DNA from: Gordonia alkanivorans NBRC 16433
GTDB lineage: Bacteria; Actinomycetota; Actinomycetes; Mycobacteriales; Mycobacteriaceae
Length of the DNA stretch: 64,000 nt
Assembly: GCF_000225505.1 (NCBI RefSeq)
Contig: NZ_BACI01000120.1
Location: forward strand, 1-64,000
Direction: 5' to 3'
In this document: positions 1-64,000 of the stretch, piece by piece
Layout: each line of letters begins with the position of its first letter
Position numbering within the stretch: position 1 is the first letter of the stretch
Translations under genes and position numbers: made by a program
The notes under the pieces: model-generated
Seen by the model: the letters and a program-made list of their open reading frames with translations, nothing else
Database searches by the model: none
What the model was told of the DNA's origin: nothing

Positions 1-1
1 C

Positions 2-214
2 CTGCTCAACGAATGGGCCTACGCCCGCCCCTGGACCTCCAACCGCGCACGTAGCCGAGCACTTGACCAATTCCTGCGTCGATACAACACTCAACGAGGC
101 CACTCCGCACTCGGCGAAAACCGTCCATCAGCCGGCTCACCGCCTGACAACAACGTGTCTGGTCACTCTGTCGAGATGCAGCGGAGATTAGCAGCGATAC
201 CCCCGGAAGTCTGA
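2..214 (+). CDS. IS481-family transposase, C-terminal fragment (cut by window edge)
   Basis: The reading frame enters from the left edge and runs 70 codons to a TGA at 212-214. The visible peptide includes EWAYARPWTSN, RRYNTQRGHSALG and a closing NNVSGHSVE. This is the usual end of DDE transposases of the IS481 group: the last catalytic-core helix, then a conserved RP(H)xALG block and an NN(V/L)xG tail. The catalytic residues lie outside the window. After the stop come about 150 bases before the next gene, where the right inverted repeat of the element would be expected. I could not define that repeat without its left partner. Family assignment is from motif memory, and whether the full copy is intact cannot be judged. 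Confidence 0.7.
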   Translation: MLNEWAYARPWTSNRARSRALDQFLRRYNTQRGHSALGENRPSAGSPPDNNVSGHSVEMQRRLAAIPPEV

Positions 215-373
215 CAGAACATGCGTGCGTCGATGAGTCGTGTCAATTTTGATTCTCCACGTGGTCGGCCATCCAAGTCACTTTCGGCGAACAATTGGCG
301 CAGATCGATCTCTTGCGGCGGCCATGCAGCGGCAACCCCTCTGCTCTGACGACCGAGCATCGCCTCACACAAG

Positions 374-862
374 TCAGTATGTCGCACAAATGCCAAGTGC
401 CACAACGCCAATCGGAGCAAGACTCATAGACAACTGTACAAGCCGGTGCTTTGTCCACGCTATCTTGCTCATCTCCACGAGCTGTTTCGACAGAACCGGG
501 AGAAGAGTCGGGCCCTCGAGCCGATCCTGAACGGCTTCGGGCGTCAGGTGCCGCAGGTGTCCGAAATAGACAAAGTTGTCCGGCGCCTCAACCTCGAGGT
601 TGGAGGCCCGTAGGCGGGGACGCACAACCCAGGCCGCACATAGGACGCCAGCTACTAAGAGGAGGATGCCAATGACGTACCAGACTACGGCCCAGCCCCC
701 AAGGTGATGGAACACCCGCCCCTCGCCCGACAGGGTGATAACTCCTACGAGGAGCGCGGTCTCAATTGTCAGTGCAAATGATGCCTTCGTATCGACCTTG
801 CCCGTCCAGTCGACTAGCGCTGCATGGATCTTCCACGCAGTGTCAGTTGGGTCGGGTGCCAT
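374..862 (-). CDS. Pycsar-type membrane effector (DUF5706)
   Basis: This 162-residue protein matches the Pycsar effector family (PycTM, DUF5706). An N-terminal amphipathic segment with WT-x3-DTKAS (residues 19-28) leads into a hydrophobic segment (about 28-45), a second one (56-80), a soluble stretch containing FVYFGHLRHL (97-106), and a last hydrophobic helix (144-161). In characterised Pycsar systems such proteins are held closed until a cyclic pyrimidine nucleotide (cCMP or cUMP) binds; they then perforate the membrane and stop growth of the infected cell. The ATG at 860-862 overlaps the stop of the upstream cyclase by one base (TGATG), so the two are translationally coupled. A longer start 12 bases upstream is possible. 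The family call is strong; the activating nucleotide is unknown. Confidence 0.85.
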   Translation of the reverse strand: MAPDPTDTAWKIHAALVDWTGKVDTKASFALTIETALLVGVITLSGEGRVFHHLGGWAVVWYVIGILLLVAGVLCAAWVVRPRLRASNLEVEAPDNFVYFGHLRHLTPEAVQDRLEGPTLLPVLSKQLVEMSKIAWTKHRLVQLSMSLAPIGVVALGICATY

Positions 863-1575
863 CAGATGCCCCAATAGGTGTTAGATCCGTAGACGGTGTT
901 GTATGTGCCACCGATCCTGACTTGCGAGTACAGCTTGGACCACGAGCTTCTGCGAACACCAGTCGATTCGTAGTAGACGAGGTCATCCGGCAGTTCATCG
1001 AATACCCGGTCGGTGATGTACGTCGAGTAACCATTCTTCAGATCACTGAGCTTGGCGGCGATATTCGGCGCTCCCCCGACTGAAATCAGATCGTTGTTGT
1101 TGCGTGCACCCCCGCGCACAATTAGCGACTCGCCGGTATCAACTCCGACCCGGTGACTAATGTTGTAGAAGTCTTCACCGTCGCTCCAGTTCGATCTTAT
1201 CGCTGGCCGAATGACCTCCTCGACGGCCCAGTTGATCGCTAACGCGGCGCGCACAGCGCTCCAATTCTTATCGTCGCCCATATAGATAGCCATCACCCGG
1301 TCCCCGTCGAAGGATCGAATCTCACCACCGAAGTGACGTAATATCCGAGTAGAGCTATTGACGAATGCCCGGATGATCTTTGCTGCGGTCTCTCTTTTGA
1401 GGCTCTGCGCAATCGTGCTCGAGTCTGCCAGGTCCGCGTAAGCATAGGTGGCATCCACGAGTCGCCCGCCGTTCTTCATCACGACATCTTCGGTTTCGGG
1501 GACCACGGTGCCGTTCGTGATGTTCCAGGTCGCGGCCATAATGTCATCCACACTCGACGCTATCGACGGATACAT
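862..1575 (-). CDS. Pycsar-type class III nucleotide cyclase, copy A
   Basis: This 237-residue protein has a single class III cyclase homology domain and no membrane or sensory domain, as in PycC proteins. The two metal-binding aspartates are visible as D48 in YAYADLADSS and D92 in SFDGDRVMAIY. The block SVGGAPNIAAKLSD (about 165-178) corresponds to the transition-state region. In the Pycsar family these enzymes make cCMP or cUMP when phage is sensed. The gene is second in a three-gene minus-strand series, 124 bases after copy B and overlapping the effector by one base. Which pyrimidine it uses cannot be read from the sequence with confidence. Confidence 0.85.
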   Translation of the reverse strand: MYPSIASSVDDIMAATWNITNGTVVPETEDVVMKNGGRLVDATYAYADLADSSTIAQSLKRETAAKIIRAFVNSSTRILRHFGGEIRSFDGDRVMAIYMGDDKNWSAVRAALAINWAVEEVIRPAIRSNWSDGEDFYNISHRVGVDTGESLIVRGGARNNNDLISVGGAPNIAAKLSDLKNGYSTYITDRVFDELPDDLVYYESTGVRRSSWSKLYSQVRIGGTYNTVYGSNTYWGI

Positions 1576-1699
1576 GGTCTGTCTCCTTTTAGCTCGAGGT
1601 TCCGGGAAAGGTGGGTCCTCGATTTCTCGGAAGGTGTCGGTACCAACTGTCTTTGAGAGATTAAAGCAGTCGCCTTCGCTAGGTTGCCAGTAGTTCCAT

Positions 1700-2434
1700 C
1701 TAGGAGAACGTCCAGTGGTAGCTGCTCCGGTAGTAGCTGTAGTCCTTGCCTCCCATGCTCAATGAGTACGTTCCATCCCACATATTTGTGCCTTTGGATA
1801 GTTTGTGTGTCTCCGAGAGGTTGCCATATGTGCCTTTGCCAATTCGAGTTACGTATCCTGCTTCCGTCCCATCGCCCCGCACGTCGCTCAATTTGGCCGC
1901 GAGGTTAGGTGCGACACCAATTGAAATCAGGTCGTCACTGCCTCGGAAGCCGGCACGGGCTAAGAGCGTCTCCCCTGTCGCGATGCCACTGGTTTGCCTA
2001 AGAGTCCACCCGGCATCGCTGAGAGCAGGTATCTCCTTATGGAGCGCAGGGGTCACTATCTTGTTCACGGCCCATTTAATGTGCATCGCGGATTTGACCG
2101 CGCGATCTTCCTTGTTTGGGCCGGTAAAGATGCCCATGACACGATCGCCGTCGAAACTGCGGATATGGCCGTTCAGGCTTCGAATGATCTTGGTGCTGAC
2201 ATTGAGGAATGCACGGAAAGTCTGTGCCGCAGCTTCGTTGTCTGCAGTGGCCGCGAGTCCTGACGAGTTGAGCATGTCGGTGTATAGGTAGGTTGCGCTA
2301 ACGAGCTTGCCTTCGGAGTACCCGAGGTCAACCGCCTCTGGCACGGTGGTTGTCGAGTCCTGCTTCTTCGTGACAGTCATCGGCTTTCCGATTGTCTTGT
2401 CGACTTGTGCATTGACCTCATCGAGTAGACCCAT
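1700..2434 (-). CDS. Pycsar-type class III nucleotide cyclase, copy B
   Basis: This 244-residue paralogue of the downstream cyclase shares the same architecture. Metal aspartates are D53 in YLYTDMLNSS and D97 in SFDGDRVMGIF, and the late block is SIGVAPNLAAKLSD (about 171-184). It has a longer N-terminus of about 40 polar residues before the fold and a Gly/Ser/Tyr-rich tail. Both catalytic aspartates are kept, so there is no sign that it is an inactive partner. Class III cyclases work as dimers with composite active sites, so this protein and copy A could form a heterodimer or two homodimers. It starts 76 bases after the end of the DUF499 gene and may share that operon's promoter. Confidence 0.83.
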   Translation of the reverse strand: MGLLDEVNAQVDKTIGKPMTVTKKQDSTTTVPEAVDLGYSEGKLVSATYLYTDMLNSSGLAATADNEAAAQTFRAFLNVSTKIIRSLNGHIRSFDGDRVMGIFTGPNKEDRAVKSAMHIKWAVNKIVTPALHKEIPALSDAGWTLRQTSGIATGETLLARAGFRGSDDLISIGVAPNLAAKLSDVRGDGTEAGYVTRIGKGTYGNLSETHKLSKGTNMWDGTYSLSMGGKDYSYYRSSYHWTFS

Positions 2435-2510
2435 ATCTCCTCCAACTGGTTGGGACTACGGACACTAGACGGGTACGACAGCTTGACCGGCTATCCGCAG
2501 CCCTCAGTAC

Positions 2511-5500
2511 TCAGCTCTCCTCGAAACCCGACTGGTCAAACTTGAGGGTTCTGGCATTCTCGGAGACGGTGCGGACGCGGTTCTCGTTGAAGCCGTCGAA
2601 GTCGGTCGCTTCTATCTCGATCCGTACTGTCACGTTGGTGTTTTCCCCCGAACGGAGGTGGGCGAGTACTTCGTCGGCTACGTTCTTGAACTCCATCGCG
2701 ATCATGTCAGAGTTGAGTGTCTTCACACCGTAAAAGCGTGTCGGCCAATCGATGTCCACCCTTGGGCCGGGGCCGGGAGGCGGGGTTGGGCCGGGGCCCG
2801 GCGGTACGGGGCCAGGTCCCGGCTTCGGCTCGGGGCCGGGCTCGGCCGAGCGCTGCTTCTCAGCGATGTCTGGCCGCACGAGTAGCAACGTGTCCGTGGC
2901 AACGGGTGCGGCACCCTTGTCCTCGGGCGTCCATAGGCCGATGTAGCGGCCGGCCGCCTGGTCGTAGTCGGTAGCGAGTGCGAACGCATCGGTCGACCAG
3001 ATCATCGGCAGGTCAATGATGCCTTCGTCGAGTACCTTCCGATCTCGGAGCCGCGGCATGTAGGGGTACTGCGCGTAGAGCCCCCAAAGGGAACCCAGCG
3101 AGACGTGCCCGTCCTTCCAGATCTGCGGCACCTTGTTGATCGCCAGCCGGATCGTCGCGGCTGCCTGTCGTGTTGAGAGATCTCCGTCGTTGCCAAGTCG
3201 ACGCGAAACGCGCTCGGCCAGTGACTCCGACTGGCCCTCGACTCTGGTCTCACGGATCAGGAACGGCGAGCTGGGTTCCGGCTGCGTCGGCACCATCGCC
3301 CAGGTGAATGTTTGTAGCAGGCGCGCGGTCACTGTCTGGTCGGCCTGATCGCGACGTTGCGCCGCTTGGTTCCTCTGGTTCTGCGTCAGGTCGAGGTCGG
3401 CCTCGTTGTCGAGGACGTGCGTCCAGCCGAGGAAGTCCCTGGTCGCGGAGTCGAGTTCTTCGAGGCGCGCCTCATCCGCGGCCAGGTAGACGACCATGTT
3501 GCGATTCGTCCGGTTGGCGCTGCCCCGTTGCTCGGTGGCCTTCTGCGCGAACGCTTTTGCGTCAGAATCCGTCTTGCCCTTGTGCGCCACCTTTGGGTGA
3601 AGGATGACCAGCCGCGCCTCGTCGGTGTCGGGGATGTCGGCGTTGCTTTCGGGGCAGACGTGGACGCCAGCAAACTCGCCGCGGGTGCGGCCCTGACTTT
3701 GGAGGCGGCGGACAATCTCGGCCCAGACGTCCTCCTTGTGCAGACGCTCCGCCTGATCCTTCGCTGTACGGGTGATGTTGGGCTGCAGGTCATACCAGTA
3801 TTTGCCCGACCCGGAGTAAAAGTATGTCGCGCGGTCACCGAGCTGCGTCAGTGCGGCGTGGAAGTTGCCCGGAACGTCCCCAGGTACCGCGGTGCCGAGG
3901 AACACGCGCTGGGTGCCGATGCCCTTGTGGGTGGAACCGGGCGCGATGGTCGGTGCGGCGCCGAAGAACACGGTGCGCGCGAGTCGCTTCGTGAGGGCAC
4001 GCTGCCCGAACAGCGGCTTCTCTTTGTCGATGCGTCCTGGCTCGGAGTTGGGTCCGTCGACATCGGCGTCGATGATCGTCTTCCAGGAGTCCTGAAGGTA
4101 CTGTGTCAGTTCGGCATTCACGTTCGCGGTGGCGAGGGGGATCGAGCCGGGCATGATCAGCGGCGATGCATCCTCACCCGTCCAGAGCGCGTGGATGACC
4201 GTGCTCATCAGGCGCAGCACACCACGTGTGCGTTGGAAGCGTTCGAGGGATGACCACTCCTCGTAGAGAGTGTCGAACATTTCCGGATGGATCGGGTAGG
4301 TCCGCTTGATTCGGTCTTCATACGCGGTGTCTCGTGCTTCGCGCGGGAAGTCGTCGGTGTATTTGCGGTACATCTCGACGTAGGTTCGCGCAGTCGCACC
4401 GATGGAAGCGAGCGCGGCGGCGTCAGCGTCTTTGAACAGCCGCTGCTTGACGATGTGGTACGCCTCGTCGGACGACGCCGGCCGCCATTGATCTGCCACG
4501 CGACGCACGACGTTCTGGAGCCGTTTCAACGCCTCCAGACCGTGGGCGCCGCCGACTTCCTCGGCGTTTCCAGCGACTATATTGTCTCCACTGTCGCCAC
4601 TTTCGGAGGCGGGGATCGAAATCGCCAGCAGGACACCCGAAGTGCCCTTGGCCGCCTCCGTCAGCGACTGGGCGAAGGTGAACTGGTCGTCGAACGTGCC
4701 ACCGGCAAGGTCGTCACGGCCCACGAGTGATCGAGCGTAGGCGACCCACTCATCGATCAGAATGACCGCGGGAGCGTAAGTGCTCAGCAACTCGTGGAGC
4801 TTCTCGCCGGGGTGTGTGCGGTCAGCGTCAGACCGCGCGACAAGAGCGAACGCATCAGCGCCGCCGAGCTGCCACGCAAGCTCACCCCAGATCGTGTTGA
4901 CCTGAGTTCCGTCGTCCTTGACCACACCCGACGGGCTGAAGTGGTTACCGACGATCGCGACCCGATTCACCTTGTCACCCCGGTAGCCGCTGGCTAGCAA
5001 TAGCTCCTGGGTTGCCTGCGGATACTCACCCACTGGTAGACCGGCGGCAATATGCCACAGCGACAGCATCGAGTGTGTCTTGCCGCCACCAAAGTTGGTC
5101 TGAAGGTTGATGACCGGAGAGACGTTGTCGTCTCCGGCAAGACGTCGCACCGCTCGACCGATCAGGTCGCTCAGGCCTTCAGTTAGGTACGTGCGCCGGA
5201 AGAACTCGACAGGATCGGAGTAGTCCGAGTCGACCTCGCCGCCAGTCGCAACCTTGTACAGGTCAGCCGCGAACTCCGAGGCATGGAAGTTGCCCGTCGC
5301 AACATCATCGTGAGGCTGAAGAACCTCTCGCCAAGGTTTCAAACCCCCGATCGCCTCGGGATTGTCAACTGCCGCTTTCAATGCTCTCTTGTCGTCACGG
5401 TCAGCCGTCACGCGACGAAGGTTGAGACGAATGCCCTTGATCAGGTCACCCTCACCGGGCTTGGCAAGCAGGCGCATCAGCCGCTCCGCGGTGTCAAGGA

Positions 5501-5852
5501 CGCGGTAGGCATCGTCGTCGGTGAAGGAACCGTTGTGTGCCCAGGTGTTTCGCGCGTTCTTGAGCTCTGTCGCGAACGCTTCACCAACACGACCGAGTGT
5601 GTCGGAGAACGGATACCAGCGAGGCTTGACATTAGTTGTGATCGCCGACTCCGTGAGCATCCGTAGCTGCACCTGGGGATCGAGAGGGTCATAGACCTTC
5701 CCAGTGTGTTTGTCTTTGGCCGCGACGAGTTGGACCCAGTTCGCGCCTGCGCTGGGATCTACTGCGCCGATCACCGAGGAGATGTAGTCATCCAGTGCCG
5801 GGGCGATGGCCTCGAACATTTTGCCGACGCGGTCGCGGTTACTCAGTGCCAT
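2511..5852 (-). CDS. DUF499 ATPase with N-terminal Swt1/HEPN-like domain (Hma-type defence ATPase)
   Basis: This large ATPase (1113 residues from the chosen ATG) belongs to the DUF499 family. A Walker A-like NFGGGKTHS lies near residues 253-261 and a Walker B-like VILIDEW near 363-369. The N-terminal 130 residues look like the Swt1-type HEPN domain common in this family and carry an R-x4-H element (RNTWAH, about 101-106), the pattern of HEPN RNases. Near the C-terminus is a Pro/Gly linker of about 30 residues followed by a small beta domain. DUF499 proteins occur beside DUF1156 methylases and SNF2-like helicases in systems catalogued as Hma. The ATG at 5850-5852 lies one base after the DUF1156 stop, with GAGGA upstream. 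A start 66 bases upstream, inside DUF1156, is less likely. Confidence 0.85.
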   Translation of the reverse strand: MALSNRDRVGKMFEAIAPALDDYISSVIGAVDPSAGANWVQLVAAKDKHTGKVYDPLDPQVQLRMLTESAITTNVKPRWYPFSDTLGRVGEAFATELKNARNTWAHNGSFTDDDAYRVLDTAERLMRLLAKPGEGDLIKGIRLNLRRVTADRDDKRALKAAVDNPEAIGGLKPWREVLQPHDDVATGNFHASEFAADLYKVATGGEVDSDYSDPVEFFRRTYLTEGLSDLIGRAVRRLAGDDNVSPVINLQTNFGGGKTHSMLSLWHIAAGLPVGEYPQATQELLLASGYRGDKVNRVAIVGNHFSPSGVVKDDGTQVNTIWGELAWQLGGADAFALVARSDADRTHPGEKLHELLSTYAPAVILIDEWVAYARSLVGRDDLAGGTFDDQFTFAQSLTEAAKGTSGVLLAISIPASESGDSGDNIVAGNAEEVGGAHGLEALKRLQNVVRRVADQWRPASSDEAYHIVKQRLFKDADAAALASIGATARTYVEMYRKYTDDFPREARDTAYEDRIKRTYPIHPEMFDTLYEEWSSLERFQRTRGVLRLMSTVIHALWTGEDASPLIMPGSIPLATANVNAELTQYLQDSWKTIIDADVDGPNSEPGRIDKEKPLFGQRALTKRLARTVFFGAAPTIAPGSTHKGIGTQRVFLGTAVPGDVPGNFHAALTQLGDRATYFYSGSGKYWYDLQPNITRTAKDQAERLHKEDVWAEIVRRLQSQGRTRGEFAGVHVCPESNADIPDTDEARLVILHPKVAHKGKTDSDAKAFAQKATEQRGSANRTNRNMVVYLAADEARLEELDSATRDFLGWTHVLDNEADLDLTQNQRNQAAQRRDQADQTVTARLLQTFTWAMVPTQPEPSSPFLIRETRVEGQSESLAERVSRRLGNDGDLSTRQAAATIRLAINKVPQIWKDGHVSLGSLWGLYAQYPYMPRLRDRKVLDEGIIDLPMIWSTDAFALATDYDQAAGRYIGLWTPEDKGAAPVATDTLLLVRPDIAEKQRSAEPGPEPKPGPGPVPPGPGPTPPPGPGPRVDIDWPTRFYGVKTLNSDMIAMEFKNVADEVLAHLRSGENTNVTVRIEIEATDFDGFNENRVRTVSENARTLKFDQSGFEES

Positions 5853-5853
5853 G

Positions 5854-8595
5854 TCAGTTGTCCTCATCGAAGTCGAACGCGCCTTGCGCCTGGGTCGGTT
5901 TCCTCGCGGAGCGGGCAACTTCGAGAATCTCAGGCCAACTCGTCACAAGGCTGTTGAAGGAGAGAGCATCCTTCGTCCACCCATTAGCTTCTGCAACTCG
6001 GAAGAGTAGGTGCGCGAGCTCCTTCACCAGGTCGGCATCCACTGCCCCATCGGGCCGGCTCAGCGCGACCTGAAGGAAGTCACCAGCGGGTGCGATGCCA
6101 TCCCGCTCCAACACCTTGATGAGGTGGTGAAGTGCTTCCCAGTTGCTCGTGTGGAGATCGGTTACAGGGTCATAGTCCCAACTCAGATCGGAAGGCTTGA
6201 TGAGCTGCACCTTGCCGGCCCGGCTGGAGAGGATCCCGTCGCGATCCATGACGTCGACGGTTGTGTTGCGAGCGTTGGCGAGGTTGTTCGCGTCACCGAA
6301 CGCGCCGACGTCGTAGCCGTGCTGGCGATACCAGGCAATGGCGAATCGGGAAGGCGCATCGAAGTCACCTTCCTGCTCATTCAGCACCTGGTCGAGAATT
6401 TCGTTGATCCTCGCGAGTGCAGATCGCACGGTCATCCTTTTGCCGTCCGGCTCCAAGACCGCACTGTACCGGCTGAACACTGCCATCCCAGGCCCGATGG
6501 CTGCCTGCGGTAGATCCACAGGAGCTATCTGACCCTGCTGCAGCCTCCTCAACGCCACTGGCAACTGAGCTTCCAAGGCAGCGATGAACCCTCGCCTGTC
6601 CGTCGTCGCAGAATCCGAGGCTCTTGGTCGCAGCGAGAGCACGATGGACGACGCCAACGCATTGGTTCCCTTCGCGATGAGGCGCCCGGCACCCTCTGTA
6701 CGAAGGGGCCACGTCGAAGTTATCTCCCAGCCCGACCGAATCATGCCTTCCAACAGGGTTTCCCACCCGGTCGACGCCGACCCCGTCGCGTCGGACTCGC
6801 TCTGCTTGAACGCGTAGTACACCGTCGTTGGTAGATCATCTCTGGCAGATCGACGAGCGGAAGCAAAGACCTTCCGGAAACCGTCTTCAAAGAAGCTCTT
6901 TGCCTCAGCTTTGCTTCCAAGTCGGTACTGGTTTGCCACCAATTCCTCTGCCTTGGGAACGAGCATCGTGGATAGCAGCTCCGGATAGACACCTCGCAGA
7001 CTCCTACGAAGCCAAACGTAGAAGAAGTCGGCAAGGTCCGAGTAGACGATGTTGTCGTAATACGGCGGGTCTGTGCTAACAAGAGATCCGTCAAAGTCCA
7101 AACTCGCCGCGTCGGCCTGTGTCGCGACACCATGACCGATTGGGTTCGCCTCGATGACCCTTGCCTCCTTGTCAAGGAGAGTAAGCCACCCCCCACCGAA
7201 GTCGGAAAGTACGTTCGCCTCAACGAAATCCCACGCCATGGGAATGGCCTGTCTGGCAAAGGTCTCGCGGAACGCCCCGCGATCGCTCATCCATGTGGTC
7301 ACCGAAGAGGATAGATTCGTCATCTTGCTTTGAATGAACGCCAAGTAGGTCGCGACTGCGTCGGCGTAATCGTCGGATCCGCCGTCAGAAATCACCTTCG
7401 CCCGCGCGGAACCAACCAAGTCATTGAACGTAGCCAGCGCAACCAGCTGACGGTCCGTGAAGTAGTCCGCAAACGTGAAGAACCCGTATCGCTTGCCTTG
7501 GGCATTACCGCCGAAAGTTCCACGTGCACCCGCGCCGAGGTTTGGATCACTGGCCCGTAGGCGTCTCGCTTCATCGACCAGCCCGCGCGCAGCAGCGAGG
7601 TGCGGGACGGTCGGTTCGGAATAGACACGACGTCTGTTACCAGCAGCCACCACGGCCAGGAGTCTGTTCGGCGGCTTGTCGCTCACGTCGAGCTGACTAT
7701 GGACCTGCTCGGGGGAAATCGCCGAACCGCAAACCCAACAATCAAATTTGGCGCCTTGACCACGTTTGTTCGCCTCACCGCGACGGACACCCGACTCGAC
7801 GACGAACTCGACACGGCCGCTGGCGACGACCGGTCGAAGCCAAACTTCTTGACCGCGCTTCGTACTGAGATCCAGTGATGACACAAGTGGCACTTCGGCA
7901 GCGCAGGCTGGGTTCGGACACTGCACCGTTCTGGCCCAAATCCAGCCGATGACAGGGAGTCCATCTGCATCAGGATACTGCTTTCCAAGGCGCTTCCGCG
8001 CCTGCTCATGCACCCACTCGCCGTACTCGCGAACGTCGGCTGCTAACCCTTCCCCACCCGCCCAACCGCCGATGCGCGAGTCCTTCAGGCCCGGCCACAC
8101 CGGCGCTTGGCCGGCGAACTTAGACGGCAGCTCGACCACTGCTTTGTTGAGCAAGACCGCAACAGGATTCAAGTCCGAGGCCCGTGCTTCAAGACCCAGC
8201 CTGAGCGCCTCTAGCGGAATGGCGCCGCCACCAGCGAATGGGTCGAGGATCGGTGGTGGGTTGCCGTCGGTCGACTTAAGGATCTCGGCGCGTGCCTCAG
8301 CAAGGAGGGCCTCGTCTCGTACGTTCTCCCACACGACCAAGCGCTCGATCATCTCGTGAAGGCGCTCGCGCTCCGCGCGCTGGAGTTCGTCGGTTGGAAA
8401 CTCTGCGAGCCGCGATGAAGGATCGTCGACAAGCTGAGCAAAAAGCACGGCTCGCGCAGCTGCGAGCGGGCGTCGCGCCCACCACAAGTGCAGGGTCGAG
8501 GGGTGGCCGTACCTGATCGACTTCTCCCGGGCTGACTCCCGGTTGATTGCCTCCAGCGGTAGTGCCACCTCGATCAGTTTGCGCTTCTGAACCAC
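5854..8595 (-). CDS. DUF1156 family adenine DNA methyltransferase
   Basis: This 913-residue protein begins with the DUF1156 signature (HPSTLHLWWARRPLAAARA, about 31-49). It contains SAM-binding motif I as LDPFAGGGAIPLEA (117-130) and catalytic motif IV as DPPYYDN (509-515), the DPPY type of N6-adenine or N4-cytosine amino-methyltransferases. Paired cysteines (CPNPAC near 226-231 and CWVC near 286-289) suggest one zinc site. The protein is expected to mark host DNA or recognise unmodified phage DNA together with the DUF499 ATPase and the helicase. The start is GTG at 8593-8595, preceded by AGAGGGG. Upstream lie 520 bases of non-coding DNA with room for its own promoter. Confidence 0.9.
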   Translation of the reverse strand: MVQKRKLIEVALPLEAINRESAREKSIRYGHPSTLHLWWARRPLAAARAVLFAQLVDDPSSRLAEFPTDELQRAERERLHEMIERLVVWENVRDEALLAEARAEILKSTDGNPPPILDPFAGGGAIPLEALRLGLEARASDLNPVAVLLNKAVVELPSKFAGQAPVWPGLKDSRIGGWAGGEGLAADVREYGEWVHEQARKRLGKQYPDADGLPVIGWIWARTVQCPNPACAAEVPLVSSLDLSTKRGQEVWLRPVVASGRVEFVVESGVRRGEANKRGQGAKFDCWVCGSAISPEQVHSQLDVSDKPPNRLLAVVAAGNRRRVYSEPTVPHLAAARGLVDEARRLRASDPNLGAGARGTFGGNAQGKRYGFFTFADYFTDRQLVALATFNDLVGSARAKVISDGGSDDYADAVATYLAFIQSKMTNLSSSVTTWMSDRGAFRETFARQAIPMAWDFVEANVLSDFGGGWLTLLDKEARVIEANPIGHGVATQADAASLDFDGSLVSTDPPYYDNIVYSDLADFFYVWLRRSLRGVYPELLSTMLVPKAEELVANQYRLGSKAEAKSFFEDGFRKVFASARRSARDDLPTTVYYAFKQSESDATGSASTGWETLLEGMIRSGWEITSTWPLRTEGAGRLIAKGTNALASSIVLSLRPRASDSATTDRRGFIAALEAQLPVALRRLQQGQIAPVDLPQAAIGPGMAVFSRYSAVLEPDGKRMTVRSALARINEILDQVLNEQEGDFDAPSRFAIAWYRQHGYDVGAFGDANNLANARNTTVDVMDRDGILSSRAGKVQLIKPSDLSWDYDPVTDLHTSNWEALHHLIKVLERDGIAPAGDFLQVALSRPDGAVDADLVKELAHLLFRVAEANGWTKDALSFNSLVTSWPEILEVARSARKPTQAQGAFDFDEDN

Positions 8596-9117
8596 GTCGA
8601 CCCCTCTGCCCGCGCGCGGGCATGACCAAGCGGCGCCGGAGCGCCACGACTTCCACTGTCAAACCTATCGGTGACGTCCGACAGAATCGTGGGCAACGTC
8701 CGAGTTCGTCCGGCTTCGACCAGTGGTGACGGCGCCGTGGGGTATGGAGCCCGGTTACGACAGCGGACAAGCTCGCGGTCCGGCGTGGGGCGGCTGCGAC
8801 GGGGCACGTTTCCCGTCGCGATGCCGCCCACCTGAACACCAGGTCGTCCGTGTGACCGAACAAGGTATTCCACCGAGCCGCTCGACTCCAGCTCCTTCCG
8901 TTCAGTGGGGCCACTCCCTCTCGGGTTTCCCTCACGTACTTGTTCGGACAACTCGTCGTCGTCCCTTCAAGGTACCCTGACAGAAGAGAGCAGGCTAGCA
9001 TTAGCGCCGCACATAACCACAACGCTTGCGCTGATGGCAGTAGGCAGCCACTCGTACCTACCCCCACGCCTGTACAGTTGAGGCAACCACGGCAGCACAG
9101 TCAACTATTAGATAGCG
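8596..9117. promoter_or_regulatory. Divergent intergenic region between DUF1156 and the winged-helix gene
   Basis: About 520 bases separate two divergently transcribed genes. No frame here has a convincing protein. The region must hold the promoters for the methylase-ATPase-cyclase operon (leftward) and for the winged-helix gene (rightward). I could not pick out secure -35/-10 boxes or a clear operator palindrome by eye. Confidence 0.4.
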
Positions 9118-9984
9118 GTGATATCCGTGTCAATCTCCTCACCGATGACCGCCCCGACCGGCACAAGCGACACCGATTCGGCCAGCGAACGTCGCCCAAG
9201 CCCTCTCGCGCTTTCTGCGGCAGCCGCACTTGCGCAGCGCGCTCGGGGCCGGTCGGCGCAGCTTCGCCGCATCTTCGTCGAACGGGAGGACGTCGCGACA
9301 CCGACCCCACTCGCACGGATGATCCGTGGAGGCCGTGGCGGAGAGGTGCGCCTGAAGACCTATCTGTCCATGCTCTTCATCGCGGGTGCTGCCCCGTACG
9401 ATGTCTCCTACCCCGCTCGCGCGTGGGCGACACTCCTCGACCTCGACAAGCCCGACACCAAGGGAGCGCGACGGGTGAACGAAGCAGTGTCATGGCTTGA
9501 ATCCAACGAGTTCGTGACCGTCGCCAACAATCCCGGTCAGCCAAGCCGAGTGACACTGCTGAACGAACGTGGGAAGGGCGAGAAGTACCAGCTGCCGGGC
9601 GAGGTTTACAACAAGCTTCGGAACAAAGAGGGCGAAGAAGTCGCGAAAAGCAACCGCTACATCAAGATCCCTCCAGAATTCTGGACATCGGGTTGGCTTT
9701 CGGCGCTGTCGACTCCCGCCGTGTCGATGTACCTGGTCATTCTGTGTGCGCAGACCAGGAATGAAGTGTCTGAGGTCTGGTTTAGTCCCGACCAGGCCAA
9801 GAAGCTGTACTCGCTGTCCGCAGACACCCGATCGCGCGGACTCGCGGAGCTCCGCGACTCCGGCCTCGTGACAGTCCGACGCCGAGCGCTGTCGAATGAC
9901 GTTTTCGACGTGCAGCGTTTCCGAAACGCCTACACACTCGACATCGACCGACTCAGCGAGTCAGCGAGCATCCCTGTCAGTTAG
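9118..9984 (+). CDS. Winged-helix DNA-binding protein within the Hma-type locus
   Basis: This protein of about 288 residues is the only plus-strand gene in the first 21 kb. A basic N-terminal part (ALAQRARGRSAQLRRIFV) precedes two helix-turn-helix-like stretches: one around RAWATLLDLDKPDTKGARRV and a C-terminal one around FSPDQAKKLYSLSADTRSRG with LRDSGLVTVRRR as the likely wing. The layout resembles tandem winged-helix proteins such as replication initiators or repressors. It sits between the helicase and the methylase genes and converges on the helicase gene with a 4-base overlap at 9981-9984. A role in regulating the system or recognising DNA is plausible but unproven. The GTG start lacks a strong Shine-Dalgarno sequence; a later ATG at 9145 is possible. 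Confidence 0.6.
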   Translation: MISVSISSPMTAPTGTSDTDSASERRPSPLALSAAAALAQRARGRSAQLRRIFVEREDVATPTPLARMIRGGRGGEVRLKTYLSMLFIAGAAPYDVSYPARAWATLLDLDKPDTKGARRVNEAVSWLESNEFVTVANNPGQPSRVTLLNERGKGEKYQLPGEVYNKLRNKEGEEVAKSNRYIKIPPEFWTSGWLSALSTPAVSMYLVILCAQTRNEVSEVWFSPDQAKKLYSLSADTRSRGLAELRDSGLVTVRRRALSNDVFDVQRFRNAYTLDIDRLSESASIPVS

Positions 9985-12900
9985 AACGGATGCCTCCCCT
10001 TGGCCCACTGCTTGGCCCAGTCGCCTCGGACGCCCGTCGCGTCGAAGTCGCCAAGGTCTGTGGTGGCGAAGGGATCTTCTATGTAGCGGACCTCGTCGTG
10101 CCTGGCGCCGCGTGAGTCGACACGGACGAGGGCGAGGCGGTAGCGCGGGACGGCGTTCTTGCCGACCATCACCTCGTTGTGGGTGACGAAGAAGTCGGTC
10201 GCTCCTTCGATACGCGCTTTGACCTCGATGCGGTAGGTGTCGCCCTTGGCGTCGGTGGAGAGGATGTCGAAACCGGGGTTGTTGAAGGGCTGCTCGACGG
10301 GCTTACGACCGAGCTCACGCTCGCGGGCCAGGACGAGGTCAACGCCGCGGCGTTCTACCTCCTTGGTCTCCTTCGCGTGGATGGGTGCGGCCGCGGGCAG
10401 GTCGGCCTCCAGGATTCCGACGGGGAGTACCAGTGCTGCGGTGACGATGCGTGGTGGCTTGGTCGACATGAGCTGCTGCTGGTCAAGCAGCCCGAGCCTC
10501 TTGCGTAGACGGGCGTCGAGTTCGACGGCCTTACGATTGAGGCTCTCCGACGATTCTTTCGGTTTCTCACCGGCGCGTTCCTTTTCCGACGCGACAGCGG
10601 CATCGAGAATCAGCCGGTCACGTTCACCTTCGAGCCGCTTGATGACCAGGTCACGTGCCTTATTCAACTCGGCAAGGCGCCTCGGCTGAACGTCGGCGAG
10701 GTAGTCGGGGAGTTGGTTGGCGATGATCCAACTCGTTGCTTTGTCTTCGGCGTCGGCCAGCCACGGAAGGGTGCGGGCTGCTTCGGTGACGGCGTTCGCG
10801 GGTGCCGCCACGCAGTCCAGGTAGGGTGCGGGGCCGGCAGGCGTCACGGTGCCGAAGCTGTCAACGTAGGCGTAGCCGAAGCGGCGTGCGACGGACTCTC
10901 CGCTCGCGTCGGTGACCTCTTCGATCACGCCGACGAGCAGGTGTGTCTCCTCCAGCGTCGAGGAAACCAAGACCGTGCCTCGGTTGAGGGAGGCACCGAA
11001 CTGTCGCACGGACTCGTCCATGACCGCGTCGTGCAGAGGATGACCTGGGGCGAGTAGGTCGGCGCGGCTGAGTTCGTCGGCGTGGACCTTGCCGAGATCG
11101 AACGTCACTCGGTCGTATTTGGTGGCGATCGGCCCCTTGCCTGCCGCGCGTATTTGCTGGGGCACGTTCGCGATCTCGTAGCGACCCTGTTCGCGCTTCA
11201 CGATGCGGCCACCGAGCCGAGAGAAGGCTGCCTTGAACGCCATCTCGATGTAGTGCGGTTGGAGTCTGCGAGCGCGGGCTTCGTCCATTGCCGCGCGCAG
11301 TGCATGCAGGTCGGCCTCAGCCAGGTTCTCGGACGCCAATGCCCGTTCGTCGAGGAGGTCTTTGAGTCCGTCCCCAACTGAAGCGTCGATGACCTGGTGC
11401 ATCTTGGCCTTGATGTCGGGGCGCTCGCCGTATTGGATGGCGTCGAGCAGGAGGTTGCGCAGCGGGGTCTCAGTGAAGGCCTCACCGAGGACGTCGAAGA
11501 CTTTTCCGCCGTAGGTCTGGCGCATCTGGTCGAGCTTCTCCAGCAGGCGGGTGAAGACCTCACCCTCGCGGGTGTTGGAGGCTACCAGGTTCCAGAGTCG
11601 GCAGACCTCTTCCTGGCCGATGCGATGGATGCGGCCGAAGCGCTGCTCGATGCGGTTAGGGTTCCACGGCAGGTCGTAGTTGACCATCAGGTGCGCGGCC
11701 TGAAGGTTGAGCCCCTCACCGGCGGCGTCGGTCGCGATCAGGATTTGGACGTCGCGGTTCTTGGTGAACTCCTCGGTGATCACGCGCCGCTCGCCTCGGC
11801 GGACGCCACCGTGGATCGCCTTGACCGAGTCGGGCTTGCCGAGCAAGGAGCCGATCTTGGACTGGAGGTAGTCAAGGGTGTCGCGGTGCTCGGTGAAGAT
11901 GATGAACTTCCGGGGCCATCCGTTGGAATCGGTGACCAGTGCATTGTCCTGAAGGATCGTGGAGAGTTCGGTCCACTTGCGGTCGGTCCCGGCCTCACGA
12001 ACCTTCTTGGCGGTCGCAGTCAATCCGGCGAGTTCGACAAGCTCTGCATTGAGCTCCTCAACGGTCTGCGCGGCTGTGGCCGCGTCCATCACGTCTTCCT
12101 CAAGCTGCTCCAACTCTTCAGCGTTGTATTCATCTTCGTCGAAGTCACCCGGGCCGATGACGTCGACGGGTTCCTTGTAGGTGCCATTCAGAATTTCGGT
12201 CTTCTTGCGTTCCAGACGCTCGGAGCGTCGGACGAGGCTCTTGTAGATCGCCTCAGGGCTGGAGGCGAGTCGGCGCTGAAGAACGGTCAGGGCGAATCCG
12301 ACGGTGTTCTTACGTTTGCCGCCGAGCCTGTCGGCGCGGTTCATGCCCTCGCGGACATAGCGAGTGACGTCCTCGTAGAGGTCCTTCTCGCGCTCGGTCA
12401 ACTCGTAGGGCACGGTTTCGGCGATGCGTTCGGGGAAGAGCTTTTTGCCTTCGAACGTCAGCAGGTCTTCCTTGACCATGCGCCGCATGATTCCGGTGAC
12501 GTCGACAGACTTCTTCTGCTTGCCCTCGAACCGGTCGCGGTCGAGCAGGGTGAGGAAGAGCTGGAAGTCCTCTTCCTTGCCCGAGTGTGGGGTCGCGGTC
12601 ATCAGCAGGAGGTGGCGGGTGATCTGGCCGAGCAGCTCCCCCAGCAAGAAGCGTTTGGTCTTCTCCAGCTTCCCGCCGAAGTAGTGCGCTCCCATCCGGT
12701 GTGCCTCATCGACGATGATCAGATCCCACTCGGTCTCTTTGAGTTGAGCCTGGAGTTCCTCGTTGCGGGAGAGCTGATCCATGCGCGCGATCAGCAACGG
12801 GTTGGTTTCGAAGACGTTGAGGTTGATGTTGGCGTCGATGAGCTGGTTGGTCAGCAGATCGAACCGCAGCCCGAACTTGAAAAACAGTTCGTCCTGCCAC

Positions 12901-13391
12901 TGTTCAACCAGTCCACCTGGAGCAATAATCAGGCACTGCTTGACGTCGTCGCGGAGCAGCAGTTCCTTGATGTAGAGGCCGGCCATGATCGTCTTGCCAG
13001 CACCGGGGTCGTCGGCGAGAAGGAACCGAAGCGGGGTCCGCGGCAGGAGTTCCCCGTACACCGCGCGAATCTGGTGCGGCAGCGGCTGCACGTCGCTCGT
13101 GGCTACGGCGAGCATTGGATCGAACAGGCCGGCCAGCGAGATACGTTGGGCCTCGGCGACGAGCTTGAAGTCGCTGGCGGTGGCGTCGAACGCGCGGCTA
13201 CCGCTGGTGGCGACACTGAGGTTGTCCTGGTCCTTGCGGAACACAACCTGCTGGCCAAGGCCACCTGACGCGTTCTGGTAGGTGAGTGCGAGTGCGTCCG
13301 CACCATGCCACTGCGCAGCGATGACAGTGATCACCTCTGCGGGAATGAGACCGTCGATTCGCAGACCGGGCTTCAACTCTTCAAGCTGCAC
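9981..13391 (-). CDS. SNF2-family helicase with C-terminal DUF3883 (Hma-type defence helicase)
   Basis: This superfamily 2 helicase has about 1136 residues. Walker A is DDPGAGKTIMAG (about 127-138), the DEAH box is IIVDEAHRM (about 226-234), and helicase motif VI appears as QRFGRIHRIGQ. The C-terminus carries a DUF3883-like segment (NPGFDILSTD then YRIEVKAR) with the spacing of a PD-(D/E)xK-like fold. The helicase with DUF1156 and DUF499 completes the three-part set. The GTG start at 13389-13391 is fixed by AGGAGG seven bases upstream, so the longer frame is rejected. It is transcribed in the same direction as the transposition genes, 162 bases downstream of the second tniQ. Confidence 0.9.
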   Translation of the reverse strand: MQLEELKPGLRIDGLIPAEVITVIAAQWHGADALALTYQNASGGLGQQVVFRKDQDNLSVATSGSRAFDATASDFKLVAEAQRISLAGLFDPMLAVATSDVQPLPHQIRAVYGELLPRTPLRFLLADDPGAGKTIMAGLYIKELLLRDDVKQCLIIAPGGLVEQWQDELFFKFGLRFDLLTNQLIDANINLNVFETNPLLIARMDQLSRNEELQAQLKETEWDLIIVDEAHRMGAHYFGGKLEKTKRFLLGELLGQITRHLLLMTATPHSGKEEDFQLFLTLLDRDRFEGKQKKSVDVTGIMRRMVKEDLLTFEGKKLFPERIAETVPYELTEREKDLYEDVTRYVREGMNRADRLGGKRKNTVGFALTVLQRRLASSPEAIYKSLVRRSERLERKKTEILNGTYKEPVDVIGPGDFDEDEYNAEELEQLEEDVMDAATAAQTVEELNAELVELAGLTATAKKVREAGTDRKWTELSTILQDNALVTDSNGWPRKFIIFTEHRDTLDYLQSKIGSLLGKPDSVKAIHGGVRRGERRVITEEFTKNRDVQILIATDAAGEGLNLQAAHLMVNYDLPWNPNRIEQRFGRIHRIGQEEVCRLWNLVASNTREGEVFTRLLEKLDQMRQTYGGKVFDVLGEAFTETPLRNLLLDAIQYGERPDIKAKMHQVIDASVGDGLKDLLDERALASENLAEADLHALRAAMDEARARRLQPHYIEMAFKAAFSRLGGRIVKREQGRYEIANVPQQIRAAGKGPIATKYDRVTFDLGKVHADELSRADLLAPGHPLHDAVMDESVRQFGASLNRGTVLVSSTLEETHLLVGVIEEVTDASGESVARRFGYAYVDSFGTVTPAGPAPYLDCVAAPANAVTEAARTLPWLADAEDKATSWIIANQLPDYLADVQPRRLAELNKARDLVIKRLEGERDRLILDAAVASEKERAGEKPKESSESLNRKAVELDARLRKRLGLLDQQQLMSTKPPRIVTAALVLPVGILEADLPAAAPIHAKETKEVERRGVDLVLARERELGRKPVEQPFNNPGFDILSTDAKGDTYRIEVKARIEGATDFFVTHNEVMVGKNAVPRYRLALVRVDSRGARHDEVRYIEDPFATTDLGDFDATGVRGDWAKQWAKGRHPF

Positions 13392-13553
13392 GTGTGGACC
13401 TCCTGATTGCCAGCCCTCGAACGCTACCCGCCGACACTGACAGGTTCGCCATCGCCAGGAATTCAACGAGACCAAACCGAGTGGCATTGCCAGGCCTTCG
13501 AACGCTTGCTGAGAAGCTGTCGAAGACTTCGCTGAGGTGCCGCCCGACGCCCG

Positions 13554-15212
13554 TCACCTCGAATTCCCATCGGCGAGTTCGCGCAATGCTCGCCCCAACT
13601 CCTCCGGAAGCGTGTCACGAAACACTCGATAAGCCGCCTTCGATTGTCGGGTCACCGGCGGCGGCCACGCCGGGCTGGTGTCCAACCATCCCTGAGCAAC
13701 TTCGCACCACATCCAAGTCACCGCGTAGGGGAGCGCGACCGCGCGCCTTCTCGGACTCGCCGACCGTGCCCAATCGGTAAACCACGTTTCGGGCGTACTC
13801 GCGAGCTTGGTGACTCGTCGCTCGAGCGCCCGAAAGTCCTGTTGATGCGATAGTTCCCTCGCTGCCGCGTTAGCGGCCGCAGCGATGTCTCGGGGACTCG
13901 CAGTCAGTCGCGTGCTCGCCGCTCGCGATGTCCGTCTGCCAATGTCCGGGTCGAGTTCGATACTCGCTGCAGCGGCGGACCACGTCGACCCTGGTCGTTG
14001 TGCGCGCGCAATACACAGGGAGGCGTACAGCCGCCCCGTGCTTTCCTGCGTTGTCAGCATCCCAGCGAAATGGCGACGGTAGGTGTGCTCGTCGAGAAGC
14101 TGAGGGATCGCGGAGAGCGGCAGATCGATCAACGCGTCGTGATGATCGATCTGAAGTCCGACATGGCGACGAGCTGAAAGCACCTGAACCACCAGCCAGC
14201 TCAACACCGGACTCGTTGCCGCGCGATTGACGATCCATCCTCTCGGGCCGCCCGGGACGTCCGGGATCAGATCGAACCACTCGGCCAACCGTGCGACGGC
14301 GTCCGCACTCTCCGGACTGGACAGAATCCCATCCGCCTCCGCCAGTGCTTCACCGCGGGTGACTGCACTTGTCGGCGGCTGAATACCCCACCGAGGCCCT
14401 CGAAGCTCAGTTGTGCGACCAGCGGCTTCGGCTTGGAGCTCTCCGGCCCATTCGACGAAACCCCTTGCGCGAGCCCGGGATGCGAGGTGAAGCAGAAGAG
14501 TGGTTAAGTTTCGGACTTCTGCGAGGTACGCGGGGGGCGCGAGAGCGCCATCGAGAACGCTCGTCTCTTCGCCTTCGATAGCGGCCGTAACCCGCTTTGC
14601 GGTCCGAATTGCACCTTCGGATGCAGCCGTCGGTTTCTCTCTCAGGATGGAGTGTCGGCAGGGAGCCGAGAATCCGAGCGGATTCCCGCACGGCTGGTGT
14701 TCATCGAGCCGAGGACGCAGCGGACTGTGGTGTCGCGTTCGAAAGCGCCGGCTACAACTTGAACACTCAGCGACCAGGTAGACGCCGTGGTCGGGACACA
14801 CTGTCGAAACCGGTAGCTTCCACGACAGTTGCCAGATTCCGTCGTGCGATAGGCAGAGTGGGCATAGTTGCGTCCCATGCTGCGGGAACCAACCCTGGCA
14901 AACGATGGCGCGGTAGCTCGCCCGATCGAGCGGGTCGAAGCCGTCGAGGTTGAGTGGCGCGCCTCCGTCGTAGCGCACCAAGGTCGAGTTCTCGACGGCT
15001 GATGCCTCCAGCCCAGTGAGATCCACTATTCGGCCGACGAGGTCATCGCTAGGCCGGACGAGCATGAAAGCCGTCGAGACCGACGATCCGTCCCGGTTCT
15101 CCTTGAGCATGCGGACAAGACTCTTGGTCGTCAGATCGTTCACAAGTGCAATCCGCTCGAGGTACGAGTCAAGCGACTCGCGTGGATCAATTGCAACTCG
15201 AGCGGGGAGCAT
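13554..15212 (-). CDS. tniQ: TniQ-family target-selection protein (second copy)
   Basis: This 552-residue TniQ/TnsD-like protein has an N-terminal block of the type ESLDSYLERIALVN (about 12-25). A zinc-finger region follows: CPLC (117-120), CPDHG (139-143) and CSSC (150-153), typical of TniQ proteins that link target DNA to the TnsC filament. The long C-terminal half after residue 200 is helical and variable and is expected to carry target recognition. It lies 63 bases downstream of the first tniQ and differs from it strongly. In Tn7-like elements with two TniQ proteins the pair often serves two targeting routes, one to a fixed attachment site and one to mobile DNA. Which copy does which cannot be decided here. 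Confidence 0.85.
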   Translation of the reverse strand: MLPARVAIDPRESLDSYLERIALVNDLTTKSLVRMLKENRDGSSVSTAFMLVRPSDDLVGRIVDLTGLEASAVENSTLVRYDGGAPLNLDGFDPLDRASYRAIVCQGWFPQHGTQLCPLCLSHDGIWQLSWKLPVSTVCPDHGVYLVAECSSCSRRFRTRHHSPLRPRLDEHQPCGNPLGFSAPCRHSILREKPTAASEGAIRTAKRVTAAIEGEETSVLDGALAPPAYLAEVRNLTTLLLHLASRARARGFVEWAGELQAEAAGRTTELRGPRWGIQPPTSAVTRGEALAEADGILSSPESADAVARLAEWFDLIPDVPGGPRGWIVNRAATSPVLSWLVVQVLSARRHVGLQIDHHDALIDLPLSAIPQLLDEHTYRRHFAGMLTTQESTGRLYASLCIARAQRPGSTWSAAAASIELDPDIGRRTSRAASTRLTASPRDIAAAANAAARELSHQQDFRALERRVTKLASTPETWFTDWARSASPRRRAVALPYAVTWMWCEVAQGWLDTSPAWPPPVTRQSKAAYRVFRDTLPEELGRALRELADGNSR

Positions 15213-15275
15213 TAGCTCAGAGGCTCCGTCGCCAACGCAGTTTGGTGGCGCCCGCAGTCGGCGAGTGCCTGGAAG

Positions 15276-16841
15276 TCACGCACCCACACGAGTCCGGTCC
15301 TCTTCTGCGACTCGGTCCGAATCCACCGCACCGGAGTGTCGACAACCAACCTGACGCACAAGATCTTCGTCGGCGACGCAGAGTGCATCGGCGCCACTGC
15401 GGAGGATGAGACGGCCTTCTGGGTTGAGCGCGGCGTCAAATGCTTTCATGTGTTCGGCGTCTGGCCGTGTCCGCGGGCTATCACAGGTTGCATCGAACCA
15501 CATCCAAGATGCGGCGAGCCGGGCGTAGCCATCGAAGTTCCGGGCGGCTGCGGGCAGGGTGCCGGCCAGGTCCGGTGGGACGGCCTCAATCCTTCTTAGC
15601 GCGTCGCGGCGCTCACGGTAGTTGACGAGCTCGTCGAGGCATAAAGCTCGCGCCAGATTCATCGCATGGGCAATGTCGCTCTCGCGGTAGAAGATCGGAG
15701 TCCACTTTGGCCACGCCCCTTTATAAATCGAGTAGCTACCAGCTTTCGTCAGACGGTAGGTCGGCTCGTCGGCAAGGCTCCACTGATCGCGCAACCGGAC
15801 ACATTGACTGAGAAGTAGCGCGACTCTGGAACGCCACAACCACTGGGCGGGGTCGAGCACGAACGGTTCGCCTTCTTGCCGGTAGATCCCTGGGATGTGG
15901 TCAAGCGTCAATTGAGTATGGCCAAGCACCAGCCGGATCAGATCTTCGCCGCGTGGATGGCGGACTGAGCTCTTCGGTAACCGCATGGTCTTGACAGTCT
16001 TCGCGCCAGTGCGGAGTACCCGTCGAGTGAAGACCTGCGCATCGGATATCTCAGAATTCTCTGGTCGGACAGCAGCGGGACGTGGATGTGGAGCAACTCG
16101 TGGTGTCAGCCACGTTCGCTGTTCTTCCCAGGCCATTGCGATGGCCAGTGCACGAACGGCGGGAGATCGCGGTAGCTCTACCTCGGACTCGCGACTCGTC
16201 GCAAGATCTGCCGTCGCAGTGGTCACCAACTGAGCATCCGCTGGGATCCAGTGTGCAGATCCTCGACTGAGCCGACGAGCCACCAAGGGTAGTTCCGCGC
16301 GGAGACACTCAAGTCGGTCGAGCGCATCGAAGTCATTCGCAGATCTGTGCGCAGCGGACGAGACCTCCTTGCAGACCGACAGAATCCGGTCGGGAACTCT
16401 GACCGGCTGCGTGGTGCCACTGCCGGGCATCCCGATGAGGTGTCCGCAGAAAAAGCAGACCGGAGACAAAGCCAACGCCCACTCTCGCAGTGCCACTCCG
16501 TATGGTGCGCAACGGCAATGCTGGCCCCACTCACGTGCCAGCCAGCCTTCCTTCGCGAGGACTCGACCATGGCAGTCATCAAGGGTCATCGCCGAAATGC
16601 GCGAGAAGGGCTGGCGCGTCAGCGTGGCCAGGTGCCGCAGAACCGGCTCGTAGTCAGACGCAGATCGCGATAACTGACTTCGACCAAGGATCTTGGCGAC
16701 GGTGGTGCAGTTAGCCGTGGCCGCACGCAATACGAAGGACTCCAGCGATTCATCGTCGGCCGGAATCGGTCGAGCAGGCAGATAGCCGATACGAGGCTCT
16801 CGCATGGATAGGCCCCTTCCGGTATCTGCCGCTGACATCAC
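15276..16841 (-). CDS. tniQ: TniQ-family target-selection protein (first copy)
   Basis: This protein of 521 residues (or 509 from an internal ATG at 16803-16805, which has GGAAGGGG upstream) opens with LPARPIPADDESLESFV, a TniQ N-terminal signature. It then has the zinc cluster HCRC...CFFC (cysteines near 109, 111, 129 and 132). It follows tnsC with overlapping stop and start codons. The C-terminal 300 residues are unlike those of the other TniQ in this locus. It is expected to bind target DNA and nucleate the TnsC AAA+ filament. Confidence 0.85.
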   Translation of the reverse strand: MMSAADTGRGLSMREPRIGYLPARPIPADDESLESFVLRAATANCTTVAKILGRSQLSRSASDYEPVLRHLATLTRQPFSRISAMTLDDCHGRVLAKEGWLAREWGQHCRCAPYGVALREWALALSPVCFFCGHLIGMPGSGTTQPVRVPDRILSVCKEVSSAAHRSANDFDALDRLECLRAELPLVARRLSRGSAHWIPADAQLVTTATADLATSRESEVELPRSPAVRALAIAMAWEEQRTWLTPRVAPHPRPAAVRPENSEISDAQVFTRRVLRTGAKTVKTMRLPKSSVRHPRGEDLIRLVLGHTQLTLDHIPGIYRQEGEPFVLDPAQWLWRSRVALLLSQCVRLRDQWSLADEPTYRLTKAGSYSIYKGAWPKWTPIFYRESDIAHAMNLARALCLDELVNYRERRDALRRIEAVPPDLAGTLPAAARNFDGYARLAASWMWFDATCDSPRTRPDAEHMKAFDAALNPEGRLILRSGADALCVADEDLVRQVGCRHSGAVDSDRVAEEDRTRVGA

Positions 16842-17893
16842 ACCCTGCTCTGCTTGCTACGGCGCCGAAGATCAATTTCCGCCTCTGCCGCCTGCGCGCG
16901 TTTACTGAGGCGGACTGCCTTCAGATGTTCTGGGGTTATCGTGTGCGTGCCGTCGGCAATCGCTGCAAGCGCCGCAATGCGGAGGAGTCGTGTCGCGTCG
17001 CCAACGTAGCCTTGAGATCGCTTCCAGATGGGTCCCGCGAGCTGTGAAGTGAGAAGCCCTTCACTTGCCCGGGGAAGATGCGGAAGGAGGTACCCTTCCA
17101 GCCCGTAGAGCAGTTGTTGCCACGCGTGTTGCTCCTCTGAAGTCTCGATTCCGTACGGACTGAAGCTCATTGACTGGAGGCGGCCGACGAGTTGGGCATC
17201 GCTCATGACGTCACTGGTTTCGAGGTCTGTCCCCACCAGAATCAAGCTGGCGTTGAATTCGCCGAGCTCGGTGTTCATGTACTTCACGTGATCGAGGACC
17301 TCGCGGCCACCCTTCCAGTCAGTCTTCAGTAGATGTAAGTCGTCGATTACAAGGGTGTGCGCTCCATGGCGTGCCAACGCCCTGACAGCGGCAATTGACG
17401 TCTGGTGGGCGGCGCCGGTGGCGGATAAGCGAAAGAATTCGAGAATTTGGGAGTTAAATGCTTTGACCATCGAGCCAGAAAGCAGATTTACCCAAACGAC
17501 GGGGCATAGGTCTGCGTCGATCGTTGGCTGCGGGTTCCATGTAGGAAGTTCTGCAGGACCTTTCGGTGCATCGATGATCGATTCCACGTACTTCCTTGTA
17601 GCCCAGCGACGGACCGCTGTGCTCTTCCCGAGGGTACTTGCGCCTGTGACCGATGCAATTGCCTTCGCACCGGGGCCCGTTTCAGAATTCTCCTGCACGA
17701 TATCAGTGAGTCGGTCTGCGACTGCTCGTGTCTCGTCCGTTTCGACATAGAGTCCATTCATCCATTTACGCAGCGCAACGACCGCCCGCCTGCGGTTGTC
17801 GGATGTCATCTTGTCCCAACCGTCCGACGTGTACCGAGGTGGTTCTGGCAACTCCGGTCTGGTGCAGGCCAAATGCCAAGCGAGAGAGTCCAT
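16838..17893 (-). CDS. tnsC: TnsC/TniB-family AAA+ ATPase, transposition regulator
   Basis: This 351-residue AAA+ protein has Walker A as GASTLGKST (84-92) and Walker B as LVIDDLH (181-187), followed by a sensor-like LVGTD. TnsC/TniB proteins form ATP-dependent filaments on target DNA, recruited by TniQ, and activate the TnsA-TnsB transposase. The ATG at 17891-17893 overlaps the end of tnsB, and its own stop overlaps the start of the first tniQ, so the genes are translationally coupled. Size and motif layout match TniB-like ATPases of actinobacterial Tn7-like elements. Confidence 0.9.
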   Translation of the reverse strand: MDSLAWHLACTRPELPEPPRYTSDGWDKMTSDNRRRAVVALRKWMNGLYVETDETRAVADRLTDIVQENSETGPGAKAIASVTGASTLGKSTAVRRWATRKYVESIIDAPKGPAELPTWNPQPTIDADLCPVVWVNLLSGSMVKAFNSQILEFFRLSATGAAHQTSIAAVRALARHGAHTLVIDDLHLLKTDWKGGREVLDHVKYMNTELGEFNASLILVGTDLETSDVMSDAQLVGRLQSMSFSPYGIETSEEQHAWQQLLYGLEGYLLPHLPRASEGLLTSQLAGPIWKRSQGYVGDATRLLRIAALAAIADGTHTITPEHLKAVRLSKRAQAAEAEIDLRRRSKQSRV

Positions 17894-20082
17894 CAGGTCT
17901 CAGTCCGCATTGTCGGCCACGGGACTTCGAGGATGTCCAAGGGAACGTCCTGGGGTGAATCGGTATGGGGCGTCTTGGTGCGTGCTCCGATGCCGCCCGA
18001 CTGAGTGGCTTCGTCGCGGGTTGCACCTTGGGCTAACTGAGCCTCTTCGTGGTCTTTGCGCGATTGTTCAACTCTGCGGTGCGCCGCTGACAGTTTGGCA
18101 GTCCAGTCAGTTGGAACGGGACCAGAGGTGAGTTCAGTGAGCTCGTCGAAGATCTGCCGCTGCGCTGAGCCCCGACTCAGAATGTGGTTGCCGCCGCGTT
18201 CGCGGACGCGCCGCCTAACAGCCTGAACGATCGTATCGGTCATCGGCGCGTCAGTGAAGAAAGATCCTCGCCACGCAACGGGGCGTACACGGCCGGTCTC
18301 GGGGTGCGGGAACCAGATGCTCGACAAGTCGTGCGGGTCGACAAGAAAGGGAACCTTGTTGTCGTCGTCCCTGAACTGGCCCCGTGCGACATTCCGGAAA
18401 TCATCGAGTAGCTTGCCGTCGTAGACCATCTCAGCAAACTCGACACCTGCGACTCCGACTGTGCCCCACTTGACCGGAAGCATCTGATAGATCATGTCTG
18501 CACGCTGCGGTACGTCGATACGGCCGGTGACGTCGAGCATGATGTCCCAGAGCTCCAAAGGACTGGTGCGAGCGGTGGGCTCACCACCGATAACCAAGCC
18601 TGTGTGCCACGACCGGTGGTAGTCCAAGGCGACGAATCGCCGAAGGTGTTCTTCCAGTTCGGCGGCCGTGACCAATGCCTCCTCGGCGACCAATCGGCCG
18701 CGCTCCGAGGTGTTGCGACCTTTGTAGCCAGGGAGCTGTTGAACGGCCCGCTGTAGCGTCTCGTGCCAGCGTTCAACGTGGGGGTTGTCCGTTGGCTTCT
18801 TCCCGCGACTGAGCAACAAGTCAATCCCGAAGTCACGCAGAATCGCGCGGAAGTGATCGGCCACGAAGATCGAACCGTGGTCGGCGCGGATCGCGTCCGG
18901 CATGACGCCAGGGATGTGGTGCTCTCCTTGAAGCGTAGTGAAATCGGGTGCAACACTTCTGCGCCCAACCTTGACCGCTACATCAGAAGCGTCGACGACT
19001 TGGGGCAAACCGGCCCAGCGCCAGTGACTGATGGTGGTGCCCTCCACCATCATCGAGAACGGGCGGCAGATGTCGTAAAGAAGTAGCCCGGCATCGATTC
19101 CATCGGCGCTCTTCGGCACCACGCGCAGTGCGAGGATCACTCTGGTGGCGACGTCGATCGCAGTGAGGATTTCGACGCTGAAGGGTCGCCCGAGAAGCGG
19201 GTCATATACGAGGTTATCCGCCCTCGTGGCGTCGATGGCGACTATTTGCCCAGGCCTGATTGCGGGGAAGTGCTCTTTGCCCGATACGCGCTGTAGCGAC
19301 CGGCTTCTCTGGGTGCGGGTTGTTGCGCCCGCGCCCCGTTTAAGGTGCGCGAGATACTCTGCCGTCAGGCGCTGCGGCGTGGAGACATCCACGTGCCCTG
19401 CACGCTTGAGCTCAACCTTGATCCGCCGATCAAGCTCGCTGATGTTGACGTCCGCCCGATCTCCGTCCAGGGTCGCGAAGACCAACTCAGCAACAGTCCG
19501 ATAGCGCTCATCGATTCGCTCCCACGTCTGTTCGCGACGCAGGGATCTGGCATCGAGGAGCCCGAGTAGTCCGTCGCGTTTCCAAGCACGCACCCAGTTG
19601 CGGATGGTGCTGTCGACCGGAGCCGATCGCTTGATCTCACCGTTCGCGATGCGGCGTTGTAGGGCACGATCTCCCGCAGCTTCTTGCTGCAACGCGACCG
19701 CCATCGCGCGACAGCGCGCCGCCTCGGAGACGCCGAAGCCTTCGCCGAAGGGTGGGCGCGGTTCGCCGTCGCGCGCGAGTTCGGCGTGACCGTCCCGGTA
19801 GCCGGTCAGTATCTCTTGCACGATTTCAAGTTTGTCGAGGGCGGCTCGGCGCGTTTCCTCAGACAGGCCATCCCAGTACGGGCGGAGCGCCGGTCTGATT
19901 GGCGCTACATCGCCATCGACCACGACTCGCACCTCGGCGAGTTCGGGCCAATCGACGTGCAAGGAATCGCCGACGCTGGTGCGGAGGTCTACGCCGGCCG
20001 CTGATACCGCTGTCACCAGACCGGTTCCCCACTCAGTCAGAAGTCGGCCACCGACCTCAACCACCGTGCGACTTGTGTCCAT
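17893..20082 (-). CDS. tnsB: TnsB/TniA-family DDE transposase
   Basis: This 729-residue transposase has an N-terminal helix-turn-helix region with a SAPVDSTIRNWVRAWKRDG element (about 153-171) for binding the ends. The rve/DDE catalytic core follows, with D284 in VAIDATRADN, D401 in AIRADHGSIFV and E437 in PTDNPHVERWHETL. A beta-barrel Mu-transposase C-terminal domain comes next, then a polar tail that would contact TnsC. TnsB cuts the 3' ends of the element and joins them to target DNA. All three acidic residues are present, so the enzyme looks active. The start ATG overlaps the tnsA stop by one base. Confidence 0.92.
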   Translation of the reverse strand: MDTSRTVVEVGGRLLTEWGTGLVTAVSAAGVDLRTSVGDSLHVDWPELAEVRVVVDGDVAPIRPALRPYWDGLSEETRRAALDKLEIVQEILTGYRDGHAELARDGEPRPPFGEGFGVSEAARCRAMAVALQQEAAGDRALQRRIANGEIKRSAPVDSTIRNWVRAWKRDGLLGLLDARSLRREQTWERIDERYRTVAELVFATLDGDRADVNISELDRRIKVELKRAGHVDVSTPQRLTAEYLAHLKRGAGATTRTQRSRSLQRVSGKEHFPAIRPGQIVAIDATRADNLVYDPLLGRPFSVEILTAIDVATRVILALRVVPKSADGIDAGLLLYDICRPFSMMVEGTTISHWRWAGLPQVVDASDVAVKVGRRSVAPDFTTLQGEHHIPGVMPDAIRADHGSIFVADHFRAILRDFGIDLLLSRGKKPTDNPHVERWHETLQRAVQQLPGYKGRNTSERGRLVAEEALVTAAELEEHLRRFVALDYHRSWHTGLVIGGEPTARTSPLELWDIMLDVTGRIDVPQRADMIYQMLPVKWGTVGVAGVEFAEMVYDGKLLDDFRNVARGQFRDDDNKVPFLVDPHDLSSIWFPHPETGRVRPVAWRGSFFTDAPMTDTIVQAVRRRVRERGGNHILSRGSAQRQIFDELTELTSGPVPTDWTAKLSAAHRRVEQSRKDHEEAQLAQGATRDEATQSGGIGARTKTPHTDSPQDVPLDILEVPWPTMRTET

Positions 20083-20810
20083 TACGCCACCAGTCCAGCG
20101 CGCACTGGCGTTTCCATCGTCAATCGCTTCGAGAGGTTGGTATCCAGTTCGCCGGACCAGACCATGTGCCAGACCACGGCGATGGCCTCCCCGTTTCCGG
20201 TATCCAGACGAAATAGGGAGCCCAGAGTCGCGGCGTCGTTACTTGCTTCCTTCCCGATCTCGCCAGCCACCTGGTCATACCAGGAAGGCCTTCGGCGGTA
20301 GCCGTGCAGCCACAGAAGGTTTAGGCGTTCTACGCGGTCGAGCCCGTTGAATACCTCGTGGCGCCATCCCACATTCGCGCAGGCGGCCTCGACCATTGCG
20401 ACCTGAAGCTTGAATTTGTCGTCCATCTTGTGCGGCAGGCGTGCATTCCAGAGCGTTACCGACCCGGTGTCGTCAAGGCTGAGTAAGTCGGGCGTGTTTT
20501 TCGCCGAGGACGATCCTCCCCGCTTCAGCTGACACGGTTGCGGTACCAGCGCGACGACATCGTGGAGCCGGTCCAGGCGTCGCAAGAGGTCATGCTCGAG
20601 GCCCGACTCGAGTTCAAGGTGGTCGCGCATGGTCAGTGAATACGCAGTGACCGGTATGTGCCGTTGTCGCTCCGACGATCGAGGCTTGCGAATCGGAACT
20701 ACACGTGCAAGATCCGGCGGACCGTCAGACTGCCAGTTCCACACACGGGACACCTTGTCGCCAGCGAATCGGAACCGCCACGTCACCGCCGCGCCGGCAC
20801 TCTCAGCCAA
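20082..20810 (-). CDS. tnsA: TnsA-like transposon endonuclease subunit
   Basis: This 242-residue protein is placed as TnsA by position directly before tnsB and by its fold pattern: an acidic residue in LEHDLLRRLDRL (E72), then TPDLLSLDD (D108), then a beta strand TLWNARLPHK where the third catalytic position should lie, then the helix leading to VGWRHEVF and WLHGYR. In Tn7, TnsA cuts the 5' ends and so allows cut-and-paste. Here the expected lysine of the PD-(D/E)xK site seems to be arginine (R124), as I recall for other actinobacterial TnsA-like proteins. The TTG start at 20808-20810 was chosen because GGAGG lies seven bases upstream; the frame stays open to 20942. Confidence 0.75.
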   Translation of the reverse strand: MAESAGAAVTWRFRFAGDKVSRVWNWQSDGPPDLARVVPIRKPRSSERQRHIPVTAYSLTMRDHLELESGLEHDLLRRLDRLHDVVALVPQPCQLKRGGSSSAKNTPDLLSLDDTGSVTLWNARLPHKMDDKFKLQVAMVEAACANVGWRHEVFNGLDRVERLNLLWLHGYRRRPSWYDQVAGEIGKEASNDAATLGSLFRLDTGNGEAIAVVWHMVWSGELDTNLSKRLTMETPVRAGLVA

Positions 20811-21313
20811 GATGGCACCTCCGCTCCCGCAGGAATTAGCAGCAAATCTAGCAAGAATTGAGTCGCAGTCCGTCGAAGATGAGAATCGACATCGCTCAGG
20901 CAGCGCCGAGCGGTAGTTCGCCGCCCCGTCCCCGAGTACCAAATGCGCGACGATATTCAGCTGTCTCAGACCTCAGAACATGGCTGTGGAAAATTGCAGG
21001 TCCGCCGGGCCTCGGCCAGCAGGGCAGGTGGAGAATCCCGGTGAACTCGGCCACCCACGCCCCGTCACGTTCGACGCCGTCGGCGTCATAGGCATGTCCA
21101 CGCCTCCGGTGACAGTGTCGATGAGCCCGGCGTGGTGTGGGTCATACTGAACCCGACCGAGAAACTGAGGCGTCGTCCGGTGAGGCATGTCGCGAAATTC
21201 ATGCGTGCCACCGGCGGAATCGGTTCGGATCAACACGCTCTTACCTCAAAGTCCGCGATTGCCTAGTCTAATTTCGCACCCTTCGCTATCGTCTAGCCAA
21301 CGAGGGAGTGGCC
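20811..21313. other. Non-coding or remnant DNA beside tnsA, expected site of the transposon right end
   Basis: About 500 bases lie between tnsA and the next plus-strand gene. In Tn7-like elements the end next to tnsA carries the TnsB-binding repeats and a terminal TGT/ACA. I could not identify a convincing set of repeats by eye. A minus-strand frame at 20973-21236 encodes a short peptide with TPQFLGRVQYDPHHAGLIDT. It reads like part of a real protein and may be a remnant or a small gene upstream of tnsA, but it has no ribosome-binding site I can see. Confidence 0.35.
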
Positions 21314-21772
21314 GTGACCGAACAGAGCAACACGCCCAGCAGTTGGCGACTGATAAGGTACGAAGACGCGCACGTCGAGTCGAGCGGAAGCCAGTTCTTC
21401 AGCTATCTGATCGTGAGTGGCGTGGCCGCATACGCGAACATCCGCGTCGAGCTCATGCCTCTCGTGTACATCGATGTGCCCGACTATTGGGGGATCGAGG
21501 TAGTGGGCAGCGTCTCCTTTGTCGCACTCCCCGCTATCACACCGTACGAGGTCAGGCTTCCCCTGGATCGCGCGATGGGTCGCAAGGGTATCGAGGTTAT
21601 CGGTGCAGACGGCCAGTCCATGAGGATTGATGTGACCTTCGAGGATCGGCTTAATCCGGACGACGGGGCAAATCTCGATCTCCTGCACACCAAATCGGGT
21701 CGCACTCTCGGCGGTCGCACTCTTGGCGGCAGGACGGAGCGCATCGACACGGCTATCGACGACGAAGCCTGA
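21314..21772 (+). CDS. Hypothetical protein with an LGGRT duplication
   Basis: This 152-residue protein of unknown family starts at GTG (21314-21316) with GAGGGAG upstream. A predicted beta-rich body (FFSYLIVSGVAAYANIRVE, then IEVVGSVSFVALP) is followed by a tail containing TLGGRT twice in tandem. Its last 20 bases overlap the end of the convergent methyltransferase gene. It is the only plus-strand gene between the transposon genes and the operon to its right. The opposite-strand frame over the same bases has poor protein character. No function can be proposed. Confidence 0.5.
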   Translation: MTEQSNTPSSWRLIRYEDAHVESSGSQFFSYLIVSGVAAYANIRVELMPLVYIDVPDYWGIEVVGSVSFVALPAITPYEVRLPLDRAMGRKGIEVIGADGQSMRIDVTFEDRLNPDDGANLDLLHTKSGRTLGGRTLGGRTERIDTAIDDEA

Positions 21773-22532
21773 CAACCTGGAATCGCCCTTCGCCCTCGTA
21801 CTCGGTCCGCGACAGCACGTCGATCCTAACGCCGATCGCAGCTAGGTCGGTGTGAAGGCTCAGTGCGCCGACCGCGCGGTGCTCCTCCATGAGGAGCGTA
21901 CGCCAGCTCGCCGAACGCACGATCTGGTCAATCACGCCGACTTCGGCCCCTTCGATGTCGAGTTTGACGAGCGCACCTTCGAGTCCGTAGAGAGCTGCGT
22001 CGACGCACAAGGTGCGGGTCGCCTGCACGAAGCCGGCGCGCGAAACGTCAACGAGTCCATCTCGGGGACGGTGCAGCTTGTGCCCCCCGGCATTCGAGGG
22101 ATCGAGCCGCAGTACGCCCAAGCCGCACGACTGGTCGAGCGCGCTCATGCGCGTCTCGATCGGCAAGAGAGGATTCAGAGCGACATTGCGTCGCAGAGCG
22201 TCGAAGTTCTCGCGCGAAGGTTCGATCGCAATCACACGGTGCGCATCGTCGCGGGCTGCTGAGATCAACGAGAAGTATCCGGCCTGTGCCCCGACATCGA
22301 GGACAACCCTCGAACCGCACTCGTGCAATCGGTACACGTTTTGGATAAGGAGTTCGTCGAGGATGTCGATGTCGCCGACCGCCTGGTTATCGCGAGCTCG
22401 GACGTGAGCGCGAGCGCCCGACCGTAGTTCAACGACGAAGTCGCGATCCTTCAGTCCATAGTAATTGTCCAGATAGGTTCTCGAGTCGAGAACGATGCCA
22501 CGAGTTCGGCGCTCCCGCTCCGCTGCGAGCAT
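21753..22532 (-). CDS. FkbM-family SAM-dependent methyltransferase
   Basis: This 259-residue protein shows the FkbM layout: a lead-in ending in DELLIQNVYRL, SAM motif I as VVLDVGAQAGYFSL, the acidic loop as VIAIEPSRENFDALRRN, and the later LVKLDIEGAEVGVI block. FkbM enzymes O-methylate sugars and other small molecules. It is the last gene of a seven-gene minus-strand operon. Its ATG overlaps the PIG-L stop (TAATG). In this cluster it most likely makes a late methyl ether on the product. Confidence 0.88.
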   Translation of the reverse strand: MLAAERERRTRGIVLDSRTYLDNYYGLKDRDFVVELRSGARAHVRARDNQAVGDIDILDELLIQNVYRLHECGSRVVLDVGAQAGYFSLISAARDDAHRVIAIEPSRENFDALRRNVALNPLLPIETRMSALDQSCGLGVLRLDPSNAGGHKLHRPRDGLVDVSRAGFVQATRTLCVDAALYGLEGALVKLDIEGAEVGVIDQIVRSASWRTLLMEEHRAVGALSLHTDLAAIGVRIDVLSRTEYEGEGRFQVVRLRRR

Positions 22533-23167
22533 TAGGAGTCGCTCCCGACTGGCACGAAGACAGTTTCGACGAAACCCTGTCGCTGACTGCGCCGATAGTC
22601 CGCGGCGACATAGGCCGCCGCGATCTGCGACGAATACAACAAGAGTCGTCGGGCCTTTTCATCGGCGTCGTCCTCTCGGTGACGTAGACCACTCGCAACG
22701 AAACCGGGAGGACACTGCGGCTGCTCGTACGGCAGGTCGGCGTAGTAGCCGACCATCCACCCGGAATCCGATAGACACCGATCCAATTGGCGCGTGAAGT
22801 CGTGGTCGGGATGCTGCCCTATGCTCGCGGGAAGAAGCACGAACGCAGCATTGGCGACCCGGCAGGCGGCGCTCACCACATTAGCGACATCCTCGTCCCG
22901 CGGACGGGGAAGTGTGAACCGAAGTGGCCAGTCCGGCCAATCAAGGTAGATCCGCTGCGGCGACAGATCGGCGAAGACTCGGCCGTCCTCGCTTCGCCGA
23001 CGGGCCGTCACCTCTTCGAGATCGCCGGTTCCAAAGCGGGTGTTGTCGCTAGTTGAGAAGACGTTGACGATCACGCATGCATCCAGGACACCCGACAGGA
23101 GAGCCCCTCCGAGTGATAGGAACGCATCGTCTAGATGCGGCGAGACAATGACGCTCCGCGCGATCAT
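22532..23167 (-). CDS. PIG-L family zinc-dependent deacetylase
   Basis: This 211-residue protein has the two zinc-ligand motifs of PIG-L/LmbE amidases: SPHLDDAFLSLGG near the N-terminus and a later QHPDHDF. Members remove N-acyl groups from N-acetylglucosaminyl compounds and thiol cofactors; others act on antibiotic intermediates. It overlaps the upstream glycosyltransferase gene by four bases (ATGA). With a glycosyltransferase beside it, deacetylation of an aminosugar-containing intermediate is a reasonable guess, but the substrate is unknown. Confidence 0.88.
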   Translation of the reverse strand: MIARSVIVSPHLDDAFLSLGGALLSGVLDACVIVNVFSTSDNTRFGTGDLEEVTARRRSEDGRVFADLSPQRIYLDWPDWPLRFTLPRPRDEDVANVVSAACRVANAAFVLLPASIGQHPDHDFTRQLDRCLSDSGWMVGYYADLPYEQPQCPPGFVASGLRHREDDADEKARRLLLYSSQIAAAYVAADYRRSQRQGFVETVFVPVGSDS

Positions 23168-24276
23168 CGCTGCTGCCTCGGTGCCGACTCGAGCGAACTA
23201 CGGATCGTTCTCCAGCAAGATGTGTAGTCGCGAAACCGCCGTGCCGTCTCGGTGAGGAGCGCCACATCGGACGCGGTCTGCGAGTCAGCCCATCGACTGT
23301 ACGCTTCAAGCTGCTCGCGGACACCGCGAAGTCCATCATAAGGGACGCTCGCCGAAGCGAGTCCCTTAGCCGCGTTTGCCTCCTTCTTTAGCCGATAAAG
23401 CACGAGGCGATGGCCTGAAGAAAGCATCGTGTCAGAATGCGTGAGCGCTAAGCGGCAGAGCACGGCCAAGCTCGATCCCAGCGCGTATCGACTGAGGAGT
23501 TCCGCGTCGAGCGCACGCAGCCTAGTAGGACGATGGACGCCGCGCAGGCTTGGCTCGGCGTCGACCGCAGCGCCAGGATCGATCATGTGCGTCCAGTGGA
23601 CGTCCTCGTCGACTCCAGGAGGAAACGGAACGCTCATCGCTCGATGGGTTTCGATGAGCATCAGGCCACCCGAAGCGAACTGGGGGACGCCCCAGTCGTG
23701 GCGCTCATCGAATCCAATCACCGTGGGCTTTCCTCCACCGAGACAAGACGCGCTCTCGGCTCGTGCCAGCGCGTCGGCGACATTACGGACTATGGGCCCA
23801 CCGATTGGCGGCGCCGCCGACGGTCCAGCTTCCGCCCACACGAATGCCTGCATCCATTCGAGTGGCGAGAGGTCTGGCACACCCGACAGTCGCCCGAGCG
23901 CGACGACTCGATCGGCGCAGTGTGGGGTGGCGAGAAGCTCAATGTCATCGTCGACTAGGAGGTGATGCGTCGCATCGAACCGTAAGAGCGAGAATAGGAT
24001 CCCGACATTCCTAGCGAGCCCCGCGCCCCAGCCCGACGGCAGACCCTCACGAAGGCTCGGCAGCTCCGATCCCGTGGCCTCCACGAGCTCCGCGTTAACG
24101 TCCGGCTCCCGTACGACATCGACGCGATCAGCGAACGGAACAGACGTCGGATGATCGTTGTCGTCCACGATCACGACGCGCGTCGCAGCATCTCGCGCGA
24201 GCACTGAGCGCGCAGCAGCTGCTGCATCGCCTGTACGGCCGCGGGTCGGGATGACAGCGACCACTCGCCTATGCAA
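23164..24276 (-). CDS. GT-A fold glycosyltransferase (family 2-like)
   Basis: The N-terminus reads VVAVIPTRGRTGDAAAAARS, the nucleotide-sugar-binding start of GT-A enzymes. It is followed by VVIVDDNDHP and a DxD-like LLVDDDIELL. The remaining 200 residues are helical and poorly conserved. The TTG start at 24274-24276 lies inside the stop of the QueC-like gene and has GGAGG upstream; a longer frame to 24384 would overlap too far. It probably transfers a sugar in the pathway of this operon, with donor and acceptor unknown. Confidence 0.75.
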   Translation of the reverse strand: MHRRVVAVIPTRGRTGDAAAAARSVLARDAATRVVIVDDNDHPTSVPFADRVDVVREPDVNAELVEATGSELPSLREGLPSGWGAGLARNVGILFSLLRFDATHHLLVDDDIELLATPHCADRVVALGRLSGVPDLSPLEWMQAFVWAEAGPSAAPPIGGPIVRNVADALARAESASCLGGGKPTVIGFDERHDWGVPQFASGGLMLIETHRAMSVPFPPGVDEDVHWTHMIDPGAAVDAEPSLRGVHRPTRLRALDAELLSRYALGSSLAVLCRLALTHSDTMLSSGHRLVLYRLKKEANAAKGLASASVPYDGLRGVREQLEAYSRWADSQTASDVALLTETARRFRDYTSCWRTIRSSLESAPRQQR

Positions 24277-24862
24277 TGCCTGCGCTCCTCCGGCTGAGAC
24301 ATCCTCCGCAGGCGCCGCACTGAGCCTCGCGATCCAGATCGCACGACCATGTGAGCCCGACGGGAAAGGCCAAATCGTCTGCAAGCGACTTCACGCCGAG
24401 CTTCGGGACATCCCAAAACGGGAGCCACATCTCCGGCCCACGCGAGCCGTTCTCGATGTAGTCGGCTTCGGCAGTGAGTCGGTGGACGGACGTACCGATC
24501 CTCGGAAGGTCAGACCTCAAGTCGGCGAGGACGAGACGCTCGACGCCGAGCCCTCTCGCTTCTGTAAGCCCCACACTCAGCTGCACAGTCCTCGGAATGT
24601 GTGCCGAGGCATTCGGCGGAGGAACGCAGATGTCTCGTCGCTCGAGACCCAGTAACGCGATGACCGTGTCCGCCGCAGTGACCTCACGTCGTGGTCGACG
24701 GGGGTGATGGAGTTGAATCGCGAATACGGCGATCGACTGAGCCGTCAGCCAAGCTGCGCACACCGACGAGTCGAGGCCCCCGGAAAGCATGAGACCGACC
24801 GAACGGATGTGCGGGGCATCGGGGATCAGGATCATCCTGTGGTTCCCAGTCGTCGGTAGCAC
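24269..24862 (-). CDS. QueC-like PP-loop ATPase (7-cyano-7-deazaguanine synthase family)
   Basis: This protein of about 197 residues has the PP-loop SGGLDSSVCA near residue 28 and a C-terminal cysteine cluster (SCDLDREAQCGACGGC), the zinc site of QueC. QueC converts a carboxylate to a nitrile through an amide with ATP and ammonia. No other queuosine genes (queD, queE, folE) are nearby, so the enzyme is probably recruited for a specialised product, perhaps to make an amide or nitrile. It is shorter than typical QueC. QueC-like proteins also occur in the Qat defence system, but no qatA, B or D homologues are present. The start may instead be ATG at 24833-24835. Confidence 0.75.
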   Translation of the reverse strand: MLPTTGNHRMILIPDAPHIRSVGLMLSGGLDSSVCAAWLTAQSIAVFAIQLHHPRRPRREVTAADTVIALLGLERRDICVPPPNASAHIPRTVQLSVGLTEARGLGVERLVLADLRSDLPRIGTSVHRLTAEADYIENGSRGPEMWLPFWDVPKLGVKSLADDLAFPVGLTWSCDLDREAQCGACGGCLSRRSAGIA

Positions 24863-24907
24863 TGGGCGGCCCTACCCGATCGCGAGTCTGCCGTCACGCT
24901 GCTCAGC

Positions 24908-26080
24908 CTAGCGGTGCCAGAGAGCGAGTGGGACGACCATTTCACTCTTGGTTAGGCTCCCATGCTCGAACCGATAGACACGATCAACCAGTGGGAACTC
25001 GCGTTCGGTCGCGAGCACAATGGCATCGCTGTCGGGGAGGACCTCCGCGACAGGTCCAAGGATCCCGATCAGATCATCGCGCGAACCGACGATGAGGCCT
25101 GGGGCGTCGACGTCAGCGAGGATCGCACGCACTTCGGCGGCGGCGCCGGGGCGCGTATAGAGCCACCGGACTCGGCCAGCGCCGCCGGCGGGGCTCTCAC
25201 AGAAGACCGGAGACTCTACCTGGGCCCACGCCTGAGCGAGCCGGTTCGAGCAGGTCGTGCGCGTCTGCCCGTGATCGGAGTGCAGTAAGACCTCCGATCC
25301 TGCGTCCGCCCACCGCCTCGCGGCTCGGCTGATACTCTGCAACGCTGTCCGGAAGGACGAATCGTACCCCGAGTAGTGCACGTGTTCGTCGAGGTTCACG
25401 TGTATCCAGATCAGAGTGGGACGACCGACGGACCGACGCAACGAGTCGTCGACCTCCGCGATGGTCGTGCTCGCGATCAAGGCTGGAGCGTCTCGTATAA
25501 CCGACCAGCGATATCGCGGCTGAATGACGTGCGTTGCGCCGCGGACGAGTGCGTCGGTCCAGGCCCCCGGCATCGTCGAGATATCTCCGAGGTGCACGCG
25601 CGACACAACACCGCGACCCGAGAGACGGGCGAAGATTGTCGGCCATGGGCCGAGAATGTGGGTCGTGGGAACGCCGTCTCGCTGCCAGTCGTCGTCGAAT
25701 CCGTAGTGGCGTCCGCGAAACATGTTCCATACGCGCCCTGGAGGGATTGACGGGTGCTGGCACACCGGGCCGACGATCCCATGGTCTGCGACGTCGAGTC
25801 CGCTGGTCGCCGTGATCCACGCGGCGACCGAGGTGCTCGGGAAGACCGCCGTCAAGGGGTGGACGACGTCGGCGCCGAGCTCGCGCGCCGACTCCCACGA
25901 GAGACCGTCGACGCCAAGGACGATCGCTGCGGAGTGTGCGTCACTCCCCGACAAAGATTCGTCCAAGATCTCGGGGATGCAGGCAATGCTTTGACGTGGA
26001 TCGGGAAGTATCGAGCCGCAGACTCCCGAAGACCGCGCGACGAGAGTCTCGTAATCGACGAACCCTTCGCCAACCCTCAC
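24908..26080 (-). CDS. Alkaline-phosphatase superfamily phosphodiesterase/hydrolase
   Basis: This 390-residue protein of the nucleotide pyrophosphatase/phosphodiesterase-like branch has a first metal site at VLGVDGLSWE, the nucleophile region FPSTSVAAWITATSG, the metal histidine/aspartate pair in LLHSDHGQT, and the C-terminal HGSLTKSEMVVPL block. Such enzymes hydrolyse phosphodiester, phosphomonoester or phosphonate bonds. No signal peptide is evident, so it acts in the cytoplasm. The GTG start overlaps the aminotransferase stop by three bases. It may release a nucleotide or phosphate group from a pathway intermediate. Confidence 0.8.
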   Translation of the reverse strand: MRVGEGFVDYETLVARSSGVCGSILPDPRQSIACIPEILDESLSGSDAHSAAIVLGVDGLSWESARELGADVVHPLTAVFPSTSVAAWITATSGLDVADHGIVGPVCQHPSIPPGRVWNMFRGRHYGFDDDWQRDGVPTTHILGPWPTIFARLSGRGVVSRVHLGDISTMPGAWTDALVRGATHVIQPRYRWSVIRDAPALIASTTIAEVDDSLRRSVGRPTLIWIHVNLDEHVHYSGYDSSFRTALQSISRAARRWADAGSEVLLHSDHGQTRTTCSNRLAQAWAQVESPVFCESPAGGAGRVRWLYTRPGAAAEVRAILADVDAPGLIVGSRDDLIGILGPVAEVLPDSDAIVLATEREFPLVDRVYRFEHGSLTKSEMVVPLALWHR

Positions 26081-27642
26081 CGCAGGCCTCGCACGAATCG
26101 CTCCGTTCGGTCCATCGCGCTGACGAGGTCATTCTTCTGCACTCCAGGACTGGCGCGCAGCCACGCACCGTCAAGGCAGTAGGCGAGTATCCCAGGGTAG
26201 AAGGCGACGCGTTCGCGACGAAGCAGTCGGCGGAAGAGAAGATAGTCCGGACCGGCCGAACCGGGAGCGAAGGTGACATTGAACGAACAGAGAGGCGCGA
26301 AGACCTGCTCGCTGAACGAATGGGCGCGGTCGACGGTGAAGTTGCGAAGCGCGAGCAACTCCCTCTCGCGAGCTTCGCGCTCGATCCGGTAGGAGGCATA
26401 GGCATTCACGAGATCACGGGCACACGGCTCATACTCTGCGAGTTCGGCCAACTCGTGCGGTCCCGGTTCCATGAGGTCGCGGATCTCCCAGAGCTCAAAG
26501 CGAGCGAGCACTTCCGTCAGCAAATAGAAGAGCGATGGAGGCGAACCATACGCGGTCGACGCCAGCTCGTAGAACTCACTCACTATCTCCTCGTGCGCGA
26601 GTATCCAACCGACCTTTAGGCCGGGCGCCCCGTGTGATTTCGACAGACTTCTCACGCGAACAAGATTGGGGTGCAACGACCGGAGCCCCTCGGCTCGCGG
26701 TCCGAGACAATCGTGCGAGTCGTCGAGGATCACGACCGTCGAATCGGTCACTGTGCGCAGAAGTCGATCGAGCTCGTTGACGTCGACGCGGGCGCCCGTG
26801 GGGTTCGTCACCGTCTGGATGAAGACCAGCGGCGTGTCGGTACGGATCGCATCGAGGAGGGGGCGGAGCGGAGTCCGCTGGCCTTCGCACGCGAGCGGCA
26901 CCAGCTCTGTCGGGAAGCGCTGTCCTATCGATCGGACGAGCGGAGGGTAGTTCGGGAGGCCGACAACGGCGGTCCCCGATCTGCGGTTCCGGTTCCGGCG
27001 AGCGAGTAGCTCGACGAGAGATCCGACCGCAGCAGTTCCCCCGAACGTGACGGCAACGTTTGTGGCGTCGTAGTTGGTGCGGCCCTCACGCGCATTCTCC
27101 ATCTCAGCGATTGCGCTCCTGGTCGCGTCCCGTCCTAAAGAGTCCGAGTATCCGTACCACCCACGCTCGAGCGCGTAATGCACGCACGCTCTCAGCGCAG
27201 ATGGGAGACCGAATCGCTCCTCTTCGACGGAGCCTGTCGACAGGAGAATATTGTCCTCTCGCTCCAGACGCCCGTAAAGATCGTCGCGAAAAAAGAAGTT
27301 GAATAGCTCCTTGATGAATACTGGTGTCGCCTGGTTCTGCAGCACATCGATAGACGAGACTTCGCGCCGCCGACGGCTCTCTCGCCAATGGTCAGCGAGT
27401 TCGGGTCTCGCGCAGTCGTGCCCGAGGTCGTGTTCGACACGGGCGAGGTAGAGCGTTAGCAGCTCCATAGGATCATCCGGACGATTCGCGCGTGCGAATA
27501 CCTCAAGCAGGCCCTCGTCCACTTCGGTGCTAAGGCATGCCGACGTTGCTGGTCGCGGCGTGGTCATCCGATCGGGCAAAACGGCGAATGGAGTGACCCC
27601 GGGCCAGCCTGCAAACAATCGCTCCTCCGCATTTAGCGCCAT
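26077..27642 (-). CDS. Class I/II PLP-dependent aminotransferase
   Basis: This 521-residue fold-type I PLP enzyme has a cofactor-contact region YGYSDSLGRDATRSAI, then TNPTGARVDVNEL (substrate/PLP), VILDDSHDC (PLP aspartate), and the Schiff-base lysine in SLSKSHGAPGLKVGW. About 110 extra N-terminal residues precede the catalytic domain, and a helical insert of roughly 80 residues follows the lysine region. This is longer than ordinary aspartate-type aminotransferases. It is coupled to the hydrolase gene by an overlap. Its role in the operon is probably amination of a keto intermediate, or decarboxylation. Confidence 0.85.
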   Translation of the reverse strand: MALNAEERLFAGWPGVTPFAVLPDRMTTPRPATSACLSTEVDEGLLEVFARANRPDDPMELLTLYLARVEHDLGHDCARPELADHWRESRRRREVSSIDVLQNQATPVFIKELFNFFFRDDLYGRLEREDNILLSTGSVEEERFGLPSALRACVHYALERGWYGYSDSLGRDATRSAIAEMENAREGRTNYDATNVAVTFGGTAAVGSLVELLARRNRNRRSGTAVVGLPNYPPLVRSIGQRFPTELVPLACEGQRTPLRPLLDAIRTDTPLVFIQTVTNPTGARVDVNELDRLLRTVTDSTVVILDDSHDCLGPRAEGLRSLHPNLVRVRSLSKSHGAPGLKVGWILAHEEIVSEFYELASTAYGSPPSLFYLLTEVLARFELWEIRDLMEPGPHELAELAEYEPCARDLVNAYASYRIEREARERELLALRNFTVDRAHSFSEQVFAPLCSFNVTFAPGSAGPDYLLFRRLLRRERVAFYPGILAYCLDGAWLRASPGVQKNDLVSAMDRTERFVRGLR

Positions 27643-27748
27643 GCGACGCGCCGCGCATTCGACTTGCTGCTCCCAGCGCTAGTCATGGACACATGTTAGC
27701 GGTCGCGCAGGGCAATGCTGGTCGGCTGGCGGGAATTACGAGTCAGGA

Positions 27749-28579
27749 TCATCCGACGCGCCGGACGCGCACGCGCTGCAAGTGCCGTGAGCCATGGGGC
27801 TCGCCCGCAGTGCGCGCGTGGAACACCTTCGTGTTGTCGATCGCCGCGATTACGCCCGGCCGCCACGGGATACGCCGCACAAGTCGGGTCTGGTACACGG
27901 CCTTCATCGCGGCGAGCACTGCGGCGTCGGCGGCCTCCTTTCCCGAGTCCGAGGTGAATCGATCGTCGGTAACCGACGGATCACGGAGCGCGAACACAGG
28001 GGCATCGCATTCGACGACGGGATGACTCGAGCCGACTCGTTGTGTGCTCCGCAGCGTCTCGAGCTGGACCGCCGACAGACATCGCGCGACAGCATCCATC
28101 GCAATCGCGACGGTCTGAGCGCTCGCATCGTCTTCGTTCGCGGTCAGGCATTGGAGCACGATCCACGTCGGTCGTTGGCCGCTGGGACGGTGGCTCGCCT
28201 CCGTATGCGCGAACAGCTCACGCGGAGAGAAGGGCTGGAGCTCGAAGTCGCCAGCGTCCTCGGTCGACCGCAAGTTGAGGACGTACTCGTTCTCACAAAA
28301 CGACGTGACGGCTGGATCGCGCTCCGCGAGGACCGTGCCCATCCGCCACCCGAGCTGCACGAGTGCGTCTGCCGTGAGCGGGCGGCCGATGTCGAGCACC
28401 GCCACGCCCTGCTCGCTTGATCGCGAGGTCAACCGCGCGGCCAGCGCATCGAGCGAGTCGGTGCCATACGGCGCGGGCTCGAGGCCGAAAGCGGGCCAGA
28501 GCACATGCGCACTAAGCACAGCCGCCCGCGCGGCGCACAAGTCTTTCCAGTAGGGCTTCAGGTTCTGACTTCCTCTCAA
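27749..28579 (-). CDS. TauD/clavaminate-synthase-like Fe(II)/2-oxoglutarate oxygenase
   Basis: This protein has about 276 residues. The iron ligands can be placed as the HxE in FAHTEASHRPS and the distal histidine in IDNTKVFHARTAGEP. The arginine that would bind 2-oxoglutarate follows in SRHLQRVRV. An HxE rather than HxD triad is seen in amino-acid hydroxylases of the clavaminate synthase/VioC/AsnO group. It is the first gene of the seven-gene operon, 106 bases before the aminotransferase. The TTG start at 28577-28579 has no clear ribosome-binding site, and a GTG about 60 bases downstream is an alternative. An amino-acid substrate is likely but unproven. Confidence 0.75.
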   Translation of the reverse strand: MRGSQNLKPYWKDLCAARAAVLSAHVLWPAFGLEPAPYGTDSLDALAARLTSRSSEQGVAVLDIGRPLTADALVQLGWRMGTVLAERDPAVTSFCENEYVLNLRSTEDAGDFELQPFSPRELFAHTEASHRPSGQRPTWIVLQCLTANEDDASAQTVAIAMDAVARCLSAVQLETLRSTQRVGSSHPVVECDAPVFALRDPSVTDDRFTSDSGKEAADAAVLAAMKAVYQTRLVRRIPWRPGVIAAIDNTKVFHARTAGEPHGSRHLQRVRVRRVG

Positions 28580-28826
28580 TCAGGAGGTCGGCTGGCACTA
28601 CGAGTCGCGCGGAATCCCTACAACAGAATAGCGAGCGCGGGGGGGGATTGGCGATCTCTAGTCAGTCCCGAACTAGCCGGCTTGTGCCCGGGCGCGACAC
28701 CCGCTGGGCCTCGCCGAAGGAAGGCTGGCTGGGCCGCCTTCGGTTCCGGTCATATTTCTTGATGCTCCGAAGGCACTGGAGCCTTAAGGTTCTCGGCCCG
28801 GCGCGGCTTGCGCTACTCGATCACAA

Positions 28827-29792
28827 TCAGCGAGGTGGTGTGAAATCCCGCGGCCACTGCACACGGTCCACCCTTGTCGCTGTAGTCAAGTTCGCGTGAG
28901 ATAGGTCGGCGCCAGTCAAGTTCGCGCCAGTCAAGTTCGCGCCGTCCAAATTTGCCCCGGTCAAATCTGCGTTTGTGAGGTCCGCGTCGGTCAAGTCGAC
29001 GGAAAACAGCCACGCCATAGTCAACTGAGCGCCGCGCAAACCTGCATTGGCCATTTTTGCGCCCGCCAGATTCGCGCCATGCAAGTTTGACCAGGTCAAG
29101 TCGGTGTTGGCCAAGTTCGCACTAGTCATCTCCGCGTAGGACAGTTCCACCCGTGTCAAGTTCGCGCCAGTAAGGTCCACGCTGACCAAGTTCGCGCGAG
29201 CGAGGTTAATGCGCCGCATCGTTGCATTAATGAGCGGTGCGTACGACAGGCAGATGCCAGAAAGATCGGGAACGTACGATTCGTCGGCGCCTCTGCGACC
29301 CAGAACTTCTACCGCTGTAAACAGGTCAAAGTCGAGCGGCGTCTGTGGGGCGGGTGGTGGAGACTGCGGCCGACGACTATCACATCCGACGGAAGTCAAT
29401 GTGAATCGGCTGCGGACATAGGCTGCGATGACCTCGTACGCTGGCAAGTAATACGTGGTCGACTCAGTACCGAGTTGCTCAAGTGCGTAGATGCCGCCGA
29501 GGCGAGTCTCGAGTGTGTCGCTGCCAAGTTGGCCAACAGCGGCGGTGTAACGGTCACTCTGTTGCCCTTTGCGAGCGAGGTCACGATCACTCGCAGCACC
29601 GCAGGAAGTAAACGTCGAGGCCACCACGACGATTATGACCGACAGTACAAGCCCACCGACCGAAACTATTGCCGGCCAATCGAGATTTCGGTTCTCGGAG
29701 TTTGGGACCGCCGGCGAGTCCTGCGGTCTGATCGAACGGCTTGTCCTTCGGGACGTCGGTGGCCTTGCTGGCGAGCGGCGGGATTTTTTCAT
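28827..29792 (-). CDS. Membrane-anchored pentapeptide-repeat protein
   Basis: In this 321-residue protein a basic, Ser/Arg-rich N-terminal tail is followed by one transmembrane helix (about 40-61) and then a soluble domain. From about residue 165 to 305 it has consecutive A(D/N)Lxx pentapeptides (for example LTGANLTRVELSYAEMTSAN), which build a right-handed quadrilateral beta helix. No gyrase-protecting function can be claimed from the repeat alone. The start ATG has AAAGGGG at good spacing. It stands apart from the operon downstream (247-base gap) and from dnaB upstream. Confidence 0.85.
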   Translation of the reverse strand: MKKSRRSPARPPTSRRTSRSIRPQDSPAVPNSENRNLDWPAIVSVGGLVLSVIIVVVASTFTSCGAASDRDLARKGQQSDRYTAAVGQLGSDTLETRLGGIYALEQLGTESTTYYLPAYEVIAAYVRSRFTLTSVGCDSRRPQSPPPAPQTPLDFDLFTAVEVLGRRGADESYVPDLSGICLSYAPLINATMRRINLARANLVSVDLTGANLTRVELSYAEMTSANLANTDLTWSNLHGANLAGAKMANAGLRGAQLTMAWLFSVDLTDADLTNADLTGANLDGANLTGANLTGADLSHANLTTATRVDRVQWPRDFTPPR

Positions 29793-30211
29793 CGAAACCC
29801 CTTTGGTCTGTTGATTTCGCGACAGCTATCGGAGAATCATGTCAGATTGGATCTCATTGATTGTCTACCCGCTTTGCCAATGCTCGCTCGCGTTTGGGCG
29901 CCGTACCGGGATCGAGGCGACCGGGCCACACAGACCGGATCATCGCGGTTTGTTGTTATTCGTCAGACAGTCCCCGCCAATCGCGAAGCACAGAGACTTA
30001 GGATCGGCTGGACGCCGATACCGACAGCGTGCTGATATAGGGATGCGAGCGAAAGATGCCGCGAAAACTAGCAGGAAATCGATCAGATTCGCACGTCTCG
30101 GTCCAGAACACACTGAGGTCTTCCCTGGTCAAGGCGACTCGAGCAGACGGCGAGCTTGTTAAACAAGGCATGCACCTTTGTTAATCTTCGCTGCATCTCG
30201 ACACACTCCAA
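29793..30211. other. Intergenic region downstream of dnaB
   Basis: About 420 bases between the pentapeptide gene and the end of dnaB show no convincing gene on either strand. The region includes the promoter of the pentapeptide gene and, near its right side, an imperfect hairpin that may end dnaB transcription. It marks the change from conserved core DNA to the left accessory region. Confidence 0.4.
30159..30184 (-). terminator. Possible dnaB terminator hairpin
   Basis: Two 10-base arms (30159-30168 and 30175-30184) pair except at two central positions around a 6-base loop, 28 bases after the dnaB stop. The stem is AT-rich for this genome and lacks a long T run, so the call is weak. Confidence 0.35.
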
Positions 30212-32464
30212 CTAACCCCGCGCCATGTCCACGAACCGGCTGAGGTGTAGCTGGTGCGCGACGGTGATGGTGGCGGTGGGGCCGTTACGGTGCTTGCCGA
30301 CGATGATGTCGGCCTCACCGGCGCGCGGGTCGTCGCGCTCGATCGAGTCGGGGCGGTGTAGCAGGATGACCATGTCGGCGTCCTGCTCCAGCGAACCGGA
30401 CTCACGGAGGTCCGACACCTGTGGCTTCTTGTCGGTACGTTGCTCGGGACCACGGTTCAGCTGGCTGATCGCGATCACCGGGACCTCGAGTTCCTTGGCC
30501 AGCAGCTTGAGCTGACGCGAGAACTCCGAGACCTCTTGCTGTCGGGACTCGACCTTCTTGCCCGACGTCATCAGCTGCATGTAGTCCACCGCAACGACTT
30601 TCAGGTCGTGGCGCTGCTTGAGACGACGCGCTTTGGCGCGGATCTCCATCATCGTGAGGTTCGGCGAGTCGTCGATGAAGAACGGCGCATCCGAGATCTC
30701 ACCCATTCGGCGGGCCAGACGCGTCCAGTCGTCGTCGCTCATGGTGCCGGCACGCATGTCGGCGAGTTTGACCTTGGCCTCTGCCGAGAGCAGTCGCATG
30801 ACGATCTCGGTTTTGCTCATCTCCAGCGAGAACATGGCCGCGGTGAGGCCGTGTCCGATCGCCGCCGAGCGCAGGAAGTCCATTGCCAGCGTCGAGTTGT
30901 GTGTCGGGACCATCGCCTCGCCGGCGAGGTAGAGGTGCTCGTCGTTGTCGACCTCGACGCAGCGCACCGGCACCGAGTCCACCGGACGCACCGCGACGAC
31001 GCGGCGGACGCCGGCCTTGCGTCGGAGCTCCTTGTGTCGAATTGCCTTGTGGTGGACGGTGAACACGTCTTCGTCGGCGTCGACGCGCAGCCAGCCGGTG
31101 GCCGACCGCTTGTAGTTGAAGCCCAGGCCGGCCACGAGATCGGCGACGACCGCGGTCATGTGCCGGGTCGCGGCGGGCACGGTGATCCAACCGTCGTCGT
31201 CGACGGTGGCGCGGGCATCGAGCAGACCGGCCAGCAACGCCCGACGCTGCGCGATCGAACCGCGCAGGTACTCGTAGGGGATCCGTCCGCCGAGGTCGGC
31301 CATCAGCGTCATCACGTCGACGGGCCCCTCGGCGTCGATGCGCATGCTGATCTCGGGGTCGTCGAATGCCATCCCCGCCAGCGCCGCGACGGTGTACGGA
31401 CCGTAGGCAAATCGCTTGCGCGGCAACTCGAGTGGCGCGGTGTTGCGGATGACCGCACACCCCACGTGCGCACGCAGGCCCGCCGTTGTGACGACCTGGC
31501 GCTCACCGTCGATCTCGGCCGCCCACTGGTGCTGCTCGTCGGCGACCAACACCGCGCCGTCGTTGAACTCGACCTCGTAGCAGGGACGTTCGGTCATCAC
31601 GTCGGTCGCGGCGACCACCTTGGTGGGCCGGCCGTGCGCGTCGAGCAGCTTGTCGCCCACCCCGACCTTGCCCATCGTCGTCCAGCCGGTGGGCGTGGGC
31701 AGCGGGGTGTCGAGGGCGAGCGCTTTGCCGACGCCGGGTCGCGCGGCCACGATGATCATCTGGCCCGGGTGGAGACCGTTGGTCAGCTTGTCGAAGTCCG
31801 CGAAGCCGGTCGGCACGCCCAACGAGATGCCGCCGCGCGAGGCGATGGAGTCGATCTCGTCCATCGTCGGCTGCAGCAGTTCTTCGAGGGGAAGGTAGTC
31901 CTCGGCCTGACGGCGTTCGGTGACCTCGTAGACCTCTGCTTGTGCGCGGTCGACGACCTCGGCCACGTCCTGGCCGTCGTTGCCCGCGTAGCCGTACTGC
32001 ACGATGCGGGTACCGGCGGTGACCAGACGGCGCAGGATGGCCTTCTCGGCCACGATCTCGGCGTAGTAGCCGGCGTTTGCGGCCGTGGGCACCGTCGAGA
32101 TCAGCGTGTGCAGATACGGTGCGCCACCGATGCGTTTGAGTTCGCCCGACCGCTCGAGTTCTGCGGCGACGGTGACCGCATCGGCGGGTTCGCCCTTGCT
32201 GTAGAGGCTAAGGATCGCCTCGAACACCGCCTGGTGAGCGGGCCGATAGAAGTCGGCCGTCCGGATCTTCTCGACGACGTCGGCGACCGCGTCTTTGGAC
32301 AGCAACATGCCGCCGAGCACGGATTGCTCGGCAGCGAGATCCTGTGGGGGTTGCCTACCGAAGTCCTCGGTGGGCGGTGCATCGTCCGCACCTCGACCCC
32401 GACCTCGTTCTTTATCCCGATCGCCGGCGGCAGGACCGTGCCCGCGGTCATCCACAACAGCCAC
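30212..32464 (-). CDS. dnaB: Replicative DNA helicase DnaB interrupted by an intein
   Basis: The 750 codons encode a DnaB helicase of 474 residues plus an in-frame intein of 276 residues. The N-terminal DnaB domain (about 37-200) contains the usual AAEQSVLGGMLL block. The RecA-like C-terminal domain starts near 215, and its Walker A is split: ARPGVGK before the intein and STLAMDF after it. Later motifs include VVAVDYMQLM (Walker B), the ISQLNRGPEQR arginine-finger region and a DADMVILLHR block. DnaB unwinds DNA at replication forks and is essential, so the intein must splice. Gene order with rplI, rpsR, ssb and rpsF matches mycobacteria. Confidence 0.97.
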   Translation of the reverse strand: MAVVDDRGHGPAAGDRDKERGRGRGADDAPPTEDFGRQPPQDLAAEQSVLGGMLLSKDAVADVVEKIRTADFYRPAHQAVFEAILSLYSKGEPADAVTVAAELERSGELKRIGGAPYLHTLISTVPTAANAGYYAEIVAEKAILRRLVTAGTRIVQYGYAGNDGQDVAEVVDRAQAEVYEVTERRQAEDYLPLEELLQPTMDEIDSIASRGGISLGVPTGFADFDKLTNGLHPGQMIIVAARPGVGKALALDTPLPTPTGWTTMGKVGVGDKLLDAHGRPTKVVAATDVMTERPCYEVEFNDGAVLVADEQHQWAAEIDGERQVVTTAGLRAHVGCAVIRNTAPLELPRKRFAYGPYTVAALAGMAFDDPEISMRIDAEGPVDVMTLMADLGGRIPYEYLRGSIAQRRALLAGLLDARATVDDDGWITVPAATRHMTAVVADLVAGLGFNYKRSATGWLRVDADEDVFTVHHKAIRHKELRRKAGVRRVVAVRPVDSVPVRCVEVDNDEHLYLAGEAMVPTHNSTLAMDFLRSAAIGHGLTAAMFSLEMSKTEIVMRLLSAEAKVKLADMRAGTMSDDDWTRLARRMGEISDAPFFIDDSPNLTMMEIRAKARRLKQRHDLKVVAVDYMQLMTSGKKVESRQQEVSEFSRQLKLLAKELEVPVIAISQLNRGPEQRTDKKPQVSDLRESGSLEQDADMVILLHRPDSIERDDPRAGEADIIVGKHRNGPTATITVAHQLHLSRFVDMARG
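30896..31723 (-). other. Class 3-type intein in the Walker A motif of DnaB
   Basis: The intein spans residues 248-523 of the DnaB precursor. It begins with Ala (ALALDTPLPTPTGW) instead of Cys or Ser and ends VPTHN, followed by the extein Ser. Three residues fit the W-C-T set of class 3 inteins: Trp in DEQHQWAA, Cys in VPVRCVEVD and Thr in VPTHN. In that class the internal Cys replaces residue 1 as first nucleophile. The middle section holds one recognisable endonuclease-like stretch (RRALLAGLLDARATVDDDGW) in which the acidic DADG part is changed, and no second intact block. The homing endonuclease is therefore probably dead. Confidence 0.88.
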
Positions 32465-33038
32465 GTGTGTCTAACCTCTCGCATACGCTCGATCCGCTCG
32501 CCCTGACGAGTGAATCGACCTCTGTGGTGTCGGCCCCGGCAGGCCACCTCGCGAGTCTCCGGTGTCGACGTACTGCTCTGTCTCTTGCTCTGTCCGTCTC
32601 TTCCTATCGGGACGCTCCGACAACGACTGCCGCCGGGCGTGCGAAAACAGGACTGAGACCTGAGCCGTGACACTAAGACCTCCGACACGACGACTCAAAC
32701 CGGGCTGTTGATGAATCTGGGGAGGACTTGTGGACGACGTGTGAATGAGCGGGGGAGCGATTGTGCACCCGTTGTGGACAACCTGAGGAATTCGGGTGTG
32801 AACAACTCTGTTTGCCCAGGTCAGAACACCGATTAATTTCCACAATCAAGAAACTGAAAATCCTTCGACACTCTTCGGCGCGTCGTCAGTTGGGCGTGTT
32901 GCGACCGACTGTTCAAGTACGTGTGGCAAACAATTTGGTGAATTTCCCGAGTGATCTACGTAACAGCTAGTCACGACAGTGATCAGTCGTATGACTTATC
33001 GCTGGATCGACGACGACGACCCGAATCCGTGTGATGCA
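32465..33038. promoter_or_regulatory. Divergent promoter region of dnaB with DnaA-box-like sites
   Basis: Nearly 570 bases separate dnaB from the divergent secreted-protein gene. Three same-direction 9-mers resemble the actinobacterial DnaA box (TTGTCCACA, read here as its complement): one exact TGTGGACAA at 32773-32781, and two with one change each at 32729-32737 and 32797-32805. An AT-richer stretch follows at about 32820-32880. No gene is evident in the interval. The sites suggest DnaA-linked control of dnaB. Confidence 0.5.
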
Positions 33039-33704
33039 ATGTCGATCGTGTCGAGGTTGGGGTTGGGAACCGGGGTCATCCGTCGAACGGTCGGGGTGGT
33101 GGCCGCGCTGACGGTTGCGACCGGGATCGCGTTGGGTGCGCCGCCGGCGCACGCCGCGCCCGGTCCCACGATGCCCGTCGAATTCGACCTGGCGCGTTAC
33201 CAGCCGGTCGACCCGACGACCTTCCGCTCGCTCGCCTACGGGGACAACGGGCGTTCGTTCTTCACCACCGGCCGCTGGATGTGCCAGATCGGGCAGGCCT
33301 ACCGCTACGTGGGCTGTCAGGGCCGTCCCGCGACCGCCCCGCCCACCGCGACGGGCGCCGCCATCACGGCGGACCAGCAGGGCCCGTGGTGGGTCAACAG
33401 AGACCAGACGTACCGCTTCGGTTCGAAGACCGGGTTCCGGCCGCCGGTTCTGGGCGTCGGCAAGCGCGTCACCATCGCCGGGGTCACGTGCACCGTGCCG
33501 CGGCGCGACGTCGTCGCCTGCCGCACCGGCGAACGGGCGCTGATCTTCACCCCCGCGTGGCACAAGTTCTTCTTCCCGTCCTGGGACACCCTCGGACCGG
33601 GCAACAACGCCGTCGCGCACAGCGCAAACCCGGCGCCGCGATACCTGCCTCCACGGCTGCAGTATTGGAATCAGTTGCCCGCCAACCCGCCTGCGCCGAA
33701 GTAG
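33039..33704 (+). CDS. Secreted hypothetical protein
   Basis: This 221-residue protein has a classical signal peptide of about 39 residues: basic start, hydrophobic VGVVAALTVATGIALGA, and an AHA cleavage site. The mature part contains several WxxxxG and Cys pairs (WMCQIGQAYRYVGCQG; VTCTVPRRDVVACRTG), which could form disulphide bonds outside the membrane. It resembles small exported proteins common in Gordonia and relatives, but I do not recognise a named family. The ATG at 33039 was preferred over upstream starts at 32979 or 32991 because it puts the basic region at the N-terminus. It converges with rplI across a shared terminator. Confidence 0.75.
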   Translation: MSIVSRLGLGTGVIRRTVGVVAALTVATGIALGAPPAHAAPGPTMPVEFDLARYQPVDPTTFRSLAYGDNGRSFFTTGRWMCQIGQAYRYVGCQGRPATAPPTATGAAITADQQGPWWVNRDQTYRFGSKTGFRPPVLGVGKRVTIAGVTCTVPRRDVVACRTGERALIFTPAWHKFFFPSWDTLGPGNNAVAHSANPAPRYLPPRLQYWNQLPANPPAPK

Positions 33705-33720
33705 GGCGGCCGCACATACG

Positions 33721-33756
33721 ACAAGGCCGGGTGGAATCTCTTCCACCCGGCCTTGT
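33721..33756. terminator. Bidirectional terminator between the secreted-protein gene and rplI
   Basis: A perfect 16-base stem with a 4-base loop (arms 33721-33736 and 33741-33756) lies between two convergent genes. Its 3' flank continues TTTCG on the plus strand. Confidence 0.9.
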
Positions 33757-33774
33757 TTCGTGTGATGCGGTGCG

Positions 33775-34230
33775 TCAGCCTGCGGCGACGACGGCGAGCT
33801 GCACGGTTGCCGAGACCTGCGGGTGCAGGGTGACGGTGACCGGGTAGCTACCGGTGGCCTTGATGTGGCCCTTGGGCAGCACGACGGTGCGCTTGTCCAC
33901 GACGGGGCCGCCGGCGGTCTTGATGGCACCGGCGACGTCAGCCGCGGTGACCGAACCGAACAGCTTGCCCGAGTCGTGGGTCTTGACGTCCAGCGAGACT
34001 GCGTCGAGGCCCTCGAGGGCCTGCTTCAGCTCGTTGGCGTGCTCGAGACCGCGAACCTCGCGGGCCTCCTGCGCACGGCGTATGCCCTCGACCTGCTTCT
34101 CGGCGCCGCGGGTGGCCTTGATGGCCAGGCCGCGGGGCAGCAGGTAGTTGCGGCCGTAGCCGTCCTTGACCACGACGATGTCGCCGGCTTCGCCGAGGTT
34201 CTCCACGGCGGCGGTGAGGATGAGCTTCAT
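33775..34230 (-). CDS. rplI: 50S ribosomal protein bL9
   Basis: This 151-residue protein starts MKLILT, followed by the bL9 signature in [16 protein letters not shown] and the C-terminal domain ending [13 protein letters not shown]. It is the last gene of the rpsF-ssb-rpsR-rplI operon. The ATG at 34228-34230 is the family start; the frame stays open 60 bases further up but those residues do not belong to bL9. Confidence 0.97.
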
Positions 34231-34249
34231 GTCAACTGATCCTTTCCGC

Positions 34250-34507
34250 TTATCGGCTGGTCGAGGTGAAGGGCAGCAGGGCCACCTCACGCGAGTTCTT
34301 GACAGCCACAGCGACGTCGCGCTGGTGCTGCACGCAGTTACCGGTCACGCGACGCGAGCGGATCTTGCCGCGGTCGGACAGGAAACGACGCAGAAGCGCG
34401 GTGTCCTTGTAGTCGATGTCGGCCTTCTTGTCCTTGCAGAAGCTGCACGCCTTGGTCTTGGTGACCTTTTCGACGCGAGGCTTCCGGCTGGGCTTCGCCT
34501 TTGCCAT
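34250..34507 (-). CDS. rpsR: 30S ribosomal protein bS18
   Basis: This 85-residue bS18 protein has a basic N-terminus, the CSFC pair and the conserved [19 protein letters not shown] and [12 protein letters not shown] blocks. The retained cysteines suggest the zinc-binding (C+) form. In mycobacteria C+ and C- paralogues respond differently to zinc; any C- copy would be elsewhere. It lies between ssb and rplI. Confidence 0.97.
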
Positions 34508-34572
34508 GTGTGTATTGCTCCAGTCAATGCTTCTTCGGGATCACTCACATGTGAGTGTCGTCCCGTGAGATA

Positions 34573-35100
<528 letters not shown>

Positions 35101-35216
35101 GTGTGTTTCCCCTTGGGTCGTAGGTGGGCACTCGCTGATCGACATGCACCGGGATTTTCTGGGTCAACCCTAGAACCCGGTACCGACGTCTTCAGACGTT
35201 CAAGAAACCCTGTGGA

Positions 35217-35498
35217 TTACTTCCGCAGGACCTTGGTGCGCAGAACCGACTCGTTCAGCTTCAGCTGACGGTCGAGCTCGGTGACCGTGGCGGGCTCGGC
35301 CTTGAGATCGATGACGGCGTAGATGCCCTCGTTGTGCTTCAGGATCTCGTAAGCGAGGCGGCGCTTGCCCCAGATGTCGACACCATCCACCGAACCGCCA
35401 TCCTTGCGGACAACATTGAGGAAAGTATCGAGTGAGGGTGCGACGGTGCGCTCGTCCAGATTCGGATCGAGGATGACCATCAATTCGTAGTGACGCAT
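35217..35498 (-). CDS. rpsF: 30S ribosomal protein bS6
   Basis: This 93-residue bS6 protein ([40 protein letters not shown]) has no long acidic tail. It is the first gene of the operon; AGGAGG overlaps the region just before the ATG at 35496-35498. Confidence 0.97.
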
Positions 35499-35630
35499 AA
35501 GACCACATCACCTCCTATGGGCTAGGTCGGCCACGGACTGTCCGTGGCAGGAGGGTCGCCTGCGTCGGCAACCGGTCCAAGATACATGACCAGGACGTTC
35601 TCCCGGAAATCCGAGGTCGTGAGCACCGGT

Positions 35631-36083
35631 TCAGCGGCTGGTGACGACCTCGATGCGGTAGTTCAGCTCGAGGGTCGCGACGCCGTAGCCGTGGATGTGC
35701 GCCTGGGTCTGCAGCCACCGGCCCTCGCCACCACGGGGATCGTCGACCACGGTCGTCTCCGCCCAGGTGGGCCCGATCCCGATCGCCGCCGGCCCGGGGT
35801 TGCTCACGTACTGCCGCACGCCGAGCTCGGTGTGGATCGCCTGCGGGTCGCGGCGGTGATCGAGGCTGTCGGGGAGGAAGAACGAGATCGACGTGACGTC
35901 GGTGAGGCGGATCATCCCGCGGAACTCCCGGTTGTGATCGAGAGAGACGACGCCCTGGTAGCGCCACACCCGCACCGGCAGTTCGCGTCCCGCGGTGCCG
36001 TCGTGCCCGATTCCGGTCGCCAGGGTCGCCTCGACGCTGTAGCGCGGCCCCGGGACGATGCCTGCGACGGTCAGCACGTTCAT
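35631..36083 (-). CDS. Hypothetical protein upstream of rpsF
   Basis: This 150-residue cytoplasmic protein shows no signal peptide or membrane segment. It is beta-rich, with RVWRYQGVVSLDHNREFRGMI and RLTDVTSISFFLPDSLDHR. I do not recognise the family. It runs in the same direction as rpsF, 132 bases upstream of it, so it may be co-transcribed. Its start ATG is divergent from the GT87 gene. Confidence 0.65.
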   Translation of the reverse strand: MNVLTVAGIVPGPRYSVEATLATGIGHDGTAGRELPVRVWRYQGVVSLDHNREFRGMIRLTDVTSISFFLPDSLDHRRDPQAIHTELGVRQYVSNPGPAAIGIGPTWAETTVVDDPRGGEGRWLQTQAHIHGYGVATLELNYRIEVVTSR

Positions 36084-36205
36084 CGACCCAGGGTAAGTCG
36101 GAGAGACACCGGTGGCCGTTGATCGACGATCGGGTCGGTTCGGCGTTCGCGGCTCGTCACACCTCAGGGAACACGATCCAGACGCGACGACCTACTCTGT
36201 TGGCC

Positions 36206-37660
36206 ATGTCGGAGCCGCGGATCAGTACGCCTCGGCGGATCCCGTGGTTGTCCGGACGCGGTGAGACCGCGGTCATCGTGCTGGTCTCGCTACTGGCCAC
36301 CGCGGCGACGATGTTCTGGAGCTTCCAGGCGAAGGCCCGCTGCGGCGGGGCGCCGTTCGACGCCGAGGGCCGCAGCGCCAACTGGCCCTCCGGCGATCCC
36401 GGCGGCCTCATCCCCTGCTACTCGGACCTGATGTACCTGTGGCTCGGCCGCGACATCAACAACCACGTGTTCCCCTACATTCACGGTGGGATCGCCGGGG
36501 ACGGCACCCTGTTCGGCGGCGTGGTCGAGTACCCGGTGTTGTCCGGCCTGCTCATGTACGTCGGGGCCATCGGCGCCGACACCGACACCGCGTTCTTCAC
36601 CCAGTCCGCACTGTTGTTGGCGCCGTTCGGTTTCGCGATCACCGTGATGCTGGCGCTGATGGTCCGCTGGTGGGCGCTGTTGTGGGCGGCCACTCCCCCG
36701 CTGGTCCTGTACTCCTTCCACAATTGGGAGTTGCCGGTGGTCGCGACCGCGGTCGCCGCGATCGCCGTGATGGCGTGGGGCGGTTCGATCGATCCCGCCA
36801 CCGACCGACGGAGACTCCCGCTGCGCGTCTGTGCCGTGGTGGCGGCCGTCCTGCTGGCCATCGGCTTCTGCCTCAAGCTCTATCCCGGGATCTTCGTGCT
36901 GCCGCTGGCCGCCTATGTCCTGACCGGGGACGCCGCTCGTCTGGGACAAGCGCGGCGTCGCGGCCTCGACTGGGTCGGTGCCGCATGGGTGGCCGGCGCC
37001 GCGGTGGTCACCGTCGTCGCGATCCAGTTGCCGTTCATGGTCCTCGGATTCGACGGCTGGAAGGCGGCATTGACCTTCCAGGGGCGGCGGCGGGCCGACG
37101 TCGACACCAACTCCATCTGGTACTGGGGTCTGCGCTATCTCACCGGAACGACAGACACCTACCACTCCGTCGTCGGGGTGGCGTCGCCGTTGCTGATCCT
37201 CGTCAGCTTCGCCGTGGCCATGTACCTGGGGTGGCGCCGCTACGAGCGGATGGGGGTCTTTCCCTGGATCGGCGTGAGCGGGGCGATGCTCGCCGGGTTC
37301 ATGCTGTTCCACAAAGTGCACTCACCGCAGTACACGCTCTGGATTCTCCCGTTCTTCGTGCTCATGCGAGTCCGCTGGCAGGTGATCGCCGTCTACCTGC
37401 TCACCGACATCGCCCTCGACCTGACGATCTTCCGCCTGTTCCCCATCCGCGACGCCGGCGATCCCCTGCCCTGGTGGGTGCTCACCGGTGTCGCCGGCTC
37501 GGTCTGGGTTCACGCGTTCCTGCTCGTGTACCTGATCGGCACGCTGGTCCGCACCCCGCTACGTGAACCACTCGCGACGATGACGGTCCGCGACCGGAGT
37601 CCCGAAGATCGACCCGACGAGGCCTCTCTTCAGCCCATACCTTCCACGGAAAGAGCATGA
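36206..37660 (+). CDS. GT87-family membrane glycosyltransferase (first copy)
   Basis: This 484-residue polytopic membrane protein has ten or more hydrophobic segments. The family signature is seen as a short loop after the first helix with CYSDLMYLWLGRDIN, then PYIHGG and VEYPVLSGLLMY, and the later LKLYPGIFVLPLA and KVHSPQYTLWILPF. GT87 enzymes use polyprenyl-phosphate sugars, in mycobacteria for mannose or arabinose addition to cell-wall glycolipids. The ATG at 36206 places the first helix about 20 residues in. It is followed one base later by a GNAT gene, so the two are coupled. A paralogue lies at 39.7-41.4 kb. Confidence 0.85.
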   Translation: MSEPRISTPRRIPWLSGRGETAVIVLVSLLATAATMFWSFQAKARCGGAPFDAEGRSANWPSGDPGGLIPCYSDLMYLWLGRDINNHVFPYIHGGIAGDGTLFGGVVEYPVLSGLLMYVGAIGADTDTAFFTQSALLLAPFGFAITVMLALMVRWWALLWAATPPLVLYSFHNWELPVVATAVAAIAVMAWGGSIDPATDRRRLPLRVCAVVAAVLLAIGFCLKLYPGIFVLPLAAYVLTGDAARLGQARRRGLDWVGAAWVAGAAVVTVVAIQLPFMVLGFDGWKAALTFQGRRRADVDTNSIWYWGLRYLTGTTDTYHSVVGVASPLLILVSFAVAMYLGWRRYERMGVFPWIGVSGAMLAGFMLFHKVHSPQYTLWILPFFVLMRVRWQVIAVYLLTDIALDLTIFRLFPIRDAGDPLPWWVLTGVAGSVWVHAFLLVYLIGTLVRTPLREPLATMTVRDRSPEDRPDEASLQPIPSTERA

Positions 37661-37661
37661 C

Positions 37662-38231
37662 ATGAGTTCTTGGCTTGGTGCAGGACAGCTTGCGGGTGAC
37701 CGTGTCACTCTGCGCCCGTTGACATTCGACGATTCAACTGCACTCGCGCAGGTGGTCGCTGATCCGTCCCGGTTCCGCTGGGTTCCCGGCGTGCCCTACG
37801 ACGAGGGATCCGCTCGACGCTTCGTCGAGTCGGCACTCGAATCACGCCTCGCCTACGCCGTCGTCGACAACTCCGACGGTCGGGTGGTCGGCTCGACGAG
37901 CTTCTACGACATCGATGAACACAACCGGTCCGCGTGCATCGGCTACACCTTTTACAGCGAACGCGTCCAGGGCACGACGGTGAACCCGACCGCGAAGTAC
38001 CTGCTGATGCGTCATGCATTCGAAGATCGTGGCGCCGTCCGGCTCACCTGGCACACCCACGAGCACAACACGCAGTCCCGCGCCGCGATCGCGAAGCTCG
38101 GCGCTCAGTTCGAAGGTCTGCTCCGCAAACACCGGAGGTTCGGCGACGGATGGCGGACCACCGCGCTCTACTCGATGACCGACGACGAGTGGCCGGACGC
38201 GAAAGCCGCACTGCTACAACGGATTAGCTGA
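37662..38231 (+). CDS. GNAT acetyltransferase (RimJ/RimL-like)
   Basis: This 189-residue protein has the N-terminal GDRVTLRPLTFDDSTALAQV block and the acetyl-CoA region around IGYTFYSERVQGTTVNPTAK, typical of RimJ/RimL-like N-acetyltransferases acting on protein N-termini or small amines. The start lies one base after the GT87 stop. It converges with the next gene, leaving only 11 bases between the two stops. Confidence 0.85.
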   Translation: MSSWLGAGQLAGDRVTLRPLTFDDSTALAQVVADPSRFRWVPGVPYDEGSARRFVESALESRLAYAVVDNSDGRVVGSTSFYDIDEHNRSACIGYTFYSERVQGTTVNPTAKYLLMRHAFEDRGAVRLTWHTHEHNTQSRAAIAKLGAQFEGLLRKHRRFGDGWRTTALYSMTDDEWPDAKAALLQRIS

Positions 38232-38242
38232 CACGCCGGGCA

Positions 38243-38650
38243 TCATGGCTCCTTCGAGTGGTAGGGATGACCATGCGTCCGTCGCTCTTCTTTCATCCGC
38301 GCCTCGTACAGATGCCGTTCCCCGTCGGTCAACTCGTTGCGCACCCGTTCCGTATGGGCCCGGAACGGGTGCCAGTACGTGTCGTCGAACTCCTCGACGA
38401 CCTGAAATGTCCAGCGGCCGTTGATGACATTGCGTCCGACCATCTCTGTTGCGAGGATTTCCGCAATGTCGGCGTGTCCGTCTTCACGTAGCGCGTCCAC
38501 GGCCTCCCCGAGCAGAAGATCCGCATGCCCGATGAGCTGGTGGAAACTGTAGAGGTGGCCACGGGCGCGCTCGACGTACTCGAGCGCCTCCCCCACCTTG
38601 CCGACCGCCTCCGCGGTGCTGTCCGGGATGTTCTCGCCACGCTCAGCCAT
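38243..38650 (-). CDS. Conserved actinobacterial hypothetical protein
   Basis: This 135-residue helical protein has HQLIGHADLLLGEAVDAL and a C-terminal stretch rich in His, Tyr and charged residues (ARMKEERRTHGHPYHSKEP). It has no membrane segment, and I do not recognise a functional motif. The ATG at 38648-38650 is preferred over one 33 bases upstream because the extra residues are Arg/Cys-rich and unlike the rest. Confidence 0.7.
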   Translation of the reverse strand: MAERGENIPDSTAEAVGKVGEALEYVERARGHLYSFHQLIGHADLLLGEAVDALREDGHADIAEILATEMVGRNVINGRWTFQVVEEFDDTYWHPFRAHTERVRNELTDGERHLYEARMKEERRTHGHPYHSKEP

Positions 38651-38686
38651 GTCCAGGCCATACCCACGGCAAGCACGCCTCAACCC

Positions 38687-39628
38687 TCAGAATCGTCGAC
38701 CGAGATAGCTGCCGTAGACGTGGTCCTCGTCGAATCCGTTGTTGATCTCACTGACCTCGCCATTGAGCGCCTGGCTGATCTTGCGACCGAGGTCCCTGAA
38801 TTCGTGTTGCGCCTCAGCGGATCTCGGCGCCAATGCGGACAGAGTGCACAACCAGCGGTGGACGACGCGCAGATCGTCGGTGGACAGCGGGCCGCGCACC
38901 CAGTTCGCCTTCTCCCACGTCTGACGCTCCCAGGCCTGCCATGGGTGGTCCCATCCGGTCGGGGGCGAGATCGCGAACAGGCCGCGCACGATGACGTCGT
39001 TGCGATCGACCCCGGCTTCCGTGCGCCAGCGATCCACGATCCGCGAGTAGGCGACGTAGTCGGCGGCGGTCCAGACGCCGTCGCGCAGACCCTTCCACCC
39101 GGCACGTCGCAGCGACCGGCCGACCTTTGCCTCGAGCACCGGACTCGGGTGTTTCGGGTCGCCGGCACCCGCGAAGTACAGAAACCAGGTGAACCCGCCC
39201 GGGCCAAGCCGATCGATGGTGTTGCCGCCCTTGTCCGGTCGCAGCATCGCGTACGCCGCGCCCGGGTCGTCTCGACTGGCCAGGGCGGCCTCCTGGAGCA
39301 ACCTTCCGAGGCGTTTGCGGTCCGCGGCCACGGCGGCGATCCGCTTCTTGCCGTCGGAGTTCTGCCGGCCCAGGCAGAACGCGACGACATTCCACAGCAG
39401 CGCGATCGCATCTTCCGGGGATTCGCCGGCGACCGCACCGAGAGCGAACAACTCCTGTCGGCCGATTCGACTGCCGTGCAACGTGTTCGGCATCTCGAAC
39501 TCGGCCAGCGTGTCGATCCACCACTGTTGGTCGACCAGCACGGAATCGGACAGGAGCTCGGCCGTACGGTCGCCCTCGGCGAGCCAGTCGGTGAGGTCGT
39601 CGGGGAGTGCGAGTTGCGAGGGATTCAT
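38687..39628 (-). CDS. Hypothetical protein, cytoplasmic, Trp-rich
   Basis: This 313-residue protein of unknown family contains HGSRIGRQELFALGAVA, LWNVVAFCLGRQNSDGKKR and a C-terminal WERQTWEKANWVRGPLS. The segment around GPGGFTWFLYFAGAGDPKH is unusual, but no catalytic motif is recognisable. The start is ATG at 39626-39628. The frame is open for another 1.1 kb upstream, but that stretch is the antisense shadow of the GT87 gene. Confidence 0.7.
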   Translation of the reverse strand: MNPSQLALPDDLTDWLAEGDRTAELLSDSVLVDQQWWIDTLAEFEMPNTLHGSRIGRQELFALGAVAGESPEDAIALLWNVVAFCLGRQNSDGKKRIAAVAADRKRLGRLLQEAALASRDDPGAAYAMLRPDKGGNTIDRLGPGGFTWFLYFAGAGDPKHPSPVLEAKVGRSLRRAGWKGLRDGVWTAADYVAYSRIVDRWRTEAGVDRNDVIVRGLFAISPPTGWDHPWQAWERQTWEKANWVRGPLSTDDLRVVHRWLCTLSALAPRSAEAQHEFRDLGRKISQALNGEVSEINNGFDEDHVYGSYLGRRF

Positions 39629-39702
39629 GATGGATTGGACGCGCCGGCGCAGCGTTCGGTTCCCTCGGATACGCGTCGGACCGCGGCGCAGCCGCTGTCC
39701 GC

Positions 39703-41367
39703 TCACCGACACCCGGCCGAAACCGGCTCGGCCACTTCGTCTTCGGTACGTCGCCGCACACGCCTCGACGGCAGGCGCAGCCGGATGTGGTCCGGTGCGC
39801 CGTCGAGCACCCCACCGGCCGGGTCGTCGTACCAGCGGCCGTCGTTCCCGGCCCGGACGAGGTCGTCCTTCGGATGCCAGATCTGCCAGATCACCACCGC
39901 ACACAGCACGATGACGATCAATCCCCGGAGCACCACCGCGGTGGTGAACCACTGGTCGGGGAGCCAACGACGTTCCTGGTCGAGGAACAGGCCCATCCGC
40001 GGAATCCAGATCAGCGCGTCGATCGTCATCCACGTCAGCAGCAGCCGGGTGTGCGGGATCGCCAGGACCGCCAGCGGCACCAGCCACAGCGAGTACTGCG
40101 GGCTCCACACCTTGTTGACGAGGAGGAAGCCGGCCACCGCGAGGAACGCCAGTTGCGCGACCCGGGGACGGAACGGCGCGCACAGACCGATGAGGGCGAC
40201 CGCCACCAGGACGAGGACGGTCAACCCCACCGACAGCGCGTTCAGATGGTTGATGTTCCATGTGAAACCAAGCGTGTCGGCGAGGATGCGGTAGATGGTG
40301 TCGGCGTCGGCGGAGCGGTCGCCGTTGAACCGGAAGAACTCCCACCACCCGGTCGGATACGGGATGAGGATCGGCAGGTTGACCAGCAGCCAGGCGGTGA
40401 GCGCGGCCGCAGCCGTGGCCCCGAACTCCCGAACCCGGCCGGACCGCAGACACAACGCTCCCAGCACCACCAGGAGCAACGCCGGATAGAGCTTCGCGGC
40501 GGCGCCGACCCCGATAGCCACGCCCGCGATCCACGGCCGGTCCCGCGACCAGGCGAGGAGGGCGACCGCGACGGCTGCCGTCGCGATGGTGTCGAAGTTG
40601 GTGAAGGCGTGGACGAACACCAGCGGCGACAGCGCCGCCAGCCAGACCGCCCACATCCGGGTGCGTGCGGTCAGAGCCGTGGCCCAGATCGTGACCAGCC
40701 AGAACAGCGCCAGACCGAGCGCGACGATGGTGAAGAACAGCACGACGTCGAGCGCACCGGGGACACCCCAGTTCTCCTCGGCCCACACCCAGCCGCGTGT
40801 GAGCTGCGCGGCGCCGTACATGAACATCCCGGTGAGGACCGGGTACTCCATGTAGCGCTTGATGGTCTGGCCCCCGGCGTCCTCCTGGAACCAGAAATCG
40901 CGGTAGGGCAGTGCCCCGATGTTGAGTCGTTCGGCGCCGTACAGGCTGATGACGTCGCTGTAGCAGAGGTTGGTGAACTGCCGCTGGTCGTCCCAGTCGA
41001 GTCGCATCTCGGCGCCCGGCCGACCCGCCGAACCATCGTCTGGCGGAGCCTGCTGCAGACAGCTCGCCTTACCGAACCAGCCGAGGGCCAGTCCGCACAA
41101 TGCGAGCGCGAACAACACACGCAGCGGTGTCAGGTGGCGGCTGCGGCCGATGACGGCATGCGCGCCCGCCGGGCCACCGACGAGTGAACTCGCCTCGCGC
41201 ACCAGGTTGTCCGAGCGCGTGGGGAGTACTCGTTCGGCGTCGACGCGTTCGTCGCGCGCCAACGGCGCAGGGCTGTCCCAGGAAGGGTCGGCTGCGTCGA
41301 CAGAGTCAGCCGAGGGATCCTGGTCAGCCGACGGGCGGTTCAGGGATTCCTCCGCCGTCCTCACCAC
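39703..41367 (-). CDS. GT87-family membrane glycosyltransferase (second copy, Rv0051-like)
   Basis: This polytopic protein of about 554 residues has LCYSDVISLYGAERLN, YRDFWFQED, MEYPVLTGMFMYG, GAAAKLYPALLLVVLG and KVWSPQYSLWLVPL, the same signatures as the other GT87 in this window. Its position next to the penicillin-binding protein matches M. tuberculosis Rv0051. The start is uncertain. GTG at 41365-41367 has GGAGG ten bases upstream and lies inside the 3' end of the PBP gene (44-base overlap). The frame stays open to 41469. An N-terminal cytoplasmic extension of about 75 residues precedes the first helix. Confidence 0.85.
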   Translation of the reverse strand: MVRTAEESLNRPSADQDPSADSVDAADPSWDSPAPLARDERVDAERVLPTRSDNLVREASSLVGGPAGAHAVIGRSRHLTPLRVLFALALCGLALGWFGKASCLQQAPPDDGSAGRPGAEMRLDWDDQRQFTNLCYSDVISLYGAERLNIGALPYRDFWFQEDAGGQTIKRYMEYPVLTGMFMYGAAQLTRGWVWAEENWGVPGALDVVLFFTIVALGLALFWLVTIWATALTARTRMWAVWLAALSPLVFVHAFTNFDTIATAAVAVALLAWSRDRPWIAGVAIGVGAAAKLYPALLLVVLGALCLRSGRVREFGATAAAALTAWLLVNLPILIPYPTGWWEFFRFNGDRSADADTIYRILADTLGFTWNINHLNALSVGLTVLVLVAVALIGLCAPFRPRVAQLAFLAVAGFLLVNKVWSPQYSLWLVPLAVLAIPHTRLLLTWMTIDALIWIPRMGLFLDQERRWLPDQWFTTAVVLRGLIVIVLCAVVIWQIWHPKDDLVRAGNDGRWYDDPAGGVLDGAPDHIRLRLPSRRVRRRTEDEVAEPVSAGCR

Positions 41368-43684
41368 CGGGCTGGTTGCCTCCGCGACCCGGCGTGTTCC
41401 CGCCGCCGGCACCACCGCTGTCGGGCGAGTTGCCGTCCGGCGAGTTGCCACCGCCGTTGCCGCCTCCACCGCGCGGGCCTCCCGGGAGCGGGATGGTGAC
41501 GCCCGGTGCGAGTGTCAGGTTGCCGTCACCGCCCTGATCAGGGATCTCGAAGGTCGGTGCGGAAGGTCCGCGCGAGCGCGTCGACGGGGCGTATGTCGTC
41601 GCCGGCGCCTCGTACGGGATGCCGACCTGTCCGCCGATCGCCTCTTCGGGTTCGGGGAACTCCTTGATCTCCTTGCCCTCCAGGGCGGAGTTCATGGCCG
41701 CCTTCCAGATCTGCGAGGGCAGGCCGCTGCCGTAGATCGACGCGCCGCTGTAGTTGGTGAGCGCCGTGCCGTCGTTGGTGCCGACCCAGACCGCGGTGGA
41801 CAGCTGCGGCGTGTAGCCGACCATCCAGGCATCCTTGTTCTTGCCGGTGTCGCCGAGCTGCACGGTGCCGGTCTTGGCAGCCGACGGACGCGCGCCCAGC
41901 GACGAATCGTAGAGCGAGTTGCCGTTGGAGTACGCGGCGATCGGTTCGAGTGCCGCGGTCACGGTGTCGGCGACCTTGGCGGGGAAGACCCGCTTGCCCT
42001 CGTTCTTGCGCTCGAAGAGCACCTGGCCCTCGGAGTCGGTGACCTTCTGCACGAAGTACGGCTCGTGGTAGACGCCGGACGCCGCGAGCGTCGCATATGC
42101 CGAGGCCATGTCGATGACGCGGGACTGGTACTGGCCCAGCACCACGCCGCCCTCGGGGGAGCCGTTCGCCTCCTCCAGGGTCTTCTCGATGTTGCCGAAG
42201 GACTCGGCGACACCGGCCCGGTGCGCCGCGTCGGCGACGTCCTGGGCGCCTCGCTTGAGGTCCATCATGAGGCGGTAGTAGACGGTGTTCAGCGACATCT
42301 TCATCGCGGTCGCGAGGTTGCACGAGCCGCAGCTCTCACCGTCGGAGTTCTCGACCGTCAGTCCACCGCTGGCCTCGAAGGGCGCCGAGCTGTAGGTCTT
42401 CGACAGCGGGATGTCCTGTTCGAGGGCTGCGATGAGCGCGAAGACCTTGAACGACGAGCCGGTCTGGAGACCCGCCTGCGCGAGGTCCCATCCCCCGGCG
42501 TTGTCGCCACCGTAGTAGCCGCGCACGGCTCCGGACTGCGGGTCGATGGACACCACGGACGCCAGGAGGTCGTCGGGTTCACCGTTCAGCTGACCGTTCG
42601 GACACTTGTAGATCTTGTTCTTGCGGCAAGCCGCCTGGACGACACCGTTCTGCACCTGGGGGTCGATGGTGGTGCTGATCTTGAGGCCGCCGGTCTGCAG
42701 CTGCTTCTCGGTGATGCCGACGTTGGTGAGCTCTTCGAGCACCCGACGCTTGATCAGACCGTTGGGGCCGGGCGTCTCGTCGCTTCCGCTGACACGCGCC
42801 TTGACGGTCTTGGGGAAGACCGCGTTGTCGGCCTGCTGCTTGGTGATGGCTCCGGTCGCGACCATGCCGCTCAGCACATACCGCCAGCGGGCCTCGGTCG
42901 CCTCGAGGTTGTTCTCCGGGTCGTAGTACGACGGCGCGCGGATGACGCCCGCGAGCAGAGCGGCTTCCTCGAAGGTCAGCGGGTTCTTCTTCGCCCGCGG
43001 CTTGTCGGTGATGGACTTGTTGAAGTACTTCTGCGTGGCGACGGCGACGCCGTAGGCTCCGCGGCCGAAGTAGATGGTGTTGAGGTAGGCCTCGAGGATC
43101 TTCTCTTTCGACCAGCCGTGCCGCTCGTTCATCTTGGCGGCGATCGCGAGTTCCTTGAACTTGCGGTCGAAGCTGCGTTCGTCGCCGACGATCGCGTTCT
43201 TGACGTACTGCTGCGTGATCGTCGAACCACCGCCGGCGGACTGGTTGCCGGTGATCTGACCGATCATGGCGCGGGACAGGCCGCGCGGCGAGAAGCCGTT
43301 GTTGGTCCAGAACTCGCGGTCCTCGGCAGCGACGATCGCCTGGATCATCGTCTCGGGGATCTCGTCGAACGGGACGACGGTGCGGTTGCCGTCGGGCTGG
43401 GTGATGTCGGCGAGGGTGCGGCCGGAGGTGTCGACGATCGTCGCCTTCTGGCTGACCTCGGGTTCGGGGATCTCCGCGGTGAAGTAGGTGAATGCGAACG
43501 CGATGATCAGCACCAGCACGATGGCCGGGACGATCGCACCCACTGCGCCGAGCGCCCACGCGAAGCGTTTCTGCCGCGCCTCCGTGGCCTGCCTGCTGGC
43601 TCGTCCGTTGTTACCGCCACCGTTGCGACCGGGACGGGGTCCGGTACCGCGCGGTGTGGGCGAAGAACCGTACGCCTCGCTCAT
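41324..43684 (-). CDS. ponA: Class A penicillin-binding protein (PonA1-like)
   Basis: This 786-residue bifunctional peptidoglycan synthase has a cytoplasmic Gly/Arg-rich tail, one transmembrane helix (about 42-67), and a GT51 transglycosylase domain with catalytic E121 in AAEDREFW and GGGSTITQQY (151-160). The transpeptidase domain has the serine/lysine motif TGSSFK (S410, K413), SLN (464-466) and KTGT (604-607). A Pro/Gly/Asn-rich tail of about 100 residues follows. It polymerises glycan and cross-links peptides at the growing poles. All catalytic motifs are intact. Gene order matches ponA1 in mycobacteria. Confidence 0.95.
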   Translation of the reverse strand: MSEAYGSSPTPRGTGPRPGRNGGGNNGRASRQATEARQKRFAWALGAVGAIVPAIVLVLIIAFAFTYFTAEIPEPEVSQKATIVDTSGRTLADITQPDGNRTVVPFDEIPETMIQAIVAAEDREFWTNNGFSPRGLSRAMIGQITGNQSAGGGSTITQQYVKNAIVGDERSFDRKFKELAIAAKMNERHGWSKEKILEAYLNTIYFGRGAYGVAVATQKYFNKSITDKPRAKKNPLTFEEAALLAGVIRAPSYYDPENNLEATEARWRYVLSGMVATGAITKQQADNAVFPKTVKARVSGSDETPGPNGLIKRRVLEELTNVGITEKQLQTGGLKISTTIDPQVQNGVVQAACRKNKIYKCPNGQLNGEPDDLLASVVSIDPQSGAVRGYYGGDNAGGWDLAQAGLQTGSSFKVFALIAALEQDIPLSKTYSSAPFEASGGLTVENSDGESCGSCNLATAMKMSLNTVYYRLMMDLKRGAQDVADAAHRAGVAESFGNIEKTLEEANGSPEGGVVLGQYQSRVIDMASAYATLAASGVYHEPYFVQKVTDSEGQVLFERKNEGKRVFPAKVADTVTAALEPIAAYSNGNSLYDSSLGARPSAAKTGTVQLGDTGKNKDAWMVGYTPQLSTAVWVGTNDGTALTNYSGASIYGSGLPSQIWKAAMNSALEGKEIKEFPEPEEAIGGQVGIPYEAPATTYAPSTRSRGPSAPTFEIPDQGGDGNLTLAPGVTIPLPGGPRGGGGNGGGNSPDGNSPDSGGAGGGNTPGRGGNQPGGEDGGGIPEPPVG

Positions 43685-43813
43685 CGTCCACCTTTCCTAC
43701 CGGGCCGTGCGGCACGTACACGCACCGCTGACCTCGGGCTCATTCTCTAGCCTCGTGCCACTCCACTTTGACAGCACGCATGAGGCCTCGGCAAAAAACC
43801 GCAGGCCAGCGCA

Positions 43814-44206
43814 CTACTTGGCCACACGTCGGGTGCGACGCGTGGTCCGCGGCGGCAGCCCGGCAACGTATGACTGCACCAAATGGTTCCAGCTGCACGT
43901 CCGGCACACCTCGACGACATGCACCGAGAACTCCTCGGCGGTGGTCGCCAGCCGGGCGATCTCGTCCGTACTCCGCGCTGAGCCGCTCACCTGGCCGAGC
44001 CGTTCACCGAACACCCAGGACACAAGTGTGACCTGCTCTTTTCGGCAGATCGGGCACATCGTCTCGCTGGGCCGACCATGGAATTTCGCCGCGCGCAGAA
44101 GGTACGGACTCGCATCGCACACGTCGGCCACGGCGGTCCGGCCCGCGTGGACCGAGGACAGCCGAGCGCGCCGCTGCAGGGCGTAGTCGACGATCTGGCG
44201 TTGCAC
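43814..44206 (-). CDS. DUF5318 family protein
   Basis: This 130-residue protein has a central CPICRKEQ and a later CRTCSWNHLV, a four-cysteine zinc-ribbon arrangement. The N-terminus QRQIVDYALQRRA and basic C-terminus (PPRTTRRTRRVAK) fit DUF5318, which sits at this place next to ponA1 in mycobacteria (Rv0049-like). Function unknown. The start is GTG at 44204-44206. Confidence 0.85.
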   Translation of the reverse strand: MQRQIVDYALQRRARLSSVHAGRTAVADVCDASPYLLRAAKFHGRPSETMCPICRKEQVTLVSWVFGERLGQVSGSARSTDEIARLATTAEEFSVHVVEVCRTCSWNHLVQSYVAGLPPRTTRRTRRVAK

Positions 44207-44431
44207 GGTTCCAAGCGTACGTGGTCACACCTTTGTCGTCGGCGCGACGGGTCCGCGCGCTCCACGGAACCGGGTGGCTGCCGAGACCGCCCAACGTACG
44301 ACGTATCTTCCTCGATCGACCTCGTCGTGGACACCGGTTATATCGGTGCGATACATTGGCAAACACATCGGAGCGAGGTGTTGCGCTGTCAGCACCTTTC
44401 GACACATCGACGGACCGGAGGGGGTGACGAA

Positions 44432-45145
44432 GTGCTCGAGCTCGCGATTCTGGGGTTGCTTCTCGAAGCCCCCATGCACGGTTACGAGCTGCGCAAGCGG
44501 CTGACCGGGCTCCTCGGGGCCTTCCGTGCCTTCTCCTACGGCTCGCTGTATCCGACCCTGCGTCGGATGCAGGCCGACGGTCTCATCGATGAAGCCGACG
44601 CACCCTCGGGCATGAAGGTTCGCCGTGGGCGTCGGGTGTACCAACTCACCGATGCCGGCCGCACTCGGTTCGCCGAGCTCGTGGCCGACACCGGTCCGCA
44701 GAACTACACCGACGACGGTTTCGGTGTGCATCTGGCGTTCTTCAGCCGGACTCCCGCAGTTGCGCGCATGCGCATCCTCGAGGGTCGTCGTCGGCAGGTG
44801 GAGGAGCGCCGCGAAGGGTTGCGGGAGATCGTCGGACGGTCCAACCGGGCGGTCGATCGCTACACCCGTCAGCTGCATCAGCTCAGCCTCGAGTCCAGCG
44901 AACGGGAGGTCCGCTGGCTCAACGAGCTGATCGCCGCCGAGAGCTCCCAGCAGCGAGACGGGACTCCAAGTCCGTTCGATTCCGACACATTTGATCCCGA
45001 CGACACCGCTCGGGACGACGCCGGAACCGAACAGTCACCTGTCGATCCGGGGCCGGACGCCGGCACCGGACGAGCCGATGACGAATTGCCAGAACCGGAC
45101 TCGCCGCAGAGCCGGGACGAACAGCTCGGGCACCCGAGCAAGTGA
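44432..45145 (+). CDS. PadR-family transcriptional regulator
   Basis: This 237-residue protein has an N-terminal PadR winged helix (LELAILGLLLEAPMHGYELR, then GSLYPTLRRMQADGLI and a basic wing GRRVYQLTDAG), a Vir-C-like helical dimerisation region, and an acidic tail of about 60 residues. It is the equivalent of Rv0047c beside ino1. The GTG start at 44432 has GGAGGGGG seven bases upstream. It is probably co-transcribed with ino1, 57 bases downstream. Confidence 0.9.
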   Translation: MLELAILGLLLEAPMHGYELRKRLTGLLGAFRAFSYGSLYPTLRRMQADGLIDEADAPSGMKVRRGRRVYQLTDAGRTRFAELVADTGPQNYTDDGFGVHLAFFSRTPAVARMRILEGRRRQVEERREGLREIVGRSNRAVDRYTRQLHQLSLESSEREVRWLNELIAAESSQQRDGTPSPFDSDTFDPDDTARDDAGTEQSPVDPGPDAGTGRADDELPEPDSPQSRDEQLGHPSK

Positions 45146-45202
45146 AAACACCGGTGGCGCAGCGAAGGTCTGCGACGCCGCAACAAGAAGGAGAGCCCGA
45201 CC

Positions 45203-46294
45203 ATGGGTGAGCCCAATAAGGTGCGCGTTGCCATCGTGGGCGTAGGAAACTGCGCTTCATCCTTGGTGCAAGGCGTGCAGTACTACAAGGACGCCGACGA
45301 GAACGCCAGCGTTCCCGGCCTGATGCATGTGAAGTTCGGCCCGTACCACGTCCGCGACGTCGAGTTCGTCGCCGCGTTCGACGTGGACGCCAAGAAGGTC
45401 GGCTTCGACCTGTCCGACGCGATCTTCGCGAGCGAGAACAACACCATCAAAATCGCCGACGTGCCGCCGACCGGTGTCACCGTTCAGCGTGGCCACACCC
45501 TCGACGGTCTCGGCAAGTACTACCTCGAGACCATCACCGAGGCCGACGGCTCGGGTGTCGACGTCGTCGCGGCCCTCAAGGACGCCGAGGTCGACGTCCT
45601 CGTCAGCTACCTGCCGGTCGGCTCGGAGCAGGCCGACAAGTTCTACGCACAGTGCTGCATCGACGCGGGTGTCGCCTTCGTCAACGCACTCCCGGTATTC
45701 ATCGCCTCGGACCCCGAGTGGGCGAAGAAGTTCACCGACGCCGGCGTCCCGATCGTCGGCGACGACATCAAGAGCCAGGTCGGCGCCACCATCACCCACC
45801 GCGTGATGGCGAAGCTGTTCGAGGATCGCGGCGTCACCCTCGACCGCACCTACCAGCTCAACGTCGGCGGCAACATGGACTTCAAGAACATGCTCGAGCG
45901 CGAGCGCCTGGAGTCCAAGAAGGTCTCGAAGACCCAGGCCGTGACCTCCAACCTGACCGGCGCGCTCGCCGGCAAGGTCGAGGACAAGAACGTCCACATC
46001 GGCCCGTCGGACCACGTCGCCTGGCTCGACGACCGCAAGTGGGCCTACGTCCGCCTGGAGGGTCGTGCCTTCGGTGACGTGCCGCTGAACCTGGAGTACA
46101 AGCTCGAGGTCTGGGACTCCCCCAACTCGGCCGGCATCATCATCGACGCCGTGCGCGCCGCGAAGATAGCCAAGGACCGCGGCATCGGCGGACCGATCCT
46201 CCCGGCATCGGCCTACCTGATGAAGTCCCCGCCGAAGCAGCTCGCCGACGACGTCGCGCGTCAGCAGCTCGAGGCGTTCATCGTCGAGGCCTGA
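45203..46294 (+). CDS. ino1: Inositol-3-phosphate synthase
   Basis: This 363-residue protein has the NAD-binding Rossmann start [20 protein letters not shown], the core [14 protein letters not shown], and [12 protein letters not shown], the conserved signature of the enzyme. It turns glucose-6-phosphate into inositol-3-phosphate, the first step to phosphatidylinositol, mycothiol and PI mannosides. AAGGAG lies before the ATG. A strong terminator follows at 46313. Confidence 0.96.
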
Positions 46295-46312
46295 TCCTCT
46301 TCGGAACGATCC

Positions 46313-46369
46313 ACGACGTCCCCGTCGGGATTCGTGAGGTACATCCTCACGATCCGGCGGGGACGTCGT
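46313..46369 (+). terminator. ino1 terminator
   Basis: A long hairpin begins 19 bases after the ino1 stop. Twelve-base outer arms (46313-46324 and 46358-46369) pair perfectly, as does a 7-base inner stem (46333-46339 with 46345-46351), separated by short bulges. CGTTTCC follows. Confidence 0.85.
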
Positions 46370-46476
46370 CGTTTCCGGCGACAAGTTCGTGAATACGCCC
46401 GTGACCTGGTCGTCGGTGCCCGAGAATGATTCCTCGAACCACCAGTTGCCGGACGAGCGACGAGGAGACGACCGGG

Positions 46477-46902
46477 ATGGCTTCGAAACTGATCAGGGCT
46501 TGTGTCGCTGTGGCCGTCTCGGGTGTCGTCGTGATGCTCGGTCTGTCCGGGGGCGGAGCTGCCGCTGCTGCACCGTCCCCCACGCCGGCCGTGACCGTGG
46601 TCGGCGGCTGCGACGGGGCGAAACTCGTTCAGCCACGCACACTTTCGTCGAACTTCTGCGCCGACGTCGGAGTCATCGTCTCCGACATCACCTGGCTCGC
46701 GTGGACCGATGCCTTCGCGGTCGGCTTCGGCACCGAGAACCGCAAGCTCTGCGAACCGAACTGTGCCGCCGGGAAGATCGCGAAGTATCCGGTCGGCATC
46801 TGGCTGTTCGCGCCGAAGAAGGGCGCGTTCACGCAGGTGTCGCTCTACTCGTCGATCACCGGCCCGCCCGAGACCTATCAGCTCACGGGGTACGTGCGCT
46901 GA
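46477..46902 (+). CDS. Small secreted protein
   Basis: This 141-residue protein has a signal peptide (basic SKLIRA, hydrophobic CVAVAVSGVVVMLGLSGGG, cleavage near AAAAA-P). The mature part of about 110 residues holds four cysteines (GGCDG, SNFCADVG, RKLCEPNC), probably two disulphides. I recognise no family. Its stop is 3 bases from the stop of the convergent aconitase gene. Confidence 0.75.
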   Translation: MASKLIRACVAVAVSGVVVMLGLSGGGAAAAAPSPTPAVTVVGGCDGAKLVQPRTLSSNFCADVGVIVSDITWLAWTDAFAVGFGTENRKLCEPNCAAGKIAKYPVGIWLFAPKKGAFTQVSLYSSITGPPETYQLTGYVR

Positions 46903-46905
46903 CGC

Positions 46906-48915
46906 TCAGCTGATCTCGCCGCTGTCCTGCAACACGGTCTCCTCGGCTCGATGTTCGTCCGGATGTTCCTCGGCGGCGAGCCGCGGGATGAGTCCGCCGG
47001 CCAGGACGTCGGACACCTGGCGCTTCGAGAGTCGGTGCCGGACTTCGACATTGCGCTCCTTGGTCACGTTGCGGACGGTGAGGACGTCATCGGCACCCAG
47101 GGCATCCCGCAGATTCTCGAGCCGGAGGGTGTCGTCCTGCTCGACGGTGTCGTAATCAGCCGGATCGACGAATTCCACTGCCAGCACACCGAAGTTCGCG
47201 AGATTCTGCCAATGGATGCGGGCGAACGACTTCGCGATCACCACCCGGAGGCCCAGGTGGCGAGGCGCGATCGCCGCATGTTCGCGTGATGAGCCCTGTC
47301 CGTAGTTGTCACCTCCGATGATGATGTGGCCGGTGTCCGCGGATCGAGCTCTCTCCGTGTAGGTGTCGTCGATGCGCGTGAAACAGAACTCGGCGAGCCT
47401 GGGGATGTTCGACCGGTACGGCAGAGCTTTCGCGCCGGCGGGCGAGATGTCGTCCGTGGAGATGTTGTCGCCGACCTTCAGCAGGACCGGGGCCTCGACG
47501 ACATCGGGGAGCGAGTCCAGGTCCGGTAGATCGGAGATGTTGGGGCCCTTCACCGGCTGGACCTTCGCGGCTTCCTCCGGCGGCAGCGGCGGGACCAGCA
47601 TCGCGGTGTTGACCGAGTGTTCCTGCGGCAGGTCGAGCTCTGGGTAGGAGACCTTGTTGTCGGCGGCCCAGTCGCGGGGGTCGGTGATCACGCCGGTGAG
47701 CGCCGACGCGGCTGCGGTCTCCGGCGAACACAGCCATACCTTGTCGTCCTTGGTGCCCGACCGTCCGGGGAAGTTGCGCGGCATCGTCCTCAGCGAGTTC
47801 TGCCCGGTCGCGGGCGCCTGCCCCATGCCGATGCAGCCCATACAGCCGGCCTGGTGGATCCGCGCGCCGCCGATGACGAGATCGGTGGTGGCCCCCATCT
47901 TGGTGAGGTCGGTGAGGATCTCCCGTGACGTCGGGTTGATGTCGAAGCTGACATCGGCTGACGTCTGCCTCCCCGCCACCATCGCTGCGGCGATCGCGAA
48001 GTCGCGGAGGCCGGGATTGGCACTCGACCCGATCACGACCTGCGAGATCTCCTCCCCCACGACCTCACTGACCGGAACGACGTCTCCGGGTGACGAGGGT
48101 TTCGCGATCAGCGGGACGATCTCGGTGAGATCGATGGTCTCCTCGGCGTCGTAGGTCGCCCCGTCGTCGGCGACGAGTTCGGTCCAGTCGCCTTCGCGGT
48201 CCTCGGCGCGGAGGAACTCGCGCACCGCGTCGTCGCTGGGGAACACCGTCGTCGTCGCGCCCAGTTCCGCGCCCATGTTCGCGATCACGTGGCGGTCCAT
48301 CGCGGTCAGACCCGCGAGCCCGGGACCGTGATACTCGATGATCCGGTTCACGGCACCCTTCACGTCGTGGCGTCGGAGCATCTCGAGGATCACATCCTTG
48401 GCCGAACACCACTCCGGCAGTTCGCCTTCCAGCCGGACACCCCAGATCTCGGGCATCCGGATGTTCAGCGGGCGACCGGTGATGGCGAGAGCCACCTCGA
48501 GTCCGCCGACCCCGATCGCGAGCATCCCGAGCGATCCCGCCGCCGGCGTGTGCGAGTCGGACCCGACCATCGTCTTTCCCGGTATGCCGAACCGCTGCAT
48601 GTGAGTGGGATGCGAGACACCGTTGCCCGGCTTGGAGAACCACAGCCCGAAGCGCTCACACGCAGTGCGCAGATACTCGTGGTCCTCTGCGTTCTTCTCG
48701 TCGGTCTGCAGCAGGTTGTGGTCGACGTACTGGACACTCGCCTCGGTGCGTGCGCGGTCGAGACCCAGAGACTCCAGCTCTTGCATGACCAGCGTGCCGG
48801 TGGCGTCCTGGGTGAGGGTCTGGTCGATGTGGATCGCGATCTCTTCGCCCGGGGTCATGTCCCCGGCCGCCAGATGGGATTCGATGAGCTTGCGGGCAAC
48901 GTTCTGGGCGGGCAT
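46906..48915 (-). CDS. acn: Aconitate hydratase (mitochondrial-type)
   Basis: This 669-residue aconitase-family dehydratase has substrate and cluster motifs including GSDSHTPAAGSLGMLAIG and HQAGCMGCIGMGQAP (4Fe-4S cysteines). The swivel domain carries GDNISTDDISPAG and GDNYGQGSSREHAAI. The length fits the short aconitases of the mitochondrial/Thermus type rather than the 930-residue AcnA usual in actinobacteria, so it may be a second aconitase or act on a related substrate. A 178-base gap separates it from the accessory region on its right. Confidence 0.88.
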   Translation of the reverse strand: MPAQNVARKLIESHLAAGDMTPGEEIAIHIDQTLTQDATGTLVMQELESLGLDRARTEASVQYVDHNLLQTDEKNAEDHEYLRTACERFGLWFSKPGNGVSHPTHMQRFGIPGKTMVGSDSHTPAAGSLGMLAIGVGGLEVALAITGRPLNIRMPEIWGVRLEGELPEWCSAKDVILEMLRRHDVKGAVNRIIEYHGPGLAGLTAMDRHVIANMGAELGATTTVFPSDDAVREFLRAEDREGDWTELVADDGATYDAEETIDLTEIVPLIAKPSSPGDVVPVSEVVGEEISQVVIGSSANPGLRDFAIAAAMVAGRQTSADVSFDINPTSREILTDLTKMGATTDLVIGGARIHQAGCMGCIGMGQAPATGQNSLRTMPRNFPGRSGTKDDKVWLCSPETAAASALTGVITDPRDWAADNKVSYPELDLPQEHSVNTAMLVPPLPPEEAAKVQPVKGPNISDLPDLDSLPDVVEAPVLLKVGDNISTDDISPAGAKALPYRSNIPRLAEFCFTRIDDTYTERARSADTGHIIIGGDNYGQGSSREHAAIAPRHLGLRVVIAKSFARIHWQNLANFGVLAVEFVDPADYDTVEQDDTLRLENLRDALGADDVLTVRNVTKERNVEVRHRLSKRQVSDVLAGGLIPRLAAEEHPDEHRAEETVLQDSGEIS

Positions 48916-49093
48916 CGCACACTCCTGATCGGCTCACGTCCGAGCCACACTGGCTCGGGACTGAACCGACGTCAGAACCTGTCCGGGTTGTCGACACCGC
49001 GACACACCTGGCGCTCTCGCTCGGACTGATCTCCATGGTCGCAGTGATCGGCGAGACATGCCACGATCGCTCATCGACGATCACCTGGTTCGG

Positions 49094-50626
49094 TCACCAG
49101 ATCGGAACCCGTGGCGCACCCTGGAGCACCGCAGCCAGGTATGGGTCCAGGCTCGCGGCCATCTCGCGCTGCCTTGCCAGCAGGAGCCGTCCGTCACCAT
49201 CGACGAGTGCAGGCGGCGGCGCCATCGGCAGTTCTGCCCTGTCCAGCAGGGTCGCCCCCAGCCCCTGGGCCATGGCAAACGCGATGTCCCCCGAATCGCC
49301 GAACGGATCGGTGGACACTGTCTGTCGCACATCGGTCATGTCGAGGGGAATGTCGAGGTTCAGTGGGCCGGCGTCCGCCTCCGTTGCCACCAGTCCGTGA
49401 ACACCGCCACTGAGTACGGTTTCGATCAGGTCCGCCATGAGCGTCACCGACCCCAACTGGCGGACCATGATGAACGTCCAGGTGATCCGGTGCTCCAACG
49501 ATTCCCGCCATCGAGCCCGACGCCGTGCATCGGCGAACTGGAAGCGTTGGTAGTCGCCTGCGATGAGTGCGGCGACCGCCGTGTCGACGGCTTCTGCGCT
49601 GAGCGTCGCGCGACGGAGTGGATCGATCGAGGCCTCGGTCACCAGCCGCTTGACTCGATTCCACGCGAGGTTGGCCAACTGGTGGTGCATCCCGGCGGCA
49701 GCGAGGCCGTCGCGCGCCGCAGCGAATGCCTCATCTGCGACGGAGAAGTCGTGTCGTGCCAGGGCCGCATTTGCCCTGTTGTACTCGCAGATGGCAACTT
49801 TGTCCGGCTTGCCAGTGGCCTCGAAGAACCGGATCGCCTCGGACAACAGTTCCTCGCCTCTGGCCACGTCGCCGGTGGCCATGAACACTAGTGCCAAACC
49901 CATCCGACTCTCGGTGGCATGCTCCCGGTCACCCTCACGCTCACAGATCTCGATGGCGCGTTCGAATGCCGGCACCGCGAGTTGAGGCCGACCGGACTCC
50001 ACGTAGGTCGCCGCCAGCGACGTGAGACACATCGCTGCTCGTAGGGTCGCGTCACCGAAGAAGTCGACGAGCTCGAGAAACGCCTTTTCCGCTTCTTGCC
50101 GGCGTCCGGACATCCGGTGGTTGTTCGCCAGATTCAGCCGTACTTCCGCAACGTCGTGGACCGTTCCCAGTTCCAGGTAGATCTGCTCGGCGAGTCCGAG
50201 CGCCCGATCCGCGTCGTCGAACTCGCCGACCTGGGTGGACAAGGTGCCGAAGTCGTTGAGCGCACCGGCGAACTTCTCGTGATCTTCGTACTCGGACAGC
50301 TCATCACAAGCCAGCCCCATCGCCTCATGTGCCGTTACGTAGTCGCCCGACCGAAATGCGATGAGACCGATCACCTGGAGGAGTTCGGTGGCAGCTTCGG
50401 GATCGAACTCGGCATACGCATCACGCGCACCGAGAACGGCATCGATGACCTCGTCGGTACCGGCGACGTCTGCCAGATGTTCTGCGAGCTCGACATAGGC
50501 CGCGGCGATCGCACGAGGATCCCCGGCCACGTCCGCCTCGTTTGCGACGGCGTACAACTCAGCGCGAACCCGCTCCCACTCATCGGCATCGAATTCGTCG
50601 CGCTGCTCGTCGCTTCCCGCACTCAT
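49094..50626 (-). CDS. TPR-repeat protein of the CHAT operon
   Basis: This protein of about 510 residues consists of tetratricopeptide-like helical pairs from about residue 20 to 330, for example AAAYVELAEHLADVAGTDE, VGEFDDADRALGLAEQIYLE and ATGDVARGEELLSEAIRFFE. The C-terminal 150 residues are less regular. TPR arrays are protein-docking platforms, and TPR-CHAT pairs are known where the TPR part controls the protease. It is the last of four genes joined by ATGA overlaps; its ATG overlaps the CHAT gene stop and has GAGGGAAG upstream. It may hold the protease inactive or present substrates. That role is inference. Confidence 0.8.
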   Translation of the reverse strand: MSAGSDEQRDEFDADEWERVRAELYAVANEADVAGDPRAIAAAYVELAEHLADVAGTDEVIDAVLGARDAYAEFDPEAATELLQVIGLIAFRSGDYVTAHEAMGLACDELSEYEDHEKFAGALNDFGTLSTQVGEFDDADRALGLAEQIYLELGTVHDVAEVRLNLANNHRMSGRRQEAEKAFLELVDFFGDATLRAAMCLTSLAATYVESGRPQLAVPAFERAIEICEREGDREHATESRMGLALVFMATGDVARGEELLSEAIRFFEATGKPDKVAICEYNRANAALARHDFSVADEAFAAARDGLAAAGMHHQLANLAWNRVKRLVTEASIDPLRRATLSAEAVDTAVAALIAGDYQRFQFADARRRARWRESLEHRITWTFIMVRQLGSVTLMADLIETVLSGGVHGLVATEADAGPLNLDIPLDMTDVRQTVSTDPFGDSGDIAFAMAQGLGATLLDRAELPMAPPPALVDGDGRLLLARQREMAASLDPYLAAVLQGAPRVPIW

Positions 50627-51945
50627 CTGCTTCCCTCCCCGGGCGCCGTGGTGATCTGGCGTCGAGCACAGACATGTGTTCCCACCGAGGCCCATGTCAG
50701 CGGCGAGTTCGCGACCGAGGGCGACGCCCGCCACTGTTCGAGCTTCGATCGTTGCCACGCCGACAACGCCGCGGCCGGATCTGCCGCCATGTGCGTCTCG
50801 TCCACTGCCAGAGCCAGTTCCGTCGTGGGGCACACATCCGAGTCGACGGCCGCGAGATCCGAGAAGGCAACATCGGACGGCAAGGTCCAGCGCGTCGTCG
50901 TCACGATCTCCGCACCTGCGCTGAACATCGCCACCACCAAACCGAAAGTCTCCGAACTCCGATAGTCCACGCCACCCTCGCAGGCGATCACCGCCACTCG
51001 CGGCGGCATCGGCCACAACCGATGGCCGGGGATCCCGTCGCCCACGTGCGGGCTCGCCCCCTCGCCCAGATCCGGTCTCGCGGTGCCCAACAGCAGATCC
51101 AGCGCAGCCAGCGGGCGATGCGCCCCGTGGACGGATTCGGCCAGCCCCCACTGCTTTCCGTCGTCGGTCAGATGAATCGATGCCGAACCCGGCTGATTCA
51201 CCGTCGAGGACACGTGTCCAAAGTAGAACAGGCGGCTCGGTTCAAGACGCAGTTCCTCACTCAAATCCCAGCGGTCGTAGGCCGCTCCGACACCCGAGGC
51301 GCTCGTGTGCGAACGGTTCGCCATCCGATCACGGATCAAGCGGGCCCCGGGTGGCTGCGATCGTCGTGGTCCCGACGAGGACACCATCACCTGCCGGAGT
51401 CCGGAACCTGCGGGCAGCAGCGGATCCACGACATAGAGCACGGGTCGCCTCGAGAGATCGTCGGTCCAGGGGCCGGGGGTCCGGGCCCGTCCGAGATGCA
51501 CTGCTGCAGGAGGCTCGAAGCAGACGTCGGCGAGCTCTATCAAGCGCGTCTCCCCGTCCACGGCCAGCAACTCGAACGGAACCCTGGCCAGCGACCGACT
51601 CGGCGTGATCCGCACCAGAACTCGCCCCACACGGGCCTTCTCGACCAGAGCCGTCGTCACCGCTGCGGGAAGGATCACCCGAGACAGCCCTTCATTCACC
51701 GCGAGCTCACTCTGATAGCGGCTGAACGGTCCGGACAATGCACGGCGTACAGGTTCTTCCGGATCCATGCCGTCGCCACCGATCAGAGCCGCATCGAGGC
51801 GAGCCAGCGCTCGGCGCAACTTCGGGGTCGTCACCACGTGCACGTGAGGATATGCGGGGTCGTCGAGCCACCGGAACGACAGATATGTGCCTCCGGCGTC
51901 GACCGCCCTGATCAGGAGCACCGACGACGGGTCACGCGCGGTCAT
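50623..51945 (-). CDS. CHAT-domain cysteine protease
   Basis: This 440-residue protein's C-terminal half is a caspase-like CHAT domain. The catalytic histidine fits H244 in LFYFGHVSS, and the catalytic cysteine fits C322 in VAVIACEGG; this is followed by the SAGAEIVTTTRW block, which matches the usual CHAT pattern (aGA-V-w). The N-terminal 150 residues form a separate domain with RITPSRSLARVPFELLAVDG, a stretch also common in CHAT proteins. CHAT proteases act in bacterial immune and cell-death systems, cutting a partner when triggered. It overlaps both neighbours by four bases. Confidence 0.85.
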   Translation of the reverse strand: MTARDPSSVLLIRAVDAGGTYLSFRWLDDPAYPHVHVVTTPKLRRALARLDAALIGGDGMDPEEPVRRALSGPFSRYQSELAVNEGLSRVILPAAVTTALVEKARVGRVLVRITPSRSLARVPFELLAVDGETRLIELADVCFEPPAAVHLGRARTPGPWTDDLSRRPVLYVVDPLLPAGSGLRQVMVSSSGPRRSQPPGARLIRDRMANRSHTSASGVGAAYDRWDLSEELRLEPSRLFYFGHVSSTVNQPGSASIHLTDDGKQWGLAESVHGAHRPLAALDLLLGTARPDLGEGASPHVGDGIPGHRLWPMPPRVAVIACEGGVDYRSSETFGLVVAMFSAGAEIVTTTRWTLPSDVAFSDLAAVDSDVCPTTELALAVDETHMAADPAAALSAWQRSKLEQWRASPSVANSPLTWASVGTHVCARRQITTAPGEGSR

Positions 51946-53267
51946 CCGAACCCGATCATGTGGAGTTCGGCAAGCGTGGGTCCGCCGGGCCCGTCGGTCC
52001 GCAACGGTTCGCGGACCCGATCGTCCAGCTTCTCGACTGCCACGAGACGGGCGGCGATCAGCCGGGTCTCGGATTCTCCGCGGTATCGCCTCGCGAACTG
52101 TCGCAGGAGAACTCGCACAGTACCCACGGCATCGGATGCCGCCTGGCGTTCCGTTTCCGCGCCGGCCGTCGCGGCAGCAATCCCGTCGTCAGAGTCGGTG
52201 ATCCCCAGACCTGCGAGGACGGCACCCGCGTTGCGAAGCCGGGTCCATGCGTGCCGGAAATGCCGATCGACCCGGGTCATCGCCACGCCGAAGTGGTCGA
52301 GTCGAAGTTCCGCGGGGTCGGCTTCTGAACCGACGAACGCGAACCGCGCGTCGCCGTCGACTCCGACGATGCGCGCCGTGATCCGGTCGCCGGATGCCGT
52401 CGCCGGCGCAAACGCGACCAGGTCACCCGTCTCGGGGTCCGCAGCGACAGCGAAAATCCCATCCACCACTGCTGAATCCGCATCCACACCGTCACGCAAC
52501 TCCGCACTCACCTCGTACGAACCGTCAACGTTCTCGTTTATCTCGACCTCCGGTTCCTCCGGACCGTCGAACCGCAGCAGTCGAGGCGGTAGCGCACGCA
52601 GGTCCGCGACCTGCGTGATCACCGGGGAAATCCCGCCGAGATCGGCGGCGAGCACACCCAGGTCGGTGTCGAGACCGAACAGCGCATCCCACAGGACATC
52701 TGATCGATCTGTGCGCACACGCAGCGCCCCCAGCAAACCATCCATCTCGTCGTCGGGAAGTACGCCGATGGCCACCGTGCCGATGACCTCGGCGAGTCGC
52801 GTCACCAACGGCCCTCCGTGATCGGCTGATTCGATCTCGTCCACCAGACGACCGGGCACCGAGGATGCCAGTGCCAGGTACCAGCCCATGTCCGGGTCGC
52901 CCAGGAGGGCACGCGCATATGCGACGTCCAGTGACAGAACACCGTCGTCGAGATCGCCCAGGTGCAGCGTGTCGACCGCGGTCACCGTGGTAAGCCGAAC
53001 CAGCCCATCGCTGAGATCCGGAGCAGGGATTCCGGTCGTATCCAGAGCGTTTACGAGATCGTTGACCGCTGACGGGTCGGCGAAAACCGACGCGTCGCGC
53101 GCGGATTCCGCATCCCGGATGGTCACCTGCACGGGCTGCTCGGGAAACGCCGCATCGACGGTGAATGTGATTTGTCCGGTGGTGATCGTGACCGGCAGGA
53201 ACGCCTCGGCGTCGTCGGCGCGCCACGTATAGCTTCCGTCGGGTCCACGCTGCACGGTCCCGCTCAT
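51942..53267 (-). CDS. Unrecognised protein in the CHAT operon (441 aa)
   Basis: This 441-residue acidic soluble protein has repeated beta-strand pairs at the N-terminus (SYTWRADDAEAFLPVTITTG), a central helical part and a C-terminal helical region (TETRLIAARLVAVEKLDDRV). I see no catalytic motif, membrane segment or signal peptide. It is second in the four-gene operon with 4-base overlaps on both sides, so its product is likely made in step with the CHAT protease and may be a partner or substrate. Confidence 0.7.
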   Translation of the reverse strand: MSGTVQRGPDGSYTWRADDAEAFLPVTITTGQITFTVDAAFPEQPVQVTIRDAESARDASVFADPSAVNDLVNALDTTGIPAPDLSDGLVRLTTVTAVDTLHLGDLDDGVLSLDVAYARALLGDPDMGWYLALASSVPGRLVDEIESADHGGPLVTRLAEVIGTVAIGVLPDDEMDGLLGALRVRTDRSDVLWDALFGLDTDLGVLAADLGGISPVITQVADLRALPPRLLRFDGPEEPEVEINENVDGSYEVSAELRDGVDADSAVVDGIFAVAADPETGDLVAFAPATASGDRITARIVGVDGDARFAFVGSEADPAELRLDHFGVAMTRVDRHFRHAWTRLRNAGAVLAGLGITDSDDGIAAATAGAETERQAASDAVGTVRVLLRQFARRYRGESETRLIAARLVAVEKLDDRVREPLRTDGPGGPTLAELHMIGFG

Positions 53268-54595
53268 GAAACCACTCCCGCGTCGAGCGTGTCGGCTAGT
53301 GAACGTCGAGCGCGTCTACCTGCGGTCTCCAGTGTCAGGTACACGTTCATCCCCGCCTTCATCGCCGACTCACTGCGGGCATCTGCCGGCTGCTCCGAGC
53401 GCCAGAGCTGCGCGGCCACCCGTCTCACCTCGCCCGGACTGGCGATGTCGAGCGTGCCGCCGATGGTCAGGAGTGTGATCGCGGTTCTCCCCTCCCAGCA
53501 GAGTTTTCCGTCGATCTGTTGGTCAGGGTCCTCGGCGATGGTCGCCGCGATGACGGCAAGGAGCTCGTTGGCCGCGTCGGCGGCAGGGTCAGGTGTGTTC
53601 TCCACGCGGTCGTCTGCCTGACTGCGGTCCGGGTCGTCGGCCACGATCAGCCGCCTCTCGTGGAGCCGCCGGACTGCGGTGCGGCGCTTCTCGTCGAGCC
53701 GGACGGCATCGAGCCGGAGCTTCAGGTAGTACTCCGTGCCTTCCAGTGGCTTCCCGCGGTGCAGACGGTTCACGTAGGTCGTGACGACGCGTTCGAACGC
53801 TTCGCTCAGACGCGGGTCAGAGCGGTCCTTGCCCTTGACCCGATCTGCGATCACGCGCTCGACGAACGTGATCGCAGTCGTGCGGAGCTCCGCTCGGCGC
53901 TCAGCGGTGAGCGGCTCTTCTGGTTCCGCACCGAAATCGTCCACGACGCGTTCACCGAGTTCTGCGAGAACCGTCGTCTCCTCCTCGGTCAGGATCGTCG
54001 ACCCGGCCGCGCCGGCATCGAGCAACCGCACAATCGCGCTGACGAAACCGTCAAGCGCCACTTTCTCATCCACGCCTGCTCTGCTGATGGGGGTCTCGAC
54101 GAAATTCTGCACGGTGTCGAAGGACTCGTCCACGGACGGCTCAGAACGAACCATGGCACCGCGAACCTTGCGCACAGCCGCGCGCCGGGCCTCCCGCACC
54201 GCGGCACCGATCGACCTCCGAAGACCAGACGGGACCAACGGAGCAAGGCTCGAGTACCAGCCCGCGGAGTAGCAGCTCAGTGGTCCGATCGTGTCCCGGC
54301 AGACTGCCCCGAGTCGGTCGATCGTGTCGAGATCGGCGACCTCGACCCGCCGGCTACACATCAGCAGCGCGACTGACGGCGAGTATCGCTCACCGACCCA
54401 TCGCCTCTTCCCCAGCGCCCCGGACCAGCCGCACAGTTCCCCTTGGAGGGACTTGCTCTCCGGCAGCGGTTCTCGCATCGAACGTTGATACTGCTTCAGG
54501 TACTCATCCCGGCTGACCCCGGACAGCGGAACCACGACGACCACGATGGCGGGTTGTGCTCCTGGAGGGATCAGCGGAGGCACGAGTCGGCTCAC
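53264..54595 (-). CDS. Unrecognised protein, first gene of the CHAT operon
   Basis: This protein has about 443 residues from GTG at 54593-54595, chosen because GAGGAG lies eight bases upstream; the frame is open to 54670. The N-terminal region (AIVVVVVPLSGVSRDEYLK, then VALLMCSRRVEVADLDT) looks like an alternating beta-alpha fold. A basic stretch (REARRAAVRKVRGAMVR) and an all-helical C-terminal half follow. I do not recognise a family. It heads the operon that ends in CHAT and TPR genes and is divergent from a zinc-ribbon gene. Confidence 0.65.
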   Translation of the reverse strand: MSRLVPPLIPPGAQPAIVVVVVPLSGVSRDEYLKQYQRSMREPLPESKSLQGELCGWSGALGKRRWVGERYSPSVALLMCSRRVEVADLDTIDRLGAVCRDTIGPLSCYSAGWYSSLAPLVPSGLRRSIGAAVREARRAAVRKVRGAMVRSEPSVDESFDTVQNFVETPISRAGVDEKVALDGFVSAIVRLLDAGAAGSTILTEEETTVLAELGERVVDDFGAEPEEPLTAERRAELRTTAITFVERVIADRVKGKDRSDPRLSEAFERVVTTYVNRLHRGKPLEGTEYYLKLRLDAVRLDEKRRTAVRRLHERRLIVADDPDRSQADDRVENTPDPAADAANELLAVIAATIAEDPDQQIDGKLCWEGRTAITLLTIGGTLDIASPGEVRRVAAQLWRSEQPADARSESAMKAGMNVYLTLETAGRRARRSLADTLDAGVVS

Positions 54596-54730
54596 GTCAG
54601 ACGCTCCTCTCGCCAATGCGATCACCCGGATGTGCGGCTTGGCGCCCACCGGCAGGTGAACCCCCCACAAACTTATTGGGTCGAACGCCTGAGGTCGATC
54701 TTCATTGTTTTGGGGGAGACCGTTCGGATC

Positions 54731-55024
54731 ATGGCCCGCGTAGTCTTACCCCCGGTGAAGCAACGAGGAGGGACTAGGGCGGACAGGTGCGATCGATGCG
54801 CACGCGTGCTGGTCAAGTGTAACGAATGTTGCGGCGAGGCAGGTGGATACAGCATCGCCGGCCGGCTCACCTGCGTGACCTGTGACAGCACCGGAAGACT
54901 CTGCCCAGTCCACGGGGGACACTGGCACACAACACCCGGCCCGTCTCCGTCGAGTCGCACGGCACAACGGGAGAACATCAGCGACGAAGCAGGTGATCAC
55001 GGTCCACCCACCCGTCGGCCATGA
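54731..55024 (+). CDS. Small zinc-ribbon protein
   Basis: This 97-residue protein is built around cysteine pairs CDRC, CNECC and CVTC and a closing CPVHGGHW, a pattern that would bind two zinc ions. The tail after residue 65 is polar and probably disordered. It starts at ATG 54731 and its last 47 bases overlap the end of the convergent LuxR-type gene. It is divergent from the CHAT operon. A second, different zinc ribbon is encoded at 59142 in the chaperone operon. Role unknown. Confidence 0.6.
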   Translation: MARVVLPPVKQRGGTRADRCDRCARVLVKCNECCGEAGGYSIAGRLTCVTCDSTGRLCPVHGGHWHTTPGPSPSSRTAQRENISDEAGDHGPPTRRP

Positions 55025-55595
55025 GCTCGATCAGCAACTGAGACTTGTTGGCAACCGGACGTCCGACTGCGATGTAGCGGTCGGACACTCTGCGGAGATG
55101 GGTGCGGACGGTGCTCTCCGCGATGAAGTGTCGCGTCGCCGTCTCTCGCACCGTGGCACCGAGGACGTACGTCAGCACCACTTCGCATTCGCGGTCGCTG
55201 AGCTGCACCCGACCCTCATCGCCGGTCACATCTCCGGCGACCTTGTCGAGAACCTGGCGAAGCGTGCCGGCCGCGAACGGGGAATCCGGAAGCTCCACTC
55301 CGTACTCGCGGCCGGGACATACCCCGATTCCGATGATGTGCGCGCGGTCGAATCGTCCCGGCTCCCGCACCCGAGCCAAATGCTTTGCGCTGCGAACGAT
55401 CACGGCTCTGATCCCTTCCGGACAGAAGACCCGGGCACGGTCCAGATCGACGAGCAGGGCACGATGTCCGAGACCGGAGACGAGCGCCATCATCGCGGCA
55501 TCGCCGAAGTCGTGCTCGGCTACCACGGCAACAGGTTGGCGCACAGCCGTTTCACGGATGGAGTCATTGTCGAGGTCGATGGTATCGGTAGTCAT
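54978..55595 (-). CDS. LuxR-type response-regulator-like transcription factor
   Basis: This 205-residue protein has a C-terminal LuxR/GerE helix-turn-helix (LSDRECEVVLTYVLGATVRE, then STVRTHLRRVSDRY) at about 133-195. The N-terminal 120 residues resemble a receiver domain, but the phospho-acceptor pattern is poor, so control by phosphorylation is doubtful. The gene is divergent from another receiver-like gene across 176 bases, which would hold both promoters. It lies between the two minus-strand operons and is a candidate regulator of them. Confidence 0.75.
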   Translation of the reverse strand: MTTDTIDLDNDSIRETAVRQPVAVVAEHDFGDAAMMALVSGLGHRALLVDLDRARVFCPEGIRAVIVRSAKHLARVREPGRFDRAHIIGIGVCPGREYGVELPDSPFAAGTLRQVLDKVAGDVTGDEGRVQLSDRECEVVLTYVLGATVRETATRHFIAESTVRTHLRRVSDRYIAVGRPVANKSQLLIELMADGWVDRDHLLRR

Positions 55596-55771
55596 GAGAG
55601 CTCCTGGGTGACGACAGTCAACGTCTGGTGGTCTGGAACAGGCGATGTCGTCAATACTGGTGGCGCGACCGTGGGGTAGTCAGCCACTACGACGACATCC
55701 TTGGTGTCGATTCGGGTGAATATCGCCCTCGGCGGTGACCGTTAATGCGTAATCACGCATGACAACTGACG

Positions 55772-56521
55772 ATGCGGCATGATGTCGCGGTGACCGGACT
55801 TCGTATTCTCATCGCCTCGCCCCTCGGCCATGTCGTGGCAGATCCGATCAGGAGCACGTTCGAGGGATCGACCGTTGTCGTGGCCCGGAACCACGACGAG
55901 TTCCTCAGCGCGGTCGCCGCTCGTGTCCGATTCGACGTGGTCAGTGCGGACCTCATCTTCAACCACGCGCAACTGGAGTGGACGTTCGATGGACTCGACG
56001 TGATCGAGGGACTTCACCAGGCTGATCGGCTGGCACCGGTCCTCCTCGCCACCCAGGGCCATTCCATGGAGGAGGATCACCTCGCCGAGGCCCGACTCCG
56101 CTCCGATGTCTCCGGGGTGGTGGCCAAGTCGGCCGGCCTCCATACGTTCATCAACTCGCTGCGGACCGTCGCGCTCGGGCAAGCGCTCGCCGAGCAACAC
56201 CCGAAGTCCATGCGTCCTTCGCTATTCGAGCTCTTCGACGGTCGGCGCGGTATAACCGCGGCCCGCATGGCCGGTGCGATCGCGGCAGGAAACGCCGTTG
56301 ACGTCGGCAGCCTCGCCCAAGTTGCACGAGTGTCCAACAACACCGCGAGCAAGCTGGCATCCAACTACGTCGGACCGATGATGCGTGCCCGGCATGAACA
56401 TGACGACCGGTTGCCACTCACGCAGGCCGCCGTGTTCAGATGGTGCGGACTGCATGCCCGCTACATCGTGAGCTGGTGTCGCCGCCACGGTCACAGCGAC
56501 GTCCTCGAGGCTCAGAGGTGA
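55772..56521 (+). CDS. Receiver-like DNA-binding regulator
   Basis: This 249-residue protein's N-terminal half reads as a CheY-like fold: LRILIASPLG, an aspartate in VVSADLIFNH, and a late lysine in SGVVAKSAG. The C-terminal half has a probable helix-turn-helix (VDVGSLAQVARVSNNTASKL). It is divergent from the LuxR-type gene and convergent with the E1-like gene, separated from it by a strong bidirectional terminator. A GTG start at 55790 is possible. No histidine kinase is nearby, so the signal is unclear. Confidence 0.7.
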   Translation: MRHDVAVTGLRILIASPLGHVVADPIRSTFEGSTVVVARNHDEFLSAVAARVRFDVVSADLIFNHAQLEWTFDGLDVIEGLHQADRLAPVLLATQGHSMEEDHLAEARLRSDVSGVVAKSAGLHTFINSLRTVALGQALAEQHPKSMRPSLFELFDGRRGITAARMAGAIAAGNAVDVGSLAQVARVSNNTASKLASNYVGPMMRARHEHDDRLPLTQAAVFRWCGLHARYIVSWCRRHGHSDVLEAQR

Positions 56522-56522
56522 G

Positions 56523-56562
56523 CGGTCGTGTCCCCGTGCACCCCGGCACGGGGACACGACCG
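56523..56562. terminator. Bidirectional terminator between the regulator and the E1-like gene
   Basis: A perfect 17-base stem (arms 56523-56539 and 56546-56562) with a 6-base loop lies in the 46 bases between two convergent stops. Confidence 0.9.
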
Positions 56563-56567
56563 GACCA

Positions 56568-57587
56568 TCAGCACGGCAAGAAATCGCCGACCCTGAGGTA
56601 GGCACGCCCCGACGGGATATCCGCCCCGCACACAATCTGCCGCGCGACGGTCGCGCCCACCGCACCCGCCATGGTTGCGGCGCTGCCCAACTGCGGCCAC
56701 GACGGAATGCTCCTGCAGACCTCCGCCAGCGCCTTGGTCACACGCGGAGACACCTCGGGACCGACAATCGCCGAAGCGACAGCCACCCTGTTCTCCGGAT
56801 CGGACAGTTCCGTTGGACTCATCGTTGTGAGAAACCCTGCCATACCGTGGAACTCGGGGTATGAGGGGTCGACGTCGTAACGCTCGACGTCGACGATGAC
56901 GCCGTCGCCGTCGTCAGTGACCATCACGAGCGGGAGGCCCGCCGATCTCGCGTGACGCCGTATCACCACTTTCATGGCCAAGTCGTCGACCTCTTCGAGG
57001 ACGATGTCCGCTCGTGCCGGTCCGTCCAGTCCAAGGAAGGACGCGACATTGTTCTCGGTGACGCCGTCGTCGAACACCTCGACCGTCACGTACGGATCGA
57101 GCTCCAGCATCCTGCGCCGCGCCAGAGTCGTCTTCGGGACGCCGAGGTCGCAGACCGACCCACTGAGGCGGTTCAGGTTCGTGACACCGAGCGTGTCGGC
57201 GTCGGCGATCCGGAACCGCCGGGCGCCGGTCAGGACGCAGGTGTGCAGCAGTGACGCCCCGACACTCAATCCGGCGACGGCGATCGTCGTACCGGCCCAG
57301 CAGTCCTGTTCGTTCTCGGTGACCAGGACCCTGTTCCGCGCGGTCCGGAGCCGGTGGAAGATCTCGTCGTCGGGCAACCGCACCATGACGTTCCTCCACG
57401 GGTACACGACATATCGGCTGCGTTCCTCGAGATCGGCGGGGGTCAGGCGCTCCATCCGTGGATCCAGCGACTGAAGCGAGCAGTACTCCTCGAACGCGGT
57501 CTCCCAACCATCGACCACGCCGACACCGACGGTACGCAGCTCCCCGATGCGCGACTCGTCCTTCTCCGGGTGCAGGATCTCGATCAT
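56568..57587 (-). CDS. E1/ThiF-like adenylyltransferase
   Basis: This 339-residue protein's nucleotide-binding core starts at TIAVAGLSVGASLLH (101-115). The acidic strand and loop DADTLGVTNLNR follow (129-140), and then K152 in GVPKTTLARRR, all matching ThiF/MoeB/E1 enzymes that adenylate a carboxyl end of a protein or peptide. An N-terminal region of 95 residues (YPWRNVMVRLPDDEIFHRLR) resembles other peptide-modifying ThiF proteins. The last residue is a cysteine (FLPC). The ATG overlaps the ligase stop by four bases. Partners could be the 46-residue zinc-ribbon protein or a metabolite; neither is shown. Confidence 0.85.
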   Translation of the reverse strand: MIEILHPEKDESRIGELRTVGVGVVDGWETAFEEYCSLQSLDPRMERLTPADLEERSRYVVYPWRNVMVRLPDDEIFHRLRTARNRVLVTENEQDCWAGTTIAVAGLSVGASLLHTCVLTGARRFRIADADTLGVTNLNRLSGSVCDLGVPKTTLARRRMLELDPYVTVEVFDDGVTENNVASFLGLDGPARADIVLEEVDDLAMKVVIRRHARSAGLPLVMVTDDGDGVIVDVERYDVDPSYPEFHGMAGFLTTMSPTELSDPENRVAVASAIVGPEVSPRVTKALAEVCRSIPSWPQLGSAATMAGAVGATVARQIVCGADIPSGRAYLRVGDFLPC

Positions 57588-59014
57588 TTCACCTCTCCGG
57601 TGTACTTGTGCTTCGGCCCGACACGGAACAACCCGGTCCCGTGTGGGTGGAGGGTGACCCGAGGCGCCGTGCGATCGGCACCGCGCTGTGCGTGCAGGGC
57701 CCGATACTCGTCGTTGGTGCGCAACAGCGTGTTCTGGCACAGCACCGTCAGGTCGTCGACGAGACCGGGCGGCGCCGTGTGAACACCGGCGGCGAGCTCG
57801 ACAGCGACACGCAACACAGGACGGTGGTCCCCGCCCGGACTCCCGTCCGCGCGGAACCTGCCCGTCACCAGCCGCGCCACGGCGGGAGAATCGAATGCCG
57901 GCGCCAGTTGGGACGGGTAGATGTTGGACGAGTAGAACGTCGTCGACACATCCGGGCGACCGGTCAGGACGACAAAACAACCCTCGGGATCGACTCGGTC
58001 CGCGAGCCCGTCATGACCGTGCGCGACCAGGATCTGGCGTAGCCGTGCGCCGGTGAGGACGTCGCCCTTGTCGTTGATCCGGTAACGGATCAACGGGAGA
58101 GCACCGTCGATGGTGAACAGAAGGTATCCCTCGCCGTCGACTTCGGCGTACCGGCGCGCTGGGTCGACCTCGACGAATGTGGGCAGGGTCGTCGCCTGCG
58201 GGAACAGCTCAGCACGAAGAGCGAGGTCGGCGCGCGCCGCGCGCCGGACCGAAACCGTCACGGGCGACTCGTGTCCCATAACGCCCACCTCGGCCGTTCC
58301 ATAGATGAGGCACACCCGCTCCGGGCGGTCGCTTCGCCCGATTCGCTCAAGCAGATGGTCGCGCCACTCCTCGGTGACGCCCTCACCGGCCAGCAGAATG
58401 GAGATGTCCTGCGCGAGAGCAGCATCGGCCATCTGGTCGAGGACGTCCTTGACCAGCGGCGGATATCCCGCGACGACGACCTTCTCGTACTGCGGCCCCA
58501 ACTCTTTGATGTTGGTGGCGGCCGCTGCGACATCGATTCCCGGCGTCGTCACCGAAACCCGGTAGCCACGACGATGAAGCCCGTCTCCCGCTTGGTGACT
58601 GTAGGTGCCACCGATCCAGGTGCCCATCGCGAAGCAGACCACGAGAAGGACGGAGCGCTCGCCGACCTCGAAGCAGTCGTCGAAGATCTGTCCGTAGAAG
58701 TGGATCGCGTCGTTGATGGCAGCCGGATCGCGGGGAAAGAATGTCGGCTGGCCCGTCGAGCCCGACGTCGACGACCACGTGTCCGCACGAGCGATGTCGC
58801 CGTCCCACATCAGTTGCGGAATCTCGTGCCGCCTGAGATAACCCTTCTTGGTCGTGACTGGCAGCGCCACGAACTCAGCGGGGGTGATGGCGCCACTGTG
58901 CGTATAGCCGCACTCGCGCGCGTGAGTCCCGTACGCCGGAACCCGGTGTAGTGCGTCGCTCGCGACGGCCATGGCGTGGTCGAGTCCGACTGCGGATGTT
59001 GTGAGTGGGTGCAT
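57584..59014 (-). CDS. PaaK-like AMP-forming ligase
   Basis: This 476-residue ANL-superfamily enzyme of the phenylacetate-CoA ligase branch has its ATP-binding P-loop as SSTSGSTGQP (81-90), followed by the adenine/substrate motif IYGTAEVGVMGHE and the ribose-binding segment LIRYRINDKGDV. The C-terminal lid is short and ends GPKHKYTGEVK, which includes a lysine where the catalytic one is expected. It should activate a carboxylic acid as an adenylate. The ATG at 59012-59014 is fixed by AGGAGG. The gene follows a strong hairpin and is coupled to the E1-like gene. Confidence 0.85.
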   Translation of the reverse strand: MHPLTTSAVGLDHAMAVASDALHRVPAYGTHARECGYTHSGAITPAEFVALPVTTKKGYLRRHEIPQLMWDGDIARADTWSSTSGSTGQPTFFPRDPAAINDAIHFYGQIFDDCFEVGERSVLLVVCFAMGTWIGGTYSHQAGDGLHRRGYRVSVTTPGIDVAAAATNIKELGPQYEKVVVAGYPPLVKDVLDQMADAALAQDISILLAGEGVTEEWRDHLLERIGRSDRPERVCLIYGTAEVGVMGHESPVTVSVRRAARADLALRAELFPQATTLPTFVEVDPARRYAEVDGEGYLLFTIDGALPLIRYRINDKGDVLTGARLRQILVAHGHDGLADRVDPEGCFVVLTGRPDVSTTFYSSNIYPSQLAPAFDSPAVARLVTGRFRADGSPGGDHRPVLRVAVELAAGVHTAPPGLVDDLTVLCQNTLLRTNDEYRALHAQRGADRTAPRVTLHPHGTGLFRVGPKHKYTGEVK

Positions 59015-59097
59015 GTTTGCCTCCTGGTCGTGGTGACCTGGAAGCCGTTTCCCCACCCGTTTCGATCGGCGCCGGCGCATCCGGCAGGTTGAAAGAC

Positions 59098-59130
59098 GAC
59101 GGTGCCGGCAGGGTTCCTGCCGGCACCGTC
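59098..59130 (-). terminator. Hairpin between the small zinc-ribbon gene and the ligase gene (terminator or attenuator)
   Basis: A perfect 15-base stem (59098-59112 with 59116-59130) with a 3-base loop lies 11 bases after the small-gene stop on the minus strand and is followed by GTCTTTC. Because the downstream genes run in the same direction, partial read-through would make the small protein in excess of the ligase and E1-like enzyme. Confidence 0.8.
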
Positions 59131-59141
59131 GAGAACTCGGA

Positions 59142-59282
59142 TCAGTTGTCAGACTTGCAATGTGGGCACGTCACGGTGACCCGGTTCCACGAGGACTTTC
59201 CCCAGAACGCACGGTTGCAGACGCGGCACTTGTGCGGCTCGGTGTAGTCTCCGCTTCGTCGCGCCGAAGCTGTTTCAGCCAT
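59142..59282 (-). CDS. 46-residue zinc-ribbon protein
   Basis: This short gene starts at ATG 59280-59282 with a near-ideal AAAGGAG six bases upstream. Its product has 46 residues, with CRVC and CPHC pairs either side of a Trp-rich turn (NRAFWGKSSWNRVTVT) and a C-terminus ending KSDN. The four cysteines would bind one zinc. It stands between the GrpE-like and ligase genes and is followed by a hairpin. It may be the target of the neighbouring adenylating enzymes or a small DNA/RNA or protein adaptor. The ribosome-binding site, zinc pattern and operon position make it a confident gene despite its size. Confidence 0.82.
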   Translation of the reverse strand: MAETASARRSGDYTEPHKCRVCNRAFWGKSSWNRVTVTCPHCKSDN

Positions 59283-59342
59283 TTCTCACTCCTTTCGCAT
59301 GAGTCGTTACTCTGTGACTCGGGACGGTCCGCCCGATTCCTG

Positions 59343-60179
59343 TCAGTCGTCGCCCGCCGGCGGATCGTCGGCGCGCGACCATTCGGCCGCGACCTCCGCC
59401 GGCCGGATCACGTATCCCGACAGTTCGTAGCCGCGCCGCATACGTTCGACGATGAGCAGCGACTCATCCGAACTGACACGTTTCGCAACGCTCTTCACCA
59501 CCCGATGTCTGGCCTTGTCGACCTCGGTTCCGGGTTCGCAGTCGATCGGCTCGACCCCGAAATCCTCGAGCATGTCCAATAGTTCGTCGACAAGGCTGGC
59601 CGTGAGCGCCCAGGGGTCCGCCTGCCGTCGGGCATCCTCGAGCTCGACACGGTCGATCAGTGACGCGACCTGGCGGGCGATCGGACGAATGACCGCCTGC
59701 GTGATGCCCGTCTCGGCCGCCACCGCGCGGTCACGCAGTGCGATCAAGGACTGCTCGTAGTTGCGTTCGACGATCCCCGAACCCGCCTTGACCGCCGCTT
59801 CCAACTGGTCGAACCGGAGATGGATTTCGCTGAGGTCAACGTCGACGTCACCCCTGGGCCGCTCACCTGAGTCGACAGGTCCCGAAGACGCCTGGGACGC
59901 TCCTCCTACGGCCCGGGTCGGCACCGGTTCGCTCTGCCTGTACGCGTGCCTACCTTCGTGTTCATCCTCTCGCGAGTCCGCGTGAACCGGCTCATCCAGA
60001 CTGCCCCTCGGAGGTGCCGGATTCCGTCTCGATCGGCGCGAACCCGATCCTTCCTCTACCGAATCCTGCTGCGGAAGAGTCATTCTGGGTCCATAGTCCG
60101 GGTAGACAGGTGTGCCCGAACCTCCGTGCGATGCAGGTCCTGTCTCCCCGTCCGGGTATCCATGCCTCGAATCGGTCAT
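59343..60179 (-). CDS. GrpE-like nucleotide exchange factor with long disordered N-terminus
   Basis: In this 278-residue protein the first 110 residues are polar and low-complexity. A helical coiled-coil stretch follows (VDLSEIHLRFDQLEAAVKAG, then RNYEQSLIALRDRAVAAETG), then a small beta domain ending GYELSGYVIRPAEVAAEW, which matches the GrpE C-terminal RPAxV end. It overlaps the Hsp70 stop by four bases (ATGA). It should release ADP from the Hsp70 upstream. It is much diverged from housekeeping GrpE and is probably dedicated to this system. Confidence 0.8.
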   Translation of the reverse strand: MTDSRHGYPDGETGPASHGGSGTPVYPDYGPRMTLPQQDSVEEGSGSRRSRRNPAPPRGSLDEPVHADSREDEHEGRHAYRQSEPVPTRAVGGASQASSGPVDSGERPRGDVDVDLSEIHLRFDQLEAAVKAGSGIVERNYEQSLIALRDRAVAAETGITQAVIRPIARQVASLIDRVELEDARRQADPWALTASLVDELLDMLEDFGVEPIDCEPGTEVDKARHRVVKSVAKRVSSDESLLIVERMRRGYELSGYVIRPAEVAAEWSRADDPPAGDD

Positions 60180-61684
60180 TGGACCACGATCTCTTTGCCC
60201 TGCTTGCGAAGCGCCTGCACCTCCGCGCTGTCCAGGTTCGCCGACCTCCGCACTTGCATCTGGCCGATCAACCTGCCGCTCACCGCATCATGGAGCTCCG
60301 CCTCGACGGTCTGGTTCTCTCCGATAACGAACACCACTCGCAGAGGCGCCTTGGCGGGAAGGTCGTAGTCCAGTTCCAGCAGAGACTCCCCTAGCACCTT
60401 CACGTACTGCAGCTCGGCACCGTTCTCGTCACCCTCCGTGATCTGGAAGTTGATCTGCCGTGTCACGCCGACCGTGGAGAACGAACTCGCCTCGACCCTG
60501 TTCGGCACCCGCGTATTCGGTTCGACGACCAAACTGTTCAACATCTTCGACCCGTCGTCCGCCAGGACCGCGACACCGAGCCCCTGAGCGACGACGTCGG
60601 AGACATTCGCCCTGACTACCGGGCGGGTACCGTTCTCGACAGCGCTTCGCAGTTCTGCCACGATCGCGGCGCCGAGCGCAACCGCTTCGTCCGGATGCAC
60701 GCTCTTGTCGGCGTCGATCCCCGTCCACTCCTTGACCGACCGCTCGATGATCTTCATTCGTGTGGAACCGCCGACGAGAAGGAGCTTGTCGACGTCGGAA
60801 TACGACACACCGGCTTGCTCCATCACATCTTCGAGGATGTACCTGGTTCGCGTCACCAGGTCTGACACAGCTCGTTCGAACTCATCGCGCATGATCGTGA
60901 TGGACTCTGTTCCGATCCTGATCTTGGCCTTGTCACTGTTCGACAAACGATGCTTGGCTGCCTCTGCCTGCTCACGGATCAGGGCCTGCTGCTCATCGTC
61001 ATCCGGATTGATCGAACCACCGAGCGCACGGTATCGATCCTCAGCCAGCTTGATGAGTTCGTTGTCGAAATCAAAGCCCCCGAGATTTCGGTCGCCGGCT
61101 GACGCCAGCACAGCGAAGTTGTTGTTGGAGATGTCCATCAGGGTGACATCAAACGTGCCTCCGCCGAGGTCGTAGACGAGGACCTTTCCGTTGTATCCAG
61201 CCTTCAAGCCGAAGCTGAGCGCCGCGGCTGTCGGCTCATTGATCACCTGGAGCACGTTGAGGCCGGCAATTTCGCCGGCGTGCCTCGTTGCGGTCCGTTC
61301 AGCGTCGCCGAAGTACGCCGGCACCGTGATGACCACGTCTTCGACCTTCTCGGCGAGGTAGACGGAGGCATCGTCTACCAGGAACCTGAGGATGAAGGAC
61401 GAGATGATCTCCGGTCCAAACGCTTCCCCAGCCCCTTCGGGAGCGAACGTGTAGTCCGGGTTGCCCATGAACCGCTTCACATAGCGCACCACATTCCGGG
61501 GCAGCGACTTCTCTGCGTTCTTCGCTTGCTTACCGACTGTGACCTCGCCGTCGTCGAACAACACCGCTGATGGTGTGGTGTTGTCACCCTCGCGGTTGTG
61601 AATTATGACCGGCAGTCCGTCGTCACCGAGAACTGCAACCGCGGAGTTCGTGGTTCCGAGGTCGATTCCGATCACCTTCCGCAT
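60176..61684 (-). CDS. Short Hsp70/DnaK-family ATPase without lid
   Basis: This 502-residue protein has a complete Hsp70 nucleotide-binding domain: phosphate-1 loop IGIDLGTTNSAVAV, phosphate-2 VYDLGGGTFDVTLM and adenosine motif LLVGGSTRMKIIE. The substrate-binding part is shortened to a beta domain ending near residue 502 (ALRKQGKEIVVQ), with no alpha-helical lid and no EEVD-like tail; housekeeping DnaK has about 610-640 residues. The linker region is also altered (NVSDVVAQGLGVAV). The ATG overlaps the J-protein stop by one base (TGATG). It is probably a specialised sensor or regulator. Confidence 0.92.
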   Translation of the reverse strand: MRKVIGIDLGTTNSAVAVLGDDGLPVIIHNREGDNTTPSAVLFDDGEVTVGKQAKNAEKSLPRNVVRYVKRFMGNPDYTFAPEGAGEAFGPEIISSFILRFLVDDASVYLAEKVEDVVITVPAYFGDAERTATRHAGEIAGLNVLQVINEPTAAALSFGLKAGYNGKVLVYDLGGGTFDVTLMDISNNNFAVLASAGDRNLGGFDFDNELIKLAEDRYRALGGSINPDDDEQQALIREQAEAAKHRLSNSDKAKIRIGTESITIMRDEFERAVSDLVTRTRYILEDVMEQAGVSYSDVDKLLLVGGSTRMKIIERSVKEWTGIDADKSVHPDEAVALGAAIVAELRSAVENGTRPVVRANVSDVVAQGLGVAVLADDGSKMLNSLVVEPNTRVPNRVEASSFSTVGVTRQINFQITEGDENGAELQYVKVLGESLLELDYDLPAKAPLRVVFVIGENQTVEAELHDAVSGRLIGQMQVRRSANLDSAEVQALRKQGKEIVVQ

Positions 61685-62817
61685 CAGAGTCGTCCGATCA
61701 TGAGAGCCAACGAATTCCGCCGCTTCGACGCCTTCCACCGCGGTACATACGACTGCCAGATGATGAGGCCGAGAACGACCAACGAACCGAGAATGAACAG
61801 CGCTCCGATCCCGCCCGACACACTGGAGATGAAAATTCCGAGCAGGAAGGCACCGATCACACCGCCGAACCACATGAACGGCGCATCCGATACCGGTCCC
61901 GGCAGGGACCACACCATATCGGTCTGTTTGTTCAGGTACTCCAACATGTACGCAGCCTGCTTCTGGACGTCCTCATCCATACTCAACTGCTGCGCTTCCG
62001 ATACAAGGGCGATCATCGGCTGAATCTCCGCCTGTTCTGTTACCGCGTAGCTTCCGTCGCCCTGCAACTTCGGAATCGTCTCTGCCTTTTCGAGCAAGGC
62101 GAATGCCAGGTAGTACCGGACAGGCTGTGCATCCGGGTGGTTGCCGAACACTCGGCGATACATGTCGATTGCCTCGTCCAGCAGGCTGTTCTGCTGCAAG
62201 ACCGAACCCTGGGCAAGCGGATAGACGAAGCTCTGCGGGTCGAGCTGGGTCGCGACCTGGTACTCCTTGAGGGCAGAGACCCAATCCTTCAGCTGCTCAT
62301 GCACGTTGCCGAGGTTGAAGTGGTACTCGGCGCTGTTCATCTCGATCTCAGTTGCCTGACGTGCTTCGTACAACGCGTCCTGCACACGACCAAGACCCAG
62401 ATTCGCGCGAGATCGCAGACTCCACGATTCCGCGTTACCGCCGAGAACAGTTGTCGCTTCCTTCGCAGCATACGCTGCCGAGTGATAATCGTTGTTGGCC
62501 AACGCTTCACGAGCAAGTGCGACCCAGTCCAGCTCGCCACCGGCCCGGGCGCCCTGTGGCGACGGAACCGTTGACGGCAGCACGCCCTGCTGTAGGGACC
62601 GGTCGTACGCGGCGCGTTTCTCGGGACCTGTCAGCAGCGCCTCACGTGCTTCACGCAACCGCTTCATCTTCGTCTCGGCCTCGTGTCGCACGTCGATGTT
62701 CGGTGACGAGACACGCTTGGTCCATTGTCGGGTCGCGCGCTTCGATGCCTGTTCGATGTCCTCTTCGCTTGCGTTTCGCTGAACGCCCAGCAGTTCGTAG
62801 TAGTCAACTTCAACCAT
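61684..62817 (-). CDS. Membrane-anchored J-like protein with TPR region; HPD motif missing
   Basis: This 377-residue protein has a J domain at about 5-72 (DYYELLGVQRNASEEDIE, closing EKRAAYDRSL). The loop that should contain His-Pro-Asp reads RQWTKRVSSPN instead. TPR-like helices follow (WSLRSRANLGLGRVQDALYE, YHFNLGNVHEQLKDWVSALK) over roughly 110-240, and then two close hydrophobic segments in the last 60 residues (FGGVIGAFLLGIFISSVSGG and ALFILGSLVVLGLIIWQ). The HPD triad is needed to trigger Hsp70 ATPase, so this protein may tether rather than stimulate its partner. The ATG at 62815-62817 has CAGGAG upstream. Confidence 0.87.
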   Translation of the reverse strand: MVEVDYYELLGVQRNASEEDIEQASKRATRQWTKRVSSPNIDVRHEAETKMKRLREAREALLTGPEKRAAYDRSLQQGVLPSTVPSPQGARAGGELDWVALAREALANNDYHSAAYAAKEATTVLGGNAESWSLRSRANLGLGRVQDALYEARQATEIEMNSAEYHFNLGNVHEQLKDWVSALKEYQVATQLDPQSFVYPLAQGSVLQQNSLLDEAIDMYRRVFGNHPDAQPVRYYLAFALLEKAETIPKLQGDGSYAVTEQAEIQPMIALVSEAQQLSMDEDVQKQAAYMLEYLNKQTDMVWSLPGPVSDAPFMWFGGVIGAFLLGIFISSVSGGIGALFILGSLVVLGLIIWQSYVPRWKASKRRNSLALMIGRL

Positions 62818-63243
62818 GGCAGACCGCTCCTGTTTCTCGGGATGCTCGTAGAGGCCTATCCGCGCCCTCGGAACTGGAGACCAGGCGTGAATCGAGATCG
62901 GCCGTGAGCGTGAAGGTAGCAGCAGGCGCACTCCGGAGAGAGTCGTCAGTTCTGACGAATCCGACAGCGTCTCGAAGGATCCATCTGATTGACGGACACC
63001 ATCCGGCGCAGCGTCCGAGCACCGAAATCACCTGCAGTACAGACAGATCTTCGGTCTCGGTCCGGATCTCGAACAGCATGGTCCGATCGGACGACCCGTT
63101 CCGCCTGTCGCACGATGTCCCTGCTGCCAAGCGGAACGACTGTCGCACAAAAGGATGAAATTCATCGTTTGCCGCTTGATCTGAGTGCTTCGCAATGCAG
63201 ATCCCGCTGCGCAGAACTACTCTCGCAAGCACGCCACCGAATC
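62818..63243. promoter_or_regulatory. Divergent intergenic region upstream of the chaperone operon
   Basis: About 425 bases lie between the J-protein gene and the plus-strand genes at the right edge. The frames present have poor protein character. The region should hold the main promoter of the leftward chaperone-ligase-E1 operon. I could not identify promoter boxes with confidence. Confidence 0.4.
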
Positions 63244-63573
63244 ATGCTGGGAGGTTTGGAATGTCTGAGACCCTCTCCACGACATCAAGCCAAACGAATC
63301 TTCACCAGCCAACGAATCGACCTCACCCTGCTCCAGGATGACCTTCCAGCGATCGATCCCACTCGCGTGGTGCTCCTAGATGCGCCCGAGCACCAGGACA
63401 CACGCATGCGCGCGCAGTGTGTAGGTCTTCTGATGGCCCACGCAGGCGACTACCCCGTGAATCTCCACAACCGACGGATGGCGCTCGCCGCGGCGAAGTT
63501 CGTCGTGGACGACGCCGTCAAGCAGACCACCAACACGGCATACCTGACCTTTCGTGGAGGTGGTGGTGCATGA
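63244..63573 (+). CDS. Hypothetical protein, start uncertain
   Basis: The reliable part of this frame is its second half, LLDAPEHQDTRMRAQCVGLL and NLHNRRMALAAAKFVVDDAV, which reads as a compact helical protein. About 109 residues run from ATG 63244, which has no good ribosome-binding site. A strong GGGAGG lies just before another ATG (63261) in a different frame that would make only 26 residues (MSETLSTTSSQTN...). Either there are two overlapping small genes or one gene with a frameshift near 63300. The stop overlaps the next ATG (ATGA). Family unknown. Confidence 0.45.
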   Translation: MLGGLECLRPSPRHQAKRIFTSQRIDLTLLQDDLPAIDPTRVVLLDAPEHQDTRMRAQCVGLLMAHAGDYPVNLHNRRMALAAAKFVVDDAVKQTTNTAYLTFRGGGGA

Positions 63574-63935
63574 CCACGATGTGTGGCTGGGTAGCCCTCC
63601 CTTCAGGTGAGCGTGGTCAGCGACGCCACTTGGTGGACAGCCTCCAAGGCATCACCGGAGCCACCTTCGGGAATGTCCGGCTGGACGTGACAATCGACGA
63701 GCGGACCGTCCCTCAAGTAGATCTTGTTGACCGCGAGAGGTCTATACCGCCTACCTGGATCAGGGCGAGTGGTTCATCTTGCTTGACGGATGAGCCGCTC
63801 GACCGTCTGCGCCCGATGGTCGCTTCACCTGGTCCGAGGAAGCGACTCGTCAATCGGCGGTGCCTGGTCCTCGACGCTCACCCTGCACAAGACATCAACG
63901 AACCGCAGCACCATTTCCGCAGTTCATCCGCATGA
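63570..63935 (+). pseudogene. Hypothetical small gene, possibly frameshifted near 63738
   Basis: The frame opens at ATG 63570, coupled to the gene before by ATGA, and encodes MTTMCGWVALPSGERGQRR followed by a plausible sequence up to VPQVDLVDRE. Beyond about 63738 the composition worsens. In the next frame the bases read VYTAYLDQGEWFILLDG and then a stop at 63791-63793, which looks like a true protein end. Dropping two bases (an AG repeat in CGAGAGG) would join the two into one protein of about 73 residues. This could be a real frameshift or a sequencing error. Confidence 0.4.
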
Positions 63936-64000
63936 CCCAGTGACCCCGACACACGCTTCACATAGAGTGTTGTCGGTTGCTCCGAGCGTCTGAACCCCGG

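Follow-up and report, generated by a model that had tools for sequence, protein, structure and literature searches.

Several described systems resemble parts of the locus reported here. In Craspase, the type III-E CRISPR system, TPR repeats and a caspase-like CHAT protease carrying a His/Cys dyad are joined in one protein, TPR-CHAT (Csx29), and the Cas7-11 (gRAMP) gene lies nearby. VMAP/EACC1-type ternary conflict systems are protease-centred, modular and common in actinobacteria. The TrzAS, TyzACB and OxzAB acyl-oxazolone pathways comprise a flavin oxidase and an N-acyltransferase; the cyclase half of TrzS cyclises N-acyl tryptophan, according to PMC12856293, where the physiological role of acyl-oxazolone-like molecules is described as a major unresolved question. 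The actinobacterial Ter stress locus encodes TerD, TerC, PRTase-TRSP, StiP-PELOTA and a C-C lyase.

In the soil actinomycete Gordonia alkanivorans NBRC 16433, a block of twelve genes is inserted beside the stress-resistance (Ter) locus. Within the window, that is, the whole stretch of 64,000 nucleotides analyzed, the inserted segment spans 49045..63915 (~14.9 kb), between acn (aconitase, 46906-48915) on one side and TerD (contig 64,070) on the other. Four close relatives with flanks 90-96% identical (G191, G117, G207 and G164) carry the empty site: by blastn, homology ends at 49,044-49,070 and restarts at 63,916-63,917, and the insert replaces ~50-80 bp of that site. Because the interval is a single insertion absent from four close relatives, the grouping of its genes is not a matter of chance. 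The Ter locus adjoins the insertion but lies outside it, and relatives carry it without the insert; a receiver/LuxR regulator family is common to both. All gene positions and strands given by the first-pass annotation were correct, its count of ten genes on the minus strand holds with the LuxR gene included, and the two operons are, as it stated, not separated by any mobile or core gene. Literature searches, mostly at the level of titles and listings, retrieved no published description of the cluster itself, and the terms CHAT, ThiF, PaaK and adenylat do not occur in the main text of the paper on VMAP/EACC1-type systems (Kaur et al. 2020, PMC7159879).

The protease module consists of four minus-strand genes with a 4-base overlap between each pair of neighbors. 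Gene L (49094..50626) encodes a TPR protein of 510 aa (Pfam TPR_12, 6e-16), and gene K (50623..51945) encodes a protein of 440 aa matching Pfam CHAT, with the dyad H244/C322. Its designation as a CHAT protease is upheld: although the window copy alone falls below the Pfam cut-off (19.6 vs 24 bits), PF12770 (CHAT) is matched by all seven Gordonia alignment rows, including that of the window, at E<=0.1 (best 5e-14). Among 31 ORFs, two of which come from one genome, the catalytic Cys is conserved in 31/31 and the His in 30/31, the remaining one not being aligned. A profile built on the Gordonia copies of gene L also retrieves TPR proteins encoded at the CHAT loci of other genera, and gene L may supply the TPR half of a TPR-CHAT protease whose two parts are encoded separately. 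As in Craspase, further proteins are encoded beside the protease; by contrast, TPR and CHAT are fused in Craspase and occupy separate ORFs in the insert. No Cas effector (Cas7-11/gRAMP) was detected by Pfam among the twelve genes, or by NCBIfam and PADLOC among the ten genes other than F and H, and the sole Cas-related match was that of the gene G helix-turn-helix to a CARF3 model (0.0098).

The other two members, gene J (51942..53267, minus strand; 441 aa) and gene I (53264..54670, minus strand; 468 aa), represent uncharacterized families, for which neither Pfam nor NCBIfam nor PADLOC gave a significant match. AlphaFold2 predicts for J a small beta domain, helices, a beta sandwich and C-terminal helices (pLDDT 83), and for I an all-helical protein (pLDDT 80). 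Searches with their profiles yielded no match below E = 0.1 among solved structures, and we found no fold or family that would back a sensor or effector role for either. In PADLOC, none of the four proteins I, J, CHAT and TPR had a match at E<=0.1. The I-J-CHAT-TPR core differs from VMAP/EACC1-type ternary conflict systems in having no NTPase by Pfam.

An adenylation module had been annotated in the interval; it is present, but it comprises two distinct enzymes, a ThiF/E1-type enzyme and a PaaK-like AMP ligase with a weak profile match. Gene E (56568..57587, minus strand) matches NF005901 at 2.9e-84 over profile positions 21-337 of 722; the match covers the ThiF half, after which the gene ends, and the total score lies below the family cut-off. 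Over 295 aa, it shares 38% identity with the N-terminal half of another protein in this genome, one of 701 codons, and the ATP-site residues of its ThiF motifs (GLSVG, NLNR and DD) are invariant in 9/9 sequences. Gene E belongs to the TrzS (Rv1355c) family, as a stand-alone homologue of the cyclase half without the oxidase domain, and is a putative cyclase. Gene D (57584..59080, start probably 59014, minus strand) is a PaaK-like adenylate-forming ligase that carries TSGSTG and YGTAE motifs (NF045666, 4e-5, below cut-off). Neither a flavin-dependent oxidase of the nitroreductase family nor an amino-acid N-acyltransferase, or any acyltransferase family, was found among the insert genes by Pfam and NCBIfam, and the PaaK-like ligase stands in the acyltransferase's place. 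The insert differs from the acyl-oxazolone pathways also in the protease that accompanies its cyclase homologue. Unlike E1/E2-type ubiquitin-like defense systems, it has no E2, JAB or ubiquitin-like gene by Pfam, and in PADLOC gene E gives only weak E1-E2 matches (best 1e-5).

Between the protease and enzyme operons lie the divergent LuxR and receiver-like genes and the zinc-ribbon gene that had been annotated there. Gene G (54978..55595, minus strand) encodes a LuxR-type regulator (GerE, 1.5e-6) with a paralogue at contig 75,129-75,731, and gene F (55772..56521, plus strand) an atypical receiver-like regulator (Response_reg, 0.005, below cut-off). Relatives of gene F are present in 43/59 Gordonia genomes, and a receiver gene lies <=15 kb from the Ter PRTase in 25 of the 30 genomes holding both; the two regulators form a divergent, atypical pair, and their relatives usually reside at Ter loci. 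Gene H (54731..55024, plus strand; 97 aa, start uncertain) encodes a zinc-ribbon protein and has no Pfam match; it is a real gene, its cysteine pairs being conserved and homologues occurring at four other loci (L037, L059, L063 and L065). Directly upstream of gene F, the perfect palindrome TGCGTAATCACGCA (55746..55759, plus strand), the sole site without mismatch in the window, is likely an operator. With 0-2 mismatches it adjoins many, not all, receiver genes, as well as one extra LuxR gene in G161; at <=2 mismatches it is absent beside the receivers of G165, G168 and G183, and with 1-2 mismatches it also occurs at unrelated places. A single operator for all operons was rejected, given that the window palindrome does not precede gene I, the ligase gene or the DnaJ gene.

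The explanation we prefer, at somewhat less than an even chance, is that the interval represents a composite insertion, located at a variable position of the chromosome next to the Ter stress locus and combining a mobile TPR-gated CHAT-protease module for stress or conflict, a Ter-locus regulator pair and an acyl-activating and cyclizing enzyme pair, with function inferred. By analogy with the halves of a TPR-CHAT protease, the TPR protein would hold and gate the separate CHAT protease, and I and J, whose genes almost always accompany that of the protease, could serve as its sensor and as its substrate or effector. The enzyme pair of ligase and cyclase may activate and cyclize an acyl or amino-acid substrate, yielding a small molecule that would signal stress or license the response, and regulators F and G would set expression. 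Upon invasion or damage, the protease would cleave its target, leading to a stop of growth or to activation of an effector. We count in favor of this explanation the one insertion with its four empty sites and the associations of CHAT with J, ligase and ThiF (each 7/7), the ligase found again beside I/J in other genera, the conserved CHAT dyad, the copies on plasmids and near conjugation genes, the homology of ThiF to the TrzS cyclase half and the closeness of receiver genes to the Ter PRTase. Against it we count the separation of modules in several genomes and on plasmids, the lack of the N-acyltransferase and flavin oxidase of oxazolone pathways, the lack of a fold or family for I and J that would fit their proposed roles, and the lack of the palindrome before the I and ligase operons.

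Co-occurrence also bears on the strongest alternative, according to which two or more unrelated modules (a plasmid-derived protease module, a metabolite operon under regulators of its own, and a chaperone trio) have nothing in common but a hot spot for insertion beside the Ter locus, and no joint function. A close CHAT gene is present in 7/59 Gordonia genomes, all seven of which carry J, ligase and ThiF, while the ligase occurs in only 12/59 and ThiF in 11/59 (Fisher p ~1e-6 for CHAT with ligase/ThiF; the test ignores relatedness, and G165 and G168 are near-identical at the CHAT locus). Both of these genomes retain the window order TPR-CHAT-J-I-LuxR-receiver-ThiF-ligase. In other gene orders, the ligase again lies beside I/J in Nocardia (five stretches: L061, L062, L063, L065 and L066) and in two further genera (G116 and G031), and it shares a fetched stretch or contig with 15 of the 22 I- or J-bearing loci examined, one of which, G171, was found via the ligase. 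These linkages argue against mere cohabitation. On the other side, ligase, ThiF, receiver and LuxR genes lie upstream of TerD without CHAT in G188, G187, G104 and G171, no ligase was found near CHAT on plasmids or in L070 and L071, and gene order and orientation are unlike among G161, G201, G183 and the window. We consider this alternative unlikely.

Individual loci vary further. In G104, the ligase is split over two frames, and a FadD-like gene is interposed in the arrangement upstream of TerD. G171 has I without J or CHAT, G031 has I-J, ligase and ThiF with CHAT absent from the 20 kb fetched, I and J are only partial in G189, and L061, L062 and L066 have the ligase without ThiF. The genes I, J, CHAT and TPR occur together in Gordonia, Nocardia, Rhodococcus and Mycobacterium; CHAT is present at most loci by construction, because it served as bait. 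A family-level search found gene I in 3/161 genomes. Order-wide scans gave CHAT in at least 21/397 genomes (E<=1e-60), J in at least 1/397 (E<=1e-15) and DnaJ in at least 2/397 (E<=1e-40); as only four candidates per genome were scored, these are lower bounds to which we attach no weight. At the level of sequence, I-J-CHAT-TPR forms a four-gene module, patchy over Actinomycetota and present on plasmids, and the ThiF homologue, ligase and regulator pair form a second, linked module.

The protease module might act not in phage defense but on behalf of conjugative elements, through control of transfer, exclusion or competition between plasmids, with the chromosomal copies as remnants. Out of nine plasmid hits, three Rhodococcus plasmids were examined, one conjugative and one mobilizable, and all three carry I, J, CHAT and TPR; gene J was detected on L099-L101 by profile search, although single-sequence tblastn gave no plasmid. 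TraG/TrwB-like conjugation ATPase or Tra genes lie near 7/22 I- or J-bearing loci (G161, G201, G189, L070, L071, L099 and L101). However, tblastn found none in the window, beside the G165 and G168 copies or in seven Nocardia stretches, and such an ATPase also lies near L081, a CHAT relative without I/J. The CHAT dyad is intact in chromosomal copies, and linkage to ligase/ThiF is seen only outside plasmids, so that we regard this role as improbable. A two-pattern scan found no CHAT relative in viral contigs. An NYN nuclease shared by L071 and the three plasmids was rejected as a partner; it is probably plasmid backbone, because those stretches have other genes in common as well.

The chaperone genes were annotated as part of the CHAT system, with a membrane J/Hsp70 sensor, and this assignment is not supported. 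The trio comprises GrpE (gene C, 59343..60179; Pfam GrpE 3.7e-9), a DnaK of 502 aa with a shortened C terminus (gene B, 60176..61684; HSP70 1.9e-105, profile positions 1-516 of 599) and a DnaJ-like/TPR membrane protein (gene A, 61684..62817; DnaJ 2.6e-8, TPR, membrane segment by eye), all on the minus strand. Canonical DnaJ/DnaK/GrpE chaperones need the HPD motif, which is missing from the J domain in 7/7 aligned gene A homologues. The DnaK and DnaJ-like genes have a GC content of 59-60%, vs 64-67% for the remaining ten insert genes. Co-inheritance had been proposed for the whole interval; the protease genes, the two regulators and the adenylation enzymes do co-occur, but for the trio the proposal is not supported. 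The DnaJ-like gene is present in 7/59 Gordonia genomes, three with CHAT and four without (p=0.03 by a Fisher test that ignores relatedness), and is missing from four of the seven CHAT-bearing genomes; chaperones without CHAT are thus at least as frequent as with it over all seven DnaJ genomes, but not over the five close orthologues (>=67% identity; three with CHAT, two without). In the two other genomes that carry both, trio and CHAT lie ~14 kb (G161) or ~42 kb (G183) apart. The trio was found in 0/26 CHAT stretches of named genomes, with flanks of <=10 kb, some ended by contig ends, a set that includes G. aichiensis (G161), whose trio sits just beyond the fetched flank. In G201, a different Hsp70-GrpE operon adjoins the CHAT operon, its GrpE ~1.1 kb and its Hsp70, of another subfamily, ~2 kb away from gene I, so there may be a looser chaperone link. 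A tie of the chaperones to Ter rather than CHAT was rejected (DnaJ and Ter PRTase together in 3/7, p=0.89). The trio looks like an accessory, separable and loosely attached extra. One ten-gene conflict or stress system, in which the membrane J/Hsp70 senses, CHAT executes and the adenylation enzymes modify or signal, is therefore very improbable, despite the single insertion that holds all genes in the window strain, the occurrence in G161 of every module together with the Ter PRTase on ~36 kb of one contig, and the weak DnaJ-CHAT association.

A more specific form of our preferred explanation would make the locus an undescribed class of signal-licensed protease. The ligase and the stand-alone oxazolone-type ThiF cyclase would make a small molecule that triggers or licenses the split TPR/CHAT protease, with I and J as sensor and cleaved effector, the Ter-locus regulators tying the response to general stress and plasmids spreading the protease half. 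As a whole, this proposal is rather improbable. Strains exist that naturally carry the defined gene set (I-J-CHAT-TPR with ligase/ThiF), lack it or have the empty site, and its function is therefore directly testable. If the link between the oxazolone-type enzyme and CHAT is functional, it would provide a physiological role for acyl-oxazolone-like molecules, of the kind asked for in PMC12856293, and a bacterial caspase-like protease controlled by a small molecule.

The genes named by the first-pass annotation are all present where it had placed them (window 1-64,000 of a contig of 220,850 bases; genome 5.07 Mb). They occupy an insert between acn and TerD comprising twelve genes and about 1.1 kb on their right side. 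In four compared genomes (G191, G117, G207, G164), TerD follows acn directly. Contig alignments to these genomes end at 49,044-49,070 and restart at 63,916-63,917, with flanks 90-96% identical, indicating that about 14.9 kb stands in place of about 50-80 bp; G185 was left out because its stretch stops short of TerD. Pfam and NCBIfam matched DnaJ plus TPR, HSP70, GrpE, ThiF, LuxR HTH, CHAT and TPR, and weakly a PaaK-like ligase and a receiver. Two uncharacterised genes, I (53264-54670) and J (51942-53267), had no significant match in any of Pfam, NCBIfam and PADLOC. No integrase or transposase was detected by Pfam among the twelve genes, and the right-hand 1.1 kb was read by eye and checked for two genes. 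Judged from these sequences, the insert may reflect a single event or several stacked ones. The Ter locus on its right (TerD, TerC/DUF475, AIM24, C-C lyase, PRTase-TRSP, StiP-PELOTA) is also present in relatives without the insert.

The genes had been proposed to form one co-inherited system with a membrane J/Hsp70 sensor and a CHAT executor. Among 59 genomes of the genus, including the host, we found the DnaJ-like gene in 7, CHAT in 11 at E<=1e-4 (7 of these at >=49% identity), J in 8 (one weak and dropped from J counts), the ligase in 12 (keeping one copy split over two frames), ThiF in 32 (11 at >=56% identity), the receiver in 43 and the Ter PRTase in 34. In the strong sets, CHAT and J occupy the same seven genomes (p=2.9e-9), all of which also carry the ligase (p=2.3e-6) and ThiF (p=9.7e-7); in G189 I and J are only partial. 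DnaJ and CHAT share three genomes and each occurs alone in four (p=0.03; n=59 throughout, all these tests ignoring ancestry). The proposal is thus partly supported: co-occurrence backs CHAT with J, ligase and ThiF, and gives no such backing to the chaperones.

The DnaJ-like/DnaK/GrpE trio was found in none of 26 fetched CHAT stretches reaching up to 10 kb; in G. aichiensis some 14 kb separate it from CHAT. The HPD motif is absent from the J domain of all seven homologues, and the DnaK C terminus is shortened according to Pfam. A different Hsp70, a GrpE and an fn3 protein adjoin gene I in G201, as an fn3-Hsp70-GrpE operon (L036:1093-6277) divergent from the neighbouring CHAT operon; this Hsp70 is about 40% identical to the window's DnaK over 353 amino acids, and the operon gives CHAT a second, different chaperone neighbour. 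Two uncharacterised genes absent from the window stand by the trio in G161 and G187 (L027:6119-7775, L028:10185-11637).

A two-pattern scan of 84,980 named species gave at least 26 CHAT relatives. Profiles built with these sequences included detect J at 12 of the loci and I at 10; tblastn with the window sequences alone (E<=1e-3) recovered the same 12 for J and 7 for I. The J-bearing loci comprise three from Gordonia, seven from Nocardia (two with J only, interrupted by contig ends), one from Mycobacterium and one from Rhodococcus. L067 has neither gene, and a contig end interrupts L069. Neither I nor J was detected by tblastn or profiles in twelve weaker CHAT loci (L072-L083; Williamsia, Tessaracoccus and others). 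In several of these, CHAT adjoins a gene with weak TPR matches, whose C terminus resembles by eye that of the insert's TPR protein (L); the L profile matches one, weakly. Eight (L072-L074, L076-L080), where the weakly TPR-like gene stands next to CHAT, have a different gene set, which in L072 also includes genes for a lipoprotein of the 19 kDa type, for an FMN reductase and for a luciferase-like monooxygenase. L073, titled Kitasatospora arboriphila, is 96-99% identical to L072 (Williamsia muralis) in two locus proteins, and its assembly is perhaps mislabelled or contaminated.

The ligase adjoins I-J-CHAT at five Nocardia loci and in G116, accompanied by ThiF at L063, L065 and G116 and lacking it at L061, L062 and L066. 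In G031, I and J occur with ligase and ThiF, and CHAT is absent within the 20 kb fetched. Ligase-ThiF-receiver-LuxR stands upstream of TerD with CHAT absent in G188, G187, G104 (with a FadD-like gene intervening) and G171. In 25 of 30 genomes having both, the receiver gene and the Ter PRTase are no more than 15 kb apart. These arrangements suggest that the receiver and LuxR-type genes are Ter-locus regulators and that ligase and ThiF make up a module often adjoining Ter; in seven genomes the protease module is joined to it. In G171, I alone stands by ligase-ThiF-regulators-TerD (L095:4834-6117), with J, CHAT and TPR absent. A second divergent receiver/LuxR pair (L003:12021-12848 and 13129-13731; contig 74,021-75,731), at the distal end of the Ter biosynthetic module, is 60% and 41% identical to the insert's pair. 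A perfect palindrome precedes the window's receiver gene. Next to many relatives of this gene it recurs with up to 2 mismatches, but not next to those of G165, G168 and G183.

Active-site residues are conserved in both CHAT and ThiF. The CHAT dyad Cys is present in 31/31 ORFs (L036 and L059 being the same genome) and the His in 30/31, that of L081 not being aligned; GLSVG, NLNR, K and DD are invariant in nine of nine ThiF proteins. Over 295 residues, the insert's ThiF shares 38% identity with a 701-codon protein encoded by this genome; the match covers that protein's N-terminal half, at the close of which the insert's ThiF ends. The longer protein, compared over its ThiF half, is presumably TrzS. 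TrzS of M. smegmatis cyclises N-acyl tryptophan and requires the ATP-site Asp217 (PMC12856293). The strict ligase patterns TSGSTGxP and YG[ST][AT]E occur in 4 and 5 of 17 homologous stretches, the window's being one of those hit, so these motifs vary. Zinc-ribbon cysteine pairs are common to five loci. I is predicted to be all-helical (pLDDT 80, pTM 0.59) and J beta/helix/beta/helix (pLDDT 83, pTM 0.84); neither model had a clear PDB match.

Elsewhere in the window, a complete-looking Hma defence system lies in lower-GC DNA (HmaC with a Swt1-like HEPN domain, 2511-5918; HmaB, 5854-8595; HmaA, 9981-13487) by Tn7-like transposition genes (TniQ, 13554-15212; TniB/TnsC, 16838-17893; TnsB-like, 17893-20082), and is possibly Tn7-like cargo. 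The replicative helicase gene dnaB (30212-32464) probably carries an intein, as its 750-residue product has a C-terminal domain split into two stretches.

CHAT relatives occur on nine plasmids; the three examined, all from Rhodococcus, each carry I, J, CHAT and TPR genes. At 7 of 22 I- or J-bearing loci (G161, G201, G189, L070, L071, L099, L101), the module has a Tra gene or an ATPase of conjugation type nearby. The main rival explanation, that the modules share only an insertion hot spot, we consider less likely than our own reading. In a working model, the TPR protein would gate CHAT, I and J could act as sensor and target, the ligase and ThiF would make an acyl-type small molecule, and the receiver and LuxR-type proteins would regulate. 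A literature search, with preprints and most subscription papers outside its scope, found no published description of the cluster. CHAT protease modules are of a known kind; the combination here is new. Our favoured, still tentative, reading is that a mobile module built on a protease and serving in stress or conflict is joined to an acyl-activation module beside Ter, and that the chaperones are optional neighbours.
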